A stretch of 64,000 nucleotides of DNA from Linanthus parryae. Lineage: Eukaryota > Streptophyta > Magnoliopsida > Ericales > Polemoniaceae. A program made the translations under genes and the position numbers. Positions 1-64,000 of the stretch are shown in pieces. Positions within the stretch are counted from its first letter, which is position 1; the number at the start of each line of letters is the position of its first letter. Under the pieces are notes generated by a model that ran no database searches, was not told where the DNA came from, and saw only the letters and a list, made by a program, of their open reading frames with translations. The stretch is from contig JALGPY010000015.1 of assembly GCA_023055425.1 (NCBI GenBank), positions 2,602,001 through 2,666,000 on the forward strand, read 5' to 3'.

Positions 1-596
1 TACCTGAAATCATCGAAGGAACAGGTATACTATAGTACTTCCATATGTCATACTTACTGTTTTTGTTAGTAACTTGCATTCCCAAACTTGTCATATCTTT
101 AGGAATGAGGCAACCTGATGTATATTGGCTCATAAGGATGCGCCTTTCGTACCCATGGTCGTTTGCGAGAGCTCTAGAGTTAGATCCCTTTGACAGAAGA
201 TTTTTCTTGACTAAAGCCACCTGGATTTTGGAGCAACTGTCTGCGGTAACCCCTGCTACCATCTCAACTGATAACGCGCGGTCGCTCTATGACATATGCA
301 AGAGGCTTCAAGCTAAAGCTCAAGGCAGGTTGGACTTTGGATTCCTCCTCAACAGGGTTACCCAAATCCTCACATGTGCAATGCTGATGTATGGCTATCG
401 CAACCTCGCGTTTTAAAAGAGAAAGTTGGAGGAGCAAACGAAGAAGGCTGAAGAAGCTGCCAATATCTTCGATTCGATGAAGGCCAGTTATGAAAAGCTA
501 AAACAAGAAGGTAACCAAGCAAAACAAACATCGCTCATGTTATCACCAGAAGACTCCTCAATCAAGGATTTATTTTTAGAGTTGCGCATATTGTAA
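1..596 (+). pseudogene. 3' exons of the antisense additional gene of Tat copy 1
   Basis: Two exons are visible. Exon bases 1-24 end in a GT donor at 25 and a 78-base intron ends in TTTAG at 102. Splicing 24 to 103 keeps one frame and gives a GGA codon at the joint. The product matches the terminal exon of the antisense gene in copy 2 (42516-42977): both share TPATIS, then KGRLNF or QGRLDF, a Leu/Ile-rich stretch, a Lys/Glu-rich coiled-coil tail and a final DLF motif. An in-frame stop (414-416) precedes the tail, which continues in frame to the stop at 594-596. The 5' part is off the window. By comparison with copy 2 it is the end of a PMD-type gene, but no PMD motif is visible in this piece. 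Confidence 0.7.
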
Positions 597-779
597 TGCT
601 AATGCTTCCCCCTTTTTTTCAAACATTGGGAATTCTATGTTAAATTTTGCTTTCTTAAGGAATTTGTACTCGCATTTTGATGCTATATTAACTGTGACTT
701 CATGTGTTGACGTAACTTCCTTGATTATTGCGCTATTAAGTTATTATATAAGCATGATTACCGTTCAGTGGGCCCCATC

Positions 780-984
780 CTTATCCTGACCTTGCGTCAT
801 TAAATAGGGCGTGCTACTGTAGCGTCATAGCCTTTTGTAGATTAATTGATTCTTACCCGATTCCGAGGTGTAGATAATTGATTTTTACCCGTTTCCAAGA
901 TGTTGCTGACTCAGCAAGGAAACTGAAGGGTCGTTTCTGAGTTCTATATAAACCTCCCTTCTTGCTATTTGGTTCTTCATAAAA
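780..984 (+). promoter_or_regulatory. Putative promoter pointing against Tat copy 1
   Basis: A good TATA box (CTATATAAACC, about 944-954) lies some 30 bases before an ATG at 985. Upstream are a GCN4-like TGACTCA site near 909 and CGTCA elements near 795 and 823, with a TGACGTAA near 708. The same CTATATAAACC string occurs as the TATA box of the antisense PMD gene in copy 2 (61924-61931). Promoter function is inferred from composition and order only. Confidence 0.4.
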
Positions 985-1437
985 ATGTTGTTTCCCACGA
1001 GTCCTTACGACTGCCGGCATCGGTCCTTGACCTTTGTTGATTCATATCAATTCCAGGCTTTGAAGCCTGAGTTTGTGCCTTGTGCTATAGAAATAGCTCC
1101 AAAGAAATTCTTCGGAAAGTCCTTTAATCCTCCTGATCTTTTTGAAGATCAATTGCGTAAGGTTTCCTGCTCGAGCACAGATTCCTTCTTGTTTATTATG
1201 TTTGCAGGACCTGTCTCAGGTGCCTTTCCGGTGAAGCACAGTCTTGTACCGGTTTCACTACTAATATGTAATGAATGGTGTGCGTCTCTTCCGGTTCTTC
1301 GGCAGAGAACTATTTGCCACCATTGTTTCGAACAAGGTGTGACGAGTTATTGTGCCCGTCTTTTGTGCACAATAAACTTCCTGCCCCATGAGCTGTTCTC
1401 CCATTGGTTCTTCATGTCTATAGCCTTCATGGCATGA
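985..1437 (+). CDS. Uncharacterised 150-aa ORF behind a TATA box, antisense in Tat copy 1
   Basis: The ORF opens with [10 protein letters not shown] and ends at a TGA at 1435-1437. I recognise no family. It is rich in Phe, Cys and Leu, with a His/Cys patch (CHHCFEQ, residues about 112-118) that is not a recognised zinc-finger spacing. A GT...TTTGCAG pair at 1157-1207 could be a splice site set, but a 51-base intron would be very short for a plant. The segment 600-1800 has no counterpart in copy 2, so it is either extra cargo in copy 1 or was lost from copy 2. It may not be translated. Its main support is the promoter-like sequence just upstream. Confidence 0.3.
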
Positions 1438-1811
1438 AGTTCATCTGGCATCTCACCGTGGCGGGAGTACAAATAAAAGCTCTGTTTTGATCGAGGACAT
1501 TGACGACAACGTCCTGTCTCATAGTTTTAGAACTCGTAGATTCAGGCTTTAGATTAGGAATTTTCCTTAGTGTTAGCTTTTGCTTGTAAGCTGCTATCTA
1601 GACAGATAAATTGTAAGCCATATTTGACTGTTATGAAATATGCATTTTCATTTGTTGTTTTGTCTGCTACAATAAATTTTAAATTCGCGTGCAAACTTGC
1701 TTATATGACAAACAAGTTGCGTTTCTATCGCTGTTATATCCATATAATGTTTGAATATTTTTCTATCCAAAACAGATAGGCTATAAATCGCGCGAGAGCG
1801 TTATTGTTATT
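1438..1811. other. Non-coding spacer in Tat copy 1
   Basis: AT-rich spacer between the 985-1437 ORF and the hairpin array. One isolated array-like core (GCTATCTAGACAGATAAA) occurs near 1590, suggesting the array once extended further left. Nothing else is recognised. Confidence 0.4.
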
Positions 1812-2105
1812 GCTGCTATCTAGGCAGATAGGCTTTGGATCACTCAAGATCATATGTCGGTATAGCTGCTATCTAGACAGATTGGCTTTGAATCGCATGG
1901 GATCAAATTTTGTTGTAGTTTCTATCTAGGCAGATAGGCTTTGGATCACTCAAGATCATATTTCGTTATAGCTGCTATCTAGGGAGATAGGCTTTAGATC
2001 GCAGAGGATCTTACTTCATTATAGTTGCTATCTAGGCAGATAGGCTTTTGATCACTTGGGATCATATTTTGTCATGGCTGCTATCTCGGCAGATAGACTT
2101 TGGAC
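1812..2105 (-). repeat. Tandem hairpin array of Tat copy 1 (about six units of ~53 bp)
   Basis: Each unit contains the imperfect inverted repeat CTATCTAGGCAGATAG followed by GCTTTGGATC and a GATCATAT-type stretch. Cores lie near 1816, 1868, 1922, 1973, 2026 and 2079. The core can fold as an 8-bp stem. It sits between the stop of the polyprotein (2332, minus strand) and the convergent antisense gene (plus strand). Copy 2 has an equivalent array at 42013-42350. Confidence 0.85.
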
Positions 2106-2174
2106 AAGTTGACATTTTTAAATAACATGAACAAACAAGCGCATAAATAATCAAGACGACAATTTGATAAGTTC

Positions 2175-2254
2175 CTCTCATATGAGAGAGTCATTATTAT
2201 TAAAGCATCCTCATATGGGAGGAGTGTAAGAACGAAATTCCTCATATGGGAGGA
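2175..2254. repeat. CATATG-centred palindromes just after the Tat polyprotein
   Basis: CTCTCATATGAGAG at 2175-2188 is a perfect 14-bp palindrome. TCCTCATATGGGAGGA-type near-palindromes follow at about 2208-2223 and 2239-2254. Copy 2 has the same motifs in the same place (41817-41866). No coding function. Confidence 0.8.
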
Positions 2255-2331
2255 AGTAGTGCAGGATACACGAGGCAACTATATTTTTAACTCAAAAGCA
2301 CAAAACTTTTGGCATAAAATAAAGAGATGAG

Positions 2332-3935
2332 CTAATTGTAATACTTTTTAATCCATCGCATATTGATTGGGCTTGGAGTTGTTGCTGTCCCATGAAGTCG
2401 CTGGATTGTGCAGTAACCGCTGTCAATGACTTCTTTGACTTCAAATGGTCCTTCCCAGTTAGCTGCGAATTTTGGATGGGCTACCTATCGCATGCAATGA
2501 TCTGAAGCTCGCAGAACCAGGTCCCCAACCGCAAAATCTCTGTGCTGAACTATTTTGTTGTATTCGCGAGCGATTCTTTCCTTGTATCTTGTGTTAGCTC
2601 TCTTAGCCTGTTCACGCCTTTCTTCTAATAGAATCAGATCATGATCACGTTGATTTTGATACAAGGCATGAAAGGCAATTCTTGCAGAGTTAACCTTTAC
2701 TTATGCTGGTACGAGAGCTTCAGCTCCATAGCATAGAAGGAAATGGAAAACTCCTGTGGGGGTCCTCGGCGAAGTGCGATACGCTCATAAAGCCAAATTT
2801 AAAGAATGTGCCCACTTCTTGTGATCATCCGCGAACATCTTACTCAAAATCCTTAGCAGCGTCTTGTTGGTTGCTTCTGCTTGACCATTCCCTTTCGGGT
2901 AATAAGGCGTGGAGCAGACTTTCCTTATGTTGTATTCTTCCAGTTTCGCAGCCACCTGGCGATTTACAAAAGGAGTGCCGTTATCCGAGAGGATGGTATT
3001 GGTGATCCCAAACCGGTATATGATGCTCTCTTGAACGAATTTGAACACCGCGAGCGCATTTGCTATTTTGAGCGGCACCGCTTCAACCCACTTGGTAAAT
3101 AGCTCTGTTGCAGTCAAGATGAACTGATTTCCATGCGAGGCTGGTCGAATGGGAATGATAAAGTCTAAATCCCAGGTGTGGAATGGACAAGGTGTTCCCA
3201 ATGCGTGTAAATCTACAGCAGGAGCATGCACGAGATTGCCCTTGAACTGATATTCCTGACATCTTTTCACCTTGATGCGGCAATTTTCTTCCATTGTGGG
3301 CCAGAAATAGCCAACGGTGAGGAGTTGTCTGCATAACTTTTCACCCCCTTGATGTTCCACTTGGTGGGATAGATCCATCACTTCTTGCGCTTCTTGGCTA
3401 TCCAAACATCTAAGTAGATTGCCGTCATGACCTCTTTGCCAGAGTATGTTTTCCCGCACGACATATCGAGCTGCCTTTCTTTTAAGCTTCTGAGTTTCTT
3501 TTTTGTGAGTTGGCTCGATTCCTTCTGTTAAGTAATCAAAGAGCGGCTTCCTCCAATCCTTTTCATCATTGATTGCGGCAATCTGAAAAAGAATCTTTAA
3601 TCAATGTGCAGCTCTCGCAATTCCCTTGAATGATCGCGAATCCCATACCTCTGGGCTTTTCTGTAGACATTTCCTTTCCCCACAAGAGTGTTGGTGGATC
3701 TTTCCAATAATGTCTGCCCTTCCTGCTGCAAGACGCATAGCATGAGTATTCCTCCTGGCCCCTTAAAGTAAAGGGAATTATCATGTAGGCAGTATCCCTT
3801 TGTGGATGCCCAATTTTCTTTTCTTGTTCCCTTAGCAATCGCGCGCAGTATTGGTTTTCTCCAATCCTCATCTTCTGGGGGTTCTTCTTCGCACACTTCC
3901 TGCGTCAAGGATGGGGTTGTTCTAACCTCGATCAA
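2332..3935 (-). pseudogene. Integrase domain of Tat copy 1
   Basis: Integrase inserts the element's DNA copy into the genome. The N-terminal zinc-binding module is visible around 3390-3250 (LSHQVEHQG and later VKRCQEYQ), although the second Cys of the pair is replaced. All three catalytic acidic residues can be placed: Asp in WDLDF near 3165, Asp in LSDNGTPF near 2985, and Glu in GNGQAEATNK near 2895. The longest open stretch is 3459-2785. The C-terminal part (YKERIAREYNK, then KFAANWEGPFEV) continues to a stop at 2332-2334, with frameshifts and an in-frame TAG near 2485. The N-terminal flank (3935-3600) is open in other frames. Inactive as it stands. Confidence 0.85.
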
Positions 3936-3960
3936 GATTCAAGTCGGGCACTTGTCTGAA

Positions 3961-4340
3961 CTAATTTTTGACCCTAGAGTGGCTAACGCGGCTGCGTCGA
4001 TTTTCAGCTCTAGGCGTGTGCTCGTACCTGATGTCGTGAAAGTACTGCAACAGCTTCCGCACTATAGTCCTGTATGGTAACAAATTATCCTCCTGCAACC
4101 CATACTCGCCTGAAGCTTGCTTGACAATTAGCTTGGAGTCTCCCATGACCGTTAAATTGCTCACTTCCAGTGCCCTAGCCGCACGATTCCCTGCGATTAG
4201 AGCCTCGTACTCTGCCTCATTGTTCTTTACCGGAAAATCTAGTTTGGTGGACATTTGGATGACCTCCCCATCTGATTTAGTCAATACAATGCTGATTCCA
4301 CCACCTTTCCTTGTTGATGACCCATCGAAATGAAGCTTTC
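3961..4340 (-). pseudogene. Second, archaeal-type RNase H of Tat copy 1
   Basis: The sequence runs from FDGSST through NNEAEYEALIAG to VMGDSKLIVKQASGEYG. These are the D...E...D catalytic motifs of archaeal-type RNase H, which in plant LTR elements marks the Tat lineage, where it follows the normal retroviral RNase H. It removes RNA from the RNA-DNA hybrid during reverse transcription. The frame is open from about 4330 to the stop at 3961. The end (SRVSHSRVKN) is frameshifted compared with copy 2. Confidence 0.85.
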
Positions 4341-4419
4341 AGTATGGGGACTCAATTGCATAGATCTCGGGACCTTCTATCTCCTCCTCTATAATTGGTT
4401 CATAGCTGTTATCCGGGAA

Positions 4420-4810
4420 CTATGCTAAAAGGTCTGCCACTGCTTGCGATTTGATTGCTCTTGGTCGGGTACACGTTATGTCGTACTGCGAGATGGTCAT
4501 ATACCACTTTGCTAACCTTCCGCAGGGAGAGGAGTGACTCAAGAGATACCGTATGGGGTCGCTCTTTGTGATCACCACGACTTTGTGTGAGGCGAAATAA
4601 TGCTTTAACTTCTCTATCACGAAAAATAAACCAAGGCAATGACGTTCAATGTATGTGTCCCTTGACTCAGCCGGCTGTACCACGCGAGAGACATAATAAA
4701 TTGGCCTTTCCTACCCTTCATATTCTTGGGATAGCAATGCCCCTATGGACTTCTTGGTCGACGTCAGATACAGTAAAAGTGGTGATCCCAACTGTGGTGC
4801 AATCATTACT
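4420..4810 (-). pseudogene. Retroviral-type RNase H of Tat copy 1
   Basis: After the RT thumb comes LLLYLTSTKKSIGALLSQE, then in a shifted frame YYVSRVVQPAESRDTYIER, then IKSQAVADLLA. These are the signatures of the first RNase H of Ty3/gypsy pol. A frameshift near 4710 splits it, and the frame ends at 4420. Confidence 0.8.
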
Positions 4811-5721
4811 CTTGGCGATGTCAGCAGGTCCTTCAGCTTCCCAAATGCGTCTTCATATTCCTCTGTCCAATCATAAACATCATTCTTTTTTAGGAGATCA
4901 CCGAAGCAGAAGGTTAGTTCTGTAATTGCTGGGTCAGGTTCAATTCCCTGGCAATGGATCACACATCCCAAGAACTTCCCCGAAGTCACTCCGAACGCGC
5001 ATTTCATGGGATTCATTTTTAATTGGAAATTTATGCATCTTTCTAATACCTTTCGCAGGTCTCCTAGGTTATCTGCTTCCTCTCTTGACTTGACAACTTG
5101 ATCATCAACATAGAACTCTAATTCCTGATGCATCATATCATGGAAAAGAGCCGTCATTGCTCGCTGATAAGTCGCACCCGCATTCTTGAGTCCAAAGGGC
5201 ATAACTGTGTAGTTGAAGACCCCAACTGGCGTGATGAACGCAATTTTTCTTGCATCCTCAGGGTCCATCTTGATCTGGTTATATCCACTGAAACCATCCA
5301 TGAAGCTAAACATCCGATGTTCTGCAGTAGAGTCGATGAGAAAATCGATATTGGGCAATGGGTAGTCGTCCTTTGGGCAGAAAAGATTTAGGTCCCTGAA
5401 GTCCACGCAGATGCAAAGCTGCCCATTCTTCTTTACCACTGGCACGATGTTGGCCAACCTGGTGGGATGATGATTTGACTCAATGAATTTAGCATTCAGC
5501 AACTTGACTATTTATTGCTTGATCATCACATTTATTTCTGGTCTGAAGCTTCTCCCACTTTTCTTTACTTGTTTGGATCCCGGGAAGACATCCAATCTGT
5601 GCATTGTTACACTTGTTTCCAGACCAGGCAGTTCATCATATTCCAAAGCGAACACGTCCCTATACTCTGTCAGCAACTGCAGCAATCTTGCTTCCTCTTC
5701 GCTTGTGAGGTCCGCGCCCAA
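4811..5721 (-). pseudogene. Reverse transcriptase of Tat copy 1
   Basis: RNA-dependent DNA polymerase that copies the element RNA in the virus-like particle. Motifs in order are VKKNGQLCICVDFRDLN, DDYPLPNID, FMDGFSGYNQIKM, MPFGLKNAGATYQRAM and the active-site box EFYVDD near 5115. The frame is open from 5502 to 4711, with an upstream piece (5721-5512) holding the LPGLETSVTMH start region behind a stop. About 33 codons present in copy 2 (connecting GIEPEPA to ELTF) are missing here near 4930, so the thumb or connection region is deleted. Confidence 0.9.
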
Positions 5722-6290
5722 GAAAAAGGCCTTTTATTTTCTTCATTTGGACTTAGGAACACTTCTTAGAGTTCCTGCTTTTGTGGATTCGGGTTGTCCT
5801 CCATGCACTCGGGCGCTTCTTTCAACTTGTCCTCTGGGACCTCTGACCTCAGCTTGTCCTTCTCCGGCCCACGCTCAATTTGATTGATTTCCCCAGGGAT
5901 ATCCCCATGTTTGGATGGGGGTACCCCCGCGCACCTTCATATGCGGTAGCATTTCTTTCCATTGGAGTAGAAGCTTTCTCTTTCCTTGACTTTATGGTCA
6001 CGCTTTACCACCCTCTCCAGAGTGTACACATTCTTCTTTTGGTACGCAACTCATGAAACCTCATCGCGTGCAGGCATCTTTTCCTTGGTATCCTCTCTCG
6101 TCACCATTACTCCCTCTGGTGACTGATCCTTGATGTCTTCCCATCGAGGCAGATGATTCGGGTTGAATGGTCCCAGCGTCTGTTCATCCGCCATTTCAGT
6201 GAACCATACTGCTTCAGTGAGATGCGCTTCATTCAGATTAAAGGGATTCGTCGAAGCTGGTATCTTGACTACTCTGCCATTCCAAATGGC
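5722..6290 (-). other. Protease-RT linker of Tat copy 1
   Basis: No long frame remains. It corresponds to the linker between protease and RT that is also seen in copy 2 (29300-29612 and 38028-38364). The fragment NLNEAHLTEAVW, read from the minus strand near 6240-6210, is shared by both copies. Confidence 0.5.
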
Positions 6291-6800
6291 CTACATCACT
6301 TGGTGGGCTGTTGATGGAACCGATTCAAAGCGATGAATCCAGGCTCGCCCTATGATCATGTGATACGTAGTATTCACATCAATGACGTAGAACTTGGCGG
6401 AACACTTGATCTTCCCTATATGGATACCAAGGCGAATCCAACCCATCGTCATCCTAGAGTCACTTCCAAATCCCATCAGCGAGGATGGGCGTCAGACAAT
6501 ATTTTTCTCAGGAATTCCTGCCAACTTCAGGATGTTGAGCGAGACCACATTAACGGCTGCTCCTCCATCAACAAATTCCCTCTGGAACTCAACGTTGTTG
6601 TTCACTTCAGTTACATAAAAGGGCTTCTGATTGCTTGAATCCATCTTCTTGTCGCTTTCGGAGAAAGTTATTATCTTTTCTGTTGAGCGAGAGGCCCTAA
6701 CAACTCTCCCGTTGGAGACGACAATGTCCTCTTCGAAGTCCTCTGCTACCCTGAGGATTGCCTTTGTCATTTCTTTGCGACACTTCTCCGAATAGTTCAT
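6291..6800 (-). pseudogene. Aspartic protease region of Tat copy 1
   Basis: The retropepsin would cleave the Gag-Pol polyprotein. The catalytic loop reads FVDGGAAVNVV (near 6560), a D-G-G-A variant of the usual D-T/S-G-A. The C-terminal half follows in another frame (6476-6291) with GRAWIHRFESVPSTAHQ. One frameshift between 6492 and 6476 separates the two. Copy 2 has the same arrangement but with Glu in place of the catalytic Asp. Confidence 0.75.
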
Positions 6801-6804
6801 ATCG

Positions 6805-7455
6805 TCAAAGAATTTTCTGAAGCCGCGACCCCTTCATCCTGTCAGCACGTGAGTCCTTGTTATCCATACTGTAATCCGCTTTTTCATGGATTTGAGCAAT
6901 GATGGGCAGGCCATCTTCAGCAATCTCTTTGAGGTCCGTGATTGCGATCATAGCTACCTCTTTGTCCTTCGGCTCTTGCTCTGCATGGGCCGGTAGTGGA
7001 TTATTGCGCACATCTTGCCTCTGGTCGCTGACAATCAGCTCCCCTTCTTTCATTTTCCTTCTCAGAAGGTGCCTGAGCTTTTTACAATCAGCCGTGGGGT
7101 GCATAACCTACCCGTGGAACTCACACCACTTCGGATCCCTCACCATCTCCTGGAGGGTGTTCTTTCGAGCGGAGGTAGGACCCCATCCTTGCGCCACTGT
7201 TTGCATAGGTCAATCACCTCCTCCAAGGAACATGGCAGAGGCGGAGCATCCGAAGTCGAAACCCTGGGTTGCTTGTGTAGCGAAACTGTATTGACCTAAG
7301 CTTCGCGCCCCCTCTTGTAGCTAAACCTCCCAATCTTGAAAGTAGGTCCCCCAGGAGATCGCTCAGGGGCATGTTCCTTCTTCTTCCTCTCGACTATAGG
7401 CTCTATGTTCTTGGTACATTAAATTAACTTCGAAAAAGTAGGAGTTTGCAAGTTA
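6805..7455 (-). pseudogene. C-terminal Gag and zinc-knuckle region of Tat copy 1
   Basis: A Cys-His motif of the form CEFHG...MHPTADCKKL is readable near 7130-7085, typical of the nucleocapsid part of Tat Gag. A stop codon sits within the knuckle. The open stretch 7104-6805 encodes an acidic tail (EQEPKDKEVAM). Upstream, 7455-7140 holds the Lys/Arg-rich region between the Gag core and the knuckle, broken by frameshifts. Confidence 0.7.
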
Positions 7456-7456
7456 A

Positions 7457-8533
7457 TTAACATACCCTTATATTCGTCCCGCATGCCTTGTAAGAATATT
7501 TCAACAAGTCTGCCTTCGAGCACTTCGTCTCTGCATTCCAACGATTTGGCTCTGAACTTTTTGATAAAGGTGACACCATCCTCGTCACGCTTCTAATACG
7601 CGAAAGATGTATCATCGTGACCTTCTCCTCCACCTGGAAGAACATGGTATAAAACTTCTGAACCATGTCATCCCAGGTCTTAACAGATCCAGCCTCCAGC
7701 GTTCTGTACCATTTGTAAGCCACATTCCCCAAAGACTTCGGGAACTCACGCATCAACAAATTGGGGTCAACCCCGTATGGCCCCATCACATCAATGAAGC
7801 GCATAACATGCTCTTGGGCATTCCCATTAACATCATCAAATTTTTCCCACTTAATGGCCTTATACCCTGCGGGGTTGGGCATCAAGTAGATCTCCCGCGG
7901 GATAGGAGGGGCATTGTCAACCTTCGTAATGATGGTGTCCGCAAAAGGCTGGTTGGCCAGGAAGGTCTCTATGCGCCGCTCTAAAGCCGTCATGCTTGCT
8001 GGTGCACTCCCTCCCGCGGCAGGAGGAAGGGCGGAAGCCGGTGGAGACACATATACAGCGGTTGAATTAGAGGTGTAAGCCACATTGCTTGCGGTTGCCG
8101 GTAGAGAAGACAAAGAATATTGCGGCTGGATATTGAAGGGAATGACCGGGGGTTGGGAAACAGGTGTAGCAAAGGACGGTATTTGGACTGTTTTTCCCTG
8201 GGTAGTAGGTGGTTGTATCGTTTCCGCTCGACTTTGCAAACTAGGGTTAGGTGGTGTAGGAGTTACCTCAGCTCCCTGGGAGACAGGGGTACCAGTTCCT
8301 TGAGAGACGGCTGTTCCCAGTGCGGAATTCTGAGAAAGAGATCCCAGAAAGGACATTATCTGAGCCATCTGTGCAGATTGAGCTTGAAGAGCCTTCGCCT
8401 GGCTCTGGAGGGTGGCGTTCAATGCCTCCAAGGTTGGAGTACTGGCGGCTGCCGTAGAATTGTTGCGGGTCTCCTCTCCTGAGGTCGTCTTGGTTGAAGG
8501 AGATCGGTTGCTGACATCTTCAACATGAGACAT
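7457..8533 (-). pseudogene. Gag (capsid part) of Tat copy 1
   Basis: The frame is open for about 358 residues from the ATG at 8533-8531, 41 bases after the LTR. An N-terminal coiled-coil segment (LQSQAKALQAQSAQMAQIM) is followed by a Pro/Thr/Ser-rich linker with short GTPVSQG-like repeats. The retrotransposon Gag core follows from about residue 225 (IKWEKFDDVNG, then FPKSLGNVAYKWY). Gag forms the particle that packages element RNA. The frame is lost at 7457 after the core, where copy 2 still reads on (HDEEGVAFIKKF). Copy 2 lacks most of this core, so copy 1 is the better reference for the family. Confidence 0.85.
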
Positions 8534-8550
8534 GGTTGCTTGCAAGCGTA

Positions 8551-8573
8551 GGTTTCACGTTGGGTTCACCAAA
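8551..8573 (-). promoter_or_regulatory. Primer-binding site of Tat copy 1
   Basis: Immediately inside the LTR the minus strand reads TTTGGTGAACCCAACGTGAA. Copy 2 has TTTGGTGAACCCGACGTGAA in the same place. I do not assign the priming tRNA. Confidence 0.7.
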
Positions 8574-9184
8574 TGTGTACGGGAGAATCCTTTGAGGAAG
8601 ATTAAAAGTACACCTTGAACATGGGATAAAGAACACAGAAGAAGTAGGGTTGTGAGTAGGGAGAGAGTAAGACAGTAGTAGCTGTATGAGAGAGAGACCG
8701 AGTTTTGGCAGAACTTCCGCGTAGTCCAGGTGATTAGTGTTATGTAAGGAAGGGTTAACGATCCTATATATAGTGGAGAATATGACCGTTGTAGTGGGTT
8801 AATGCACCCATTAATGGCGGCTTAATTACCTTAACCACAACGGCACGTTCGTCTGCATATATAGGGACCGTTGCGCACTTCGTCCGTGTATACCGGAACC
8901 GTTATGAGGTTGACCGAGTCTATGGAGCTCGTGCCATAAATCTCACAAAGCAGTTACTAAAGGTCGCGCACGGTCTTGGTTTTCGCTCGCGCGCGACGGA
9001 ACTTACTCTAGCCTCCAAACCACTAAGTCCCTACAAGTCCCGTGTGGAGATATGCGAGGGCCCTGTCTCGCAGCCCCCACACGGATCAGCGCGGGTGGTG
9101 ATCCAATGTGTGTGGAGCACAGCTAGGTGTGCTAGATGATTGCCACGTGGCTGTGATCCGTCTGATTTGAAAGCACTATCTACA
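8574..9184 (-). repeat. 5' LTR of Tat copy 1 (611 bp)
   Basis: On the minus strand it runs from TGTAGATAGTGC (9184) to GTACACA (8574). Start, end, a CCACGTGGC block near 9144 and several TATATA stretches (8767, 8860) match the LTRs of copy 2. It holds the element's own promoter. The base after the LTR begins GCTTC, which would be the target duplication, but the partner is off the window. Confidence 0.85.
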
Positions 9185-12100
9185 GCTTCCAACTTCTTTT
9201 TCTTCATTTTTTTGGTCTTTTCTTCACTTGCCTTCAACTTCTAGCCTCCACTTTTAGCTTTCCATGTTTCCGAAGTTCGCTTTCCCTCGAATTCACCTCT
9301 CCGAGCTTCCAGTTCCTGAAATCTACAAAACAAAACATACTGGAACATCAAATGTGACAAAAGTAACTCAAATAACGCGAAAAATGCCAAGACAATAAAT
9401 GTTTGCGCTCAAAAGCTCAATCATCCTCAAATTTCCATGAATTGGCCAAAACTTCACCCAAACGCTTCAAAGAACAAGCAAAACTTTAGTAAATATTATA
9501 AGAATATAATCCGCAAACGGAGATACCAAATACCCCTACACTTACCACTTTCTCGTCCCGAGCAACAGTTAAAACCAACCAATTCTTCACCACACACATA
9601 CTCCACCTAAGTCAACAAACAGATCGAGACACTTGCATAATTTTCAACACCCGTTGCATACAAACTTAGGCTAGCTGAATCAAGACCAAAACATGACTCA
9701 ATACATGAATCGTAAATGCAACTGACGCAGATTACTAGCGCGTATTACGCAAGTGCACAGATAAGTAGTAAGAGTGGGGTATTTTTAGAACTCCGGGTTG
9801 TCGAACCCTCCAGGAAAAGCTCGCAACAAGTTTATAATTAACAAAATAGCGCAGTTCACTGAGTAGCCGGAGTAAAAAGTTATGATTTGTGGTGTTGCCA
9901 CCCCCAAACAAGTGGATGCGCTCAATAAAAAGAATAATAGTAACTGGAATTAAGAAGAATTCTTAATCAATTAATGGAGAGAACTAGGCAATCTCGTTGA
10001 TCACCCAGGGTTGTAAACGATGTGCAAATTATCTGAGCAACACGTTAACTATATTCTAACTAAGCCGGGTAACAGCGCTGACTATTTCCTATCGGTCTCA
10101 AGTCATTCTACTTCACGGTAGACACAATCTCCTATCGTTCTCTTGTGTCTACCGGTCCGTTCTAGTAGGCTAACGACATGCACAGCAACGGGTCCTATCG
10201 GTCCACCGTTGCACGAAACATACGAATCTCACCAACCGAATCTACCCACACTAGCCAAACCTAACACGTCTCTTCTCAGTCTCAGTGATACGGGATTGAT
10301 GTTCAAGTCTCATCCTAGTTAGTTAGAATCAATGCCGTGCATTCACTAACTAAGCAGTGTTTTCGGTTAGCAACTCCATTAACACTGAGTATTAAGCACA
10401 ACACAAGAACAATTGAATTAAAATATTGCTAAATTTAAGCATGAATCGACTACTGAACAAACCCTAGTTCTTGAATCCTAGTTTATCTCCTAATCGTGTC
10501 ACTCAAGTAGGATACAAAAATAAACATGAAACTAGAATTGCTTCAAAAGAAGAAATCAATAAATCATGAAGCAAAGATCAAATCCGGAAAATATTCATCG
10601 TTTACATGAACCCTAGGCTCTCAAATCGAGAAGACTAGTAAAATTTGCTTAGCTAATCATAACTAAATATGAAATAACAAATAGTTTCTCCATTAAAATT
10701 GAATAAAAAGAGTAGAATAAATCAAATGCAAAGAAGCTTCAACGGTGGCTTCGTGTTCCTCGTCGTCTCCTTCGTCTCTTCTCTTCTCACGTCTGTCTCT
10801 TGTAGAATGACTCCCCTTGATTAATTGTAGTTGTAGGGTATTAACTATTTCCAATTAGGTTTAGGAAATAATCAAGACAAAACTACGTAGTTTTGAACCA
10901 ACAAAGCCAGTTATTTTTTTCTTCCTTCCGTCCGTGTATTTTTTCTTAAGCAGATCGCACGACCTCAGTAAAGTTGATCGTGCGATCTGCTTCCCTCTTG
11001 CGTCAGATCGCACAAAATATTTCTAAAGACCAAGTCTTATCACACGATCTGCAATATCAAGTCGTGCGACCTGATTAGTTGATCGCCCGATCATCCACTA
11101 AGATCGTGAAAACAGTAAGTTCTTCAATTTTCTTCTCCGGATTTTTTCTAAGTCTTGCTCCAGATCGCACGACCTCTGTAAAGCTGATCGTGCGATCTGC
11201 TGAACTTTTTTATCTTTATTCTGCGCCTACTTCCTCTCTTGTCCTTTCTTGACTAATCCCGATCTTTGTCTCAATTTCAGAAGTTCGTTTCTCCTCTTCG
11301 TTCAGTCTCCGAGTTACGTTTCCTGTTGAAACAACACGAAACACACCCATGCGATCACACGTGACAAAATAACATAAAATTACGCGAGAAACGCCCGGAT
11401 TTATAATTTATCGCTCAAAGCTAAACTTTTTTTTGAGAGACGCTCAAAGCTAAACTTACTAACTCAAGTTCATAGTGTATTTCTACTATAATCTACCAGA
11501 AATTCACACAAAACGGTGCACAAACGTAGAAGAAATATAACTCTAATACAAAGTTATAAGCAACAAGATAATGCAAACTACGCCTCGATCTTAACTCAAC
11601 GCATATTTTCACAAACCAAGTTCTTTTATCTTTATATTTTTGCAAGATCGGGCAAGCTCAAGTTCATCAAACGGGCGTGCAATCTAACTCTTAGTCTCTC
11701 AAATCGCAAAGCATGCCACATAGAGATGTAAAAGTTCATGAAGACTTACTCTTCAACTATCTTGAAATACCATTAGAGAACATAGCGGGTTTAACTTCCC
11801 TATCCAAAAATGCCTAACCCTTCGTGTGTGCCGATAAATGGTAGAAACATTCAAGCTTAACCGAGGGCTCCATTCGAGATTTTATTCTAACAGGTTAATT
11901 TTGATGAACGCCCAAGGACGGTGGCATATGCTCTTTAAAAGGGAGGTCCTACTTGTCATGAAAACCCTCACCGAAGCCCGTGCTCACACTCCCTCACCAC
12001 AATGAAATTAATCCTTAACCCAATCTTCACAACTCCGGCATTCGATTCCCTCACCACGGATGTAACGCCGTTCTCGCGGCAACAATCGTAAAGCAGGTAA

Positions 12101-12345
12101 ATATCAAATCTTCCACTCGGAATTTAATAAAATGATAATCAAAGTAAAATAAAGAACCCTTTACATTCCTTCTGTTTCTAAATTTGTTTCGTTTTTCTTT
12201 TTTGTTTCTTTTCTTTTTTTGCAATGAGGGGCATTCCACAATATCAACGTAAAATAACAACTGTAAGTTGGAGTGTCCTAGATATAACGAAACAAATCAA
12301 GTGGGGTTGAAAACTGTAAATATGAAAAATACATGACAAAACATC
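9185..12345 (-). other. Degenerate non-coding sequence, possibly from an Athila-like gypsy element
   Basis: No usable coding frame. On the minus strand there is a GGGACGAGAAAGTGG block followed by AAGTGTAGGGGTATT (about 9560-9525), which resembles the polypurine tract before the LTR of Athila-type elements. Another purine run, AGTGTGGGGGTGA, lies at about 12346-12358. Between them are an AT-rich stretch with repeated 'ctatcg(g)t' phrases at 10087-10210 and the hairpins listed separately. Copy 1 of the Tat element is inserted at its left edge. The family call is tentative. Confidence 0.35.
10950..11199. repeat. Repeated GATCGTGCGATCTG hairpins
   Basis: GCAGATCGCACGA (10950-10962) and its exact complement (10978-10990) form a 13-bp inverted repeat with a 15-base loop. 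A second copy has 12-bp arms at 11161-11172 and 11188-11199 with nearly the same loop. A diverged one lies at about 11037-11068. Confidence 0.8.
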
Positions 12346-12369
12346 ACCCCCACACTAAATGAAACTCAA

Positions 12370-13990
12370 TCTCTCTCAAGTAGTCGAATAATGATGAACT
12401 ACGTTCCACTGCCCATCCTATCTTCCTCAACACCAAAAATATAATGTAATTTCGTGGCCCGTCCTCCAATAAGCTCAACAACTCAACCTTGTATGTGCGG
12501 AAAAATTCCTCGCACTACGGCTCGCCTCCTGATGATGTTGATGCAGGGACACGATTCACTGCCACACCAAAGTGTGTTGCCGTCTCAAACTATTGCATAT
12601 ATGCTCAAAATGGCGTTATGTCATGTCAATATTCAATGGGGTGTCTAACGAGTCCATCTATAGGACAAAACACAACTCAAAAGACAATTAATTAAATGAA
12701 TGGAATGCTCCAGTATCAATAAGAACTTATGCCCAATAATGAAACAATAGAAATGTACCTTGAATTACCGATGGATCTATCAACTCCTCAACTGATGCAT
12801 GCATTCCCAGTCGCACTAAATTTGTGACTAACTAAACACGACCTTGTGCTCCCCGAATTTTCTACCCACCTCGTTGAGTTCTAGCCTAATGGTTAGATAA
12901 TCCAAAGGTAGATCCTTGAACAGGTCTCTGATCTTGATGCAGAAACTGACTTTTGTGGTGTTTGGTACTCTTATCATGACGGCGCTGACTGTGTAGAATG
13001 AGACTTATGCTCTGATTGACCCACCATATGTGGTCCGTGACCCTGGGTACAATAACGACTAATGTTCCCAACTTGTCCACATTGATAGCACGTCCTAAGT
13101 CCTACCATTCGTTGTCGAGTCCTGTGAATATCCTTGCTGAAGTCCTTGGGAACGACATCCCAATTGTAATCTCTGAGGGAACTCTAAAACACGATGTCTA
13201 GACTGATTATAGTGGTGGAACATATAATTTCTTTGATACACATGTTCATTACCATATGTTGGAGCAGGAGGAACTGACCTAAATGGTCGATGGTGGGCCT
13301 GCGAGTACGAATTTATGTCAGAGGTGTTAGGATGTTTCGAGATATGACTCGAGGTTCTGTACTAGTACCTCTTGATGTGTCTTAATATCCCTAATCCTTT
13401 TAGTATCTCTCTATGTTTCCTCCACAGTTGTTGCTGCCTCTACAAGCTTGGAATAGTTAAGAATCCGCAAAGCTACCACTCTTTTCCTGATAGCTAGCCG
13501 TAAACCGCACTCTAATTTCTTGCACATCAACTCGTCATTTGCAATATCGATAGCATGACTCCCTAGAGAGGAGAACTTGACCTCATATTTGTGCCACTAT
13601 CATAACACCACCCTGAATCAAAGCAATAAACTGTTCTTAGAGCGAATCCTCAGGTATTTCTGGAAAAACAACTTTCCCAAGAAAATCTTGGAGAAATCCT
13701 CAACAGTCTTTGTAATCGTGGAGCTCGCACGCTTCCACCAATTATAGGCATCACCATTTAAATGATTCATCACAAAGTCCACTCTCATAGTATCATCCTT
13801 GATGCTCAGAGTATCTGAATTGCGGCTAACTTGCTCCAACCGCTCATCTGAAGCTAGAAGGTCTTGTTCACCATAAAACTCAGTTGTCTTCATAACTAGA
13901 AACTCCCTCAAGGCTATAGGAGTTGAATTATTATCATCTCTAGCCTAGGTTTGGGCTGGAGTGCCTTTCTTGATCGCGCTAGTCATCTCT
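12370..13990 (-). pseudogene. Gag and protease remnant of a gypsy (chromovirus-type) element
   Basis: The segment 13911-13618 encodes a Gag core: MRVDFVMNHLNGDAYNWWKR followed by KTVEDFSKIF, as in chromovirus Gag. Further along the minus strand a zinc knuckle CYQCGQVGNISRYC occurs near 13085-13040, with the usual His replaced by Asn. A degenerate protease signature (VLIDTGAFHSF) lies near 12715-12680. Many stops and frameshifts. RT, RNase H and integrase are absent; the sequence to the left is of different origin. Confidence 0.65.
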
Positions 13991-14437
13991 CGCAATGTAT
14001 TGACAACCTTGCTAAATAATTCGTGGGGGATAGCATGCAGTTGTGATGCACTAGTATTACTAGCTTGATTCGTGTTCTCCACCCTAGTATTACCAACATC
14101 TTGAGCCTCTGTCGTTGAAACTACAACTATAGTCTTTTCATTAATCTTAGTAGTTCTAATCTTTTCGAGGCCATCACTCTATAAGAAAGCTTAAAAAATA
14201 ATTAGTCGTGCAATTATTCTAAAACCAATTCAAAAAATATGGTCACAGTAATAATGAAAAATGAACATGTAGTACTCAAGTAAAAAAAAGTGAACGCTTC
14301 TACAATACACCGCAACCACGTACATAACTTAACAAGGCAACACAAATTACCAAACACGTCAGTAAGTATCACATAAACTCATGTATGCCAAATATTCACA
14401 TAATACATTTACCTCTTCCCCTATATTCGTACCTAGA

Positions 14438-14449
14438 GTTTTGATACCA
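14438..14449 (-). promoter_or_regulatory. Degenerate initiator-Met tRNA primer-binding site
   Basis: The minus strand reads TGGTATCAAAAC three bases after the LTR end (TTACA at 14453). It matches TGGTATCAGAGC, complementary to the 3' end of initiator tRNA-Met, with changes at positions 9 and 11. It lies upstream of the gag remnant. Confidence 0.65.
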
Positions 14450-14452
14450 TGT

Positions 14453-15055
14453 TGTAATTCCCCGATTTCCTTAACCCGAGCACGGAGATAGAATTACAAA
14501 CGACAAGGTGAAAATTGACATAATTGATAGTGTAGGTTCATATATTAATTTCTCTCAAATATTTCAAAAAATAATTATGAAATTTGGTAGGAATAATCAT
14601 AGGAGGGTGTATAACAACCCACTAAAATGATTTTGAAAAGAAAAGAGGTGTAGGAGCTGTAAGAAAAAAACGTGTGGCTGGGCATTAGGAAATTCAGAAC
14701 TGTGACCCTAACTTTATAATTTGATTACTCCTAAACAGTAAGTTCAAATGTGATGAATTTTGACACGACATATATGTATAAGTGTATAATACTCCATAGA
14801 AATAGTTTTGAATAATAAAGAGTGGTGCTTGACTTGTATGCGCAAACGTGGGGCTGATCGGTAAAACACTCAAGACTGCAACTCAAACTTAAAAATTCAA
14901 TAACTCTTAATCCATAACTCAGAAAATTATGAAATTTGGAAACCGAGTTGATCCATGAGTGTAGAATATCCCCGTAAAACAGTTTTTCAAAATAATGACC
15001 TGAGCTACCACTTATTAAAGAATTTATCTACTTTCAAAATATTCTGAATGAGTAA
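14453..15055 (-). repeat. 5' LTR (partial) of the degenerate gypsy element
   Basis: The minus-strand LTR end is GGGGAATTACA at 14453, adjacent to the primer-binding site. The outer end is not clear because a plus-strand copia LTR stub takes over near 15056. Most of its length is the tandem repeat listed next. Confidence 0.55.
14573..15005 (-). repeat. ~175-bp tandem repeat inside a gypsy LTR (about 2.5 units)
   Basis: The phrases ATGAAATTTGG or ATGAATTTTG recur near 14577, 14753 and 14929, each followed by GTGTATAA or GTGTAGAATA and then TTTTGAA. Two full diverged units and part of a third are present. Confidence 0.6.
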
Positions 15056-15540
15056 AAAGCTCGCTAATGATCTTATCATAGGAACCATAGGGACTAAATA
15101 GTAATTAGTTTATACGTAGCTTCTAGTAGCTTCTTAGTATTCTATATAAAGAGTTGTAGTCCTGCACTATTATATTTCAATACTAATATTTAGTTCTATA
15201 TGGTATCAAAGCGGGCTTGATCCTGGTAACCTAATTCTTGCTTTCGCCTCTGGCGGGCGACACCACCACTAGACGCCCGTTGGAATTGTTAGTTTTCTTT
15301 TTTTCTATCCTAGATTGCTTTCATTTTCATCAGCACTACGGTGTAAACCCCAAGGGTTACGATCCTAACCTAGAAGAGCAAAGCTCAAAGTCCACCCACA
15401 GATGTCGGACCACACTGGTTTTCGTGGTACTTCACAGTCTGCGTCAACCACTCTCTTTGCCGTCGATTAAAAAAATTCCTTCCTGTTTTGGTCGCCAATC
15501 TCGTCTATAATCTCCAGAACCATTGCACCTTGCGTAGGCA
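15056..15540 (+). mobile_element. Truncated Ty1/copia element: LTR end and primer-binding site
   Basis: A TATA box (TATATAAA, 15143-15150) precedes the LTR end (TTTAGTTCTA) at about 15198. TGGTATCAAAGC at 15201-15212 is an initiator-Met primer-binding site with one change. The downstream leader GGGCTTGATCCTGGTA is typical of copia elements. A short gag-like start is readable near 15402 (plus strand), but it is broken at once. The element is cut off where the next one starts. Confidence 0.6.
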
Positions 15541-15564
15541 TGCTTTTCTTTCAACACTGCACAA

Positions 15565-15973
15565 ATCAATCTCAAGACATGGTTCAGTAACAATGAGCTA
15601 GCTACCTCCACGACCCGAAAAAACCTCATTTATTAGAGAGAAACACCATGAATACAACCCACACAATGTAGAGCACTACCTATAGCCTTTATATAGGCCT
15701 ACTATACATATTGTGCCCAAAGATATACCAAAACCGAGCTAACGAACAAGGAAACAACTAATTGGCCGCCTCCAGGACTCTGTTCGCACGAAGACCAAAA
15801 CATCTTCGCACGAAGTACTTCGTACGAAGGCATCGGGCATCCGCACGAACAGCTGCTGTGAGTGTTTGTTTTCTTCGTCACGTGCTCCTCCGTTTGGTTC
15901 TTCTCTTCCCCCGCTTCGTCGCCAACTCCTCTCCATGCTTAAGTCCATTCAAGGAACCCATATATTTCCAAAA
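15565..15973 (-). repeat. 3' LTR of the gag-only copia element
   Basis: Matches the 5' LTR from about 17330 rightwards, once the inserted solo LTR is skipped. A segment of about 50 bases at the end next to position 15565 appears deleted. The outer boundary is approximate. Confidence 0.5.
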
Positions 15974-15989
15974 TAATCTCCACCTTTCC

Positions 15990-17250
15990 TTGAATCCTCT
16001 CATCTGCTTGCGCTTGAATTAGCAGATTCTCTCCAATAAACCCCAAATCTACAAGTTGCTCCAACTTCGCCAAGTTCCCGCAGTGTGTGCCCCCAATGAT
16101 GCTCCAAATCCTTCAATCAAAACCTATCGATGCTCCAAATATGGTCGAGTTCCTACAATTGAATCATCTGCTTGTTGTTCCCACTCCCACCGAGTTGGTA
16201 CAACAAGTTCGTTTGTTGTTCCGACTCCCACCGAGTCCCTACACCAAAATCCCAAATACGTGTCCCCTTCACGTGCAGTGTCTCTCGTCAGAGACTCCCT
16301 TATTCCATCCTCCTCCTCTTCATTAAGAGCACGGATTCCCCCTTACCCCCCCCCCCCCCGACGGGGCCTAGAGCACAAAGTCATCTTCCACAGCCATGTC
16401 TGCAAATGCCTTTCCCTTCGAACACTCCCTCTTCCAGTGACCCTTCTATTTACATAATGAAAAAACATCGTTTGGCAAGTTATGACCCTTTTTCTTCCTT
16501 TTACCATAAGCCCCATTGGATTCCATGAATGCACCCGACCGTCCGTACCCCCATATGCGGCCCTCTGTCACATCTCCCTTGTGTGTAAGGATGATCTTAC
16601 CTCCTCAAATGTGAGAGTCTCCTTTATAGCACAAGCACTCTACACGAACCCCTCAGAAGACGGTGATAGAGAACCCAAAAAAAATTAGTGCGGCATCTTC
16701 ATCACTTATCTTTTTATTACTATTTCGCAACTCAAGAAAATATTATTAAGACGATCCAAGTGATCTCTTAGATCCGTACCTTCCCCCATGCATAGACCAA
16801 CGAGTTGCTGCTTTAGCCTCAACTTGTTGGTGAGCGACTTCTTCTTTTAGAGGGTCTCCAACTTGCAACATAGTTTCTCATCCGTCTCTTGATCTGCAAC
16901 CTTTATGAACACGGCGTATGCCAAACCCAACATGATCGTTAAGTGAGCTCTTTCCTCCATCGTCTTAAAATCATTGGCAGTTTTAGTATCCCCCTCTTTA
17001 TCTACAGCCAATGGAAACCACATGCCTTGCTGCTATAACAAAGCACGTACCTTAATCTTCCATGATCAGAAGTTGTTTCTCAACTTTTCTATCTTGGTCA
17101 TCCCCCAGTCATCTTCTCTGCATATCCTTTTCCAGATCCGTAACCCCCGAACACGTGCTCCACCTTGATCGCGAAACCGTAGATATGAATTTCACGGATT
17201 GTGAAACCCTAGCTCTTTAGCTCCACCTTGATCTTGGAACACCGCAACCT
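15990..17250 (-). pseudogene. Copia Gag remnant
   Basis: Read on the minus strand between about 16990 and 16700 there is a Gag core: EERAHLTIMLGLAY, then KVADQETDEKL, SLTNKLRLKQQLVGLCMG and EGTDLRDHLDRLN, the usual order in copia Gag (UBN2-type domain). Further on, near 16430-16375, is half a zinc knuckle (KGHWKRECSKGKAF) with a stop where the second Cys should follow. Several frameshifts. The rest, 15990-16370, has no recognisable coding sense apart from a C-run at 16347-16359. Confidence 0.7.
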
Positions 17251-17252
17251 AA

Positions 17253-17264
17253 GCTCTGATACCA
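17253..17264 (-). promoter_or_regulatory. Initiator-Met primer-binding site of the gag-only copia element
   Basis: The minus strand reads TGGTATCAGAGC, an exact match to the plant initiator tRNA-Met complement. It starts three bases after the LTR end at 17268. Confidence 0.85.
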
Positions 17265-17267
17265 GTT

Positions 17268-18953
17268 TGTTATGGTCTGGGTAGATCTCAAGAGTGATGA
17301 TACAGGATGAAACAAGAACACAAGAACACACCCGATATAACGTGGTCCACTAGCGATGACCTAGCTACCTCCACAACCCGGATAAAACCCCGTTTATTAG
17401 AGAGAAACATCACGAATACAACCCACACAATGTAGAACACGACCTATAGCGTTTGTATAGGCCTAATTAAAGACAGTATGTAGGCACACAATACAGGATC
17501 AATAATCTATAGGGGGGTTGTATTGAGTATGAAAGTGTTTGCAAAGAAGTGGAGTTTTAAAACAAACTGAGGAAGAAAAATGTATTTCAAGGACTTGAAA
17601 AAAGTTTCAAGCCCTTGGAATCAACTTAGACTATGAAAAGTTTTTTATAAAAGTTTTCAAGGCCTTGAAAATCCTTTCAAGCCCCTGAACAAAACACATG
17701 TTTTGAATCTTTGAACAAGATAAGCACATTACTGAAAGTAAAGAGCTAGAGACACAAAAGATTTATAGTGTTCAGTCATGAAGGACCTACGTCTCTACCT
17801 CAGGTATCTAATCCCTGCAGGATTTGCAACACAATTCTTATTAATTAAAAGCTAAGCCCTAGATCTCAAGCACAGAAAAGTCCCTTAATCTGTTACAGCT
17901 TGTGGTTCTCACTAACCTATCTAGTACCTGTCTAGATAATGGATCTAATAAGAATCTCTTGTTGTTCCTCTTGACCTACACCACGAGATTAAATGATTTT
18001 AAGTATAACAAAAAAGATATACAAGTTAAGAACAGTAGAAGAACACTACAAAATACTTTAAGCAATACATCTTGAAGTGTTCTTATGGATGCTGGATTGA
18101 ATGGAGATCTCCTTCACTAATGCTTCTCAATACTTGAGAGTGTTTGAAAGTATTTGGAAAAAGCTTGCACGAATTCTCTAAATAATCTTCTTGTTTGCTG
18201 CTTTGTTTGAAATGCAGATTTTTAGGATCTTCTTCAAACAGAACTTTCTAAAATCAAGCAGCATATCTTTGATTCTCTAACAGCTCTTTCCCAACGGCTA
18301 GTTGCTCAGTATCTTCAAAGATACTGATTTTATCTTTTATCTGAGAATGTTATGAAGGTCCAGACATGATTCCACAAGTGTATGATCCATCTGCTAGCTG
18401 GATTTCCTTTCTTGCATTTAGACACATTAGGAAAGAGTTTCCACAAAATAGGTAGCTAATTAATCCTGCAAGAAACTCAGTCAAAAAATGAGATTAAGTC
18501 AAGATCAATCATCTGATTAGTTTGTCTTTCATCATCAAATAGAACATGATCAATCAAAGGTGTATAGACATCAAAACACAATAAATACTCCCCCCTGAGT
18601 TTATGCAGTGTGGTGCAGTGCTGTTTCAAAGGCTTTGAAAGCTGTTTCAAGGCCTTGAAACAGTCTGTGAACTTACACCTACTATTCAGCTTGTTCCCAA
18701 AGAAATACTAAAACAGAGCTAACGAACAAGGAAATAACTAACTGGCCGCCTCCAGGACTCTGTTCCCACGAAGACCAAAACATCTTCACACGAAGTACAT
18801 TGTATGAAGGCATCATGCCTTCGCACGAACGGCTGTTTTCACTGCTTGTTTTCTTCGTCGCGTGCTCCTACATTTGGTCCATTTCTTCCCCCGATTTTTC
18901 GCGAACTACTCGCCAAGACTAAGTACATTCAAGTAACCCCTCGATTCCCAACA
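17268..18953 (-). repeat. 5' LTR of the gag-only copia element, interrupted
   Basis: From TGTTGGGAATCG (18953) to CATAACA (17268) on the minus strand. Bases 17467-18677 are a foreign solo LTR. Without it the LTR is about 475 bp. Confidence 0.65.
17467..18677 (-). repeat. Solo Sirevirus-type LTR inside the copia 5' LTR
   Basis: The minus strand begins TGTAAGTTCACAG and ends CTTTAA, like the Sirevirus LTRs at 29613-30892. It shares the blocks 'aaagctaagccctagatctcaa' in part, 'gcaggattt(g/t)caacacaatt', and the palindromes TTCAAGGCCTTGAA. It is flanked by CCTAA (17462-17466) and CCTAC (18678-18682), a 5-bp target duplication with one change. No internal region is present, so it arose by LTR-LTR recombination. 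Confidence 0.75.
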
Positions 18954-20245
18954 GTAACAATAATAAAAAAATCAGAAGATGTAAATCCCACATTATTTCA
19001 CAAGTTGTTCATATCCAAGATTTCAAAGTCTGTAGGTGTCTCAAAATTCAGCATTAGATGTCTTTACTTACTTCTGCGGGTTCAATTATCAAATTCAATC
19101 TACTTAGAAAAAAGGTGACCTCTGTCCTCAAACAAAATCCTAAAATAGAAGCAACATCTCATCAACTTCAAAAGTGCATCACATAGACGAATTTTATTAA
19201 CTAAATGCATCTAAAATATTTTCCTTGTATGAAGCTCATGTCTAGACTCTCGACTCCAATCTAGCACCTGAAAAGTGAAGGAGTGAGCAAACCAACTCCC
19301 ATCAAAAGTAATAATTTACGGTACATAACTTGACTTGTCATGAAACGAAATTCACCGAAAGTATTCCACGGAATCATAGAGCCATGCATAATACTTTACA
19401 CCATCAGCGTAGATACAATGTGCATATATGATACATCACGTTAACCTATCAAATCATAATGTTTTAACACTCAAATCTTTACCGTTTGTGGAAGTATTAG
19501 CCAATACATGGCTCTGTTGACGACCACGCACAATGCATCCTCTTCAAAAATAAGACGAAAAATGGCTCTGCCTTGACTACATCACGCAATAGCCACACAG
19601 ACTATCCCCTCTTTACGGGTACTACCCGGGGAATGAGTTACCTCCTGTGCATGTTTATGGTCTTTCATTGTGGAGCTGATCAAGTCCAACTTAATTCTCA
19701 ATTGTATCCAACTAGTATCACCATCAACAACATGCCACTCGATTATTCTAAGGTTTGTAACTTATTATTGTAAATTAGACTAACCCATGACAACAACAAC
19801 TTCCGCATCCTCATGTAATTCGCATATTAAAGCCCAACATCATTTGAACCAATATGATGAAAAAAATATGGAGGCAAAATCGACGATTAATTTAAAAAAA
19901 AAAGGGGAAGGAATCAAATCAATGATAAAGTTAATAAAATAATTAATTAAAATAAATGAAACATTTGACCACCATAACTAAACCAAAAGTTCAAAAAAAA
20001 ACAATAAATTCTATCTCTCAGAATCTCTCTCGCCCATGGAGAACACACCTTAACCAACTTTCTGCCATTGATAGTCTTCTTCCTCGTGTTCGGCGACCTC
20101 AAACCCTGTTCTAACTCTCTCACTCACTCACTCACTCACTCACTCACTCACTCAATCACTATCTCCATGTCTTCAAGTAGCCGATTGAACGTCGCGGTGG
20201 TCGTTCAAAAGTAAGAACAAACCTTGTTGGAGGCCGGTTTCATTG
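18954..20245. other. Unassigned AT-rich sequence
   Basis: No coding frame of substance and no recognisable element end. A 'gaaaagtgaaggagtgagcaaa' phrase near 19270 resembles sequence often found in degenerate gypsy LTRs, but that alone is weak. The (CACT)n run is listed separately. Confidence 0.3.
20121..20154 (+). repeat. (CACT)n microsatellite
   Basis: About eight uninterrupted CACT units, followed by a diverged unit (CAATCACT). Confidence 0.9.
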
Positions 20246-20250
20246 ATACA

Positions 20251-21761
20251 TGCTAATTCAATCCTTCTGAATTATGAGGTGTATAATATGAGAGGGGAGT
20301 TCTACTTTGAAGATGATGAAAGATAGGATTGTTTGAGAGACATGTTTAAAGCTCAAAGCTTTGAAGCTCAACATTGCTACAGTTTTGCTAGATACTTGCT
20401 GACAATTTTCCGTGTTGTAGGCTGGGCGTTGGATTGAATGTTGTTTATAAGTTATTCTATTGCCTCTTAAAAATATTCTTGAGCTTATACATTTAGTTTA
20501 TATGAGTGGAAAAGTGTATAATGAAATATGTCTTAAGAATCACAGCTTGCAGGCCAAAGCTTTAAAGGAAGCCAAAGCTCCAAAGCTTTGGAGTTGATAC
20601 TGAGTTTTTAGCTAAGTTATTCTGGCTAACAAAGTCTTGTTGCAGGCTAACTTATCTGGCAATGTGATTGGATATTGACTTTTTCTAAGTAATAATCTTT
20701 TTTTTTTTTTTTTTTGGCCATATAGACAGATTTATATATAGTGTTTATTCTTTCAGAAAATAGCTAAGCTTATTGGATTAATCTGATACGTCAAACATGT
20801 CACTATACTTATGCTATTCTATCTGGATTGTGCATTAACTTGTGTTCAAGTTTTGCAGGGCTAGTCTTTGGCCAATCCTGCATAACAAATTCAAAATAGC
20901 CGTTTGAATATAGCTATTGAAAGAATCTGTTAGGTGGTTGAGGTTATAGGAATTATGTCCCTAAAATTTCTCAGGTTGTTGCTGACAGTCTTTTATATAC
21001 TGGATTTGAATTTCAAGAAAGAAGATAGTTGATATGCAGAGAAATAGAAGGCACACCGGACGTGAGAGGTCAATCAATAATCATACAAACAGATTGAGAG
21101 CTCAACATTGAAGAATTTCAATCATCTCAATCACTCCAGACATATGAAGAACACTTCCAAGGTTCACTGCTTATTATATTTACTGTGTTCTTCTTTCTTT
21201 TGATATATTTGTAAAATTTAACAGATTTTTAATACCTCACCAACTGTTAGAAGTTAGTTGTTCAAGTGAACAACAAGAGGTTCTTATTGTTTCATTAGAT
21301 TGTAGCTGAAACTAGATAGTTTTGGAACCAAAAGTTGTATAAGTGTAAGGGATTTAACTTAGGCTTGAGATCTAGGCCTAAGTCTTTGATTAATAAGAAG
21401 GTGTTTAAATCCTAGACGTGTAGTATCCCTCAGGTGGAGAGTAGGCCCATTGGTGGATGAACTTCGTAAAAAATCACTGTGTTCATCTTCTTTATAGTTA
21501 TGAATTTCATTCATTGAAAACTGTTCATCACAGAGGTTCTTCAAAGCTTTGGAAGATTTCATGTTTCAAAGCTTTGAAGCTTCTGTCTATCACAAACTGT
21601 TTCAAGTTGTTTCTATACTTGTTCAAAGCCTTGAAACCTATTTAATCTATGTTTTAAGATTCAAAATCCCATTTTTAGAAAAATATTGCATACTCTATTC
21701 AAACCCCCCCCCCCCTCTAGAGTATCTTGATCCTGTTTTATACCTGCATTACACACTTTCA
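20251..21761 (+). repeat. Solo Sirevirus-type LTR with perfect target duplication
   Basis: Starts TGCTAATTCA and ends CACACTTTCA. The perfect 5-bp duplication ATACA lies at 20246-20250 and 21762-21766. Its end (CTCTAGAGTATCTT, then CCTGCATTACACACTTTCA) is the complement of the inner LTR end at 29613 and 36698, so it is a diverged relative in the opposite orientation. It carries many AAAGCTTTG and CAAAGCCTTGAAA palindromes (20350, 20560-20600, 21545-21640) and a C-run at 21704-21716. Confidence 0.8.
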
Positions 21762-21766
21762 ATACA

Positions 21767-22260
21767 CCCAGAAGAAATCAAAGAGTTAAAGGAGTTACGC
21801 AATCACGGTGAGAATCACCCGAACCCAACCCCGATGAAGAGGTATGTTTTTTTGGGTATATATGTTTGTGTGTGAAATTGTTGTATGATTTTTGATATTG
21901 TGTGAAATTGAACCTAGATTGTACTAAAATTCAACATAAAAATTGTAAATTTTATGAATTTGAACCATAATCGTTGAATTTGAACCAAACTTAGCTAGCT
22001 TGAAGTTCTACCAAGAAAGGTCAAAAGTCGAGCCTCGACCTTGCAAGTTCAAACTTTTACCCATGAATAGACCCCTCTTTGTCCCCTCTTGACCTGGCTA
22101 GGTCGAAGCTCGAATTTTCTAGGCCGAGCCTCTACTATGCTAGGCCTAACCTCGACCTAGAAAAGTCGAGCCTTGACCTACTAGGTCGATCTTACACTGC
22201 CCTTTTCTCCGTTTACTGTTTTGTTCATTCGACCACTTTGCATATTTTCTAGTTGGGTTT
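21767..22260. other. Unassigned sequence with clustered GTCGAGCCTCGACC-like motifs
   Basis: No gene. Between about 22020 and 22190 the words TCGAGCCTCGACC, GGTCGAAGCTCGA, CTAGGTCGA and TCGACCTAG recur in both orientations. It is the left flank of the copia element that starts at 22261. Confidence 0.4.
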
Positions 22261-23655
22261 TGTAACGGATTACGCACAGGAATTAAACAAATAAGGTCCT
22301 CACAAGACCCACCAAGGGTCACAGGAAGAGATATCATAATGATAGTGAAGGTTAAACCTTGTTTGTCTCGTGTGATGACTTCAAATGCAAAATTGTGTTT
22401 GCGTCTCTATAGCTAGTCCACACCTAGGATAAAGAACTAGAGTCCTCCACACCTTTGTTCTAGCAATCGATAGAGGAAGGAAGAGGAAGAATCACACAAC
22501 AGAGCAGCCAAGGTCGTGTTCTCCTTGAGGCGGATGACAATGAGAGGATGGGGCGGACGGGGTCGGTCGGCCCTACTCTTGCTCCCTCCTTGATTTTCTC
22601 TTTCTCACTCAATGTGTTATGAGCATTAGTGTGAGAAAGAAGCTATGAGTGTCCTTTATATAGTCCAACAACTCCTTTTTAACTCTATAAAGGCCCCTAT
22701 CCTAATCCTGTCCATACACGAATTAGTCCAACTTGTAAATTAGTCCTACTAAGTTTGCTAGTAGTTGCATATTGATCCTTATATTAGTTACTCATATTAA
22801 TTAATTTCAAAGTATAGTTTTATCCTTATGGAGTGTGACCCCATAGGTTCTAATTAGTTGGTAGTAACCATTACTAACATGGAGCGGTGTCTAGCAACAC
22901 ATCCATGCGACTCAACTAATAGAAATAGTCATTATTTTGACAAACCTTGTGCAAGTATTGTCTCATCCCTTTGTCACTATATCCGGATTGGACACGAGAT
23001 ATACAAGTCACACTCGTATATCCAATCCATAGTTTCTTGATCCTGGGAATAGTCTTATCCATGCAGATAACATCAATATCCTATATTGATTTATCTGAGT
23101 TTGGCCAGACATTCTATAAGCACCATCCCTCGAGTGGCGGTGGATATTTGCTCCCGTCATGGGGGAGGGACAAATTCTAACTACGTCACTACCATCTCTA
23201 AGCTTGCTTCCTTATTGTATCCGACTAACGCCTTTATTACTACCCAGTTATGGTGTAGTGTTTACCGATGTCAAAACACAATATTCCACAACTAGAGGAT
23301 CTAGTGACTTCAAGTCTAAGGATGAGAATACCGTTGTCACTGCGAGAAGCACTTGTTACTTTACATAACTTGTATGTAGCCTTATCGTTGTGGGTCAATC
23401 CAGTATTCTATTACTCCTAATGCATAACCATGTTTTGGATCGTGATATCTCCATATCAATCCAACCCCATACTAGTCTATAATTGATCATCCAATTAATC
23501 ATTAAAATCGACTAGGGATTTTTAAGATAAACAAACAAATTTTTAATCTAAGGACTTCATTATATTAAATATCTCCATAAATAATAGAATGAATGTTTCT
23601 AGCCAAAAACATTGTTCATACTAAAAAGATTGCCTCTAGGGCATCTATTCTAACA
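22261..23655 (-). repeat. 3' LTR of the outer copia element (1395 bp)
   Basis: The minus strand starts TGTTAGAATAGATGCCCTAG directly after the polypurine tract and ends AATCCGTTACA at 22261. The start is a familiar one for copia LTRs in angiosperms. The other LTR is not in the window. Confidence 0.75.
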
Positions 23656-23667
23656 GTCTCCCACTTG
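23656..23667 (-). promoter_or_regulatory. Polypurine tract of the outer copia element
   Basis: The minus strand reads CAAGTGGGAGAC immediately before the LTR. It is the primer for plus-strand DNA synthesis. Confidence 0.8.
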
Positions 23668-23699
23668 CACTAGAGCCAATCTGGTGAATCTCGTATGCC

Positions 23700-24240
23700 A
23701 ATAGACCTAGTGTGCCCTTAATGCTTGTGAGTAACAAGCGGCTTCGTAAGTGGATCTGACAGATTCTTATCTGTAGGAATCTTGCATATCTTCACATCTC
23801 CTCTATCGATGATATCTCGAATAAGATGGAACTTCCTGAGTACGTGTTTGGATTTCTGGGGTGACCTGGTTCCATTGATTATGCGATCACCCCAGTATTG
23901 TCACAATACAACTCAATTGGATCCAAAATGCTAGGAACCATACCAAGCTCAATAATAATCTTCCTAATCAAAATAGCTTCCTTTGTTGCGCCACTCGCAG
24001 CAATGTACTCAGCATCAGTTATAGACTCAGCAACCATCTCTTGCCTGGTACTCTTCCAGCTCACATCCACTCCATTAAGGCAATACACGAATCCCGACTG
24101 TGATTTGGAATCATCTTTGCAAGTTTGAAAGCTTGCATCTGTGTAACCCCTTACACGCAACTCTTCCTCTCCTCCATAGATCAAGATCACATCCATAGTT
24201 CTTATCAAGTACTTTAGGATGTTCTTGGCCTCTATCCAGT
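23700..24240 (-). pseudogene. RNase H of the outer copia element
   Basis: RGYTDASFQT (catalytic Asp) lies near 24150 and KSTRQEMVAESITDAEYIAA near 24070-24010, followed by LYCDNTGVIA. This is the standard copia RNase H with its SxAEAEY-like motif as ITDAEY. The frame is open from 24208 to 23879 and then shifts. The tail toward the LTR is degenerate. Confidence 0.85.
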
Positions 24241-25253
24241 GACTCTCACCCCCGGATTAGACTGATATCTTCTTGTCATACTCAACCTGTATGACACATC
24301 TGGTCTAGTACATAATATGGCGTACATTATGGATCCTATGGCCGAGGCATAGGGTATCCTAGTCATGCGGTCCTTCTCAATCTCATTGGAAGGACAATCA
24401 TTCTTCGGAAGAGTGATCCCATGCGACATGGGCAAGAATCCCTGCATGTTGAACCGATTCAACACCTTGTCTATATATGTTCTTTGACTTAGGCCTAGAA
24501 GCTTCCTCGATCTATCTCTATAGATCTTGATACCTAAAATATGAGCCGTTTCGCCTATGTCTTTCATTGAGAAACACTTTCCTAGCCAATATTTCACATA
24601 TTGTGGCATGGGAATGTCGTTTTGAATGCGTAGTATGTCATCCACATACAAGACCAGAAAAGCAACAGAGCTCCCACTAACCTTATTGTAGAAACAAGAC
24701 TCATCTTCGTTCTTGATGAAGTCAAACTCTTTGGCTGCTTCATCAAAACGTAGATTCCAACTCCTCGAAGCCTGCTTCAATCCATAAATGGATCATTGCA
24801 GCTTACAGCCTTCATTTGCATGCCCTGGATCCACAAAATCCTCAGGCTCTGTCATATACACATCCTCGAGGAGGTTTCCATACAGAAACGCTGTTTTAAC
24901 ATCCATCTGCCAAATCTCGTAGTCGTAGTAAGCTGCAATAGCAACTAGGATTCGGATTGATTTGGTCATTGCGACTGGTGAAAAGTTTTTATCATAGTCT
25001 ATACCATGAATCTGTCTGAATCTTTTGCCACTAATCGGCCCTTATAGGTAATTTCATTACCATCCATGTCAGTCTTCTTCTTGAAGACCCATTTGCACCC
25101 TATGGGTCGCACCCCTTTGGGTGGTTCCACCAAAGTCAATACTTCATTGGTATACATGGATTCCATCTCGGATTCCATGGATTTACGCCACTTTTGAGAG
25201 TCCGGCCCTTTAATGGCCTCTCCATAGGTAGTAGGCTCATCATCTATGAGCAA
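24232..25253 (-). pseudogene. Reverse transcriptase of the outer copia element
   Basis: Begins DDEPTTYGEAIKGPDSQKW (near 25245), then VRPIGCKWVFKKKTDMDGN. QMDVKTAFLYGNL lies near 24920 in a shifted frame, followed by SIYGLKQASRSWNLRFD and the active site LYVDDI near 24645. The frame is open from 24780 to 24232. Stops near 25000 and 24790 break it. The motif order is intact. Confidence 0.85.
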
Positions 25254-26390
25254 CGCGTCACCAGACTAGTCACGAGAAGTCCATACCTCTCTGGCTCGTG
25301 GTGCACTCTACTCGACCTACAAAGCTCTTGTGTTTCTTGAAAAGGTTCCTCCACAACATATTGTGGTTCCTGTTCCTGCTCCATAGTAGGATTAGTGATT
25401 TGTGGTTCTTGATTTTCTTCAAGCTCTACAGTCCTCCCACTTTCTTCTTTAGACACAAATTCTCTTTCTAGAAACACGTCGGACCGAGCAACAAACACTT
25501 TGTTGTCGGTTGGAATGAAGAAGTAATATCCCTTAGTTTCCTTAGGGTATCCCACAAACTTACACTTATCCGACTTAGGCGCGAGCTTGTCTGAATGTAA
25601 ACGTTTTAGATAAACATCACAGCCCCAAATCTTCATGAAGGACACTGTGGGACGCCTCCCACTCCACATCTCATATGGATTCTTCATGACCAATTTGGAT
25701 GGAACACGGTTAATGGTGAAAGTTGAACACAATAGAGCGTAGCCCCAAAATGATAATGGAAGATCAGTTTGGCACATCATAGAACGAACAATGTCCAACA
25801 GTGTTCGATTCCTCCTCTAGGATACGCCATTCCATTGTGGCGTTCCGGGTGGAGTGAGTTGGGATATTATCCCACTCTCTCTAAGATAGTCTCAAACTCT
25901 TGGCTCAAGTATTCTCCTCCACGATCCGATCGTAGAGCCTTGATACTTTTTCCAAGTTGATTCTCTGCTTAATTCTTGAATTCTTTGAACCTTTCAAAGG
26001 ATTCGGATTTGGCCATCATAAGGTATACACATCCATATCTACTGAAATCATCACTAAACGCAATGAAGTAGACATAACAACCCCTGGCATGCGTGGCAAA
26101 TGGCCCCCATACATCAGTATGCACGAGCGCCAATTGCTCACTAGTCCTTTCACCTTTCTTATTGAAAGGGAACTTTGTCATATTTCACAATAAACAAGTC
26201 TCACATGTCTCATATGGTTTGAAATCAAATGAGTCTAGAAATCCATCCTTATGGAGTCTAGATACACGTTTCTCGTTTATGTGGCCCAAAAAACAGTGCC
26301 ATAGATAAGCAGGATTTAAATCATTCATTTTAATCCTCTTGGTATTTATGTTATAGACTGGATTACTTAGATCAAGGATATATAATCCAT
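25244..26390 (-). pseudogene. Integrase of the outer copia element
   Basis: The zinc-binding motif is LWHCFLGHINEKRV with CETCLL (near 26290-26195). Catalytic residues are Asp in HTDVWGPF (near 26110), Asp in LRSDRGGEYL (near 25930) and a Glu region near 25850 that is frameshifted. The C-terminal part (25798-25244) is open and reads SFWGYALLCSTFTINRVPSK, then GYPKETKGYYFF. Inactivated by stops at about 25972 and 25810. Confidence 0.85.
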
Positions 26391-26397
26391 TAAATAA

Positions 26398-26642
26398 TTA
26401 CGCACTACAGTAGTGAATACTATCAAAATAAATGGAGAAACAATTGTCCGTTAGTGAAATAGTAACACCTTCCCTGTCCAAACAAGAAATAGAAATAACA
26501 GTTCTGCTCATAGCAGGCAAAAAATAGCAATTATTTAATTCTAAAACTAATCTTGAAGGCAGAGACAGCGCGTACACGCCTACGGCCAATGCAACAAAAT
26601 TTGCTCCATTCCCAACGCGCATGTCTATCTCCCCTTTAGCAT
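26398..26642 (-). pseudogene. Protease/pre-integrase segment of the outer copia element
   Basis: Reads AKGEIDMRVGNGANFVAL and ELNNCYFLPAMSRTVISIS, the conserved stretch after the copia protease. The catalytic part (WVLDTGCGSHIC) is on the other side of Tat copy 2, near 62900-62870. The insertion point is therefore inside the protease region. Confidence 0.8.
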
Positions 26643-27263
26643 TTTAGATAGTGCATTCCAGACAGATCGATCACCACCCACGTGGCAGCCATCCAGGAGG
26701 TTCGATGGTACTCCGGTATCGCTCTATCACTCTTTATATTCGCGCTTATCCACATGGGGGCTGTAAGACAGGGTCGCCCTCGTATACTAAGTGCACAGGA
26801 GTTGTAGGGTTCAAGTGGCTTGGAGGCTAGCGTAAGGCACATTGCACGCGAGTAGGAGCTATACTCGCGCGCGACCCTTGTCAATTGTCTGAGAGATTTG
26901 ATGAACACGTGTCCTATATACGCGGTTGACTGTTTGAACAATCCCTCTATATACGGACGATCATGTATCGTGTCCTATATATACGGGCAAACGTGCCGTT
27001 ACGGGGCGGATATCTAGCCGCCATTTTCGGATGCATTAACCCCTCGTAACGGTCACTCCTATGCCCTATATATAGGAACATTGGCCTTATGTGGCAGCTC
27101 TCGGATCTTTTTCTAATCATCATACTATCTCTCTCAGAAAATTAGCAAGAGCTTAATCTTCCCCCACACTTACTCTCAATCTCTCCATGCTTTGTTCTTG
27201 TTCTTGTTCTTGTCTTTCACAGGTGTATACTAAAATCTTCCCTACAGGATCCCCTTGTACACA
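26643..27263 (+). repeat. 5' LTR of Tat copy 2 (621 bp)
   Basis: From TTTAGATAGTGC (start mutated from TG) to TTGTACACA. It pairs with 62208-62823. A GC-rich inverted repeat (CGCGAGTA / TACTCGCG) lies at about 26846-26870. Confidence 0.9.
26910..27075 (+). promoter_or_regulatory. Promoter region of Tat LTR with serial TATA-like boxes
   Basis: CTATATACG or CTATATATA recurs four times (near 26913, 26946, 26974 and 27066). The last, TATATATA at 27067-27074, is best placed as the core TATA box, about 190 bases before the LTR end. The 3' LTR has the same series (62478-62640). Confidence 0.55.
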
Positions 27264-27285
27264 TTTGGTGAACCCGACGTGAACC
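27264..27285 (+). promoter_or_regulatory. Primer-binding site of Tat copy 2
   Basis: TTTGGTGAACCCGACGTGAA directly follows the LTR. It differs from copy 1 by one base in the first 20. The tRNA is not assigned. Confidence 0.7.
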
Positions 27286-27321
27286 CAGCTTCAAAGCTCC
27301 CAAATCAATCGCTCTGTCACC

Positions 27322-27930
27322 ATGTCTCGGGACGACGACCGTGACGAAGGCCATCAGTCTCCCACAGGGGAAGGAGTCCCAAGAGGGGAGGCTCCACCCG
27401 GCATCACCACCAACACCAACATTCAGACACAAACAGTCACCGGAAGCAACCAAACTCTGGAAATGCAAAATGCAACAATCCAGAGCCAGGCTAAGGCTAT
27501 GCAAGCCCAATCTGCACAGATAGCCCATATCTTGGCAATTGTGGGAGGTCTTGCGCAGAATTCCACCCAAGGAGCTTCTGCACTTCCAAGAGAAACAGTG
27601 GCACCCGCACCGCACAACTCTGTACCATCATTCACGCCATCCTCATCCCAACCACCTCTCCCTTTTAGAACCCCACTAGGACAACCACCCCCACTTGCGC
27701 CTCGCTTACAGCCAGAGCACGCATCTGTTGGAAACCTTTCCACTTACCCATCTTCATACCCAGTGCTGCCATCATGTGCGACTGGAGTTCAAGCCTGTTA
27801 CACACCCCCTTCTCCCTATGACCCTACCATGCCTTACATACTTGGATTTGCTGCTACTCCATCATCGAAACCAGGAGGAAGTGCGCCCGCTAACGTGACA
27901 GCCTTAGAAAAGTGCTTGGATAGAAAATAA
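27322..27930 (+). pseudogene. Gag N-terminal part of Tat copy 2
   Basis: The ATG at 27322 lies 58 bases after the LTR. It encodes an acidic N-terminus, a coiled-coil (IQSQAKAMQAQSAQIAHIL, residues about 54-72) close to copy 1, and a long Pro/Ser/Thr-rich linker. The frame stops at 27930 after TALEKCLDRK. At that point about 130 codons of the Gag core, intact in copy 1, are missing, and the sequence resumes at SKFFEIEEKVTTIHLSR. The protein could not form a normal capsid. Confidence 0.8.
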
Positions 27931-27934
27931 CTAT

Positions 27935-28830
27935 GATACACCAAGTTACAGCAAGTTCTTCGAGATTGAGGAGAAAGTCACGACGATACACCTGTCGCGC
28001 ATGCACCACAAGCATGATGAAGAAGGCGTCGCATTCATCAAAAAGTTCAGAACCAAGTCACTAGAATGCGTGGATGAGGTGGTCGAGAGCCGCCTCGTTG
28101 ATATATGTCTCCAGGGCATGCAAGACGACTAAAAAGGTTTGTTAATCAACTTACAAATGCCTACTTTCTCCAAGTTAATTGACTGTACCAGGAACATTGA
28201 GCCAACAGTGGATAAGCAAAAGAAGAGATACTCAAATGATCGAGGATCGGGGGGACCAATTACAAAATTGGAAGGTTGAACTACAAACGAGGAAGAGAAA
28301 ATGAATTTAATGCAGTCTCGGCTCAAAAGAAACCGCGAGGTCCACCAAAGAAGCCGCCCCCATTACAATGCTTGATTGGGGAGATTACATGCTTATGCAA
28401 GCAGTGGAGGAAAGATGGGGTCCTCCCTGCACTGGAGAATAAACCATCTGGGGAGCAAATGTAAGATCCCAAATGGTGTGAGTGCCATGGCCAAGTCATG
28501 CACCCAACAAAAGAATGTAGGAAATTGAGGTGGCTGGTGGGCTGGAAGATAAAAGACGGAAAGTTGGTCATCGAAGAGACAACCAAGGATGTGCGCAGCA
28601 ATCCATTGCCATCCCACTCACAACAGGAGCCTGAGGGAAAAGAGGTGGCAATGATCTTGATCATGGACTACGAAGAAGTCGCAGATGAAGAACATCCAAT
28701 TGTGGTGGAGATCCGCGAGGAGGATTACATCGTCGACACGGAGGACGCTCGGGCTGAACGAATGAAGGGATCATACAAATTTGAAAAGTTCTTTGATGAC
28801 ATGAACTTCTCGGATGCGTGACGCTCGGAG
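27935..28830 (+). pseudogene. Gag C-terminal part and zinc knuckle of Tat copy 2
   Basis: Reads KVTTIHLSRMHHKHDEEG, SRLVDICLQGMQDD, then the Cys-His knuckle CECHGQVMHPTKECRKL (near 28480-28530) and an acidic tail (QEPEGKEVAM). Four frames are used in turn, so several frameshifts and stops separate the pieces. It corresponds to 6805-7455 of copy 1. Confidence 0.7.
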
Positions 28831-28832
28831 AT

Positions 28833-29397
28833 GATAAAGGAGATCCTAAGGGTCGCATCATACTTTGGAGAAGAGCTGGTAGTCTCGAACGGAGAAGTTA
28901 TCAAAGTCGCATGCCCGAACGGCTTGGTAATGTCCAATGCATAATCAGACAAGAAGAAAGATGCGAGCCACGAGATGCCACTGTACGTGACAGCAATAGT
29001 CTATGGTGTTGAGTTCAAGAGAGCCTTCCACGAAGGAGGAGCAGCGATGAACGTGATACCACTCAACACCCTTGAGTTGGCTGGTATCTTAGAAAGCAAG
29101 ATTGTCAATCGGCTATCGCCCCTGATGGGCTTCAGAAGTGATTCGAGGATGAAGGTTGGTTGGATTAGCCTCCGAATTCAAATTGGAAAAATCAAATGCT
29201 CTGCCAAGTTTCACTTGATAAATGAGAACACTACTTACCACATGATCATTGGTCGAGCATGGATCCATTGCTTTGATGTCGTGCCCTCCACAGCTCACCA
29301 GATGATAAAAGCGATTTGGAAAGACATAGTGGTGGACATACCAGCTTCGGTAAACCCATTAAATTTAAATGAAGCACACTTGTCTGAGGCGGTCTAG
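28833..29397 (+). pseudogene. Aspartic protease region of Tat copy 2
   Basis: MPLYVTAIVYGVEFKR leads into FHEGGAAMNVIPLNTLELAG. Copy 1 has VDGGAAVNVV here, so the catalytic Asp is Glu in this copy, which should abolish activity. The remainder (MGFRSDSRMKVGWISLRI, GRAWIHCFDVVPSTAHQ) is open to a stop at 29395-29397. Unlike copy 1, the two halves stay in one frame. Confidence 0.75.
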
Positions 29398-29612
29398 TTT
29401 AGAGGGATGTCGGAAGAAGAAATGCCAGCACCCTTTAAGCACACTCCTTTGCCCAAATGGGAAGACATCAAAGACCAATCGCCAGCAGGGGTAATGCTGA
29501 TGAGAGAAGCGCAGAAGGAGAAGTAGTCTTTGCAGGAAGAACTACCAAAGGCGACCTACTAGAAGAGGAATGTCTACACCCTCAAAAGTATTGTTAAGCA
29601 GGACAATGAAGG
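29398..29612 (+). pseudogene. Protease-RT linker of Tat copy 2, split by the Sirevirus
   Basis: Readable through two in-frame stops as GMSEEEMPAPFKHTPLPKW and then SIVKQDNEG. After the 8.4-kb insertion and removal of one 5-bp duplication it continues as KEYTVSTQMERSS in the same frame (38033 onward), which fixes the insertion point exactly. Confidence 0.7.
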
Positions 29613-30892
29613 TGAAAGTGTAAGTGTGCAGGTGGTAATGAAGCTAAGATACTCTAGAAGGGGGGGTTGAATAGAGTATGCCAAATTTTTGCAAAACTTG
29701 CTAAGAGGATAGGATCTTCTAAAAGCTAGTGAAGTTCAAGACCTTGGAATGAAATAGAATTTGAAATATATCAGTCTAAGTCTTTTTCAAGGGCTTGAAA
29801 AGAGTTTCAAAACCTTGAAAACAGACCAATTTGAATGTTGTAAAAACTGAGTAAGTAAAGAAACTGTAAATGCAAGAGACAACTGATTTATAGAGTTCAC
29901 TCCACTTGGACCTACGTCTCCCTGAGGGATCTTATCCCTGCAGGATTTTCAACACAATTCTTATTAATCAAAAGCTAAGCCCTAGATCTCAAGCACAGAG
30001 AATTGCCTTACTCTGTTACAGCTTGTGGTTCTCCCTAACCTATCTAGCACCTGCTCTAGCTAACTGATTCACTAATAATTCTCTATTTTTCACCTTGAAA
30101 AATCCTTTAGAATGAAGATAGAAATAATACATAAATGATCTACCAATGAAGCACTATACAGAAGAGCACTTAGAGTGTAGAAACTGCAGTGGAGTATGCA
30201 GTGATCTTCTGTCAAATGGATTGTGAGATGAATGAACTTCTTTGATGCTTGTCAATCCAGAAATTTGTCTCTCTCTCTTTTTGCCCGTTGAGTATTGTCT
30301 TGTTTCTTCAGAATTGAGCTCTATTTAAACTTCAAACAGCTCTTCAAATCTTCCCAGATTTTCAGCAACAAATCTCCTATTTTGTAGACAACAGAATTTG
30401 ACTCTTTGACAATCTTCTCCAACAGTTAAATGATCACAATCTCCAGAGATAATGTCGTGATCTTTCATTTGAATAGATTCAGAAGCTGTCAAGTCATTCA
30501 GATCAAACACAGAATCATCTTCACAGTTATTTCTTTCCCTGCAAAAGTCAGATTTGGAAATAATCTCTGCAAACTAGGAAATAAAATGCCCTGCAAAGTC
30601 ATAGTCAAACAGATGATATTCTATGTTCAAACGTGTTAGAGTGATTTGTCTTTCATCATCAAATAATATTAAATCAAATATATAAGGAAGAGATATGAAA
30701 TCAACTTAGAAGAGTTTACAGAAAACTCCCCTTGAGACTGTACATATAGGTTAAACAGTTTCAAGGCTTTGAATCCAGTTTCAGGGCCTTGAAAATAGCT
30801 AAGCCTGTGGTAATTGATTCAAGGCTTTGAAAGCTGATTTAAGGCCTTGAAATAGTTTAACTATTTCAAACCTTGCACTACCTGATCTTACA
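29613..30892 (-). repeat. 3' LTR of the Sirevirus-like element (1280 bp)
   Basis: The minus strand runs from TGTAAGATCAGG (30892) to CACTTTCA (29613). Closely similar to 36698-38027 over its whole length, with small indels. It contains several TTCAAGGCCTTGAAA-type palindromes near both ends. Confidence 0.9.
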
Positions 30893-31115
30893 ATCTCCCC
30901 CTTGATGAATGACAAAACCAAATTATGTTTGATCCTTAGGCTCTGCAAAAAAATACTGATTAGTTCACAATTCATAATAACACAGTAATTCCAAAAAGAT
31001 CCAACTTATTCAATGCAGCAATAAAAAGTTCAGCAGATAGTTCCTAAGCATAAAACCTAACATAAAAACCTAATAAAAACCTAAAAAACCTAGAATTTCT
31101 CCCCCTTTTTCACTT
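30893..31115 (-). promoter_or_regulatory. Multiple polypurine tracts of the Sirevirus-like element
   Basis: The minus strand reads CATCAAGGGGGAGAT directly before the LTR. A second copy of the same phrase, TTTTTGATGAAAGTG followed by AAAAAGGGGGAGAAA, lies at about 31096-31130. Repeated polypurine tracts with a GTCAT/GATGA lead are a known Sirevirus hallmark. Confidence 0.75.
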
Positions 31116-31561
31116 TCATCAAAAAGATAGAGAGGATGATGGATCAAGTGTCTGGAAAATTTTTAAAAGTAAACTTATAAACTTAAGAAAGATAGAATGG
31201 GGAAGAAAGAGTAGGCCAGATTAAGGGTCTTTCACTCCATCTTGATTTCCTTCTTCTTCATCACTGTCTTCATTATTTGCTTGAACTTCTTATGAAACCA
31301 CATCGAGTTCCTCAATGAAGGAACTGATCTTTTCAATAACACTGCTGAAAAGAAACGTGATTCTTTTCAAAGATTTTCATCCATGCTTCAGCTTCTTCTT
31401 CACATCTGCTCTCTTATGTTGCTCAGTTTGAATCATGTGATCTTTTCTTGCAGTTTTTGACACATTCTTTTCCTCAGGGAGATCTTTCTCAGATTACCCT
31501 CTTTTGGATATTGATAATACCCCTTAAGAGCCTAAGGTAGTATCTGAATATGATTATTGAA

Positions 31562-31846
31562 TTAGGATTTCTTTTCCTTTTGCTTCGACCCCTGTGTCTG
31601 TATTTTTCTTGTCTCTCCTAGGCTTCCAATATGTATACCCTTCTTCTTTTCTTGTGAAGAAATTGCAGTCTGTTTCTTCTTGAAAGTAGCCGAATTATGG
31701 TCCTTTTTAGTCATCTTCTTGGGTGGTGAAGACTCCCGTTCTTCATCAGTAAAGCTTTTTGACTCAGAGTCTTCACTAATTTCTTGAACATCATCCACTA
31801 CTGCCTTTCTTTTCTTCTCTGAACTAGGTTTTGATCCTCGAGCCAT
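31562..31846 (-). CDS. Additional ORF after pol in the Sirevirus-like element (94 aa)
   Basis: Starts MARGSKPSSEKKRKAVVDD and ends in a Lys-rich tail. It is very basic and Ser/Lys/Glu-rich, with basic clusters (EKKRK, PPKKMTKK) that look like nuclear localisation signals and an acidic middle (ISEDSESKSFTDEERE). It has no transmembrane stretch, so it is not an envelope-type product. It sits on the sense strand between RNase H and the polypurine tract. Sireviruses often carry an extra ORF in this place. It is open from start to stop although the pol upstream is broken. Function unknown. Confidence 0.5.
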   Translation of the reverse strand: MARGSKPSSEKKRKAVVDDVQEISEDSESKSFTDEERESSPPKKMTKKDHNSATFKKKQTAISSQEKKKGIHIGSLGETRKIQTQGSKQKEKKS

Positions 31847-32333
31847 CTTGATTTTTTATGAGGCTCTCCTTTTGCTCATTAGGGTTTGGGAGAAGAATAA
31901 AGAGAGGTAGGAATGATACGGAGAGAAGAGAAGAGAAGAAGATAAATACTAAAAGTGTTTGAGTTTCAAAAGGAAACTAGAATATCTCTCTGATCTGAAA
32001 AGATTGAAATAATCAGAGAGGATTCAAATCTTTTAGTTAGTTAGAAAGAATTAATTTAATACTATATTTGGCTAAAAAGAGTTTTTGAAAAAGGTAGGGG
32101 CTATATTGAGCAAATATCTACAGAGATATCACCCAATACAGAATGATCAAGGTTTATTGACTTCTAGTATAGCAGGCTTATTTTCAAGACTTTGAAAAGA
32201 TTTTCAAGGTCTTGAAATGCTGTAACATTGCAATAGATAATAGTCAAAGCTTTGAAGTGATTTTCAAGGCTTTGAAAATCAGTTCAAACCTTTGAAAACA
32301 CATACAACTTACCTTTCTTACCTGATGCTCCCC

Positions 32334-32970
32334 CTAAACCAATGCATCTTTATTTAGCATTCCCAATTCCAATCTTAGAGCTGAGAATCTCTCATCTGCT
32401 AATGGTTTAGTGAAGATATATGCAATTTGCATATTATTAGCAAAAAATTCAAGAAAAATATCACCTTTCTCAGCATGATCTCTGATAAAATGGTGTCTGA
32501 CATCAATGTGCTTGGTTCTTGAATGTTGAACTGGATTCTTTGCAATTGAAATTGCACTAGTGTTATCACATTGATAGGTATGGTACTGAAACCAAATCCA
32601 AGGTCTCTTAGCTGTTGAGCAATCCATAGTACTTGTGAACAACATGCTCCTGCAGCTATATATTCAGCTTCAGCTGTTGATAGAGAAACTGAATTTTGTT
32701 TCTTGGAATGCCAACTGATCAAGGATGATCCAATAAATTGGCAAGTTCCTGAAGTACTTTTCTTATCAACTTTGTAACCTACAAAGTCAGCATCTGAAAA
32801 ACCATACAAAGAAAAATTAGAATGTCTTGGATACCAAAGCCCTAAGTCTTTAGTTCCATTTAGATATCTAAAGATTCTCTTCACATCACTTAAGTGTGAT
32901 TCCTTTGGATCAGCTTGAAATCTAGCACACATGCATACACTGAACATGATATCTGGTATGCTTTCTGTGA
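32334..32970 (-). pseudogene. RNase H of the Sirevirus-like element
   Basis: GFSDADFVGYKVDKKSTSGT (catalytic Asp near 32797), then SLSTAEAEYIAAGACCSQ, then after a frameshift near 32560 CDNTSAISIAKNPVQHSRT, HIDVRHHF and IFTKPLADERF, ending at 32334. All the expected copia motifs are present. Confidence 0.85.
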
Positions 32971-33800
32971 GATAGAGTAATTATCCAATCATACCTCTAT
33001 ACTCTTTCACATTGACATTCTTACCAGATTCATCCTTGTCTAAGGACAGTGTAGAACTCATAGGAGTCTTGGCTTCCTTACATTGAGCCATACTATATTT
33101 GCTTAACAAGTCTCTTGTGTATTTACTTTGATGCAGAAAGATGACCTTCTTCATTTGATGTATTTGAAGTCCTAGGAAGAAGTTCAGCTCTCCCATCATT
33201 CTCATTTCAAATTCCCTGCTCATAAGACTTGAGAATTCTCTGCACAATTGATCATTAGTAGCTCCAAACAAGATATCATCAACATAGATCTGAACTACTA
33301 GAAAATCTTTCTCATGAGTCTTTATGAAAAGATTCTTGTCTACTAGTCCTCTTTTGAAATCATGTCAAGCAAAAATTTTTACAATCTTTCATACCAAGCT
33401 ATTGGAGCATGTTTCAAACCATAAAGAGCTTTGTCAATTTTGTAAACATGATCTGGAAAATTTTCATTTTCAAAACCAGGAGGTTGTGCTACATAAACTT
33501 CTTCTTGTAAATATCCATTTATGAAAGCACACTTCACATCCATTTGAAATAATTTCATGTTCTTGTGAGATGCAAATGCAAGAAAAATTCTAATTGCTTT
33601 AACCTGGCAATTGGAGCAAAAGTTTCTTCATAATCAATACCTTCTTCTTGGTTGTAACCTTGAGCAACTAACCTTGTTTTGTTTCTGATCACCTTGCCAC
33701 TTTCATCCAACTTATTTCTGAACACCCATCTGGTACCAATAAGAGACTGGTTTGTAGGTGGAGGAACCAGGTTCCAAACCTTATTCCTTGCAAACTTTGA
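32971..33800 (-). pseudogene. Reverse transcriptase of the Sirevirus-like element
   Basis: [20 protein letters not shown] opens the domain near 33775, followed by [21 protein letters not shown] degraded stretch follows (33590-33300) in which YLQEEVYVAQPPGF-like codons are recognisable but frameshifted. Then comes VDDILFGATNDQLCREFSS, the active-site region near 33280, and the open part 33271-32981 (FFLGLQIHQMKKVIFLHQ). Inactive. Confidence 0.8.
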
Positions 33801-34310
33801 GTTAAATTTTCATAGAAATGATCCAGTATGATTCTTGTAATGCTTCCTTCACAATTTTAGGTTCTACAAGAGAGATCAAAGCATTAAAAGCACATAAATT
33901 CTTCAAATGTGATCTAGTATGTGTACCAGTGGTTGGATCTGAAATGATATTATCAACTGGATGAGATGATAGATATTTGAATCTCTTTCTTGGAGACCAG
34001 GGTTCAGGTTCTCCATAGATCTTATCTGGTCTTGAAGTAGTGGCTTTTTCACTTGTATCCTTCTGATCATCTTTTTCAAGGCTTTGAGGCTTATTTTCAA
34101 GGCCTTGAGCACCATTTTCAAGGTATTGAAAATGTCTTCTGTTTTCTTCTGAACCTTTCTTGAATCCTAGTGGAATCTCAGCCTCTTCCTCTGATTCATG
34201 ATTGTTCAAAGTCAAGTCTGCAAAACTTTCACTCAAAGAACCATCATAGCTTTCATCAAAAATAACATGAATGCTCTATTCAACAAGTTTGGTTCTTTTA
34301 TTGTAAACTC
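33801..34310 (-). pseudogene. Integrase-RT linker of the Sirevirus-like element
   Basis: Open from 34236 to 33802. It encodes an acidic, low-complexity linker (NNHESEEEAEIPLGFKKGSE) followed by a segment with three similar phrases, YLENGAQGLEN, KPQSLEK and the DNA palindromes TTTCAAGGC/CTTGAAA that encode them, then PVDNIISDPTTGTHTRS, the conserved start of the RT-proximal region. The palindromic words are the same as those in the LTR. Confidence 0.75.
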
Positions 34311-34325
34311 TATAATCTTTTCTAT

Positions 34326-35235
34326 TCAGAGAGTAACCAAGAAATATACCTTCATCACTTCTTGAATCAAAATTACCAAGATTGTCTTTTCCATTGTTTG
34401 GATAAAACATGTGCATCCAAAGGGCCTGAAGTATGAAATGTTTGGCTTCCTCCCTTTGAATAGTTCATAGGGGGTCTTCTTCAAGATAGGTCTGATCAAG
34501 CACCTGTTCAGTATATAGTTTGGCTTCTTCCCAATAATGTTTTGGCAGCTTGTTTTCAAGAAGCATTGTCCTTGACATATCTTCAAGAGTCATGTTCTTT
34601 CTTTCAACTACACCATTCTGTTGAGGAGTTCTAGGAGCAGAAAAGTTGTGAGTAATACCATGCTTATCACAGAACAAATAAAACTCTAATTGATAAAATT
34701 CTCTACCATGATAACTTATAATTGAAGCTACATGTAGGTTTTTCATAGTTTGAAGTTCTCTCCAAAGCTTTGAAAATTCAGAGAGGGCTTCAGATTTTTC
34801 TTTGAGAAACATAACCCAAGTATATCTAGAAAAATAATCTACAACAACTAGCATATACCTTTTACCTTTTGGAGTAGGAGTTCTCATAGGACCTTAGAGA
34901 TCCATACGACGCATTTCAATAGGTCTAGTTGTACTTACAAACTTCTTTGGCTTGAAGGAGTTTCTAATCTGCTTTCTCTGAGCAGAAGCTTTGCAAAATT
35001 CATTTTCTTTGAACTTAATGGATGGCAATCCTCTTACTAAGTCTTTGGAAATCAACTTGCTCAAAGTATGCAAACTGATATGACCAAGCTTCCTTTGCCA
35101 AAGCTTTGAATCCTCTTTCAAGGCCTTGAGGCAATTCAAACTTTCACCTGCAACTTTGTTAGTCTGAAATGTATAAACATTGTTTGATCTAGAGGCTGTG
35201 AGAATGCAATCTCCTAATTTCTCATTTTTCACCAC
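34326..35235 (-). pseudogene. Integrase of the Sirevirus-like element
   Basis: The zinc region is KLWQRKLGHISLHTLSKL, with FCKASAQRKQ where a CxxC would be expected. Catalytic core: Asp in VVVDYFSRY (near 34855), then SYHGREF (near 34710) where the second catalytic Asp is replaced by Tyr, then NGVVERKN with Glu (near 34610). Open pieces 35235-34894 and 34887-34465 are separated by one stop. With that residue lost the protein cannot be active. Confidence 0.8.
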
Positions 35236-35433
35236 ACATTTATCTTTATCAAAGATAACTTTGTTGCCATTAACACAAAGCTAAGATACACTAAGCAAGT
35301 TAAATTTCAAACCATCAACTAGATACACATCAGAAATAGAGTTTTCAGAATTTGTACCAACTTTACCAATACGAAGAATATTGCATTTGCCTTTTTCACC
35401 AAGAGTAATTGAATCTTCAGATTTCTCTTTCAA

Positions 35434-36648
35434 TTATGTGAATAAATATCTCTTTCCACTCATGTGTCTTGAGCAACCACTGTCCATAAACCACTTCAGT
35501 TCTTTGATGTTGGTGAGAACCTCAATGTTCTTCTCAGAACTTTCATCATGCTTGGACATGAAGCATAGGTTGGCATGTTCTGGTTCAGATTCTGATTCAC
35601 TTGAGCTATCTGAATCACTCCATGAAGATATCATAGCTTTCTTTCTTCTATCATGATATTTCTTTTGAAAGCTCTTGTTTTTCTTGTGTGGACAGTCTCT
35701 TATCAAATGTCCTGCATCACCACATTCAAAGCAGTGCATAACCTTTGATTTATTTTGTGAAGGAGACTTACCTTTGTAGTCCTTGCTACTGGATGGTCTA
35801 CGTCTTTCTCTGTTAAATTCTTTGTTTCCAAAGTTTTCTTCATTTTGAGTATCTTGGTCAAGGCTTTGGAAATCAAAGCAAACGGATCTTCATCATTACC
35901 ATCCTCAATCTCAAGGCTTTGAGTTCTCTCATTCTATTTGGCTTTGAGAGCTAAGTTTTTGACACTTTCTTGGAGCTCTCCATCAGCTTCATTCATAGAT
36001 ATTTCATGTGTCAGAAGCTTCCCTTGTAGGTCATCAAGTTGTAGAGTTGAGAGATTTTGAGCTTCTTCAATTGCCGTGGTCTTTTGTTCCCACTTTTCCT
36101 TTGGAAGACTTCTTAGAATCTTCCTCACCTTTTCTTCATTGGAAAAATGTTTTTCCCAGTGACTCAAGGTTGTTAACAATGTCTGTGAACCTCTTGAGAA
36201 TGTCTCCGATAGGTTCATCTACATTCATCTTGAACAACTCATATTTCCTGAGATAGATGTTGATATTTGTTTGCTTGACTTGACTGGTACCTTCAAAAGT
36301 TACCACAAGATTATCCCTGATTTATTTGGCAGTAGTGCAGCCTGAAATCCTATTGAATTCATATGTACTCAAAGCACAATACAAAATGTTAATAGCTTTG
36401 TAATTCTCAGAGAATTGCTCTAATTCAGAAGAGTAAAGTGAGTCTTCAGATTTGGGAGTTCTGATCCCATTTTTCTCTGTGTAAAAAGTGTGAGGTCCAT
36501 TTTGAATAATGGTCCAATGCTCAATGTCTTGATCAATGATGAACATTTTCATCAAAGCTTTCCAGTGAGCAAAATTTTCTCCACAAAATAGAGGAGGTCT
36601 ATTAGCAGCTCTTCCCTGTGAGAAACCACCATCACCTGCAGTACTCAT
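35434..36648 (-). pseudogene. Gag and protease of the Sirevirus-like element
   Basis: The ATG at 36648-36646 is 50 bases after the LTR. Gag core: NRPPLFCGENFAHWKALMKM, then KMNVDEPIGDILKRF and KSSKGKVGTKD in a shifted frame. The knuckle CFECGDAGHLIRDC (near 35730-35690) has all four ligands in CX2CX4HX4C. After it a Ser/Glu-rich linker leads to the protease active site WFMDSGCSRHMSG (near 35480), which keeps Asp-Ser-Gly. At least three frameshifts or stops (36325, 36065, 35935). Confidence 0.85.
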
Positions 36649-36683
36649 GATCACCAGATGGTTAAATCTATACAGTTATACAA

Positions 36684-36695
36684 GCTCTGATACCA
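36684..36695 (-). promoter_or_regulatory. Initiator-Met primer-binding site of the Sirevirus-like element
   Basis: The minus strand reads TGGTATCAGAGC, exact, two bases inside the LTR end at 36698. Confidence 0.9.
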
Positions 36696-36697
36696 AT

Positions 36698-38027
36698 TGA
36701 AAGTGTGAGTGTGCAGGTGGTAATGCAGCTAAGATACTCTAGAAGGTGGGTGTGGTGAATAGAGTATGCCAACGTTTTGCAAAACTTGCTAAGAGGATAG
36801 GATCTTGTAAAAGCTAGTGAAGTTCAAGGCTTTGAAAACAATTTCAAGCCCTTGGAATGAAATGCAGTTTGAAATAGATCAGTAAAGTCTTTTTCAAGGC
36901 CTTGAAAAGAGTTTCAAACCCTTGAAAACATACAATTTTGAATGCTGTAAAAACTGAGTAAGTAGAGAAACTGTAAATACAAGAGACAACTGATTTATAG
37001 AGTTATATCCACTTGGACATACGTATCTACCTCATGGATCTTATGCGTGCAGGATTTTCAACACAATTCTTAATAATCAAAAGCTAAGCCCTAGATCTCA
37101 AGCAAAGAGAATTGCCTTACTCTGTTACAACTTGTGGTAATCCCTAACCAATCAAGTACCTGCTCCAGCTAACTGATTAACTAAGAATTCTCTATTGTTC
37201 ACCTTGAACAATCCTTGAGAATGAAGATATAAATAATACAGAAATGATCTACCAATGAAGCACTAAACAGAAGAACTCTTAGAGTGTAGAAACTGTAGTG
37301 GAGTATGCAATGATATTCTTTAAAATGGATTGTGAGATGAATGAACTTATTTTATGCTTGTCAATCTAGAACTTTGTCTCTCTTTTTGCCCGTTGAGTAT
37401 TGTCTTGTTGCTTCAGAATTGAGCTATATTTAAACTTCAAACAGCTCTTCAAATCTTCCCAGATATTCAGCAACAAATCTCCTATTTTTTAGGCAACAGA
37501 CTTTGACTCTTTGAAAATCTTCTCCAACGATTAAATGATCACAATCTCCAGAGATAATGTCGTGATCTTGAAATTGAATTGATTCAGAAGCTGTCAAGTC
37601 ATTCAGATCTAACACAGAATCATCTTCTCAATTATTTCCTTCCCTGCAATAATCAGATTAGAAAATCATCTTTGCAAACTAGGAAATAAAATTCCCTGCA
37701 AAATCATAGTCAAACAGATGATATTCTATGTTCAAACGTTAGAATTATTTGTATTTTATCATCAAATAACAGTTAGAATTATATGTCTTTCATCATCAAA
37801 TAACAGTAAATCAAATATATAAGGAAGAGATATGAAATCAACTTAGAAGAGTTTATAGGAAACTCCCCTTGAGAATATACATATAGGTTAAACAGTTTCA
37901 AGGCTTTGAATCCAGTTTCAAGGCCTTGAAAATAGCCGCATGTGATAACTGATTCAAGGCTTTGAGAGCTGATTCAAGGCATTGAAATAGTTAAACTATT
38001 TCAAGCCTTGCACAACCTGATCTTACA
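36698..38027 (-). repeat. 5' LTR of the Sirevirus-like element (1330 bp)
   Basis: Pairs with 29613-30892. It has a short tandem duplication near 37738-37800 (TTAGAATTAT...CATCATCAAATAACAG twice) that the 3' LTR lacks. Palindromes of the TTCAAGGCCTTGAAA type lie near 36828-36925 and 37895-37990. Confidence 0.9.
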
Positions 38028-39200
38028 AAAGGTAAGGAATACACAGTTTCTACGCAAATGGAAAGAAGTTCTATCGCATCTGAAGGTGTGCGTGGTCATC
38101 TTCAACTCCATTCGTTAAAGATGTCCCTGAGCAAATCAAGGAGTCAGAGGAAAAAGTGCCAGGAGAAGACATAGTCGAGACTCCAATGGAGAAGTTGAAG
38201 AAGCGCCTTAATGCATGGAAGATAAGCCAAAACCGCAAAAGCAAGAGTTGAAAGAAGTGTTCCCGAGCCCAACAGAAGAGAAGAAAATACCAGTATTCTT
38301 GAGCGCGGATCTCGATGATGAGGAGGAACAGGGGCTGCCGAAGCTCTTGACGTAGTAAAAAGATGTGTTCGCTTGCGAATATGATGAAATTCCTGGTCTA
38401 GATACAGAAGTTACCATGCACATGTTGGATGTTATTCCCGGGTGGAAGCCAATAAAACAAAACACAAGGAGTTTCCGGCCAAAAGCCAATGTGAAGATAA
38501 AAGAAGAGATAGTGAAGTTGCTAAACGCGAAGTTCAGCAAGCCTGAGCACCGTCCCACTTGGCTAGCGAACATTGTACCGGTTATAAAAAAGTGGGCAGC
38601 TTCGAGTTTGTGTTGAATTCAGGGACCTGAATCAATTCTGCCTGAAGGATGACTTCCCACTGCCAAACATAGACCTATTGATCGATTCCACTGCAGGCCA
38701 CCAAAGTTCAGATTCATGGATGGGTTTAGTGGCTACAATCAAATCAAGATGGACCCCGAGGATGAGAAGAAGACTGCCTCCATCACGCATGTCGGAGTGT
38801 TCCATTACAAAGTCATGCCCTTTGGCTTGAAGAATGATGGAGCAACTTATCAGCGTGCGATGATGGCGATTTTTCATGATATGATGCATCAAGAAGTCGA
38901 ATTCTATGTGGATGACCTGGTCATCAAGTCGAGAAAAGAGGGAGATCACCTGAAAAACTTGAGGAGGGTTTTTAGAAGATGCAGAAAGTTCCAGCTTAAG
39001 ATGAACCCCATGAAATGCGCATTTGGGGTAACCTCGGGAAAATGATTGGGATGCATAATTCAAAGGAAAGGAATTGAGCCTGAGCCTGCAAAGATTTCAG
39101 CTGTCACCAGCCTACCAGCTCCACGAACTCAAAGTGCCCTAAATACTTTTTTGGGAAAACTTTTGTACTTGCGAAGATTCATACCGTAAATTGCAGAATT
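38028..39200 (+). pseudogene. Reverse transcriptase of Tat copy 2
   Basis: Starts with EIPGLDTEVTMHMLDVIPG (near 38385). The motifs are FRPKANVKIKEEIVKLLNAK, WLANIVPVIKK, PLPNIDLLIDSTAG, MDGFSGYNQIKM (38716), MPFGLKNDGATYQRAM and the active site EFYVDDLVIKS near 38900. The thumb segment missing from copy 1 is present here (SAVTSLPAPRTQSALNTFLG). Frames change near 38600 and 38700, with a stop at 39043. Confidence 0.85.
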
Positions 39201-39289
39201 GACGTTCTCCTTCAGCAATTTTCTCAAGAAGAATGCGACATATGCTTGGAAAGAAGAGCACCAGACCATGTTGTAGAAGTTGAACCCGA

Positions 39290-39727
39290 GTCATGATCGC
39301 GCCACATCTTGGAGCACCTCTACTTCTTTATATCACTTCGACGAAGAAATCAATTGGGGCATTTCTAGCTCAAGATTTTGAAGTCCAGGAAAGACCCATT
39401 TACTATATCTCGCGCGTGATGCAATCTACAGAATCCAGGTACACATATATTGAGCGGCTCCATTCTCTATTATTTGTCATTGGAAAGTTGAATAACTACT
39501 TCATCTCTCGTAAAGTGATTGTGATAACCAAAAGCGACCCTATCCGATACTTGTTAGGGCATTCTTCTCCTTGTGGGAGATTGGAGAAATGATACATGAC
39601 CATATCGCAATATGACATCACATGCATGCGTCCAAAGGCCATTAAGTCCCAAGCAGTGGCGGACTTGCTAGAACAGTTCCCGGACAAAAATTACGAGCCC
39701 ATGACAGAGGAGATACTTGAAGGACCA
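39290..39727 (+). pseudogene. Retroviral-type RNase H of Tat copy 2
   Basis: LLLYITSTKKSIGAFLAQ, RPIYYISRVMQSTESRYTY, KSDPIRYLLGHSSPCGRL and IKSQAVADLLEQFPD, in order. One in-frame stop near 39590 separates the last part. Confidence 0.85.
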
Positions 39728-40155
39728 TAAGTATACTCGATCGAATCATCTCACGAGAAAGTTGCATTTCGATGGTTCGTCGACAAGAGCAGGAGGAGGA
39801 ACTGGAATTGTCCTCACAAATCCCGAAGGAGAGGTAATCCAGATGTCAAACAAACTGGACTTCGCAGTAACCAACAATGAAGCTGAGTACGAGGCTTTGA
39901 TTGTAGGCCTCTTCGCAACCAAGGCTTTAGAGGTTCGGAATTTGATTTTGATGGGAGATTCAAAGTTGGTCGTACAGCAAGCTTCAGGCGAGTATGGTTT
40001 AAAAGAGATCAACTTGTTGAAATAGAGGACCATTATGCAGAAGCTGGTTCAGAGGTTTGACTTAATCAAGTATGAGCACACTCCTAGAGCCGATAATCGA
40101 CATGCAGATGCACTAGCCACTCTAGGGTTGAAAATCAGCGCAAGTTTCCGGCAAA
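39728..40155 (+). pseudogene. Archaeal-type RNase H of Tat copy 2
   Basis: LHFDGSSTRAGGGTGIVL, NNEAEYEALIVGLFATKA and LMGDSKLVVQQASGEYGL carry the D, E and D catalytic positions. The end continues after a stop at 40022 as VQRFDLIKYEHTPRADN, with HADALATL near 40110. It is the lineage marker, as in copy 1. Confidence 0.85.
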
Positions 40156-41781
40156 GATCTCGATCGTGGTAAAGTCAACTCCCTCACTAATGAAGGATTT
40201 ATGCGAAGACGAATTCATCGAAGTCAAATACTAGAGAAATCCGGTAATGCGTGCGATCACAGAAGGAACAAGCAAGGAAATTTAGGTGTCCACGAAGGGA
40301 TTCTGTATACACGAAAACTTGCTATATTTCAAAGGACTCGGAGGTATCATAATGCGATATGTTGCATAAGAAGAAGGACAAGATGTGCTAGAGAAGATTC
40401 ATGAGAACTCTTGTGGATAAATGATGTCCCTATTTACAGGAAAGCCCAGAGGTATGGGATTCATTTGCCTGAAATGGCATGCTATGATGCGATGCTGCAA
40501 GGCAACTGTGAGAAATGTGCACTGCTGAAAGATTCTCTAGAAATTTCTGCAATTGATGATGTTGATTGGAGGAATTCTCTAATTGACTATCAGGGAGAAG
40601 AAACCCTACCGAGTGACAAGAAGGAGGCAGACAAGCTCAAGAAGGAATCAACTCAATACGTTTTGAAAGAGAACCTGCTATGGCAAAAAAGACATGATGG
40701 GAATTTTCTTAGATTCATGAATGGTTAAGAGACACAAGAAGGGATGGAGTTATCGCATCAAGTGGATCATCAAGGAGCCGCGAAACTCTGCAAAAAACTT
40801 TTTTCTGTAGGCTATTTTTGGCCAACCATGGAGGCTGATTTTCGAGCCAAAGTCAAACGCTTCCAATAGTGCTAATTCAACAGCAATCTAGTGCATGCTC
40901 CCATAGTTGATCTACATGCGCTAGGAGCTCCTTGGCCATTTCATACATCAGATTTTATTGGTCCGATCCGTCTAGCATCGCATGCAAATCAGTTCATTCT
41001 AACTGGAACAGAACAATTCACTAAATGGGTAGAGGTAGTTCCTCTCAAAACAGAAAATGCATTGGCAGTAGTTAAGTTCATTCAAGAGAACATCATTTAT
41101 CGTTTTGGGATTCCTAATACGATCCTATCTGATAATGGAACTCCTTTTGTCAATCGCCAAATTGCCTCGAAGCTGATGGAGTACAATGTGAGCAGGTATG
41201 CTCGACGCCCTACTATCCAAAAGGAAACGGGCAAGCAGAGGCCACAAACAAAACGTTGTTGAGGATTCTAAGCAAGATGGTCGCGGAAAAACATAAGAAG
41301 TGGGCAGATTTCTAAGTCTAGCATTGTGGGCTTATCGCACCTCACCAAGAACTCCTACAAGAGCTTCTCCTTTCTTGCTTCGCTATGGAGCTGAAGCAGT
41401 CGTTCCCACTGAGGTCAAGTTTAATTCAGCAAGGTTAGCCTTTAGTGCTCTATATGAAAATCAACGCGATCATGATCTTATTTTACTCGAGGAGAAGCGC
41501 GAGCAAGCCAAGAGAACTAATACAGGGTACAAGGAAAGGATTTTTCGAGCATACAGCAAGACCGTTCAGCATCGAGATTTTTGCCGTTGCAGATTTAATT
41601 CTGCGAGCTTCTGACCATTGCATGTGCGAAGCAGCTCACCCCAAGTTTGCGGCCAACTGGGAAGGAACATTTGAGGTAAAATAAGTCTTTTATACTGGCT
41701 ATTGCAATCTTGAGATGTCATGGGACTGCTATAACTCCCAGCCCAGTTAATATGTGATGGCTCAAGAAATACTATCCTTAG
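40156..41781 (+). pseudogene. Integrase of Tat copy 2
   Basis: The zinc region is LSHQVDHQGAAKLC with the Cys pair lost (VKRFQ then a stop near 40868). Catalytic core: SDFIGPIRLASHANQF (first Asp near 40950), ILSDNGTPFVNRQI (second Asp near 41130), and GNGQAEATNKTLL in a shifted frame near 41225 (Glu). The C-terminal part is RTSPRTPTRASPFLLRYG, then KFAANWEGTFEV, ending with WLKKYYP and a stop at 41779-41781. Upstream, 40411-40728 is an open stretch with CYDAMLQGNCEKCALLKD. Confidence 0.85.
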
Positions 41782-41816
41782 AACTTTTGATGCTTTAATG
41801 ATGTACTCGTTAATTT

Positions 41817-41867
41817 CCTCCCATATGAGGACTCCTTATTGATGATAATGACTCTCCCATATGAGAG
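41817..41867. repeat. CATATG palindromes after the polyprotein of Tat copy 2
   Basis: CCTCCCATATGAGG at 41817-41830 and CTCTCCCATATGAGAG at about 41852-41867 match the motifs at 2175-2254 of copy 1 in sequence and place, 35-90 bases past the pol stop. Confidence 0.8.
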
Positions 41868-42012
41868 ATCACTTATCAACTCTGCATATTATTTACTTAA
41901 GTTATGTTGCTTATTTGCAGTCGATTTCTTACTTCCAAATAATAAGCCTGTATGTTTAGATAACAATCTAACATAAGCATAACTGTTTTGATAGTAGTGT
42001 AAATCAAATTGA

Positions 42013-42350
42013 GCCTATCTATCCAGATAGCACTGATACGCGAGAATTAAGCCTATATGTTTAGATAGCACCAATACTCGAACATAAGCCTATATGTCTA
42101 GATGGCACAAAATTCAACAAAGTCTGTCTAAATAGCAGCTAATCTCGCATTAAGCCTGTCTAGATAGCAACTATTTTTGCTTGAAGCCTATCGATTTAGA
42201 TAGCATAACTTAATAAGCCTATCTCTCTAGATAGTAGCAATACGCGGTGAAAGACTATCTATTCAGATAGCTGTGTTACTTGATTAAAACTATTTGTTGA
42301 GATAGTAAGATTTCTTGATAAAAGCTTATGAATTCAAATAGCATGAGCCT
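42013..42350 (+). repeat. Tandem hairpin array of Tat copy 2 (about ten units of 31-37 bp)
   Basis: The core GCCTATCT-N4-AGATAGC recurs about ten times, diverging toward the right. The stems are 7-8 bp. Spacers of 15-20 bases vary. Copy 1 has the same core with longer units at 1812-2105. It lies between the pol stop (41781) and the end of the antisense gene (42516). The stretch 42351-42515 shows nothing else. Confidence 0.85.
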
Positions 42351-42515
42351 GAACGCCCTGTTCAAATAAAAATAATATTAGGTTAAAATCCTTTCTATTT
42401 CAAAGAGATACAAATTGATATCTGCGCAAAGCTTAGATAGATACAAACTGGTGAGTCAAGCTCACAAAACGGCGTTCAAACTGCGAAAGCTAGATAGAAA
42501 AATAAAACAAGATGT

Positions 42516-44776
42516 TCAAAGGTTACAACTCAAGAATGCTTCATAAAAATAATACTGAGGATCTTCGAATAAATCCTTGAAAAGTGAGTCTTGAGCTCCT
42601 AAACCTATAGAATCCTTGGCCCATTGATCTTGGTAGCTCTTATGTTGCTGATGTTCCTTTTTCACCTTTTCAAATTGTGCCACGGCTTTTTCAATTGCTT
42701 CCTTTTGGGCGCGAAGATTAGCACTTTCCACATGGTAGTTTTCATAGCCAAATCTGAGCGTGACACAATTGCTAATCTTCTTTAGCCTCTGAATGAGGAA
42801 GTCGAAGTTGAGCCGCCCTTTCGAAACGTGTTGAACACCTTGAAATTGTGTCAAAAAGTATTGCACATTTGTAAGGGAAATGGTCGCTGGAGTTGTGTTA
42901 CTTATCCTCTCCATGAGATCTACTATCTCAGTAAGAAGATCTTTCCTATCTTCGGGTGCCAACTCGTCATGAGCCACTTAAAAGATGATTGCTTCAGGCC
43001 TGCATTTTCAAAGAACAAATATTAGCAGCCATAGCTTATAACAATAAAACTTCATAACTTGTCAAAATCATGTATTTATTTGAAGCATTACTAGTGCCTT
43101 CAACTATGTCTCGCATAGAGGGAATCGAAATTGAAGTTGTTGTAGCTTGATCATTGCTAGAGGCCTTTGCTTCGGCTAGTCGCTTATCAACGAGAACTTC
43201 TTGATCAAAGTGTTCTTCTGGAATGATACAACGTTCCTCAGTTTTAATTGTTGCGAAGGCTTTTGTAGCCCAAGCTCCCTAAGGGTTGTGGGCAAGAAGT
43301 GCTTCCAGATTGGGATCATATTATCGAGCCTCGTCATGGGATTCTTCGCCCAGCAGCCCAGAAATGGACAAGTGTGTGCTCTAAGTCCTTGCGCATATAC
43401 CCACAGTCACGACCATGGGAGTATTCACTCTTGAGGTTGAATTCTAAGGAGGCCCATTCATTTTCGCGTTAAAACCCGGTATGTTGGGTCCTTGAACTTC
43501 TCGGAGTTGAGCATTTTCCATATCTTGGTCTGGTGCGCCGCTACTCGCGTTCGACTCATGCTCATTTCTTCCTTAATTGGTTGGCACAGCATTTCCAGGT
43601 GCGACATTACGTTGGGTCTCACAGGATGAAGCAGTGTTGGCTTCTGGAACTTCTGGCACTTCATGGGACACAAGAGCTGAAGTGTTCCCTTCTTTCTGAG
43701 CCTCAGTTTGCTCATTTTTTCTAGGAGTGGCCTCTGCTGTCACACCGGTTGTGGGAGAAACGTTCGATGGAATCTCGGAAGCAGTAGCAACTACTTCCCG
43801 TTGAGTCCTAGTTTGCTCAGCATTTTCAACAAGGGGGTCAATTCTTTGCGAAGCCTCGCGAGTGACACGCGAATCAACTTCATGGGGCGAAGTGATTATC
43901 GCCTGTTGAACCACATCTTGATTAGCATGCTCAATACTTGTCTGTTCTTGCTCCTGCCGAAGGTTTCTCCTCTTCCTCTTGCTCAATGATGAGATCAAAC
44001 CGTTCATCCTTAATGTTGGCTCCATCCCCGACAGTTCGAGCTTCAGGTGTTTGTCTAGTTTGATCTTCCATAATTACATCACTGGGATCTTCACAAACGG
44101 CATCGGGGACACGAACCACAGCACTGCGAAGCCTACTGGCTCTTCTTGTTATCAACGTCTCAGTCTCTTCCGAAATGAAAATTTTGTTTGTTAGCACACA
44201 CAAGTTTAAAGAGTCATGTTGCCAAACTTGAAGAGCTTATGAGGAAAAGACACCTCCACATTCATATGGGATATCTGCGTAACTATTATATCGGAGGTTA
44301 TCATCAATTCCTTTAATCACCGCATGACCTGGTTACGTGCGAATCATTATTACCATTGTTTGAAGGTGATAAGTTCGAGTATAGCGGTTCTAAAGGAGTT
44401 GCTTACCTGATGCTTCCCCGCATTGATCCACTATCCAGTGAAGAACGTGACTTTTAGATACCCCGTGGTTTAATGCTTTAAATATAAGTTCTTGATATGA
44501 TAAGGAAAATTTGAATCCAGTACCTTATTCATCTCCCTCCCCGACGATCTCCTGAAAGTCCTCTTGCGCGCGCTGCATTTGACCAACAGTTGACCGCGAG
44601 CGCTGTTCTTGCTCTTCAAGACTCTTCTTCAAAGCTTCTTGAATTTGGCGTTCCTCCTCCGGCTTCTCATTTCTGGCTCTTTCTTCGGCCATGGATTTAG
44701 ACTCTGCAATCGCCCCTTCTTCAATAAGATCCTCCAATTCCTCCACTGATTCCACGCTATCTGTGATATATATACA
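42516..44776 (-). pseudogene. 3' exons of the antisense PMD gene of Tat copy 2
   Basis: The terminal exon 42977-42516 encodes TPATISLTNVQYFL, KGRLNFDFLIQRL and a coiled-coil tail, matching 103-596 of copy 1. A GAAAATGCAG acceptor near 43005 precedes it, and the GTAATGC near 43117 would be the donor, in the same place as the intron at 25-102 in copy 1. Upstream exons (44203-43080) are low-complexity and Glu/Thr/Ala-rich (EQEEEEKPSAG), with repeats of EV-P and AEQTRTQRE. 44755-44525 is a Glu-rich coiled coil (EERARNEKPEEERQIQEAL). A stop lies just before the terminal open stretch. No domain name is given for these exons. Confidence 0.6.
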
Positions 44777-45080
44777 CTATCAAAAATGGCACACGCGATG
44801 CGTCTGCAATCACCACTGGCATAAAAAAAAAATCAAATTGCGACATATATACACATAAAATTTGGCTGGATTATATTATTTTGTAAAATGTCAATGAATA
44901 GATTACACGACTGTCTTTTCTCAAAAAAAAAAAAATAATACACGAATATATGAAAGAGCAATAACTTTTATTGAAAGGAGTTAAATACATTACATAATGA
45001 AAATGAATGAAAACTCGTAGGTATACTATGAAGCTGACAGAAGTACGTCGTTGTCGACAACATTCTTAGTATCCGACCCT

Positions 45081-45365
45081 TTATTTCAACGGATAATTCC
45101 ATCTTTCACCAGCACCTTTGTTGTATTTTTGGAGAAATGCAACATGCAACTGCCCGTGACTGAAAACATGTTCCCAGAGATAAATGCCGACATGTGGGAT
45201 TGTCTGACCTTGCGCGTTGTTGATGGTTAGTGAAAAACTAAGCCGAATTGGGAATTTCCGTCGCGTCATATCGAATGGTAAGCTCACATTCTCTACTGGT
45301 TTTAACGAAATACGATAGTGGGGAACTCTAGTACTTTTGAAGTGCCCAGCCAAATTATGCATCAA
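45081..45365 (-). pseudogene. PIF1-like helicase C-terminal fragment (Helitron)
   Basis: The frame encodes FPIRLSFSLTINNAQGQTIP and GIYLWEHVFSHGQLHVAF. These are the last two helicase motifs of Helitron PIF1-like helicases (the TIN-x-x-QGQT box and the HGQLYVALSR box); the second has lost its Ser-Arg. Only about 90 residues remain. It would have unwound DNA during rolling-circle transposition. Confidence 0.8.
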
Positions 45366-46109
45366 TGAAATACTCCTTCATACCACGGCATATCTACAAT
45401 ATCCAGTTGAAGTGAAACTAATCAACTAATCACAATGCCTTATTTATTTAATTAAATTCTAATATAAGCAAGTAAGTTGCTAACTAAAGTAAGTGCCATC
45501 CGAATTTTTGCAAAAAAAGTTAAGTGTAATCTAAGACTTTATTTACGGAATCATTTTCGACTATCTACAATATCAAACAGATCGCTTTGCTACTTATATT
45601 TTACTCACTTCACTTTACTTATTTTCTCAATAACTGAATTCCACTTATTTCACTAACTTCCCACAACCTAGCAAAAAACTACTTACATGAGAGTGACTCA
45701 GCTAAGACCGAAGAAGTGAATCCAGGAAATTGAGCCACGAATGAACGGCAATGGTAACCAGAGAGCACGAAACTGAGACACAACATAAGTTTCAATAGGT
45801 ACTTATATGATCCGATAACAGTGAAATAAGAAAGTTCTTCTCATTTTTCTTTTTCACAGTGAAATAAGAAAAAAATTACAGCCTCTGAACAAAAGAGGAA
45901 AGTCTGGCACAAAACTAAGTTAGTATTGAATCATCCTGCACTATGGGTTAGCTGATGTACCACACTATTTGTCTCCCTGAAAACATGATGGATGGAGAAG
46001 CTGAAACAATTACGTCCAGTGAATTCATATTAGTGTTCGGGGGTGTGTGATTTTTCTTTTTGTATTTAAATTGTGTAACTTAGTGCATGTTTGGCACAGT
46101 GAGACAAGG

Positions 46110-47420
46110 ACTGACCTGAATGCCAAGAACGACTACTCAGCCCCGGCAAACTAACCCGAGAGCACAACCGATAAAAACCTGGATAACAAACAAATATTGT
46201 GCAGCCAACAGACTTTTTTCCAGTATTAATAATGCGAAAAAACTAAACCAGTGAAGAAAGTAGAAGTGACAGAGAGACAAAGAAATACAAAACAGAAAGT
46301 AACAATTATTTGGGCTCTGGCCTGAGTGCAAAGAACGTCTAACCAACCCCGGAAACTTCCTCGAGAGCTGATAACGACCAAATCCTGAAAGATAAATAAA
46401 CATAAACAGGTGATCGATTCACTAAAACAGCGAACAAAATGAAAGTAATTGAGAGACGAAGAAACTTAAAACTCAAACCACCAATTGGTGAACTCACCGG
46501 AGTGTGAAGAACAACAAGTCGACCCATAAAAACCGACTTCGGAGCCCAAAACGGAAAAATCCTGTGTAAACAGTGAAATAAATTGAAGCAATTGAGAGAA
46601 AAGAACATTCACACATCCACCTTTTGTTATACAAACTCACATATAAGAGCAAATTGAGAATGAAGTGACGGTGAATCTTAAAGGGAATTCAAATTCTAGT
46701 GTAACAATGTGATAACCCAGAGCCAAGGAATGCAAACTTTATTGTTCAAATGAAGCCAATGGTTGAGAAACGGGAGGAAAGACTATAGACTGAGCACCAA
46801 ACTGAAACTACGAAAAAAGAAAACACCAAACAAATCAAAATTAATTACAGTGACAGAACTACTAAACATACCAAACCAAGATTAATTTCTTCAATTGAGT
46901 ACGTCTAGAGGTAGTTAGGCGAACTTCAGACTGTTGCAAGGAAATGGAATGAGTGCTTGAGATTGAAACAAAAGAAGAAGAAAAATGAAAGAATAATAGC
47001 ATGTAACAGAGTACAACAAAACCAGGAGAAAAATGTTGGAACAAAAATTATGGCATGTGGCGTTTCAGGATCTGAACTGGAAAAAAATTTGCGGACAGAC
47101 CCGAGTGGCATGAACAGCTAATATACCCCAATAACAACAAATCGACCCACAAAAACCTTGATAGCCCAGCACCGACAGAACATATGTCAAACAATGAACG
47201 ACATTGAAGCAATTAAGAGAAAGAAATCGAAAAATGAAACAATAAATTACTTACCTGAGTGCCAAGAACCACTAATAGACCCCACGAACAACAAATCGAC
47301 CGACAAAAACAGTCTTGAGAGCCCAGCAAACAGTGAACAAAATTGAAGCAATTGGGAGAAAGAAATCGAAAACTGAAATAACAAATTACTTACCTGAGTG
47401 CGAAGAACAACTAATCGACA
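46110..47420 (-). repeat. Six-fold diverged repeat inside the Helitron
   Basis: A unit with the core CCTGAGTGCCAAGAAC-ACTAAT recurs near 46117, 46321, 46498, 47101, 47254 and 47396, with spacings of about 140-600 bases. Several share 'gacccac-aaaaacc' and 'ttgaagcaattgagaga' segments. On the minus strand two copies end CACTCAG followed by GTAAGTAA, a strong splice-donor-like sequence. Confidence 0.6.
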
Positions 47421-47876
47421 TAGAAAATTCAATTTTAGAGGCAAGGGCGAACAAAACCAGGAAGATAAATTGTCTGGGGTGAATTAGTAAATTGGGGTGT
47501 AGGCGTAAGTCGTCTGCATCATCGGTTTTATGGGAGATGAACAATGGTCTGTTGGAAAACTTCAAAAAACAAAAAGAAACTTAAAAAAAATGGTCTGTTG
47601 GAGATGTTGCAAACTGGGGGACGTGGGTTACGTGAAATTTGGGGATGTGGGTTACCTGAAATTGGGGGATGTGGGTTTTGTAAATCAATTTGACCATTAT
47701 GCCCTTATATGTGATAAATACTTTGTTTACTTTTCACATGGTAATTAACAACATATTTGGGAGGGCAGAATTTTGAGGTCAAAAATGTGACGGGCTTCAC
47801 TTTTTTTATTTCACCAAACTTGGCGTTTGTTTTTTATATTAGTATAGATATGCGCATTATGAGAAAATGACTCATA

Positions 47877-49731
47877 CTATTTGAAGAATAACGGAAATGC
47901 GATGTTACTGACTTCTCTCATAGCAAGGGATGTATCAGGTTTGTACTCCACAAAGTCCTCTGTGTTGCGTTGTCGCATGTCAGCAACTTTACCTCTTCCT
48001 CTGGTCTCCACTCTCTCTCTTGGAGCAGGGTTGTTCTTTGGAACGGGGTAGTTCCTTGGGCGATTTACTTGCCTAGACACTCTGAGGCCCATCACGTCTG
48101 CTGAAGGTTCATCACAAGCTTTCTTCTTCCTTGGATTCTTATCAGATTCGGTGATCAATAAGATGAAGTTTGCAAGCGCGTTCCAGACCTGATCCTGGAT
48201 TTCTTGAGGCATTCTCATCTCAGGCTCAATAGCGACATTTGATTTGTCTTTTGCACGCAGGACGTCGGCAAATCCTGTACTTCGATCCCCAGACGCGTAT
48301 CTCCTGAAACAGCACTATAAAACAACAAGTTTTAGTATCGCATATGCTCGCATCGCACTCAAGAATGAGGAGAAGGAATCGTTGAAGTTACCTTGTTGAA
48401 ATCGTTAGCATAAGTCCTCCTCGCATTATAAGACTCCTTCTTCACCACATCTGCCTTTTCTCCCAAAATCAACTCCGGACACAGATGGTGTTCTCTGTCT
48501 AAAAAAGAATAGAAACTGTATTGAGTCGCGTGCCTGGAGCATGACGACTTGAATGGACAATCCCCAATTCTGAGGGCAGGAGCCTTGATGGGCTGGAATT
48601 GAAGTTTGGACCTCATATGGAGGCGAGTTTGCGCATTCCAGAATGCGACCCAATTGTGAGTCAACTCTACTTGCCTTTCTCGGGAAGGTTGGGTCAGAGG
48701 AAGCATGATAATCAGTAAGTCATTACACTTACCATATAGTAACCTCTTGTAGCAGCCGCGAACAACCGAGTCATAGTACAAAGGAGGAGCCACCACATCA
48801 AAGCCCAATTGGGGGATTACTCGAGCTGGATCGTAGTGAACCGTTATCAGTTTATGACTTGAGCATTCTAGAAGGGCCTCGTACTCAGTAAGGGAGGGAA
48901 AGTATCCTCTTCAACACCAGTTGACGAATCTGGAGTAGCAACGCGAGCCCTTGGAGATATGCGAGGGAGAAAATGGTGTGTCTTTATCAGGATACATGGC
49001 TTCATGATGCACGATGTTCTCCAAGGCCAGAACGTAAGGCCTAGCCAAAAATTAACTGACATTGTCGCACATCAAGACAAATGAGCGTTTCACGCCTTTT
49101 GTTTTGTACCAACACCATGCGCACGTACAGAGAAACTCTTTCTTGGCACTCGGCACATTCCACTTTTCAACATAAGTTGGAATTGGAGCGTATATAGTCC
49201 ATCTCTCGAACACCCACATCGACAGAAACGCAACGTTGACGTAAGTTACGATGTTAACTCTACCTTGGGACTGTTCAGCATGCGTCATGGCCAAGTCCAG
49301 ACGATAATAAAAAGACCCAAGGACCAAAGGCCCTAATGCCACCTTTTGACCAAGAGAAAGGCGAAATGCAAGCGCGAGGACGTGGGTGAACACACCGTCA
49401 TGAGGGTGTCCATCTATGAGATACCTCGAGATTCAGACACAGAGGAAACCGCACAATGAATAGGCGGAGCCTCTTCCTTCCAGCAAAGTTGACGCGTCTT
49501 TATTCATCTTCAATATTTCTTGAGCAATCTTTTGCTTTGCGAAGTCAGGGAAGAAATAAGTAATCCGCTTCGACCACAGATTCTTCGCGCTTGTTTTAAA
49601 TAGCAGGTGCTTCTCCGAAGGGGTGGTCAAGATCCATCTTGTGGTCGTACTTTTTTTTTATTACCCTATACACTCCTTCATCTGATCGAAGAGGAGGATC
49701 TCATCGTCTAAATCCAAAGGGGCCGAAAAGG
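47877..49731 (-). pseudogene. Core of the antisense PMD gene of Tat copy 2
   Basis: This is the plant mobile domain (aminotransferase-like) core. HPHDGVFTHVLALAFRLSLG is followed by VALGPLVLGSFYYRLDLAM and FLSMWVFERW (near 49410-49190), the recognisable ALAPLVLxxLYxxL and WxWERF features of the family. Further along are LGFDVVAPPLYYDSVVRG, a stretch ending near 48359, and an Arg/Pro-rich segment (48218-47877). Five or more frames are used, with introns plausible. The gene was cut by the Tekay element at 49736, and the N-terminal part lies at 61120-61650. PMD proteins in plants act in silencing and development; here it is retroelement cargo. Confidence 0.75.
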
Positions 49732-49736
49732 TTCAC

Positions 49737-52700
49737 TGAAACAACCCGGGATCTCGGTTCAGGGTTAAAGAGACAATCGATAACCAAAAGTAGAAATATA
49801 GTTACGAATAATTACATTTTATTTAATAAATACAACAAACTTAAGAAGATACGTTTACAAATGTAATGCGATTGAAATAAGCTATGTGAACTACTAAGTA
49901 ATCTAACTTAAGCTAAACTTCTTTGTCTCGATTCACGTTCCCATCCCCCACCTTGATTGATGACCTGCGGTTTTAAAATGGCAACACCCGACGGAGTTTT
50001 GAAGAAAATAATCAGTCAAAACTGAGTAAATACATACTACGACATGTACAGCAACGAGTGGCACGAAAGCATGAGTTGAAACAAAACAGAAGATTTAAAA
50101 CAATAATAGTAACATGTTGGGGATTTTTGAACAACTGAAAGTAACCGAATAACAAAACCTCTCAGTTTAAGAACTTTAAGAAACCATAAGTATTCAGTGA
50201 GATCTCCAGAGTAAACAAGTCCATTTGAGTTGATAATGATATTAATTCACGAGTAGCATATGCTTTTCAGTTCATTTAATTATATTAGGCAATCAAGAGC
50301 CACAAACAACATCAATAGAGTAATCAATCTTTCTTTCAATTACAATTTAACCATTAAGTTAGCTGAGGCATGTCCAGAGCCACCAGCAGGATCGATGTAG
50401 ACAGAGGGATCACGAAGTAATCACAAAGGGCTCCTTCTAGGGTCTATCAAACCCTATTTCACCCGAGCGTTAAGGGAGCCCATTCGTCAACCCCGCTAAC
50501 AACATTAGCTAAAAGGCCTTAAGTGTCGACACCCCTATACCGTAGTGACCCTTACAAGTATAAGTAGCACTCTATAGCTCTATAAACCCCTTGGCCTCAA
50601 TATCTTGATACATTTTGGCTCATCAGGGGCGGATTTGTGAACATTAACGTTCTATCCAATAATAAGAAGCATTGCTTCAATGGTTTTAGCCATAAGAAAA
50701 TGGAGGATCGCTTGACGCCTCCCATTCATAACAGTACTCTGTACATCGTCCTAAGTCTATTAGAGGTATTTTATTTCTTCTCTTTCACATAACCAGAATC
50801 AGAATATCAACATTTCACAAGTAATTTCCGAGAGTTCTCAAAGGAGATGAATAAAATAGTTTAACAACATTCGAGTGGAAAACATGCATTCTCATACGTT
50901 TTCATATAACAAGCATTCATTTGAAACATCACACACATGCACACATTTGATATGAAAAGGTCGTACATATTTACTTTCCTCTGGGCCATGAAAGGTGCAA
51001 AGCAAAGCTAGCACTCCTACAACGCTCGTCTCATATGAGTCCGGGTCTCACAGTCAATGCAGCGATACGAACACGTACGTCTATTTGGTACGAGCACAAT
51101 TGTTGGATATAAACAAGTCAAGTATACAGTCTATTAGCATTTACCCTCTAAGGTTGTATGCAAGAATGCAATGGAATGCGGGTCGTGCAAGATAAATGAC
51201 CAAAACGCCCCTAATACTCCAAAACTGTCCATTACCGTCTCTAACTCTGCCTGGACCCCAAGTTATACTCATACTGGCCCAATAACATACAAGAATGACT
51301 CATAAATCTCCCATATGAACTTAGCAACGAAATCTACAATTTTGAGTAAATTACACTTAGTCCCCTAAAGTTTGCTAAAATTATAGAAAGACCCCACCAT
51401 TGATTTGATAACTCCCGAGTCAAATACTTCCTTCTTAAGACTTCAAATATCCTTCTAAGTCAAGTTTTTGTCTCAAAACATTAACCTAGTCTCAAGTAGT
51501 TCAAGTGTGAAGTTTTAATTAAATTCACATAGGCCCCCGAAGTTTAGTAAAACTGCAAAAAGACCCACCACATTTGACTTGGTCCACTTACACACAAGTA
51601 CTCCAAATACGCATACAATACATGCTGACGAACTCCAAGTTACTAAACGAATCTCACTTCAAAGCTAAGTGAAATAACTAATTTGCCCCTCCTGTACAGT
51701 TCAGTCAGACTAAGGTTTTCGAAAAGTCAAACTTGCTCAAACTTGATATGAAGACCCAGTATATGAATACGAACAAGTTTCGTGAAGAACGTTAAGGCCA
51801 GAAATTTCATTCAAATGGTCCAAACCGAATATCAAAGATAGCGAAAAGTCGTTTCAAGTAGTCAACTTTGCGGCTGATTTCTAATCAAATGAGAAGGATT
51901 TTTGAGAGACTGGAAATAAGGTTTTGAAGATTACAGTTCAAGGATTCCAGAACATATTTGTACTCCTAGAAAGTCCAAGTATTCAAAGAGATATCGCTAC
52001 TCAAAGTTGGACAAAAATTCCGATTCAATACTTAGAAAAATCCACTAGTGCTTCAAGAGTTCAAACTAGAAACTTTAGGCTCGTTTTGTGAGAAATCCGT
52101 TACAAATGTGAAGATGACCCTGAGACGATGAAATGAAGTATTATGTATCAAATTTACATAGGAGAAAACTGATCTAAATTTCAATAATTTTCGAAGAAGA
52201 TACAATGGTTAGAAAATGGGTGTTTCACCATAGGATTCTATACTTGGAAAATTTTGACCACTTGACAGCCTAGAACACAGCACGAAATCAGCAACTTCAA
52301 CATGATTTTTAGGTAGTTTAGAAACCGAATTAGACAAAATTAAAAACACGAAAGTTGTAGACAATCATCCGAGGATTCCAGAAAGCTAAAGATCACTCAA
52401 AACGGATTACAAACGAAGGAGATACAGGCATTTGAACAGAGGAGGTTTATGAACCCAAAAACCATGAACTACAAGAATCAAACTATGATGATTTTTTATT
52501 AAATTCACGATTGGATGATCTAAACGTGTTCTATACATGATAAGGAGCATGATCAAGCTTTCAATCGATCAAAACAAGAAAGAAAAGGGTCTGTACCGAG
52601 CTCCGACGAACTCCTCGCCATTCTGGGTTTATTGAAGGGTCTTGAGATGTCTATAGGTCATAGGGGAAGTCGCATGGAGGGGAAGAACGGCCCAGAACGA

Positions 52701-55700
52701 AGCGAACGCCGAAGCTCGACGTTCACCGGCGGTCCATGTCGGGTTTCCAAACCCAGACTCCGGCGAAGGGTCAATACGTCGACCCATAGCTTGTTTTTGG
52801 GTTCCCTAGTTGTGTGTGGTCACGAGGATCATAAATCCAATACCCAATTTGATTAATTTTCAACAAGGAAGAAGAATTGATTGATCAAAACAACTAGGGT
52901 TCATGAGTGTTACCTTTGATTTTCACCTCAAAACTCGGTGAAATCTCAAATTAATTTGTGCATTTTACTCCAGGTGTTGGTGGCTACCTCCGGTAGTAGC
53001 AGAATCGTGAAAGAAGGAGTGGTGGAGGTGGTGGCTGTGTTGGCGATGGTTGTAACACCCCTAATTCCCGAGAGTGTTCTTAAGTGAAATATCAAGTCTT
53101 TGGAGGCGAATTTGTAAATTGTCTGTCACGGCTTTATAGTTGGCATTTTGGAGCGTTGGCAATATTTGGAGGTTGTTAGAATTATTTTGAAGCACTTGAG
53201 ATATTTGGGGTGGTTGTGCGGTTCTCCAAAAGTAAGTAGAACCTCTAAATCTAGTTTGTACCCCAAACTTTAGGAAAACTACACTTTCGCCCCTTTTTCA
53301 TGTGAGAAACTTGTCAAACTTCATTTGAAACCTCTTCCCTCATGTGGAAACACCATCCTATCCTTCCCACATCCTGAAGCAGTTGAGAAATCACCAAAAA
53401 CACCATTTTTCTCACAACCTCCTTCTCCCTCATGAACATCACCATGAACCACTACCACCACAACCAAAGAACTCCACCATAAGGCTTCCTCTTTCCGACC
53501 TGCTGCTACCGGAGGTAGCCATCGATCCCAGGAGTAAAATGCACAAAACGATTTCAAAAAACAAGGAGTATCAAGGGAGAAATTCGGGTTGGAAGGTAAG
53601 AACCCTAGTTTCAGTTTTTCATCGATTTCTCCCTCCTTGTTGTAACCCAACACAATTGACCCACATATTCTTGTTCCTTGTGTCGAGGCGAACTTGGGAA
53701 GCACAAGCACGCCCTGCAAATCGCCGGACTTTGCTCCAGCCACCGTGCCGCCGCCGCCAAACCTCCATGGCCGACCGGAAATGGTAACTCCTTCATTTCT
53801 CCACCAAATTCGATGTTCCTCACATCAATGTGATCCCCATGACCTTAGGAATGCATTAGAAGCATCGAAACCTTCCCAGGTTTTGGTTAGGTTCGAGTTT
53901 GATTTCATGTTTCACTCACTTTGTTAGTTTTTCCGACATGCAAAGTGCCCCGTTAAAATGCTTGTATCTCCCTCAATTTTTATCCGATTTGAGCGATCCT
54001 AGACTTTTTGGAATTCTCAAAAAATTGGCTACAACTTTCATGTTTAAAATTTTTACCAATTCAGTCTCTAACCCAGCCAAAAATCGAGTTGAAGTTGTTG
54101 TGTTCGTGTGTTTGAGCTGCTTGTTCATGCTGAGTTTTTCCCACCTGCATTTTTTGTCCAACTTTGGACTGATGTATCTCCCTCGTTGTTAATCCGTTTT
54201 GGATGATTCTTAGCTTTTTGGAAAGCCTGGACATAGTTCTACAACTTCTATGTTGATTTCTTGGTTTGATTTTGCCTCTAAACAACCTTAAATTGGAGTT
54301 GAAGTTGATACATTTCATGTTCTTGAATCTGTCCGGAATCAAAAAAAATCTAAGTGTTGGGCTTTGGGTTGAAGCAGCCAATTTCAAACGATCATAACTC
54401 TCTCAATTATTCATGAAATCTTTTGTTTCATTTTCCTATGTGTAGCTGGAACATAATACTTTGAATCATCGTCTCTGTGTCATCTTCAAATTTATAACGG
54501 ATTTCTCACAAAACGAGCCTAAAGTTGCTAGTTTGAACTCATGAAGCACTATTGAATTTTTCTAAGTATTGAATCGGAATTTTTTTCCAACTTTGAGTAG
54601 CGATATCTCTTTGAATACTTAGAAACTCTAGGAGTTCAAATATGTTATGGAATACTTGAACTGTCATCTTCAAAACCCTATTTCCAGTTTCTTAAAACTC
54701 CTTCTCAATTGATCAGAAATCAGTCGCAAAGTTTACTACTTGAAAGGACTTTTCACTATCTTTGATATTCGGTTTTGACCATTTGAATGACATTTATGGC
54801 CTTAGCGTTATTCACGAAACTTGTTTGTATTCATATTCTGAGTCAAAATATCAGTTTTGACCAAGTTTGACTTGTTGGAAACCCTAGTTTGACTGAACTG
54901 TATAGGAGGGGCGCAGAGGTAAGTACATACGGCCTTTGATTATCAAAATGCTTGTATGTGTGTGATGTTTTAAGTGAATATTTTTGTTATATGAAAAAGT
55001 ATGAGAATGCATGTTTTCCACTCGAAAGTTGTTAAACTATTTTATTAATCTCGTTTGAGAACTCTCGGAAATTACTTGTGAAATGTTGATATTCTGATTC
55101 TGGTTATGTGAAAGAGAAGAAATAAAATACCTCTAATAGACTTAGGACGATGTACAGAGTACTGTTATTAATGGGAGGCGTCAAGCGATCCTCCATTTTC
55201 TTATGGCTAAGACCATTAAAGCAATGCTTCTTATTATTGGATAGAACGTTAATGTTCACAAATCCGCTCCCGATGAGCCAAAATGTATCAAGATATTGAG
55301 GCCAAGGGTTTTATAGAGCTATGGAGTGCCACTTATACTTGTAAGGGTCACTACGGTATAGGGGTGTCGGCACTTAAGGCCTTTTAGCTAATGTTGTGAG
55401 CGGGGTTGACGAATGGGCTCCCTTAACGCTCGGGTGAAATAGGGTTTGATAGACCCTAGAAGGAACCCTTAATGATTATTTCGTGATCCCTCTGTTTACA
55501 TCGATCCGACTGGTGGCTCTGGACATGCCTCAGCTAAATTAAACTGTTGATTGAAGTCGAAATTAAAAATTGACTACTCTATTAATGTTTTTTGTGGCTC
55601 TGGATTGCCCTAATCAATTGAAATGATTTGAAATGCTTTGGCTACTCATGAACTAAGTTATTCTCTTAAATGGACTTGTTTACTCTGGATATGTTACCAA

Positions 55701-56553
55701 GTACTCGTGGTTTCTCAATGTTATTAAATTGAGAGGTTTTTGTTACTCAGTTACTTCCAGTTGTTCCAAATTCTCCACATGATAGTTTTACTGTTTAAAT
55801 CTTCTGATTTGTTTCAACTCATGCTTTCGTTCCACTCGTTGCTTTACATGTCGTAGTATGTATTTACTCAGTTTTTACTGATCAATTTCTTCAAAATTGC
55901 GTCGGCTTTTGCCATTTTAAAACGCAGGTCATCAACCAAGGTGGAAGATGGGAACGCGAATCGAGACGAAGACGTTTAGCTTAAATTAGATCACTTAGTA
56001 GATCACATAGAATATTTTAAATCACATTAAATCTGTAAACTTATCTTCCCAAATTGTTTTATTTATTAGCTAAACTGTAATATTCGTGAACTTATTTCTA
56101 CTTTTGGTTATCGATTGTCTCTTTAATCCTGAACCGAGATCCCATGTCGTTTCAGTGGTGGTTGTATGGTGGAGAAAAAGAAGATGATGAAGATGATGTC
56201 TCTCTCTCTCTCTCTCCTTCTCTCTCTCTCCCTCTATAATCTGATGGTGGGCGATGTGAAGAAGAAGTTACCACCTCACCTAGAGAAGTGTCAAAATGAG
56301 ATTGCCAAGTGGCTTTCATGCAAGGGGGGTGAAAGTGTATTTTTCCAAACTCTAGGGTATATATTCTACTTAATTTCAGAGAATTACACAAACACCTCAA
56401 ATATTTCTAGCGCCTCTAATTCATTCTAACAACTTCCTAATATTGATAACACTCCAAAATTCCAACTTTAAACCCGTGACAAACTATTTACAAATTCACC
56501 CCCAAAGTCTTGATATTGCACTAAGAACTCTCCCAGGAATTAGGGGTGTTACA
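49737..56553 (-). repeat. 3' LTR of the Tekay-like element, interrupted
   Basis: Two parts, 56553-56155 and 53050-49737, together about 3.7 kb. A block at about 52595-53010 is absent from the 5' LTR. The insertion between the parts is an opposite-strand solo LTR. A (CT)n run lies near 56200-56240. Confidence 0.85.
53051..56154 (+). repeat. Solo Tekay-like LTR in the 3' LTR, opposite orientation
   Basis: Runs from TGTAACACCCCTAATTCCC to CATGTCGTTTCA on the plus strand, 3104 bp. Flanked by ATGGT (53046-53050) and GTGGT (56155-56159), a 5-bp duplication with one change. The sequence aligns along its whole length with the complement of 57819-61119. The short ORFs in it are not genes. Confidence 0.9.
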
Positions 56554-56575
56554 GTCTATCCACCTTAAAAGAATC
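56554..56575 (-). promoter_or_regulatory. Polypurine tract of the Tekay-like element
   Basis: The minus strand reads GATTCTTTTAAGGTGGATAG and AC, then TGTAACACC. The pattern CTTTTAAGGxGGxTAGA before TGTAAC is usual for chromoviruses. It overlaps the last pol codons. Confidence 0.75.
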
Positions 56576-56790
56576 TTCGTCCCCGAAGATCTCGTACTAT
56601 AATTACCCTCATACATGAAATGCACATGAAATGTAGCACAGTGACTCAGTCTATTTGACTTGGCCAGACAAGTACCTAAACCGCTCTGGTCGAATGTTCT
56701 GCTCCCAAAAGATGGCTTCCTTAGACGGTCAGCTAGAAACACCTTAATTGGAAGAAATTCCTCATTCTCACTCCACACGGCGAGGTCTAT
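56560..56790 (-). pseudogene. Chromodomain-end remnant of pol (Tekay-like)
   Basis: Read through frameshifts, KEAIFWEQNIRPERFRYLSG matches the EEATWExEDxMRxxYPxLF end of the chromovirus chromodomain. GDEDSFKVDRL and a stop at the LTR follow. The rest of gag-pol is gone. Confidence 0.5.
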
Positions 56791-57804
56791 ACTACATAAC
56801 AGCCTAAACTCGCTTCACATTAGGGTTTCATATAATATTAGCTCAAGTAAAAAGGGTCGCACTGAATTTTGAAAAGCTAGACCAAAATGCAATTTCTCAC
56901 GTTTACAAAGCAATTTGAAAATATTCTAGAATTTAAACAAATATCAAAACGTTTAGAAAAACACTTTGATCGAAACTAACACGTAATTTTTCTTGGCTCA
57001 TACGCATTAAAAATGTGGTCTTACCTGTATAGGATTAGATACACCAATGATATCAAGTGTTCCACGCATACGAGGGGGAAAAGAATACTATGTGTCGTCA
57101 CACACGTGTCTCTCCATCACAACTCGCATGTGTTTCTAATGTTCCAACTTAGCCTACACAGCGGGTACAACTTATAGTACCGTCGTACTAACAGTCGCGC
57201 CAGCGGACTGGTAAACAAAGCGATCCATATCACTTGGCATTTGGTAGCTCGAAACGCCAACATTTTTTTTTAGGAAACCATTTTATTTATTTATTTTATT
57301 ATTATTTTTTAAGAATACTTTAATGTGAAAGCTTTCATTTTTTTTAAAGAACCATGTCAAATTAAGTCGAAATGAAACAAGACAAAGCACAGTCTTAAAC
57401 GTCGCCGTTCGTAGGTAAGAAAAGAATAGGTTAGGGTCTTCTAAGTCAAACGTTGATACTCTCATGCCGATAAAGTAATATGAAAACATACATAGTCATA
57501 GATACGCATTACACAACAAAAGCAAGCATTTCTATATAAATAAGTGTGTCACAAAAGAACAACACTTGTAAATAGCAAGTAATTTTTAACAAATCACGTC
57601 TCTATGAGACGCTAACATTTAATCAACGAATACGGTACAAATCGAGTTGCACAAAACTTAAGTACCCAGACTCCCTGACGGCTTGTTTACTTCATTTATT
57701 CCCAAATTAAGTTATCCTATTCAATTTTAAAATTTTGAAAACATTTTATATTTCTTATTCTCTACTAATGGAAATCGAAAAGTCACTTTAACCGGAGAAC
57801 CGAT
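56791..57804. other. Deleted interior of the Tekay-like element
   Basis: AT-rich, no readable domain in any frame. It probably holds the leader and sequences fused by the deletion that removed gag and most of pol. Confidence 0.4.
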
Positions 57805-57816
57805 GCTCTGATACCA
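57805..57816 (-). promoter_or_regulatory. Initiator-Met primer-binding site of the Tekay-like element
   Basis: The minus strand reads TGGTATCAGAGC, then ATCGG, two bases inside the LTR end at 57819. Exact match. Confidence 0.9.
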
Positions 57817-57818
57817 GC

Positions 57819-60800
57819 TGAAACAACCCGGGATCTCGTTTCAGGGTTAAAGAGACAATCGATAACCAAAAATAGAAATATAGTTACAAATATTACATTT
57901 TATTTAATAAATACAAAACTTAAGAAGATAAGTTTACAAATGTAATGCGATTGAAATAAGCTATGTGAACTACTAAGTAATATAACTTAAGCTAAACTTC
58001 TTCGTCTCGATTCACGTTCCCATCCCCCACCGTGATTGATGACATGCGGTTTTAAAATGGCAACAGCCGAAGCAGTTTTGAAGAAAATGATCAGACAAAA
58101 CTGAGTAAATACATACAACGACATGTAAAGCAACGAGTGGCACGAAAGCATGAGTTGAAACAAAACATAAGATTTAAAACAATAATAGTAACATGTTGGG
58201 GATTTCGGAACAACTGAAAGTAACCGAATAACAAAACCTCTCAGTTTAAGAACTTTAAGAAACCATAAGTATGCAGTGAGATCTCTAGAGTAAACAAGTC
58301 CATTTGAGTTGATATCGAAATTAATTCACGAGTAGCATATACTTTTCAATTCATTTCATTAGATTAGGCAATCAAGAGCCACAAACAACATCAACAGAGT
58401 AATCAAACTTTCTTTCAATTCCAATTTAACCATTAAGTTTAGCTGAGGCATGTACAGGGCCACCAGCAGGATCGATGTAGATAGAGGGATCATGAAGTAA
58501 TCACAAAGGGTTCCTTCTAGGGTCTATCAAACCATATTTCACCTGAGCGTGAATGGAGTCCATTCGTCAACCCCGCTCACAACATTAGCTAAAAGGCCTT
58601 AAGTGTTGACACCCCTATACCCTAGTGACTCTTACAAGTATAAGTAGAACTCTATAGCTCTATAAACCCCTTGGCCTCAATATCTTGATACATTTTGGCT
58701 CATCGGGGGCGGATTTGTGAGCATTAACGTTCTATCCAATAATTAGAAGCATTGCTTCAATGGTCTTAGCCATAAGAAAATGGAGGATCGCTTGACGCCT
58801 CCCATTGATAACAGTACTCTGTACATCATCCTAAGTCTATTATAGGTATTTTATTTCTTCTCTTTCACATAACCAGAATCTGAATATCAACATTTCACAG
58901 GTAATTTCCGAAAGTTCTCAAAGGAGATGAATAAAATAGTTTAACAACATTCGAGTGGAAAACATGCATTCTCATACAATTTCATATAACAAGCATTCAT
59001 TTGAAACATCACACACATGCGCACATTTGATATGAAATTGTCGTACATATTTACTTACCTCTGGGCCATGAAAGGCGCAAAGCAAAGCTAGCACTCCTAC
59101 AACGCTCGTCTCATATGAGTCCGGGTCTCACAGTCAATGCAGCGGTACGAACACGTACGTCTATTTGGTACGAGCACAATGGCTGGATATAAAGAAGTCA
59201 AGAATACAGTCTGTTAGCATTTACCCTCTAAGGTTGTATGCAAGAATGCAATGGAATGCGGGTCGTGCAAGATAAATTACCAAAACGCCCCTAATACTCC
59301 AAAAAGGTCCATTACCGACTCTAACTCTGCCTGGACCCCAAGTTATAGTCATACTGGCCCAATAACATACAAGATTGACTCATAAATCTCCCATATGAAC
59401 TTAGCAAACGAAATCTACATTTTTCAGTAAATTACACTTAGGCCCCTAAAGTTTGCTAAAATTACAGAAAGACCCCCACCATTGATCTGATAACTCCCGA
59501 GTCAAATAATTCCTTCTTAAGACTTCAAATATCCTTCTAAGTTAGGTTGTTTGTCTCAAAACATTAACCTAGTCTCAAGTAGTTCAAGTGTGAAGTTTTA
59601 ATTAGATTCACATAGGCCCCCGAAGTTTAGTAAAACTGCAAAAAGACCCCCCACATTTGACTTGGTCAACCATTGCCCATAATTACATACAAGTACTCCA
59701 AATACGCATACAATACATGCTGACGAACTCCAAGTAACTAAACGAATCTCAATTCAAAGCTAAGTGAAATAACTAATTTGCCCCTCCTGTACAGTTCAGT
59801 CAAACTAGGGTTTTCGAAAAGCCAAAATTGGCAAACTTGATATTAAGACTCTGAATATGAATACGAACAAGTTTCGTGAAGAATGTTAAGGCCAGAAATG
59901 TCATTCAAATGTTCAAAACCGAATATCAAAGATAGAGCAAAGTCGTTTCAAATAGTCAACTTTGCGACTGATTTCTGATCAAATGAGAAGGATTTTTGAG
60001 AGACTGGAAATAGGGTTTTGAAGATGACAGTTCAAGGATTCCAGAACATATTTTTACTCCTATAAAGTCTAAGTATTCAAAGAGATATCGCTACTCAAAG
60101 TTGGATAAAAATTCTTATTCAATACTTAGAAAAATTCACTAGTGCTTCAAGAGTTCAAACTAGAAACTTTAGGCTCGTTTTGTGAGAAATCCGTTATAAA
60201 AGATGACCCTGATACGATGAAATGAATTATTATGTATCAACTTTACATAGGAGAAAACAGATATAAATTTCATTAAGTTTCGAAGAAGATACAATGGTTA
60301 GAAAATGGGTGTTTCACCATAGGATTCTATACTTGGAAAATTTTGACCACTTGACAGCCTAGAACACAGAACGAAATCAGCAACTTCAACATGATTTTTA
60401 AGTAGTTTAGAGACCGAATTAGACAAAATTTAAAACACGAAAGTTGTGAAAAATCATCAGAGGATTCCAGAAAGCTAAAGATCACTCAAACCAGTTTAAA
60501 ACGAAGGAGATACAGGCATTTGAACAGGGTAGGTTTATGAATCCAAAAACCATGAACTACAAGAATCAAACTATGACGATTTGTTATTACAGTCACGATT
60601 GGATGATCTAAGCATGTTCTAGACATGATAAGGAGCATGATCAAGCTTTCAATCGATCAAAACAAGAAAGAAAATGGTCTATGTTGGTGGTGGTGGTGAA
60701 GGTGGTGGCTGTGTTGGTAGTGGTGGTTGTATGGTGGAGAAGAAGAAGAAGATGATGTCTCTCTCTCTCTCTCTCTTTCTCTCCCTCTCCCTCTACAATC

Positions 60801-61119
60801 TGATGGTGGGTGATGTGAAGAAGAATTTGCCATCTCACCTAGAGTGTTTTCAAAATGAGATTTTCAAGTGGCTCTCATGCAAAGGGGGTGAAAGTGTATT
60901 TTTCCAAACTCTAGGGTATAGACTAGAATTAGAGACTCTACTTAATTTCTGAGAATTACCCAAACACCCCCAAATATTTCTAGCGCCTCAAATTCATTCT
61001 AACAACTTCCAAATAACACTCCAAAATTCCAACTTTAAAGCCGTGACAAACTATCTAGAAATTCGCCCCCAAAGTCTTGATATTGCACTAGAACTTTCCG
61101 AGGAATTAGGGGTGTTACA
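57819..61119 (-). repeat. 5' LTR of the Tekay-like element (3301 bp)
   Basis: Minus strand from TGTAACACCCCTAATTCC (61119) to CGGGTTGTTTCA (57819). It aligns with 49737-53050 plus 56155-56553, lacking one 0.4-kb block. A (CT)n run is at 60757-60795. ORFs within it are low-complexity and not supported. Confidence 0.9.
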
Positions 61120-61650
61120 TCCACGTTTCCCATGTAGGGAAGTTCTAATAGAATTTCCACATCCTCGAGAGTAGGACCAGCTTCGAAGGTCGAGAATTGA
61201 AATGTGTGGGTTTTCTTTGAATACCTCGAACACAAGTTCATCGGCAGGTCGTTATCGAGCCTGACGCTCGACCTCTTAGTCGCGCGCACAGCATGATATA
61301 TTCTGGCACGGGTGAGTTCGGACCCGTAATGTTCGAGGATGTACTATGTCCACCCTTCCATCCATTTCAGCTTCTCTGTCAAAGTTTGGTGGAGAATATC
61401 AGTGAAGGGATACAACCCAGCTTCGAGACCGAACCGGTTTACATCGTTGATGTTAACAAGATCCCAATCATCTCTCTCCGGTTTCAGTCGTCAAATGCAG
61501 AGCATCTTCTGCCAGGGAGCTTTTAAGCTTCTTTTCACTGATAGTTGCCAAGTATAAATCTTCCCCTCCCAAAAACAGGGCCTTGCACCACAAATCCTTG
61601 GGGATTTCTGGTAAGTCGGTTGCCTCTTTTGAAATTTTGGTGCGCGCCAT
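61120..61650 (-). pseudogene. 5' coding part of the antisense PMD gene of Tat copy 2
   Basis: From the ATG at 61650-61648 (MARTKISKEATDL) it reads through one frameshift near 61470 and one stop near 61355: GLYPFTDILHQTLTEKLKW, RATKRSSVRLDND, then TFQFSTFEAGPTLEDVEILL and ELPYMGN. The GPTLEDVxILLxLPxxG stretch is the N-terminal hallmark of the PMD (usually GExTxTLEDVxxLLGLPxxG). The Tekay element cuts it after MGNVD. It continues at 49731. Confidence 0.75.
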
Positions 61651-62193
61651 CTCTATTGCATACATAACACAAGAAAAACGAGCATCAAAGATAAACCCAG
61701 ATCTGCATGCCTGCTTGATTTGAATTTTAAAAATATGAGGATTGCGTTATTAAAAGAGGAGATCTGCTAACCTTGTCGTTGTCTAAACGTTTGAAGCGTT
61801 AGATTAGCGGTGTCTAACAGTTGATTGAAGGTTGCAATCTGAGTTTGAAGACTCTCTCTCTCATGCTCATAAACCTTGATGGCAACAGTGGCGTGAAAAG
61901 TTCTAACTGTTGGAGTGGAATGGTTTATATAGAGTCTTTTGAAGACCCTGACCATTCAAATCTTTTCGAATCAATCACTACCTCGGTAATCGGCATAAAT
62001 ATGTGAATTTCGTTCTCAATCCTCGTCATGCCATGCCCTAATAAAGGCAATACGATGTTACAGAGACCTAGGCAATGATGATTGCTTGTGGAGATATGGC
62101 TTTCGATTTTAATTTGAACTGATTCGAGAATCTGCATGGAGTCACGCACGACTGGGTTTGCGCGTTTACACAACGACGCGCGCGATACACGCG
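61651..62193 (-). promoter_or_regulatory. Promoter and leader of the antisense PMD gene
   Basis: On the minus strand a TATA box CTATATAAACC (TATATAAA at 61931-61924) lies about 275 bases before the ATG. A possible leader intron runs from GTTAGC at 61771 to a TGCAATAG/AG just before the ATG at 61650. The same CTATATAAACC is in the antisense promoter of copy 1 (about 944). The stretch 61932-62193 has no other gene that I can support. The start of transcription is inferred. Confidence 0.45.
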
Positions 62194-62207
62194 CAAAAGG
62201 GGGCTAA
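62194..62207 (+). promoter_or_regulatory. Polypurine tract of Tat copy 2
   Basis: CAAAAGGGGGCTAA directly before the 3' LTR start TGTAGATAG. Confidence 0.75.
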
Positions 62208-62823
62208 TGTAGATAGTGCATTCCAGACAGATCAATCACCATCCACGTGGAAGCCATACAGGAGGTTCGATGATACTACAGTATCACTCTACACTCTTTA
62301 TATTCACCCTTATCCACATGTGGGCTGTGACACAGGGTCGCCCTCGTATAATAACCGTGCGGGATTTGTAGGGTTCAAATGGCTTAGAGGCTAGAGTAAG
62401 GCACGTCGCACGCGAGTACGAGCTATTCTCGCGCGCGACCCTTGTCAATTGTCTGAGAGATTTGATGACCACGTAACCTATATACGCGGTCGACCATTAG
62501 AATGCTCCCTATATATACGGACGATCGTGTAATGTGTTGAGTATATAAGGGCAAATGTGCCGTTACGAGGAAGATATCTAGCCGCCATTTGCAGACGCAT
62601 TAACTCCTCGTAACGTTCACTCCTATGCCCTATATATAGGAACATTGGCCTTCTGTGGCAGCTCTCGGATCTTTTGCTAATCATCATACCGTCTCTCTCT
62701 CAGACAATTAGCAAGAGCTTACTCTTCCCCCACACTTACTCTCAGTCTCTCCGTGCTTTGTTCTTTCTCTTGTCTGTTACAGGTGTACACTGAGATCTTC
62801 CCTACAGGATCCCCTTGTACACA
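62208..62823 (+). repeat. 3' LTR of Tat copy 2 (616 bp)
   Basis: From TGTAGATAGTGC to TTGTACACA. Closely similar to 26643-27263. Followed by CCAAT, the target duplication. Confidence 0.9.
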
Positions 62824-63426
62824 CCAATCTTTTACTTCTTTTTAGATCCTGCACATTTCGACAAATGTGAGATCCACATCCGGTATCCAATACCCAAGAT
62901 GAAGAGCAAGTTATGTTGACATCTATAAAAAAATACCTGGTGGTGGTGGAATCACTATTCCAAGCCTTTTATCCTCCAGATACTTTGGGCAGTTCTTCTT
63001 CCAGTGTCTAGGCTGACTAGAGTAGTGACAAACACCCTTAGTCATGCCCTTGGCCAATGCCACCAATAGGCTTAAGAGAAACTTCTTTTTATTTGGCAAC
63101 TGCCTTGCCTTTTCCTTTGGAAGTAGAAGCAAACATTTTGCCTTTCCCTTTGTGCACCATCATTATGGCCTTTCCATTTCCCTTGTCGATGCTTTGTTCA
63201 GCTGTCCTCAACATATTGAGTAGATCAAGCAGAGGCTTTACAATCTCGTTCATGTTATAGTTCATAATGAACTGTCCATAACTCTCAGGCAACGATTGCA
63301 AAACGATATATGTGGCAGACTCTTGACCCACCGGAAACTCCCGTCTTTCAAAATTCTCCAAGTACCCGATCATTCGGAGTACATGAGGTCCCACTAGGTT
63401 TTGATATGGTAAATAAGGCTCTAAAT
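62824..63426 (-). pseudogene. Gag and protease start of the outer copia element
   Basis: Open from 63394 to 63089: FERREFPVGQESATYIVLQS, LPESYGQFIMNYNMNE and LLDLLNMLRTAEQSI, the C-terminal half of copia Gag. A zinc knuckle CHYSSQPRHWKKNCPKY near 63030-62980 has the second Cys replaced. The protease site VLDTGCGSHIC lies near 62900-62870. Tat copy 2 cuts it at 62824. The N-terminal half of Gag is missing because another LTR begins near 63427. Confidence 0.8.
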
Positions 63427-64000
63427 CAGTGGTTCAATTCTGTCTAGAATTGTAGTTCCATATTTTTAAGAAAACTTGAGTTTTTGAACTTTTAAGTGTT
63501 ATGTTGGATTTATTTTGATAAATGAACATCATTATATGTGTATTAGTGACATAAGGTCTATGTGGCATGTAGAATTGCATTGGATTTTGAATGTGTAAAT
63601 TGGTTGTAATGAGTATGTTATTCGTGTGATTGTAGATATCAGCCTCGTAGGAGAGAGTGGTTATCGTTGGAGTGCTAGGCTTACATTCTGGCTTTTGGTC
63701 GTAATCAATCCCAGTGATAAGTACATATGTGCGACTCTTACTCATCAAAATGTGAGTATTTGTTTGATTTCCTAAATGAATTTTTTTTATTGAAAAGTAT
63801 GAAAAGCATGACTTATACTCGAAAATTGTTTGGATATTCATGAATCCTTTGTGAGAACTCTTGAAAATTACTTGTGAAATCTGATTTGGTTATGGTAAAG
63901 AGAAGAATTGAAACTCTTCTAATAGATTTTTGATGATGTACAGAGTTGTATTAATTATTTCTCCGGCCGAAGGCGCAAAGCGATCCTCCAATTACTTATG
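63427..64000 (+). repeat. Tekay-like LTR fragment at the right edge
   Basis: From about 63715 it aligns in the same orientation with the solo LTR at about 54915-55205 (shared 'gagaactct(t/c)g', 'aaattacttgtgaaat', 'gatgtacagag'). The earlier part, 63427-63714, is not clearly alignable. It runs off the window. More diverged from the other three LTR copies than they are from each other. Confidence 0.6.

Follow-up and report, generated by a model that had tools for sequence, protein, structure and literature searches.

The window analysed here is a stretch of 64,000 nucleotides from Linanthus parryae (GCA_023055425.1, contig JALGPY010000015.1, positions 2,602,001 to 2,666,000) that holds a plus-strand Tat retrotransposon, element B, and a second element, copy A, which lies on the minus strand and belongs to a related Tat family (Table 1). 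The minus-strand pieces within element B are one plant mobile domain (PMD) gene, antisense to the element and lying between its integrase and its 3' LTR, which is the arrangement that the original prediction had proposed from the letters.

Table 1. Features of the window, in order of position
Feature	Position	Strand	Remark
Copy A, antisense gene	1..596	+	exon 6 end 1-24, intron 25-102, last exon 103-596
Copy A, second antisense unit	942..1437	+	TTCTATATAAACC and ORF 985-1437
Copy A, gag to integrase	2339..8554	-	related Tat family
Element B, 5' LTR	26643..27263	+	starting bases unlike those of 3' LTR
Element B, PBS-like site	directly after 5' LTR		TTTGGTGAACCCGACGTG
Element B, pol	38653..41259	+	frames broken; Pfam
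RT	38653-39042	+	Pfam
RT_RNaseH	39284-39589	+	Pfam
Second RNase H (RVT_3)	39705-40022	+	Pfam
Integrase core (rve)	40876-41259	+	Pfam
PMD gene of B, last exon (e7)	42516..42999	-	acceptor AAAATGCAG/GC; stop 42518-42516
Exon 6	43092..44169	-	5' end approximate
Exon 5	44254..44328	-	75 nt; from comparison with A, L040 and L057
Exon 4	44407..44760	-	holds a stop
Intron e3/e4	44761..47877	-	enlarged by insertion
Exon 3	47878..48314	-	basic linker following PMD
Intron e2/e3	48315..48391	-	77 nt; FNK/GTAACT..TTATAG/CCFRR
PMD exon, second part (e2)	48392..49736	-	
Element C (later LTR element)	49737..61119	-	11.4 kb, within PMD exon
First coding exon, first part (e1)	61120..61650	-	ATG 61650-61648
5'UTR intron	61653..61771	-	CAAG/GTTAGC..AATAG/ag-ATG; splicing inferred from sequence
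TATA-like box	61924..61931	-	TATATAAA
Element B, polypurine tract	immediately 5' of 3' LTR		AAAAGGGGGC
Element B, 3' LTR	62208..62823	+	

The antisense PMD gene and its host element

The PMD profile PF10536 matched the piece 61343-61038 with 37.4 bits (gathering cut-off 34.9) and the piece 49657-48392, read with X at three stops, with 40.2 bits (E 3e-10). Two segments had been named for such a search: the one around 61240-61120 matched directly, and the 49410-49190 region scored under the cut-off when taken alone (29.7 bits for 49432-49055) and matched as part of the longer piece. The host is identified by its plus-strand pol and its LTR pair, whose members differ at 71 of 614 columns (K2P 0.126). 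The second RNase H between RNase H and integrase that marks the Tat lineage is found in element B in the order RT_RNaseH, RVT_3, rve, and Pfam gave the same order in E1, one of six more distant elements (E1-E6). Antisense to gag-pol and placed between integrase and 3' LTR, the PMD gene has the position of an aORF-3R; TRP28 (PF04195), the domain of Retand-type antisense genes, had no match in the antisense pieces run against Pfam.

Six introns interrupt the gene: the first lies in the 5'UTR, the other five separate coding exons. All of them have a counterpart in copy A, and the arrangement of the 5'UTR intron is also the same there. PMD profile positions 2-59 map to about 61301-61125 in e1 and positions 104-292 to about 49492-48785 in e2, and e1 and e2 form a single continuous exon in copy A. 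Two splice sites of B depart from those of the close relative L040. The donor that L040 suggests for intron e3/e4 is altered in B, so that the donor and with it the exact 3' end of exon 3 are uncertain; the e5/e6 acceptor, TTTCAG in L040, reads TTTCGG, and the 5' end of exon 6 is therefore approximate. The original prediction of GT/AG-like introns agrees with these six; of the two large gaps between the pieces, one is not an intron and the other is one with a qualification (see below).

The TATA-like box lies exactly where it had been proposed, about 280 nt before the ATG. Similar boxes were found upstream in seven of eight genes, and copy A has no match to the pattern. The genes are related, and shuffling produced the motif in 5-25 of 300 trials per stretch, so that the count is worth about three observations. 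The conserved TATA-like motif and the 5'UTR intron point to a putative own promoter.

Decay of the window copy and later insertions

The B copy is dead and cannot encode the PMD protein. In-frame stops are present at 61346-61344 (TAG), 49435-49433 (TGA), 49054-49052 (TAA) and 48913-48911 (TGA), one more lies within exon 4, and the frame of e1 changes near 61470, with different open frames on its two sides. The gap 61119-49737 is not an intron: it is occupied by element C, a later insertion into the PMD exon. Element C carries a PBS-like TGGTATCAGAGC on the minus strand, and the two copies of its target duplication nearly match (GTGGA/GTGAA, read on the gene strand). Element C contains another inverted LTR-like copy at about 54173-56553. 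The other gap, 47877-44761, is filled by an intron that an insertion has enlarged; in L040 this intron is short. The inserted sequence includes a helicase-like piece at 45377-45084 with no Pfam match above cut-off, and is presumably a Helitron-like remnant.

Relatives, selection and exchange

The original prediction had placed the terminal exons of copy A in the same position and orientation as in B, with an intron at the same point, and this was confirmed, although the window holds only the end of exon 6 and the last exon; the remainder lies in L025 (6003-10000), the 10 kb preceding the window. Copy A matches PF10536 with 58.3 bits, and its gene occupies the same position as that of B, with matching splice codons. 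Genome-wide and with B included, among the matches listed, PMD and last-exon pairs agreed in strand and order in 29 of 29 cases and last-exon and integrase pairs were opposite in strand in 7 of 7, and one shifted control gave no pairs. Intact or slightly broken versions of the gene were found in E1-E6 and in one relative of copy A. A pol antisense to the gene was seen in five of the six distant elements; for E6, whose gene matched with 119.3 bits, it was not found within the stretch taken around the gene. Among five relatives chosen by integrase, e7 stood at the usual spacing in only one, and the gene was farther off in the one other that was followed further.

The gene is multi-exon in the group of window copies. 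In L057 (60.8 bits), exons 2, 3, 4, 6 and 7 are open and exon 1 was seen in part; three junctions seen whole are all GT..AG, and the acceptor is visible at two more. The e2/e3 donor is GT in all seven readable relatives of nine (shifted by 1 nt in one), and among these seven the acceptor is AG in five (shifted by 2 nt in one), lost in one and unresolved in one. One of the introns occurs in one subfamily but is missing from another.

A single later event, the chance landing in B of another transposon or of a PMD gene from the host, is hardly credible, common as nested insertions are in the window. The same gene occurs in the same place and orientation in A, L039 and L057, which contradicts a separate later insertion, and in the order and strand pairs listed; A, L039, L040 and L057 have splice codons in common, and their being segmental duplicates is disfavoured by their divergence, about 20-65% at the amino-acid level in most exons.

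The coding frames were under purifying selection in the past, in a gene common to diverged element families. For the last exon, omega was 0.107-0.217 in 10 of 11 targets, the eleventh, copy A, being saturated, and for the PMD exon it was 0.16-0.46 in all nine relatives. Exon 6 is weakly constrained (0.46-0.88 in five of five), and B against its closest copy, L040, gave 0.40 over all exons. Within the subfamilies of group E, five of six pairs gave 0.19-0.28, and the sixth, E5-E6, gave 0.76 on the basis of 21 changes; the nine pairs between subfamilies were saturated or nearly so. Four pairs read in six frames gave 0.98-1.98 in the other frames, but 0.25-0.37 in the frame sharing third positions. 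The description of the gene as a stable passenger is supported by this selection, by its occurrence in diverged Tat families and by its unvarying placement and strand among the pairs observed.

If the unit acted as RNA, with a transcript that pairs with genomic RNA and tunes silencing, the protein would matter little. Vicient and Casacuberta 2020 (PMC7264820) name such a role as a possibility for antisense ORFs generally, and the TATA-like motif common to the genes is compatible with it; coding-frame omega well under 1 argues against it, splicing would reduce the pairable stretch, and we regard this role as distinctly unlikely. Neutral carriage, the gene being retained without effect once captured, could account for the stops in both window copies and in many of the matches listed, and is very improbable in view of the constraint on the coding frame, seen against ten relatives in one comparison and nine in another as well as within group E.

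The whole antisense unit appears, in one clear case, to have been exchanged between otherwise about 97% identical elements. E4 and E5 are 95.6-98.0% identical before the promoter region, 70.9-87.6% over the promoter region and gene, and, from the stop codon onward, at least 94.4% in 23 of 25 windows; dS is 0.59 for the gene and 0.20 for the integrase part. Template switching would be the simplest route, and the pair is in effect a natural experiment in which gene types can be compared against a single element background. The last exon of copy A shares only 29-38% identity with the others, its integrase 64-79%; a swap of its gene between elements is not claimed because the conflict between integrase and PMD trees (A, B, L039, L041) is not significant.

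Known systems and putative function

PMD extra ORFs of Ogre/Tat elements were reportedly described by Steinbauerova in 2011; like the B gene, they give a PMD protein from a Tat-type Ty3/gypsy element outside gag-pol. The HBZ gene of HTLV-1, likewise an antisense accessory gene of a retroelement, is spliced and encodes an animal-virus protein unrelated to the PMD protein. HBZ is cited as an antisense retroviral gene in a passage of PMC11963269. According to Neumann 2019 (PMC6317226), PMD is found in 57% of Ogre elements; an extra ORF had to be open for 250 codons or more to be called there, a definition that cannot reveal exons. The gene described here, by contrast, is divided into several exons whose splice sites are shared, it has a promoter motif, and in one case the cassette was exchanged. 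Surveys of ORFs only can miss or truncate intron-bearing antisense genes. Retand, RIRE2 and Grande (gene23) are described in PMC7264820 and PMC11963269 as having an antisense aORF-3R between pol and 3' LTR, as in B, and the gene23 of Grande is reported to have its own promoter and to encode a nuclear protein; the Retand aORFs carry TRP28 (PF04195), SMC or other domains, unlike the PMD of the B gene. Neither paper uses "PMD", "mobile domain" or "intron" anywhere in its main text. What is new beyond the known PMD extra ORF is the multi-exon architecture, the presence or absence of an intron by subfamily, and one whole-unit exchange.

We consider it probable that Tat elements of this genome carry a selected antisense PMD gene, putatively with its own promoter, spliced, encoding a nuclear regulator of the element and exchangeable, of which the window copy is a decayed example. 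The gene would be read from its TATA promoter near the 3' LTR and its transcript spliced like ordinary mRNA; the introns would survive reverse transcription because the genomic RNA holds them in antisense orientation, in which they are not spliced. The predicted product is a nuclear accessory protein composed of PMD, basic linker and coiled-coil-like tail, which may regulate the transcription or chromatin of its own element. A putative nuclear regulator of the element is our best guess for its role, and action on host silencing, raised in the original prediction, is a possibility. Because a single genome provides both a gene model, with its promoter motif, splice sites and selected exons, and intact relatives, expression and function can be tested directly.

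A putative anti-silencing factor competing with the host PMD-C/PP7L pathway would fit the action of MAIN and MAIL1 (PMD-C) in silencing with their partner PP7L, as stated in PMC7156037 and PMC5418596, and the basic stretches that follow the PMD when A, B, E and L057 are translated. It is rather unlikely, since Ikeda 2017 (PMC5418596) places MAIN and MAIL1 in PMD-C and describes PMD-A1/A2 as Gypsy-only, and since, in a tree built solely from sequences of this genome, the E-type and window-type PMDs fall into two retrotransposon-type clades that are separated, with support 100, from a cluster of five PMDs. The genes found here nevertheless bear on the relation of host MAIN and MAIL1 to retrotransposon PMDs. 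A bolder and doubtful extension is that the exchangeable antisense cassette of Tat elements is an entire RNA polymerase II gene with introns, which its orientation protects through reverse transcription, that the intron missing from one subfamily goes back to reverse-transcribed spliced antisense mRNA, and that diverged gene types persist in elements otherwise nearly identical because the protein is engaged in an arms race with PMD-based host silencing.

Searching a protein database, a collection that perhaps holds few plant proteins, with a 567-aa piece gave 3807 word candidates and none at E 0.001, and among solved structures no relative of the PMD protein was found, the one match being at chance level (E 0.95). 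Besides its PMD gene, copy A carries the second antisense unit, and a unit related to it is present in L057.

The antisense gene of element B

Comparisons within the genome established the structure and position of an antisense PMD gene in Tat retrotransposons, past selection on it and one exchange. A profile search (PF10536) matched two minus-strand parts of element B, the plus-strand Tat element of the window, at ~61301-61125 (profile positions 2-59, 37.4 bits) and 49492-48785 (positions 104-292, 40.2 bits, with X at stops), bearing out the original prediction of a minus-strand PMD gene, and the TATA box placed upstream of it was present. The claim that the pieces form one gene with introns held: a GT..AG intron follows the PMD exon. 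The long gap between the first two pieces is element C, a later LTR element inside that exon. Besides this split, the PMD exon has four in-frame stops and exon 4 one, the frame changes near 61470, the second coding intron holds another insertion and the exon 6 acceptor is changed relative to L040, the close relative of B, so that the gene is now unable to make protein.

The LTRs of element B differ at 71 of 614 aligned columns (K2P 0.126), which at a substitution rate of ~1.3e-8 per site and year would give an age near five million years. The LTR copies of element C match at 94% over ~2.9 kb, and its interior holds an extra, inverted LTR-like copy as well as long open frames on both strands at 53321-53824, the minus-strand one having no Pfam match.

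Features of the window and of related loci
Feature	Location	Strand	Remark
Window	G000:C30:2602001-2666000		in 1.51-Gb genome
Element B LTRs	26643-27263 / 62208-62823	+	
Element B pol	38653-41259	+	RT, RNase H, second RNase H (RVT_3 type), integrase
Later LTR pair nested in B	29613-30893 / 36698-38028		
Element C nested in B	49737-61119		later insertion
TATA of B antisense gene	61931-61924	-	TATATAAA
Start of B antisense gene	ATG at 61650	-	order: TATATAAA, 5'UTR intron, ATG, PMD sequence
Intron after PMD exon of B		-	77 nt, GT..AG
Exons 3 to 6, then last exon of B	end at 42516	-	
Copy A exon match	L025 6314-6529		51% identity to B
Copy A exon match	L025 6611-7814		50 and 41% identity
Copy A exon match	L025 7937-8299		22% identity
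Copy A exon match	L025 8556-8741		44% identity
Copy A last exon	103-596		
Second antisense unit, copy A type	942-1437 (ORF 985-1437)	+	TATA and short ORF
Second antisense unit in L057	L057 391-771	-	TATA and short ORF
L057, relative of copy A	C1:146640499-146645498		
E1-E6	L011-L022		six dispersed loci, PMD ORF 614-963 aa

Position and selection across the family

Searched against the genome itself, the integrase of B, the PMD piece and the last exon each gave at least 150 matches. Among the matches listed, all 29 PMD/last-exon pairs within 8 kb (B being one, and some matches serving in more than one pair) had the same strand and gene order, with a spacing of 3.3-3.6 kb in 21; all seven last-exon/integrase pairs within 8 kb (B included) lay on opposite strands at 1.6-1.8 kb, and PMD/integrase pairs within 12 kb followed the expected order in five cases and another in one. 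One position-shifted control yielded 0 pairs in each class. At five loci picked on their integrase match alone (ranks 2-6), the last exon lay within 1.4 kb in one (L054); among the other four, the gene was sought farther out in L055 (extended as L057), where it lay ~2.3 kb farther off, beyond a second antisense unit. An apparent internal deletion in L041 (G000:C52) joins mid exon 2 to the last exon.

Purifying selection, the test proposed for the original prediction, was evident in the last exon of B (omega 0.107-0.217 against ten of 11 targets, copy A being saturated; L030 and L032, the same copies as the longer fetches L040 and L041, were left out) and in its PMD exons (0.16-0.46 against all nine loci L043-L051). 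Between B and L040, omega was 0.40 for all exons, 0.51 for exon 2 and 0.87 for exon 6, which was weakly constrained in all five loci compared (0.46-0.88). The integrase of B gave 0.07-0.30 against four of the PMD-exon comparison loci. The e2/e3 junction was readable in seven of the nine loci; the donor GT was kept in all seven (one shifted by one base), and the acceptor AG in five (one shifted by two bases), with one lost and one unresolved.

Distant elements, gene exchange and possible function

The more distant elements E1-E5 carry RT and/or integrase on the strand opposite the PMD ORF, with the Tat domain order in E1; pol was not found in the stretch retrieved for E6, which shares 98% identity with E5 across 5 kb. 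Over the length read, E1, E4 and E6 show no interruption, and E2, E3 and E5 have a break each. In a tree, the PMDs of E1-E6 grouped together, and E0 (L009/L010) joined A, B and L039 in a second clade; support was 100 for each, and both were separate from five clustered PMDs of the same genome. Omega was 0.19-0.28 in five of six within-subfamily pairs, 0.76 (from 21 changes) in the very close pair E5-E6, and saturated or nearly so in all nine between-subfamily pairs. For pol of these elements, five comparisons gave 0.07-0.12, so the antisense gene is less constrained than pol. In a six-frame reading of four E pairs, other frames gave 0.98-1.98, except the opposite-strand frame sharing third positions (0.25-0.37).

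Among 127 PF10536 matches, dense clusters lie at G000:C57 126.3-127.7 Mb (46) and C46 154.9-155.9 Mb (14), sampled as L001-L004, L006-L008, L026 and L027; many are open, at 300-377 bits, a large local expansion. The five cluster members placed in the tree differ from the PMDs of retrotransposons. E0 (G000:C57:122930000-122946000) has a 678-aa PMD ORF, placed in the clade of the window gene, and a downstream ORF; the sequence retrieved around it gave a single weak pol match (E 0.004) and no convincing one, and E0 might be a copy adopted by the host or an element that has become defective.

E4 and E5 share 95.6-98.0% identity in six windows of 250 nt ahead of the promoter region, where the 3' LTR would be expected, 70.9-87.6% across promoter region and gene (windows of at least 100 aligned columns), and 94.4-99.6% in 23 of 25 windows from the stop codon onward (92.8 and 88.4% in the other two); dS was 0.59 for the gene and 0.20 for the integrase part. 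Unequal protein constraint does not account for this, because identity also stays at 94.8% or more between the gene's stop and pol, a stretch for which E4 has no listed ORF of 220 aa. Recombination does account for it. E1 against E2 and E3 showed the same trend (dS 0.40-0.46 for the gene, 0.16-0.17 for pol).

Promoter and splicing of the antisense gene are predicted from sequence. The pattern YTATAWAAR occurs 254-884 nt upstream of the ATG in seven of eight genes and in 5-25 of 300 shuffled sequences; a search upstream of copy A found none. An intron precedes the coiled-coil-like tail in E1-E3, and a homologous tail (28-31% identity) lies without intron in a single ORF in E4-E6, the stop in E5 cutting off the last residues; E4-E6 may have lost the intron when a spliced antisense RNA was reverse-transcribed, or E1-E3 may have gained it, two readings that look alike here. 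Further full-length matches at ~50% identity are continuous, without intron-size gap.

Given a basic linker, the coiled-coil-like tail (Pfam matches weak, below cut-off) and the parallel offered by Grande gene23 (PMC7264820), one might guess that the protein acts as a nuclear regulator of its element. The proposed effect on host silencing is hypothesized from family membership alone. The open-access papers listed in literature searches gave no description of an antisense PMD gene with several exons, nor of cassette exchange of such a gene.

Copy A and a second antisense unit

Copy A, the minus-strand element of a related Tat family, had been said to carry the gene's terminal exons in the same place and orientation, with an intron at the same point. 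The rest of its antisense gene was found in L025, the 10 kb before the window, and splice sites fall at the same codon positions as in B (e.g. FSK|CCLRRFASGDR vs FNK|CCFRRYASGDR), in agreement with that claim. Over 1513 codons, A and B gave dN 0.65 and dS 1.44 with secondary frame matches included, and a cleaner comparison was saturated. Like that of B, the gene of copy A is broken. Its last exon shares 29-38% identity with B and L030-L041, which share 59-85% among themselves; with integrase identity of 64-79%, it is far more diverged than expected, and may have evolved fast or come from an exchange involving the 3' part of the gene.

In L057, exons 2, 3, 4, 6 and 7 are open (exon 1 was fetched in part), the PMD match scores 60.8 bits, the whole junctions e4/e5, e5/e6 and e6/e7 are all GT..AG, and the acceptor is visible at e2/e3 and e3/e4. 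Its second antisense unit has the TATA GCCTATATAAACC and a short ORF 42% identical to that of copy A over 105 codons; omega was 0.81 and is therefore no proof of protein, and Pfam and NCBIfam searches with the copy A ORF gave no match. Beside the antisense gene of copy A, ~53-bp units form a tandem array at 1760-2121; PMC11963269 reports tandem arrays in the corresponding region of Retand elements.
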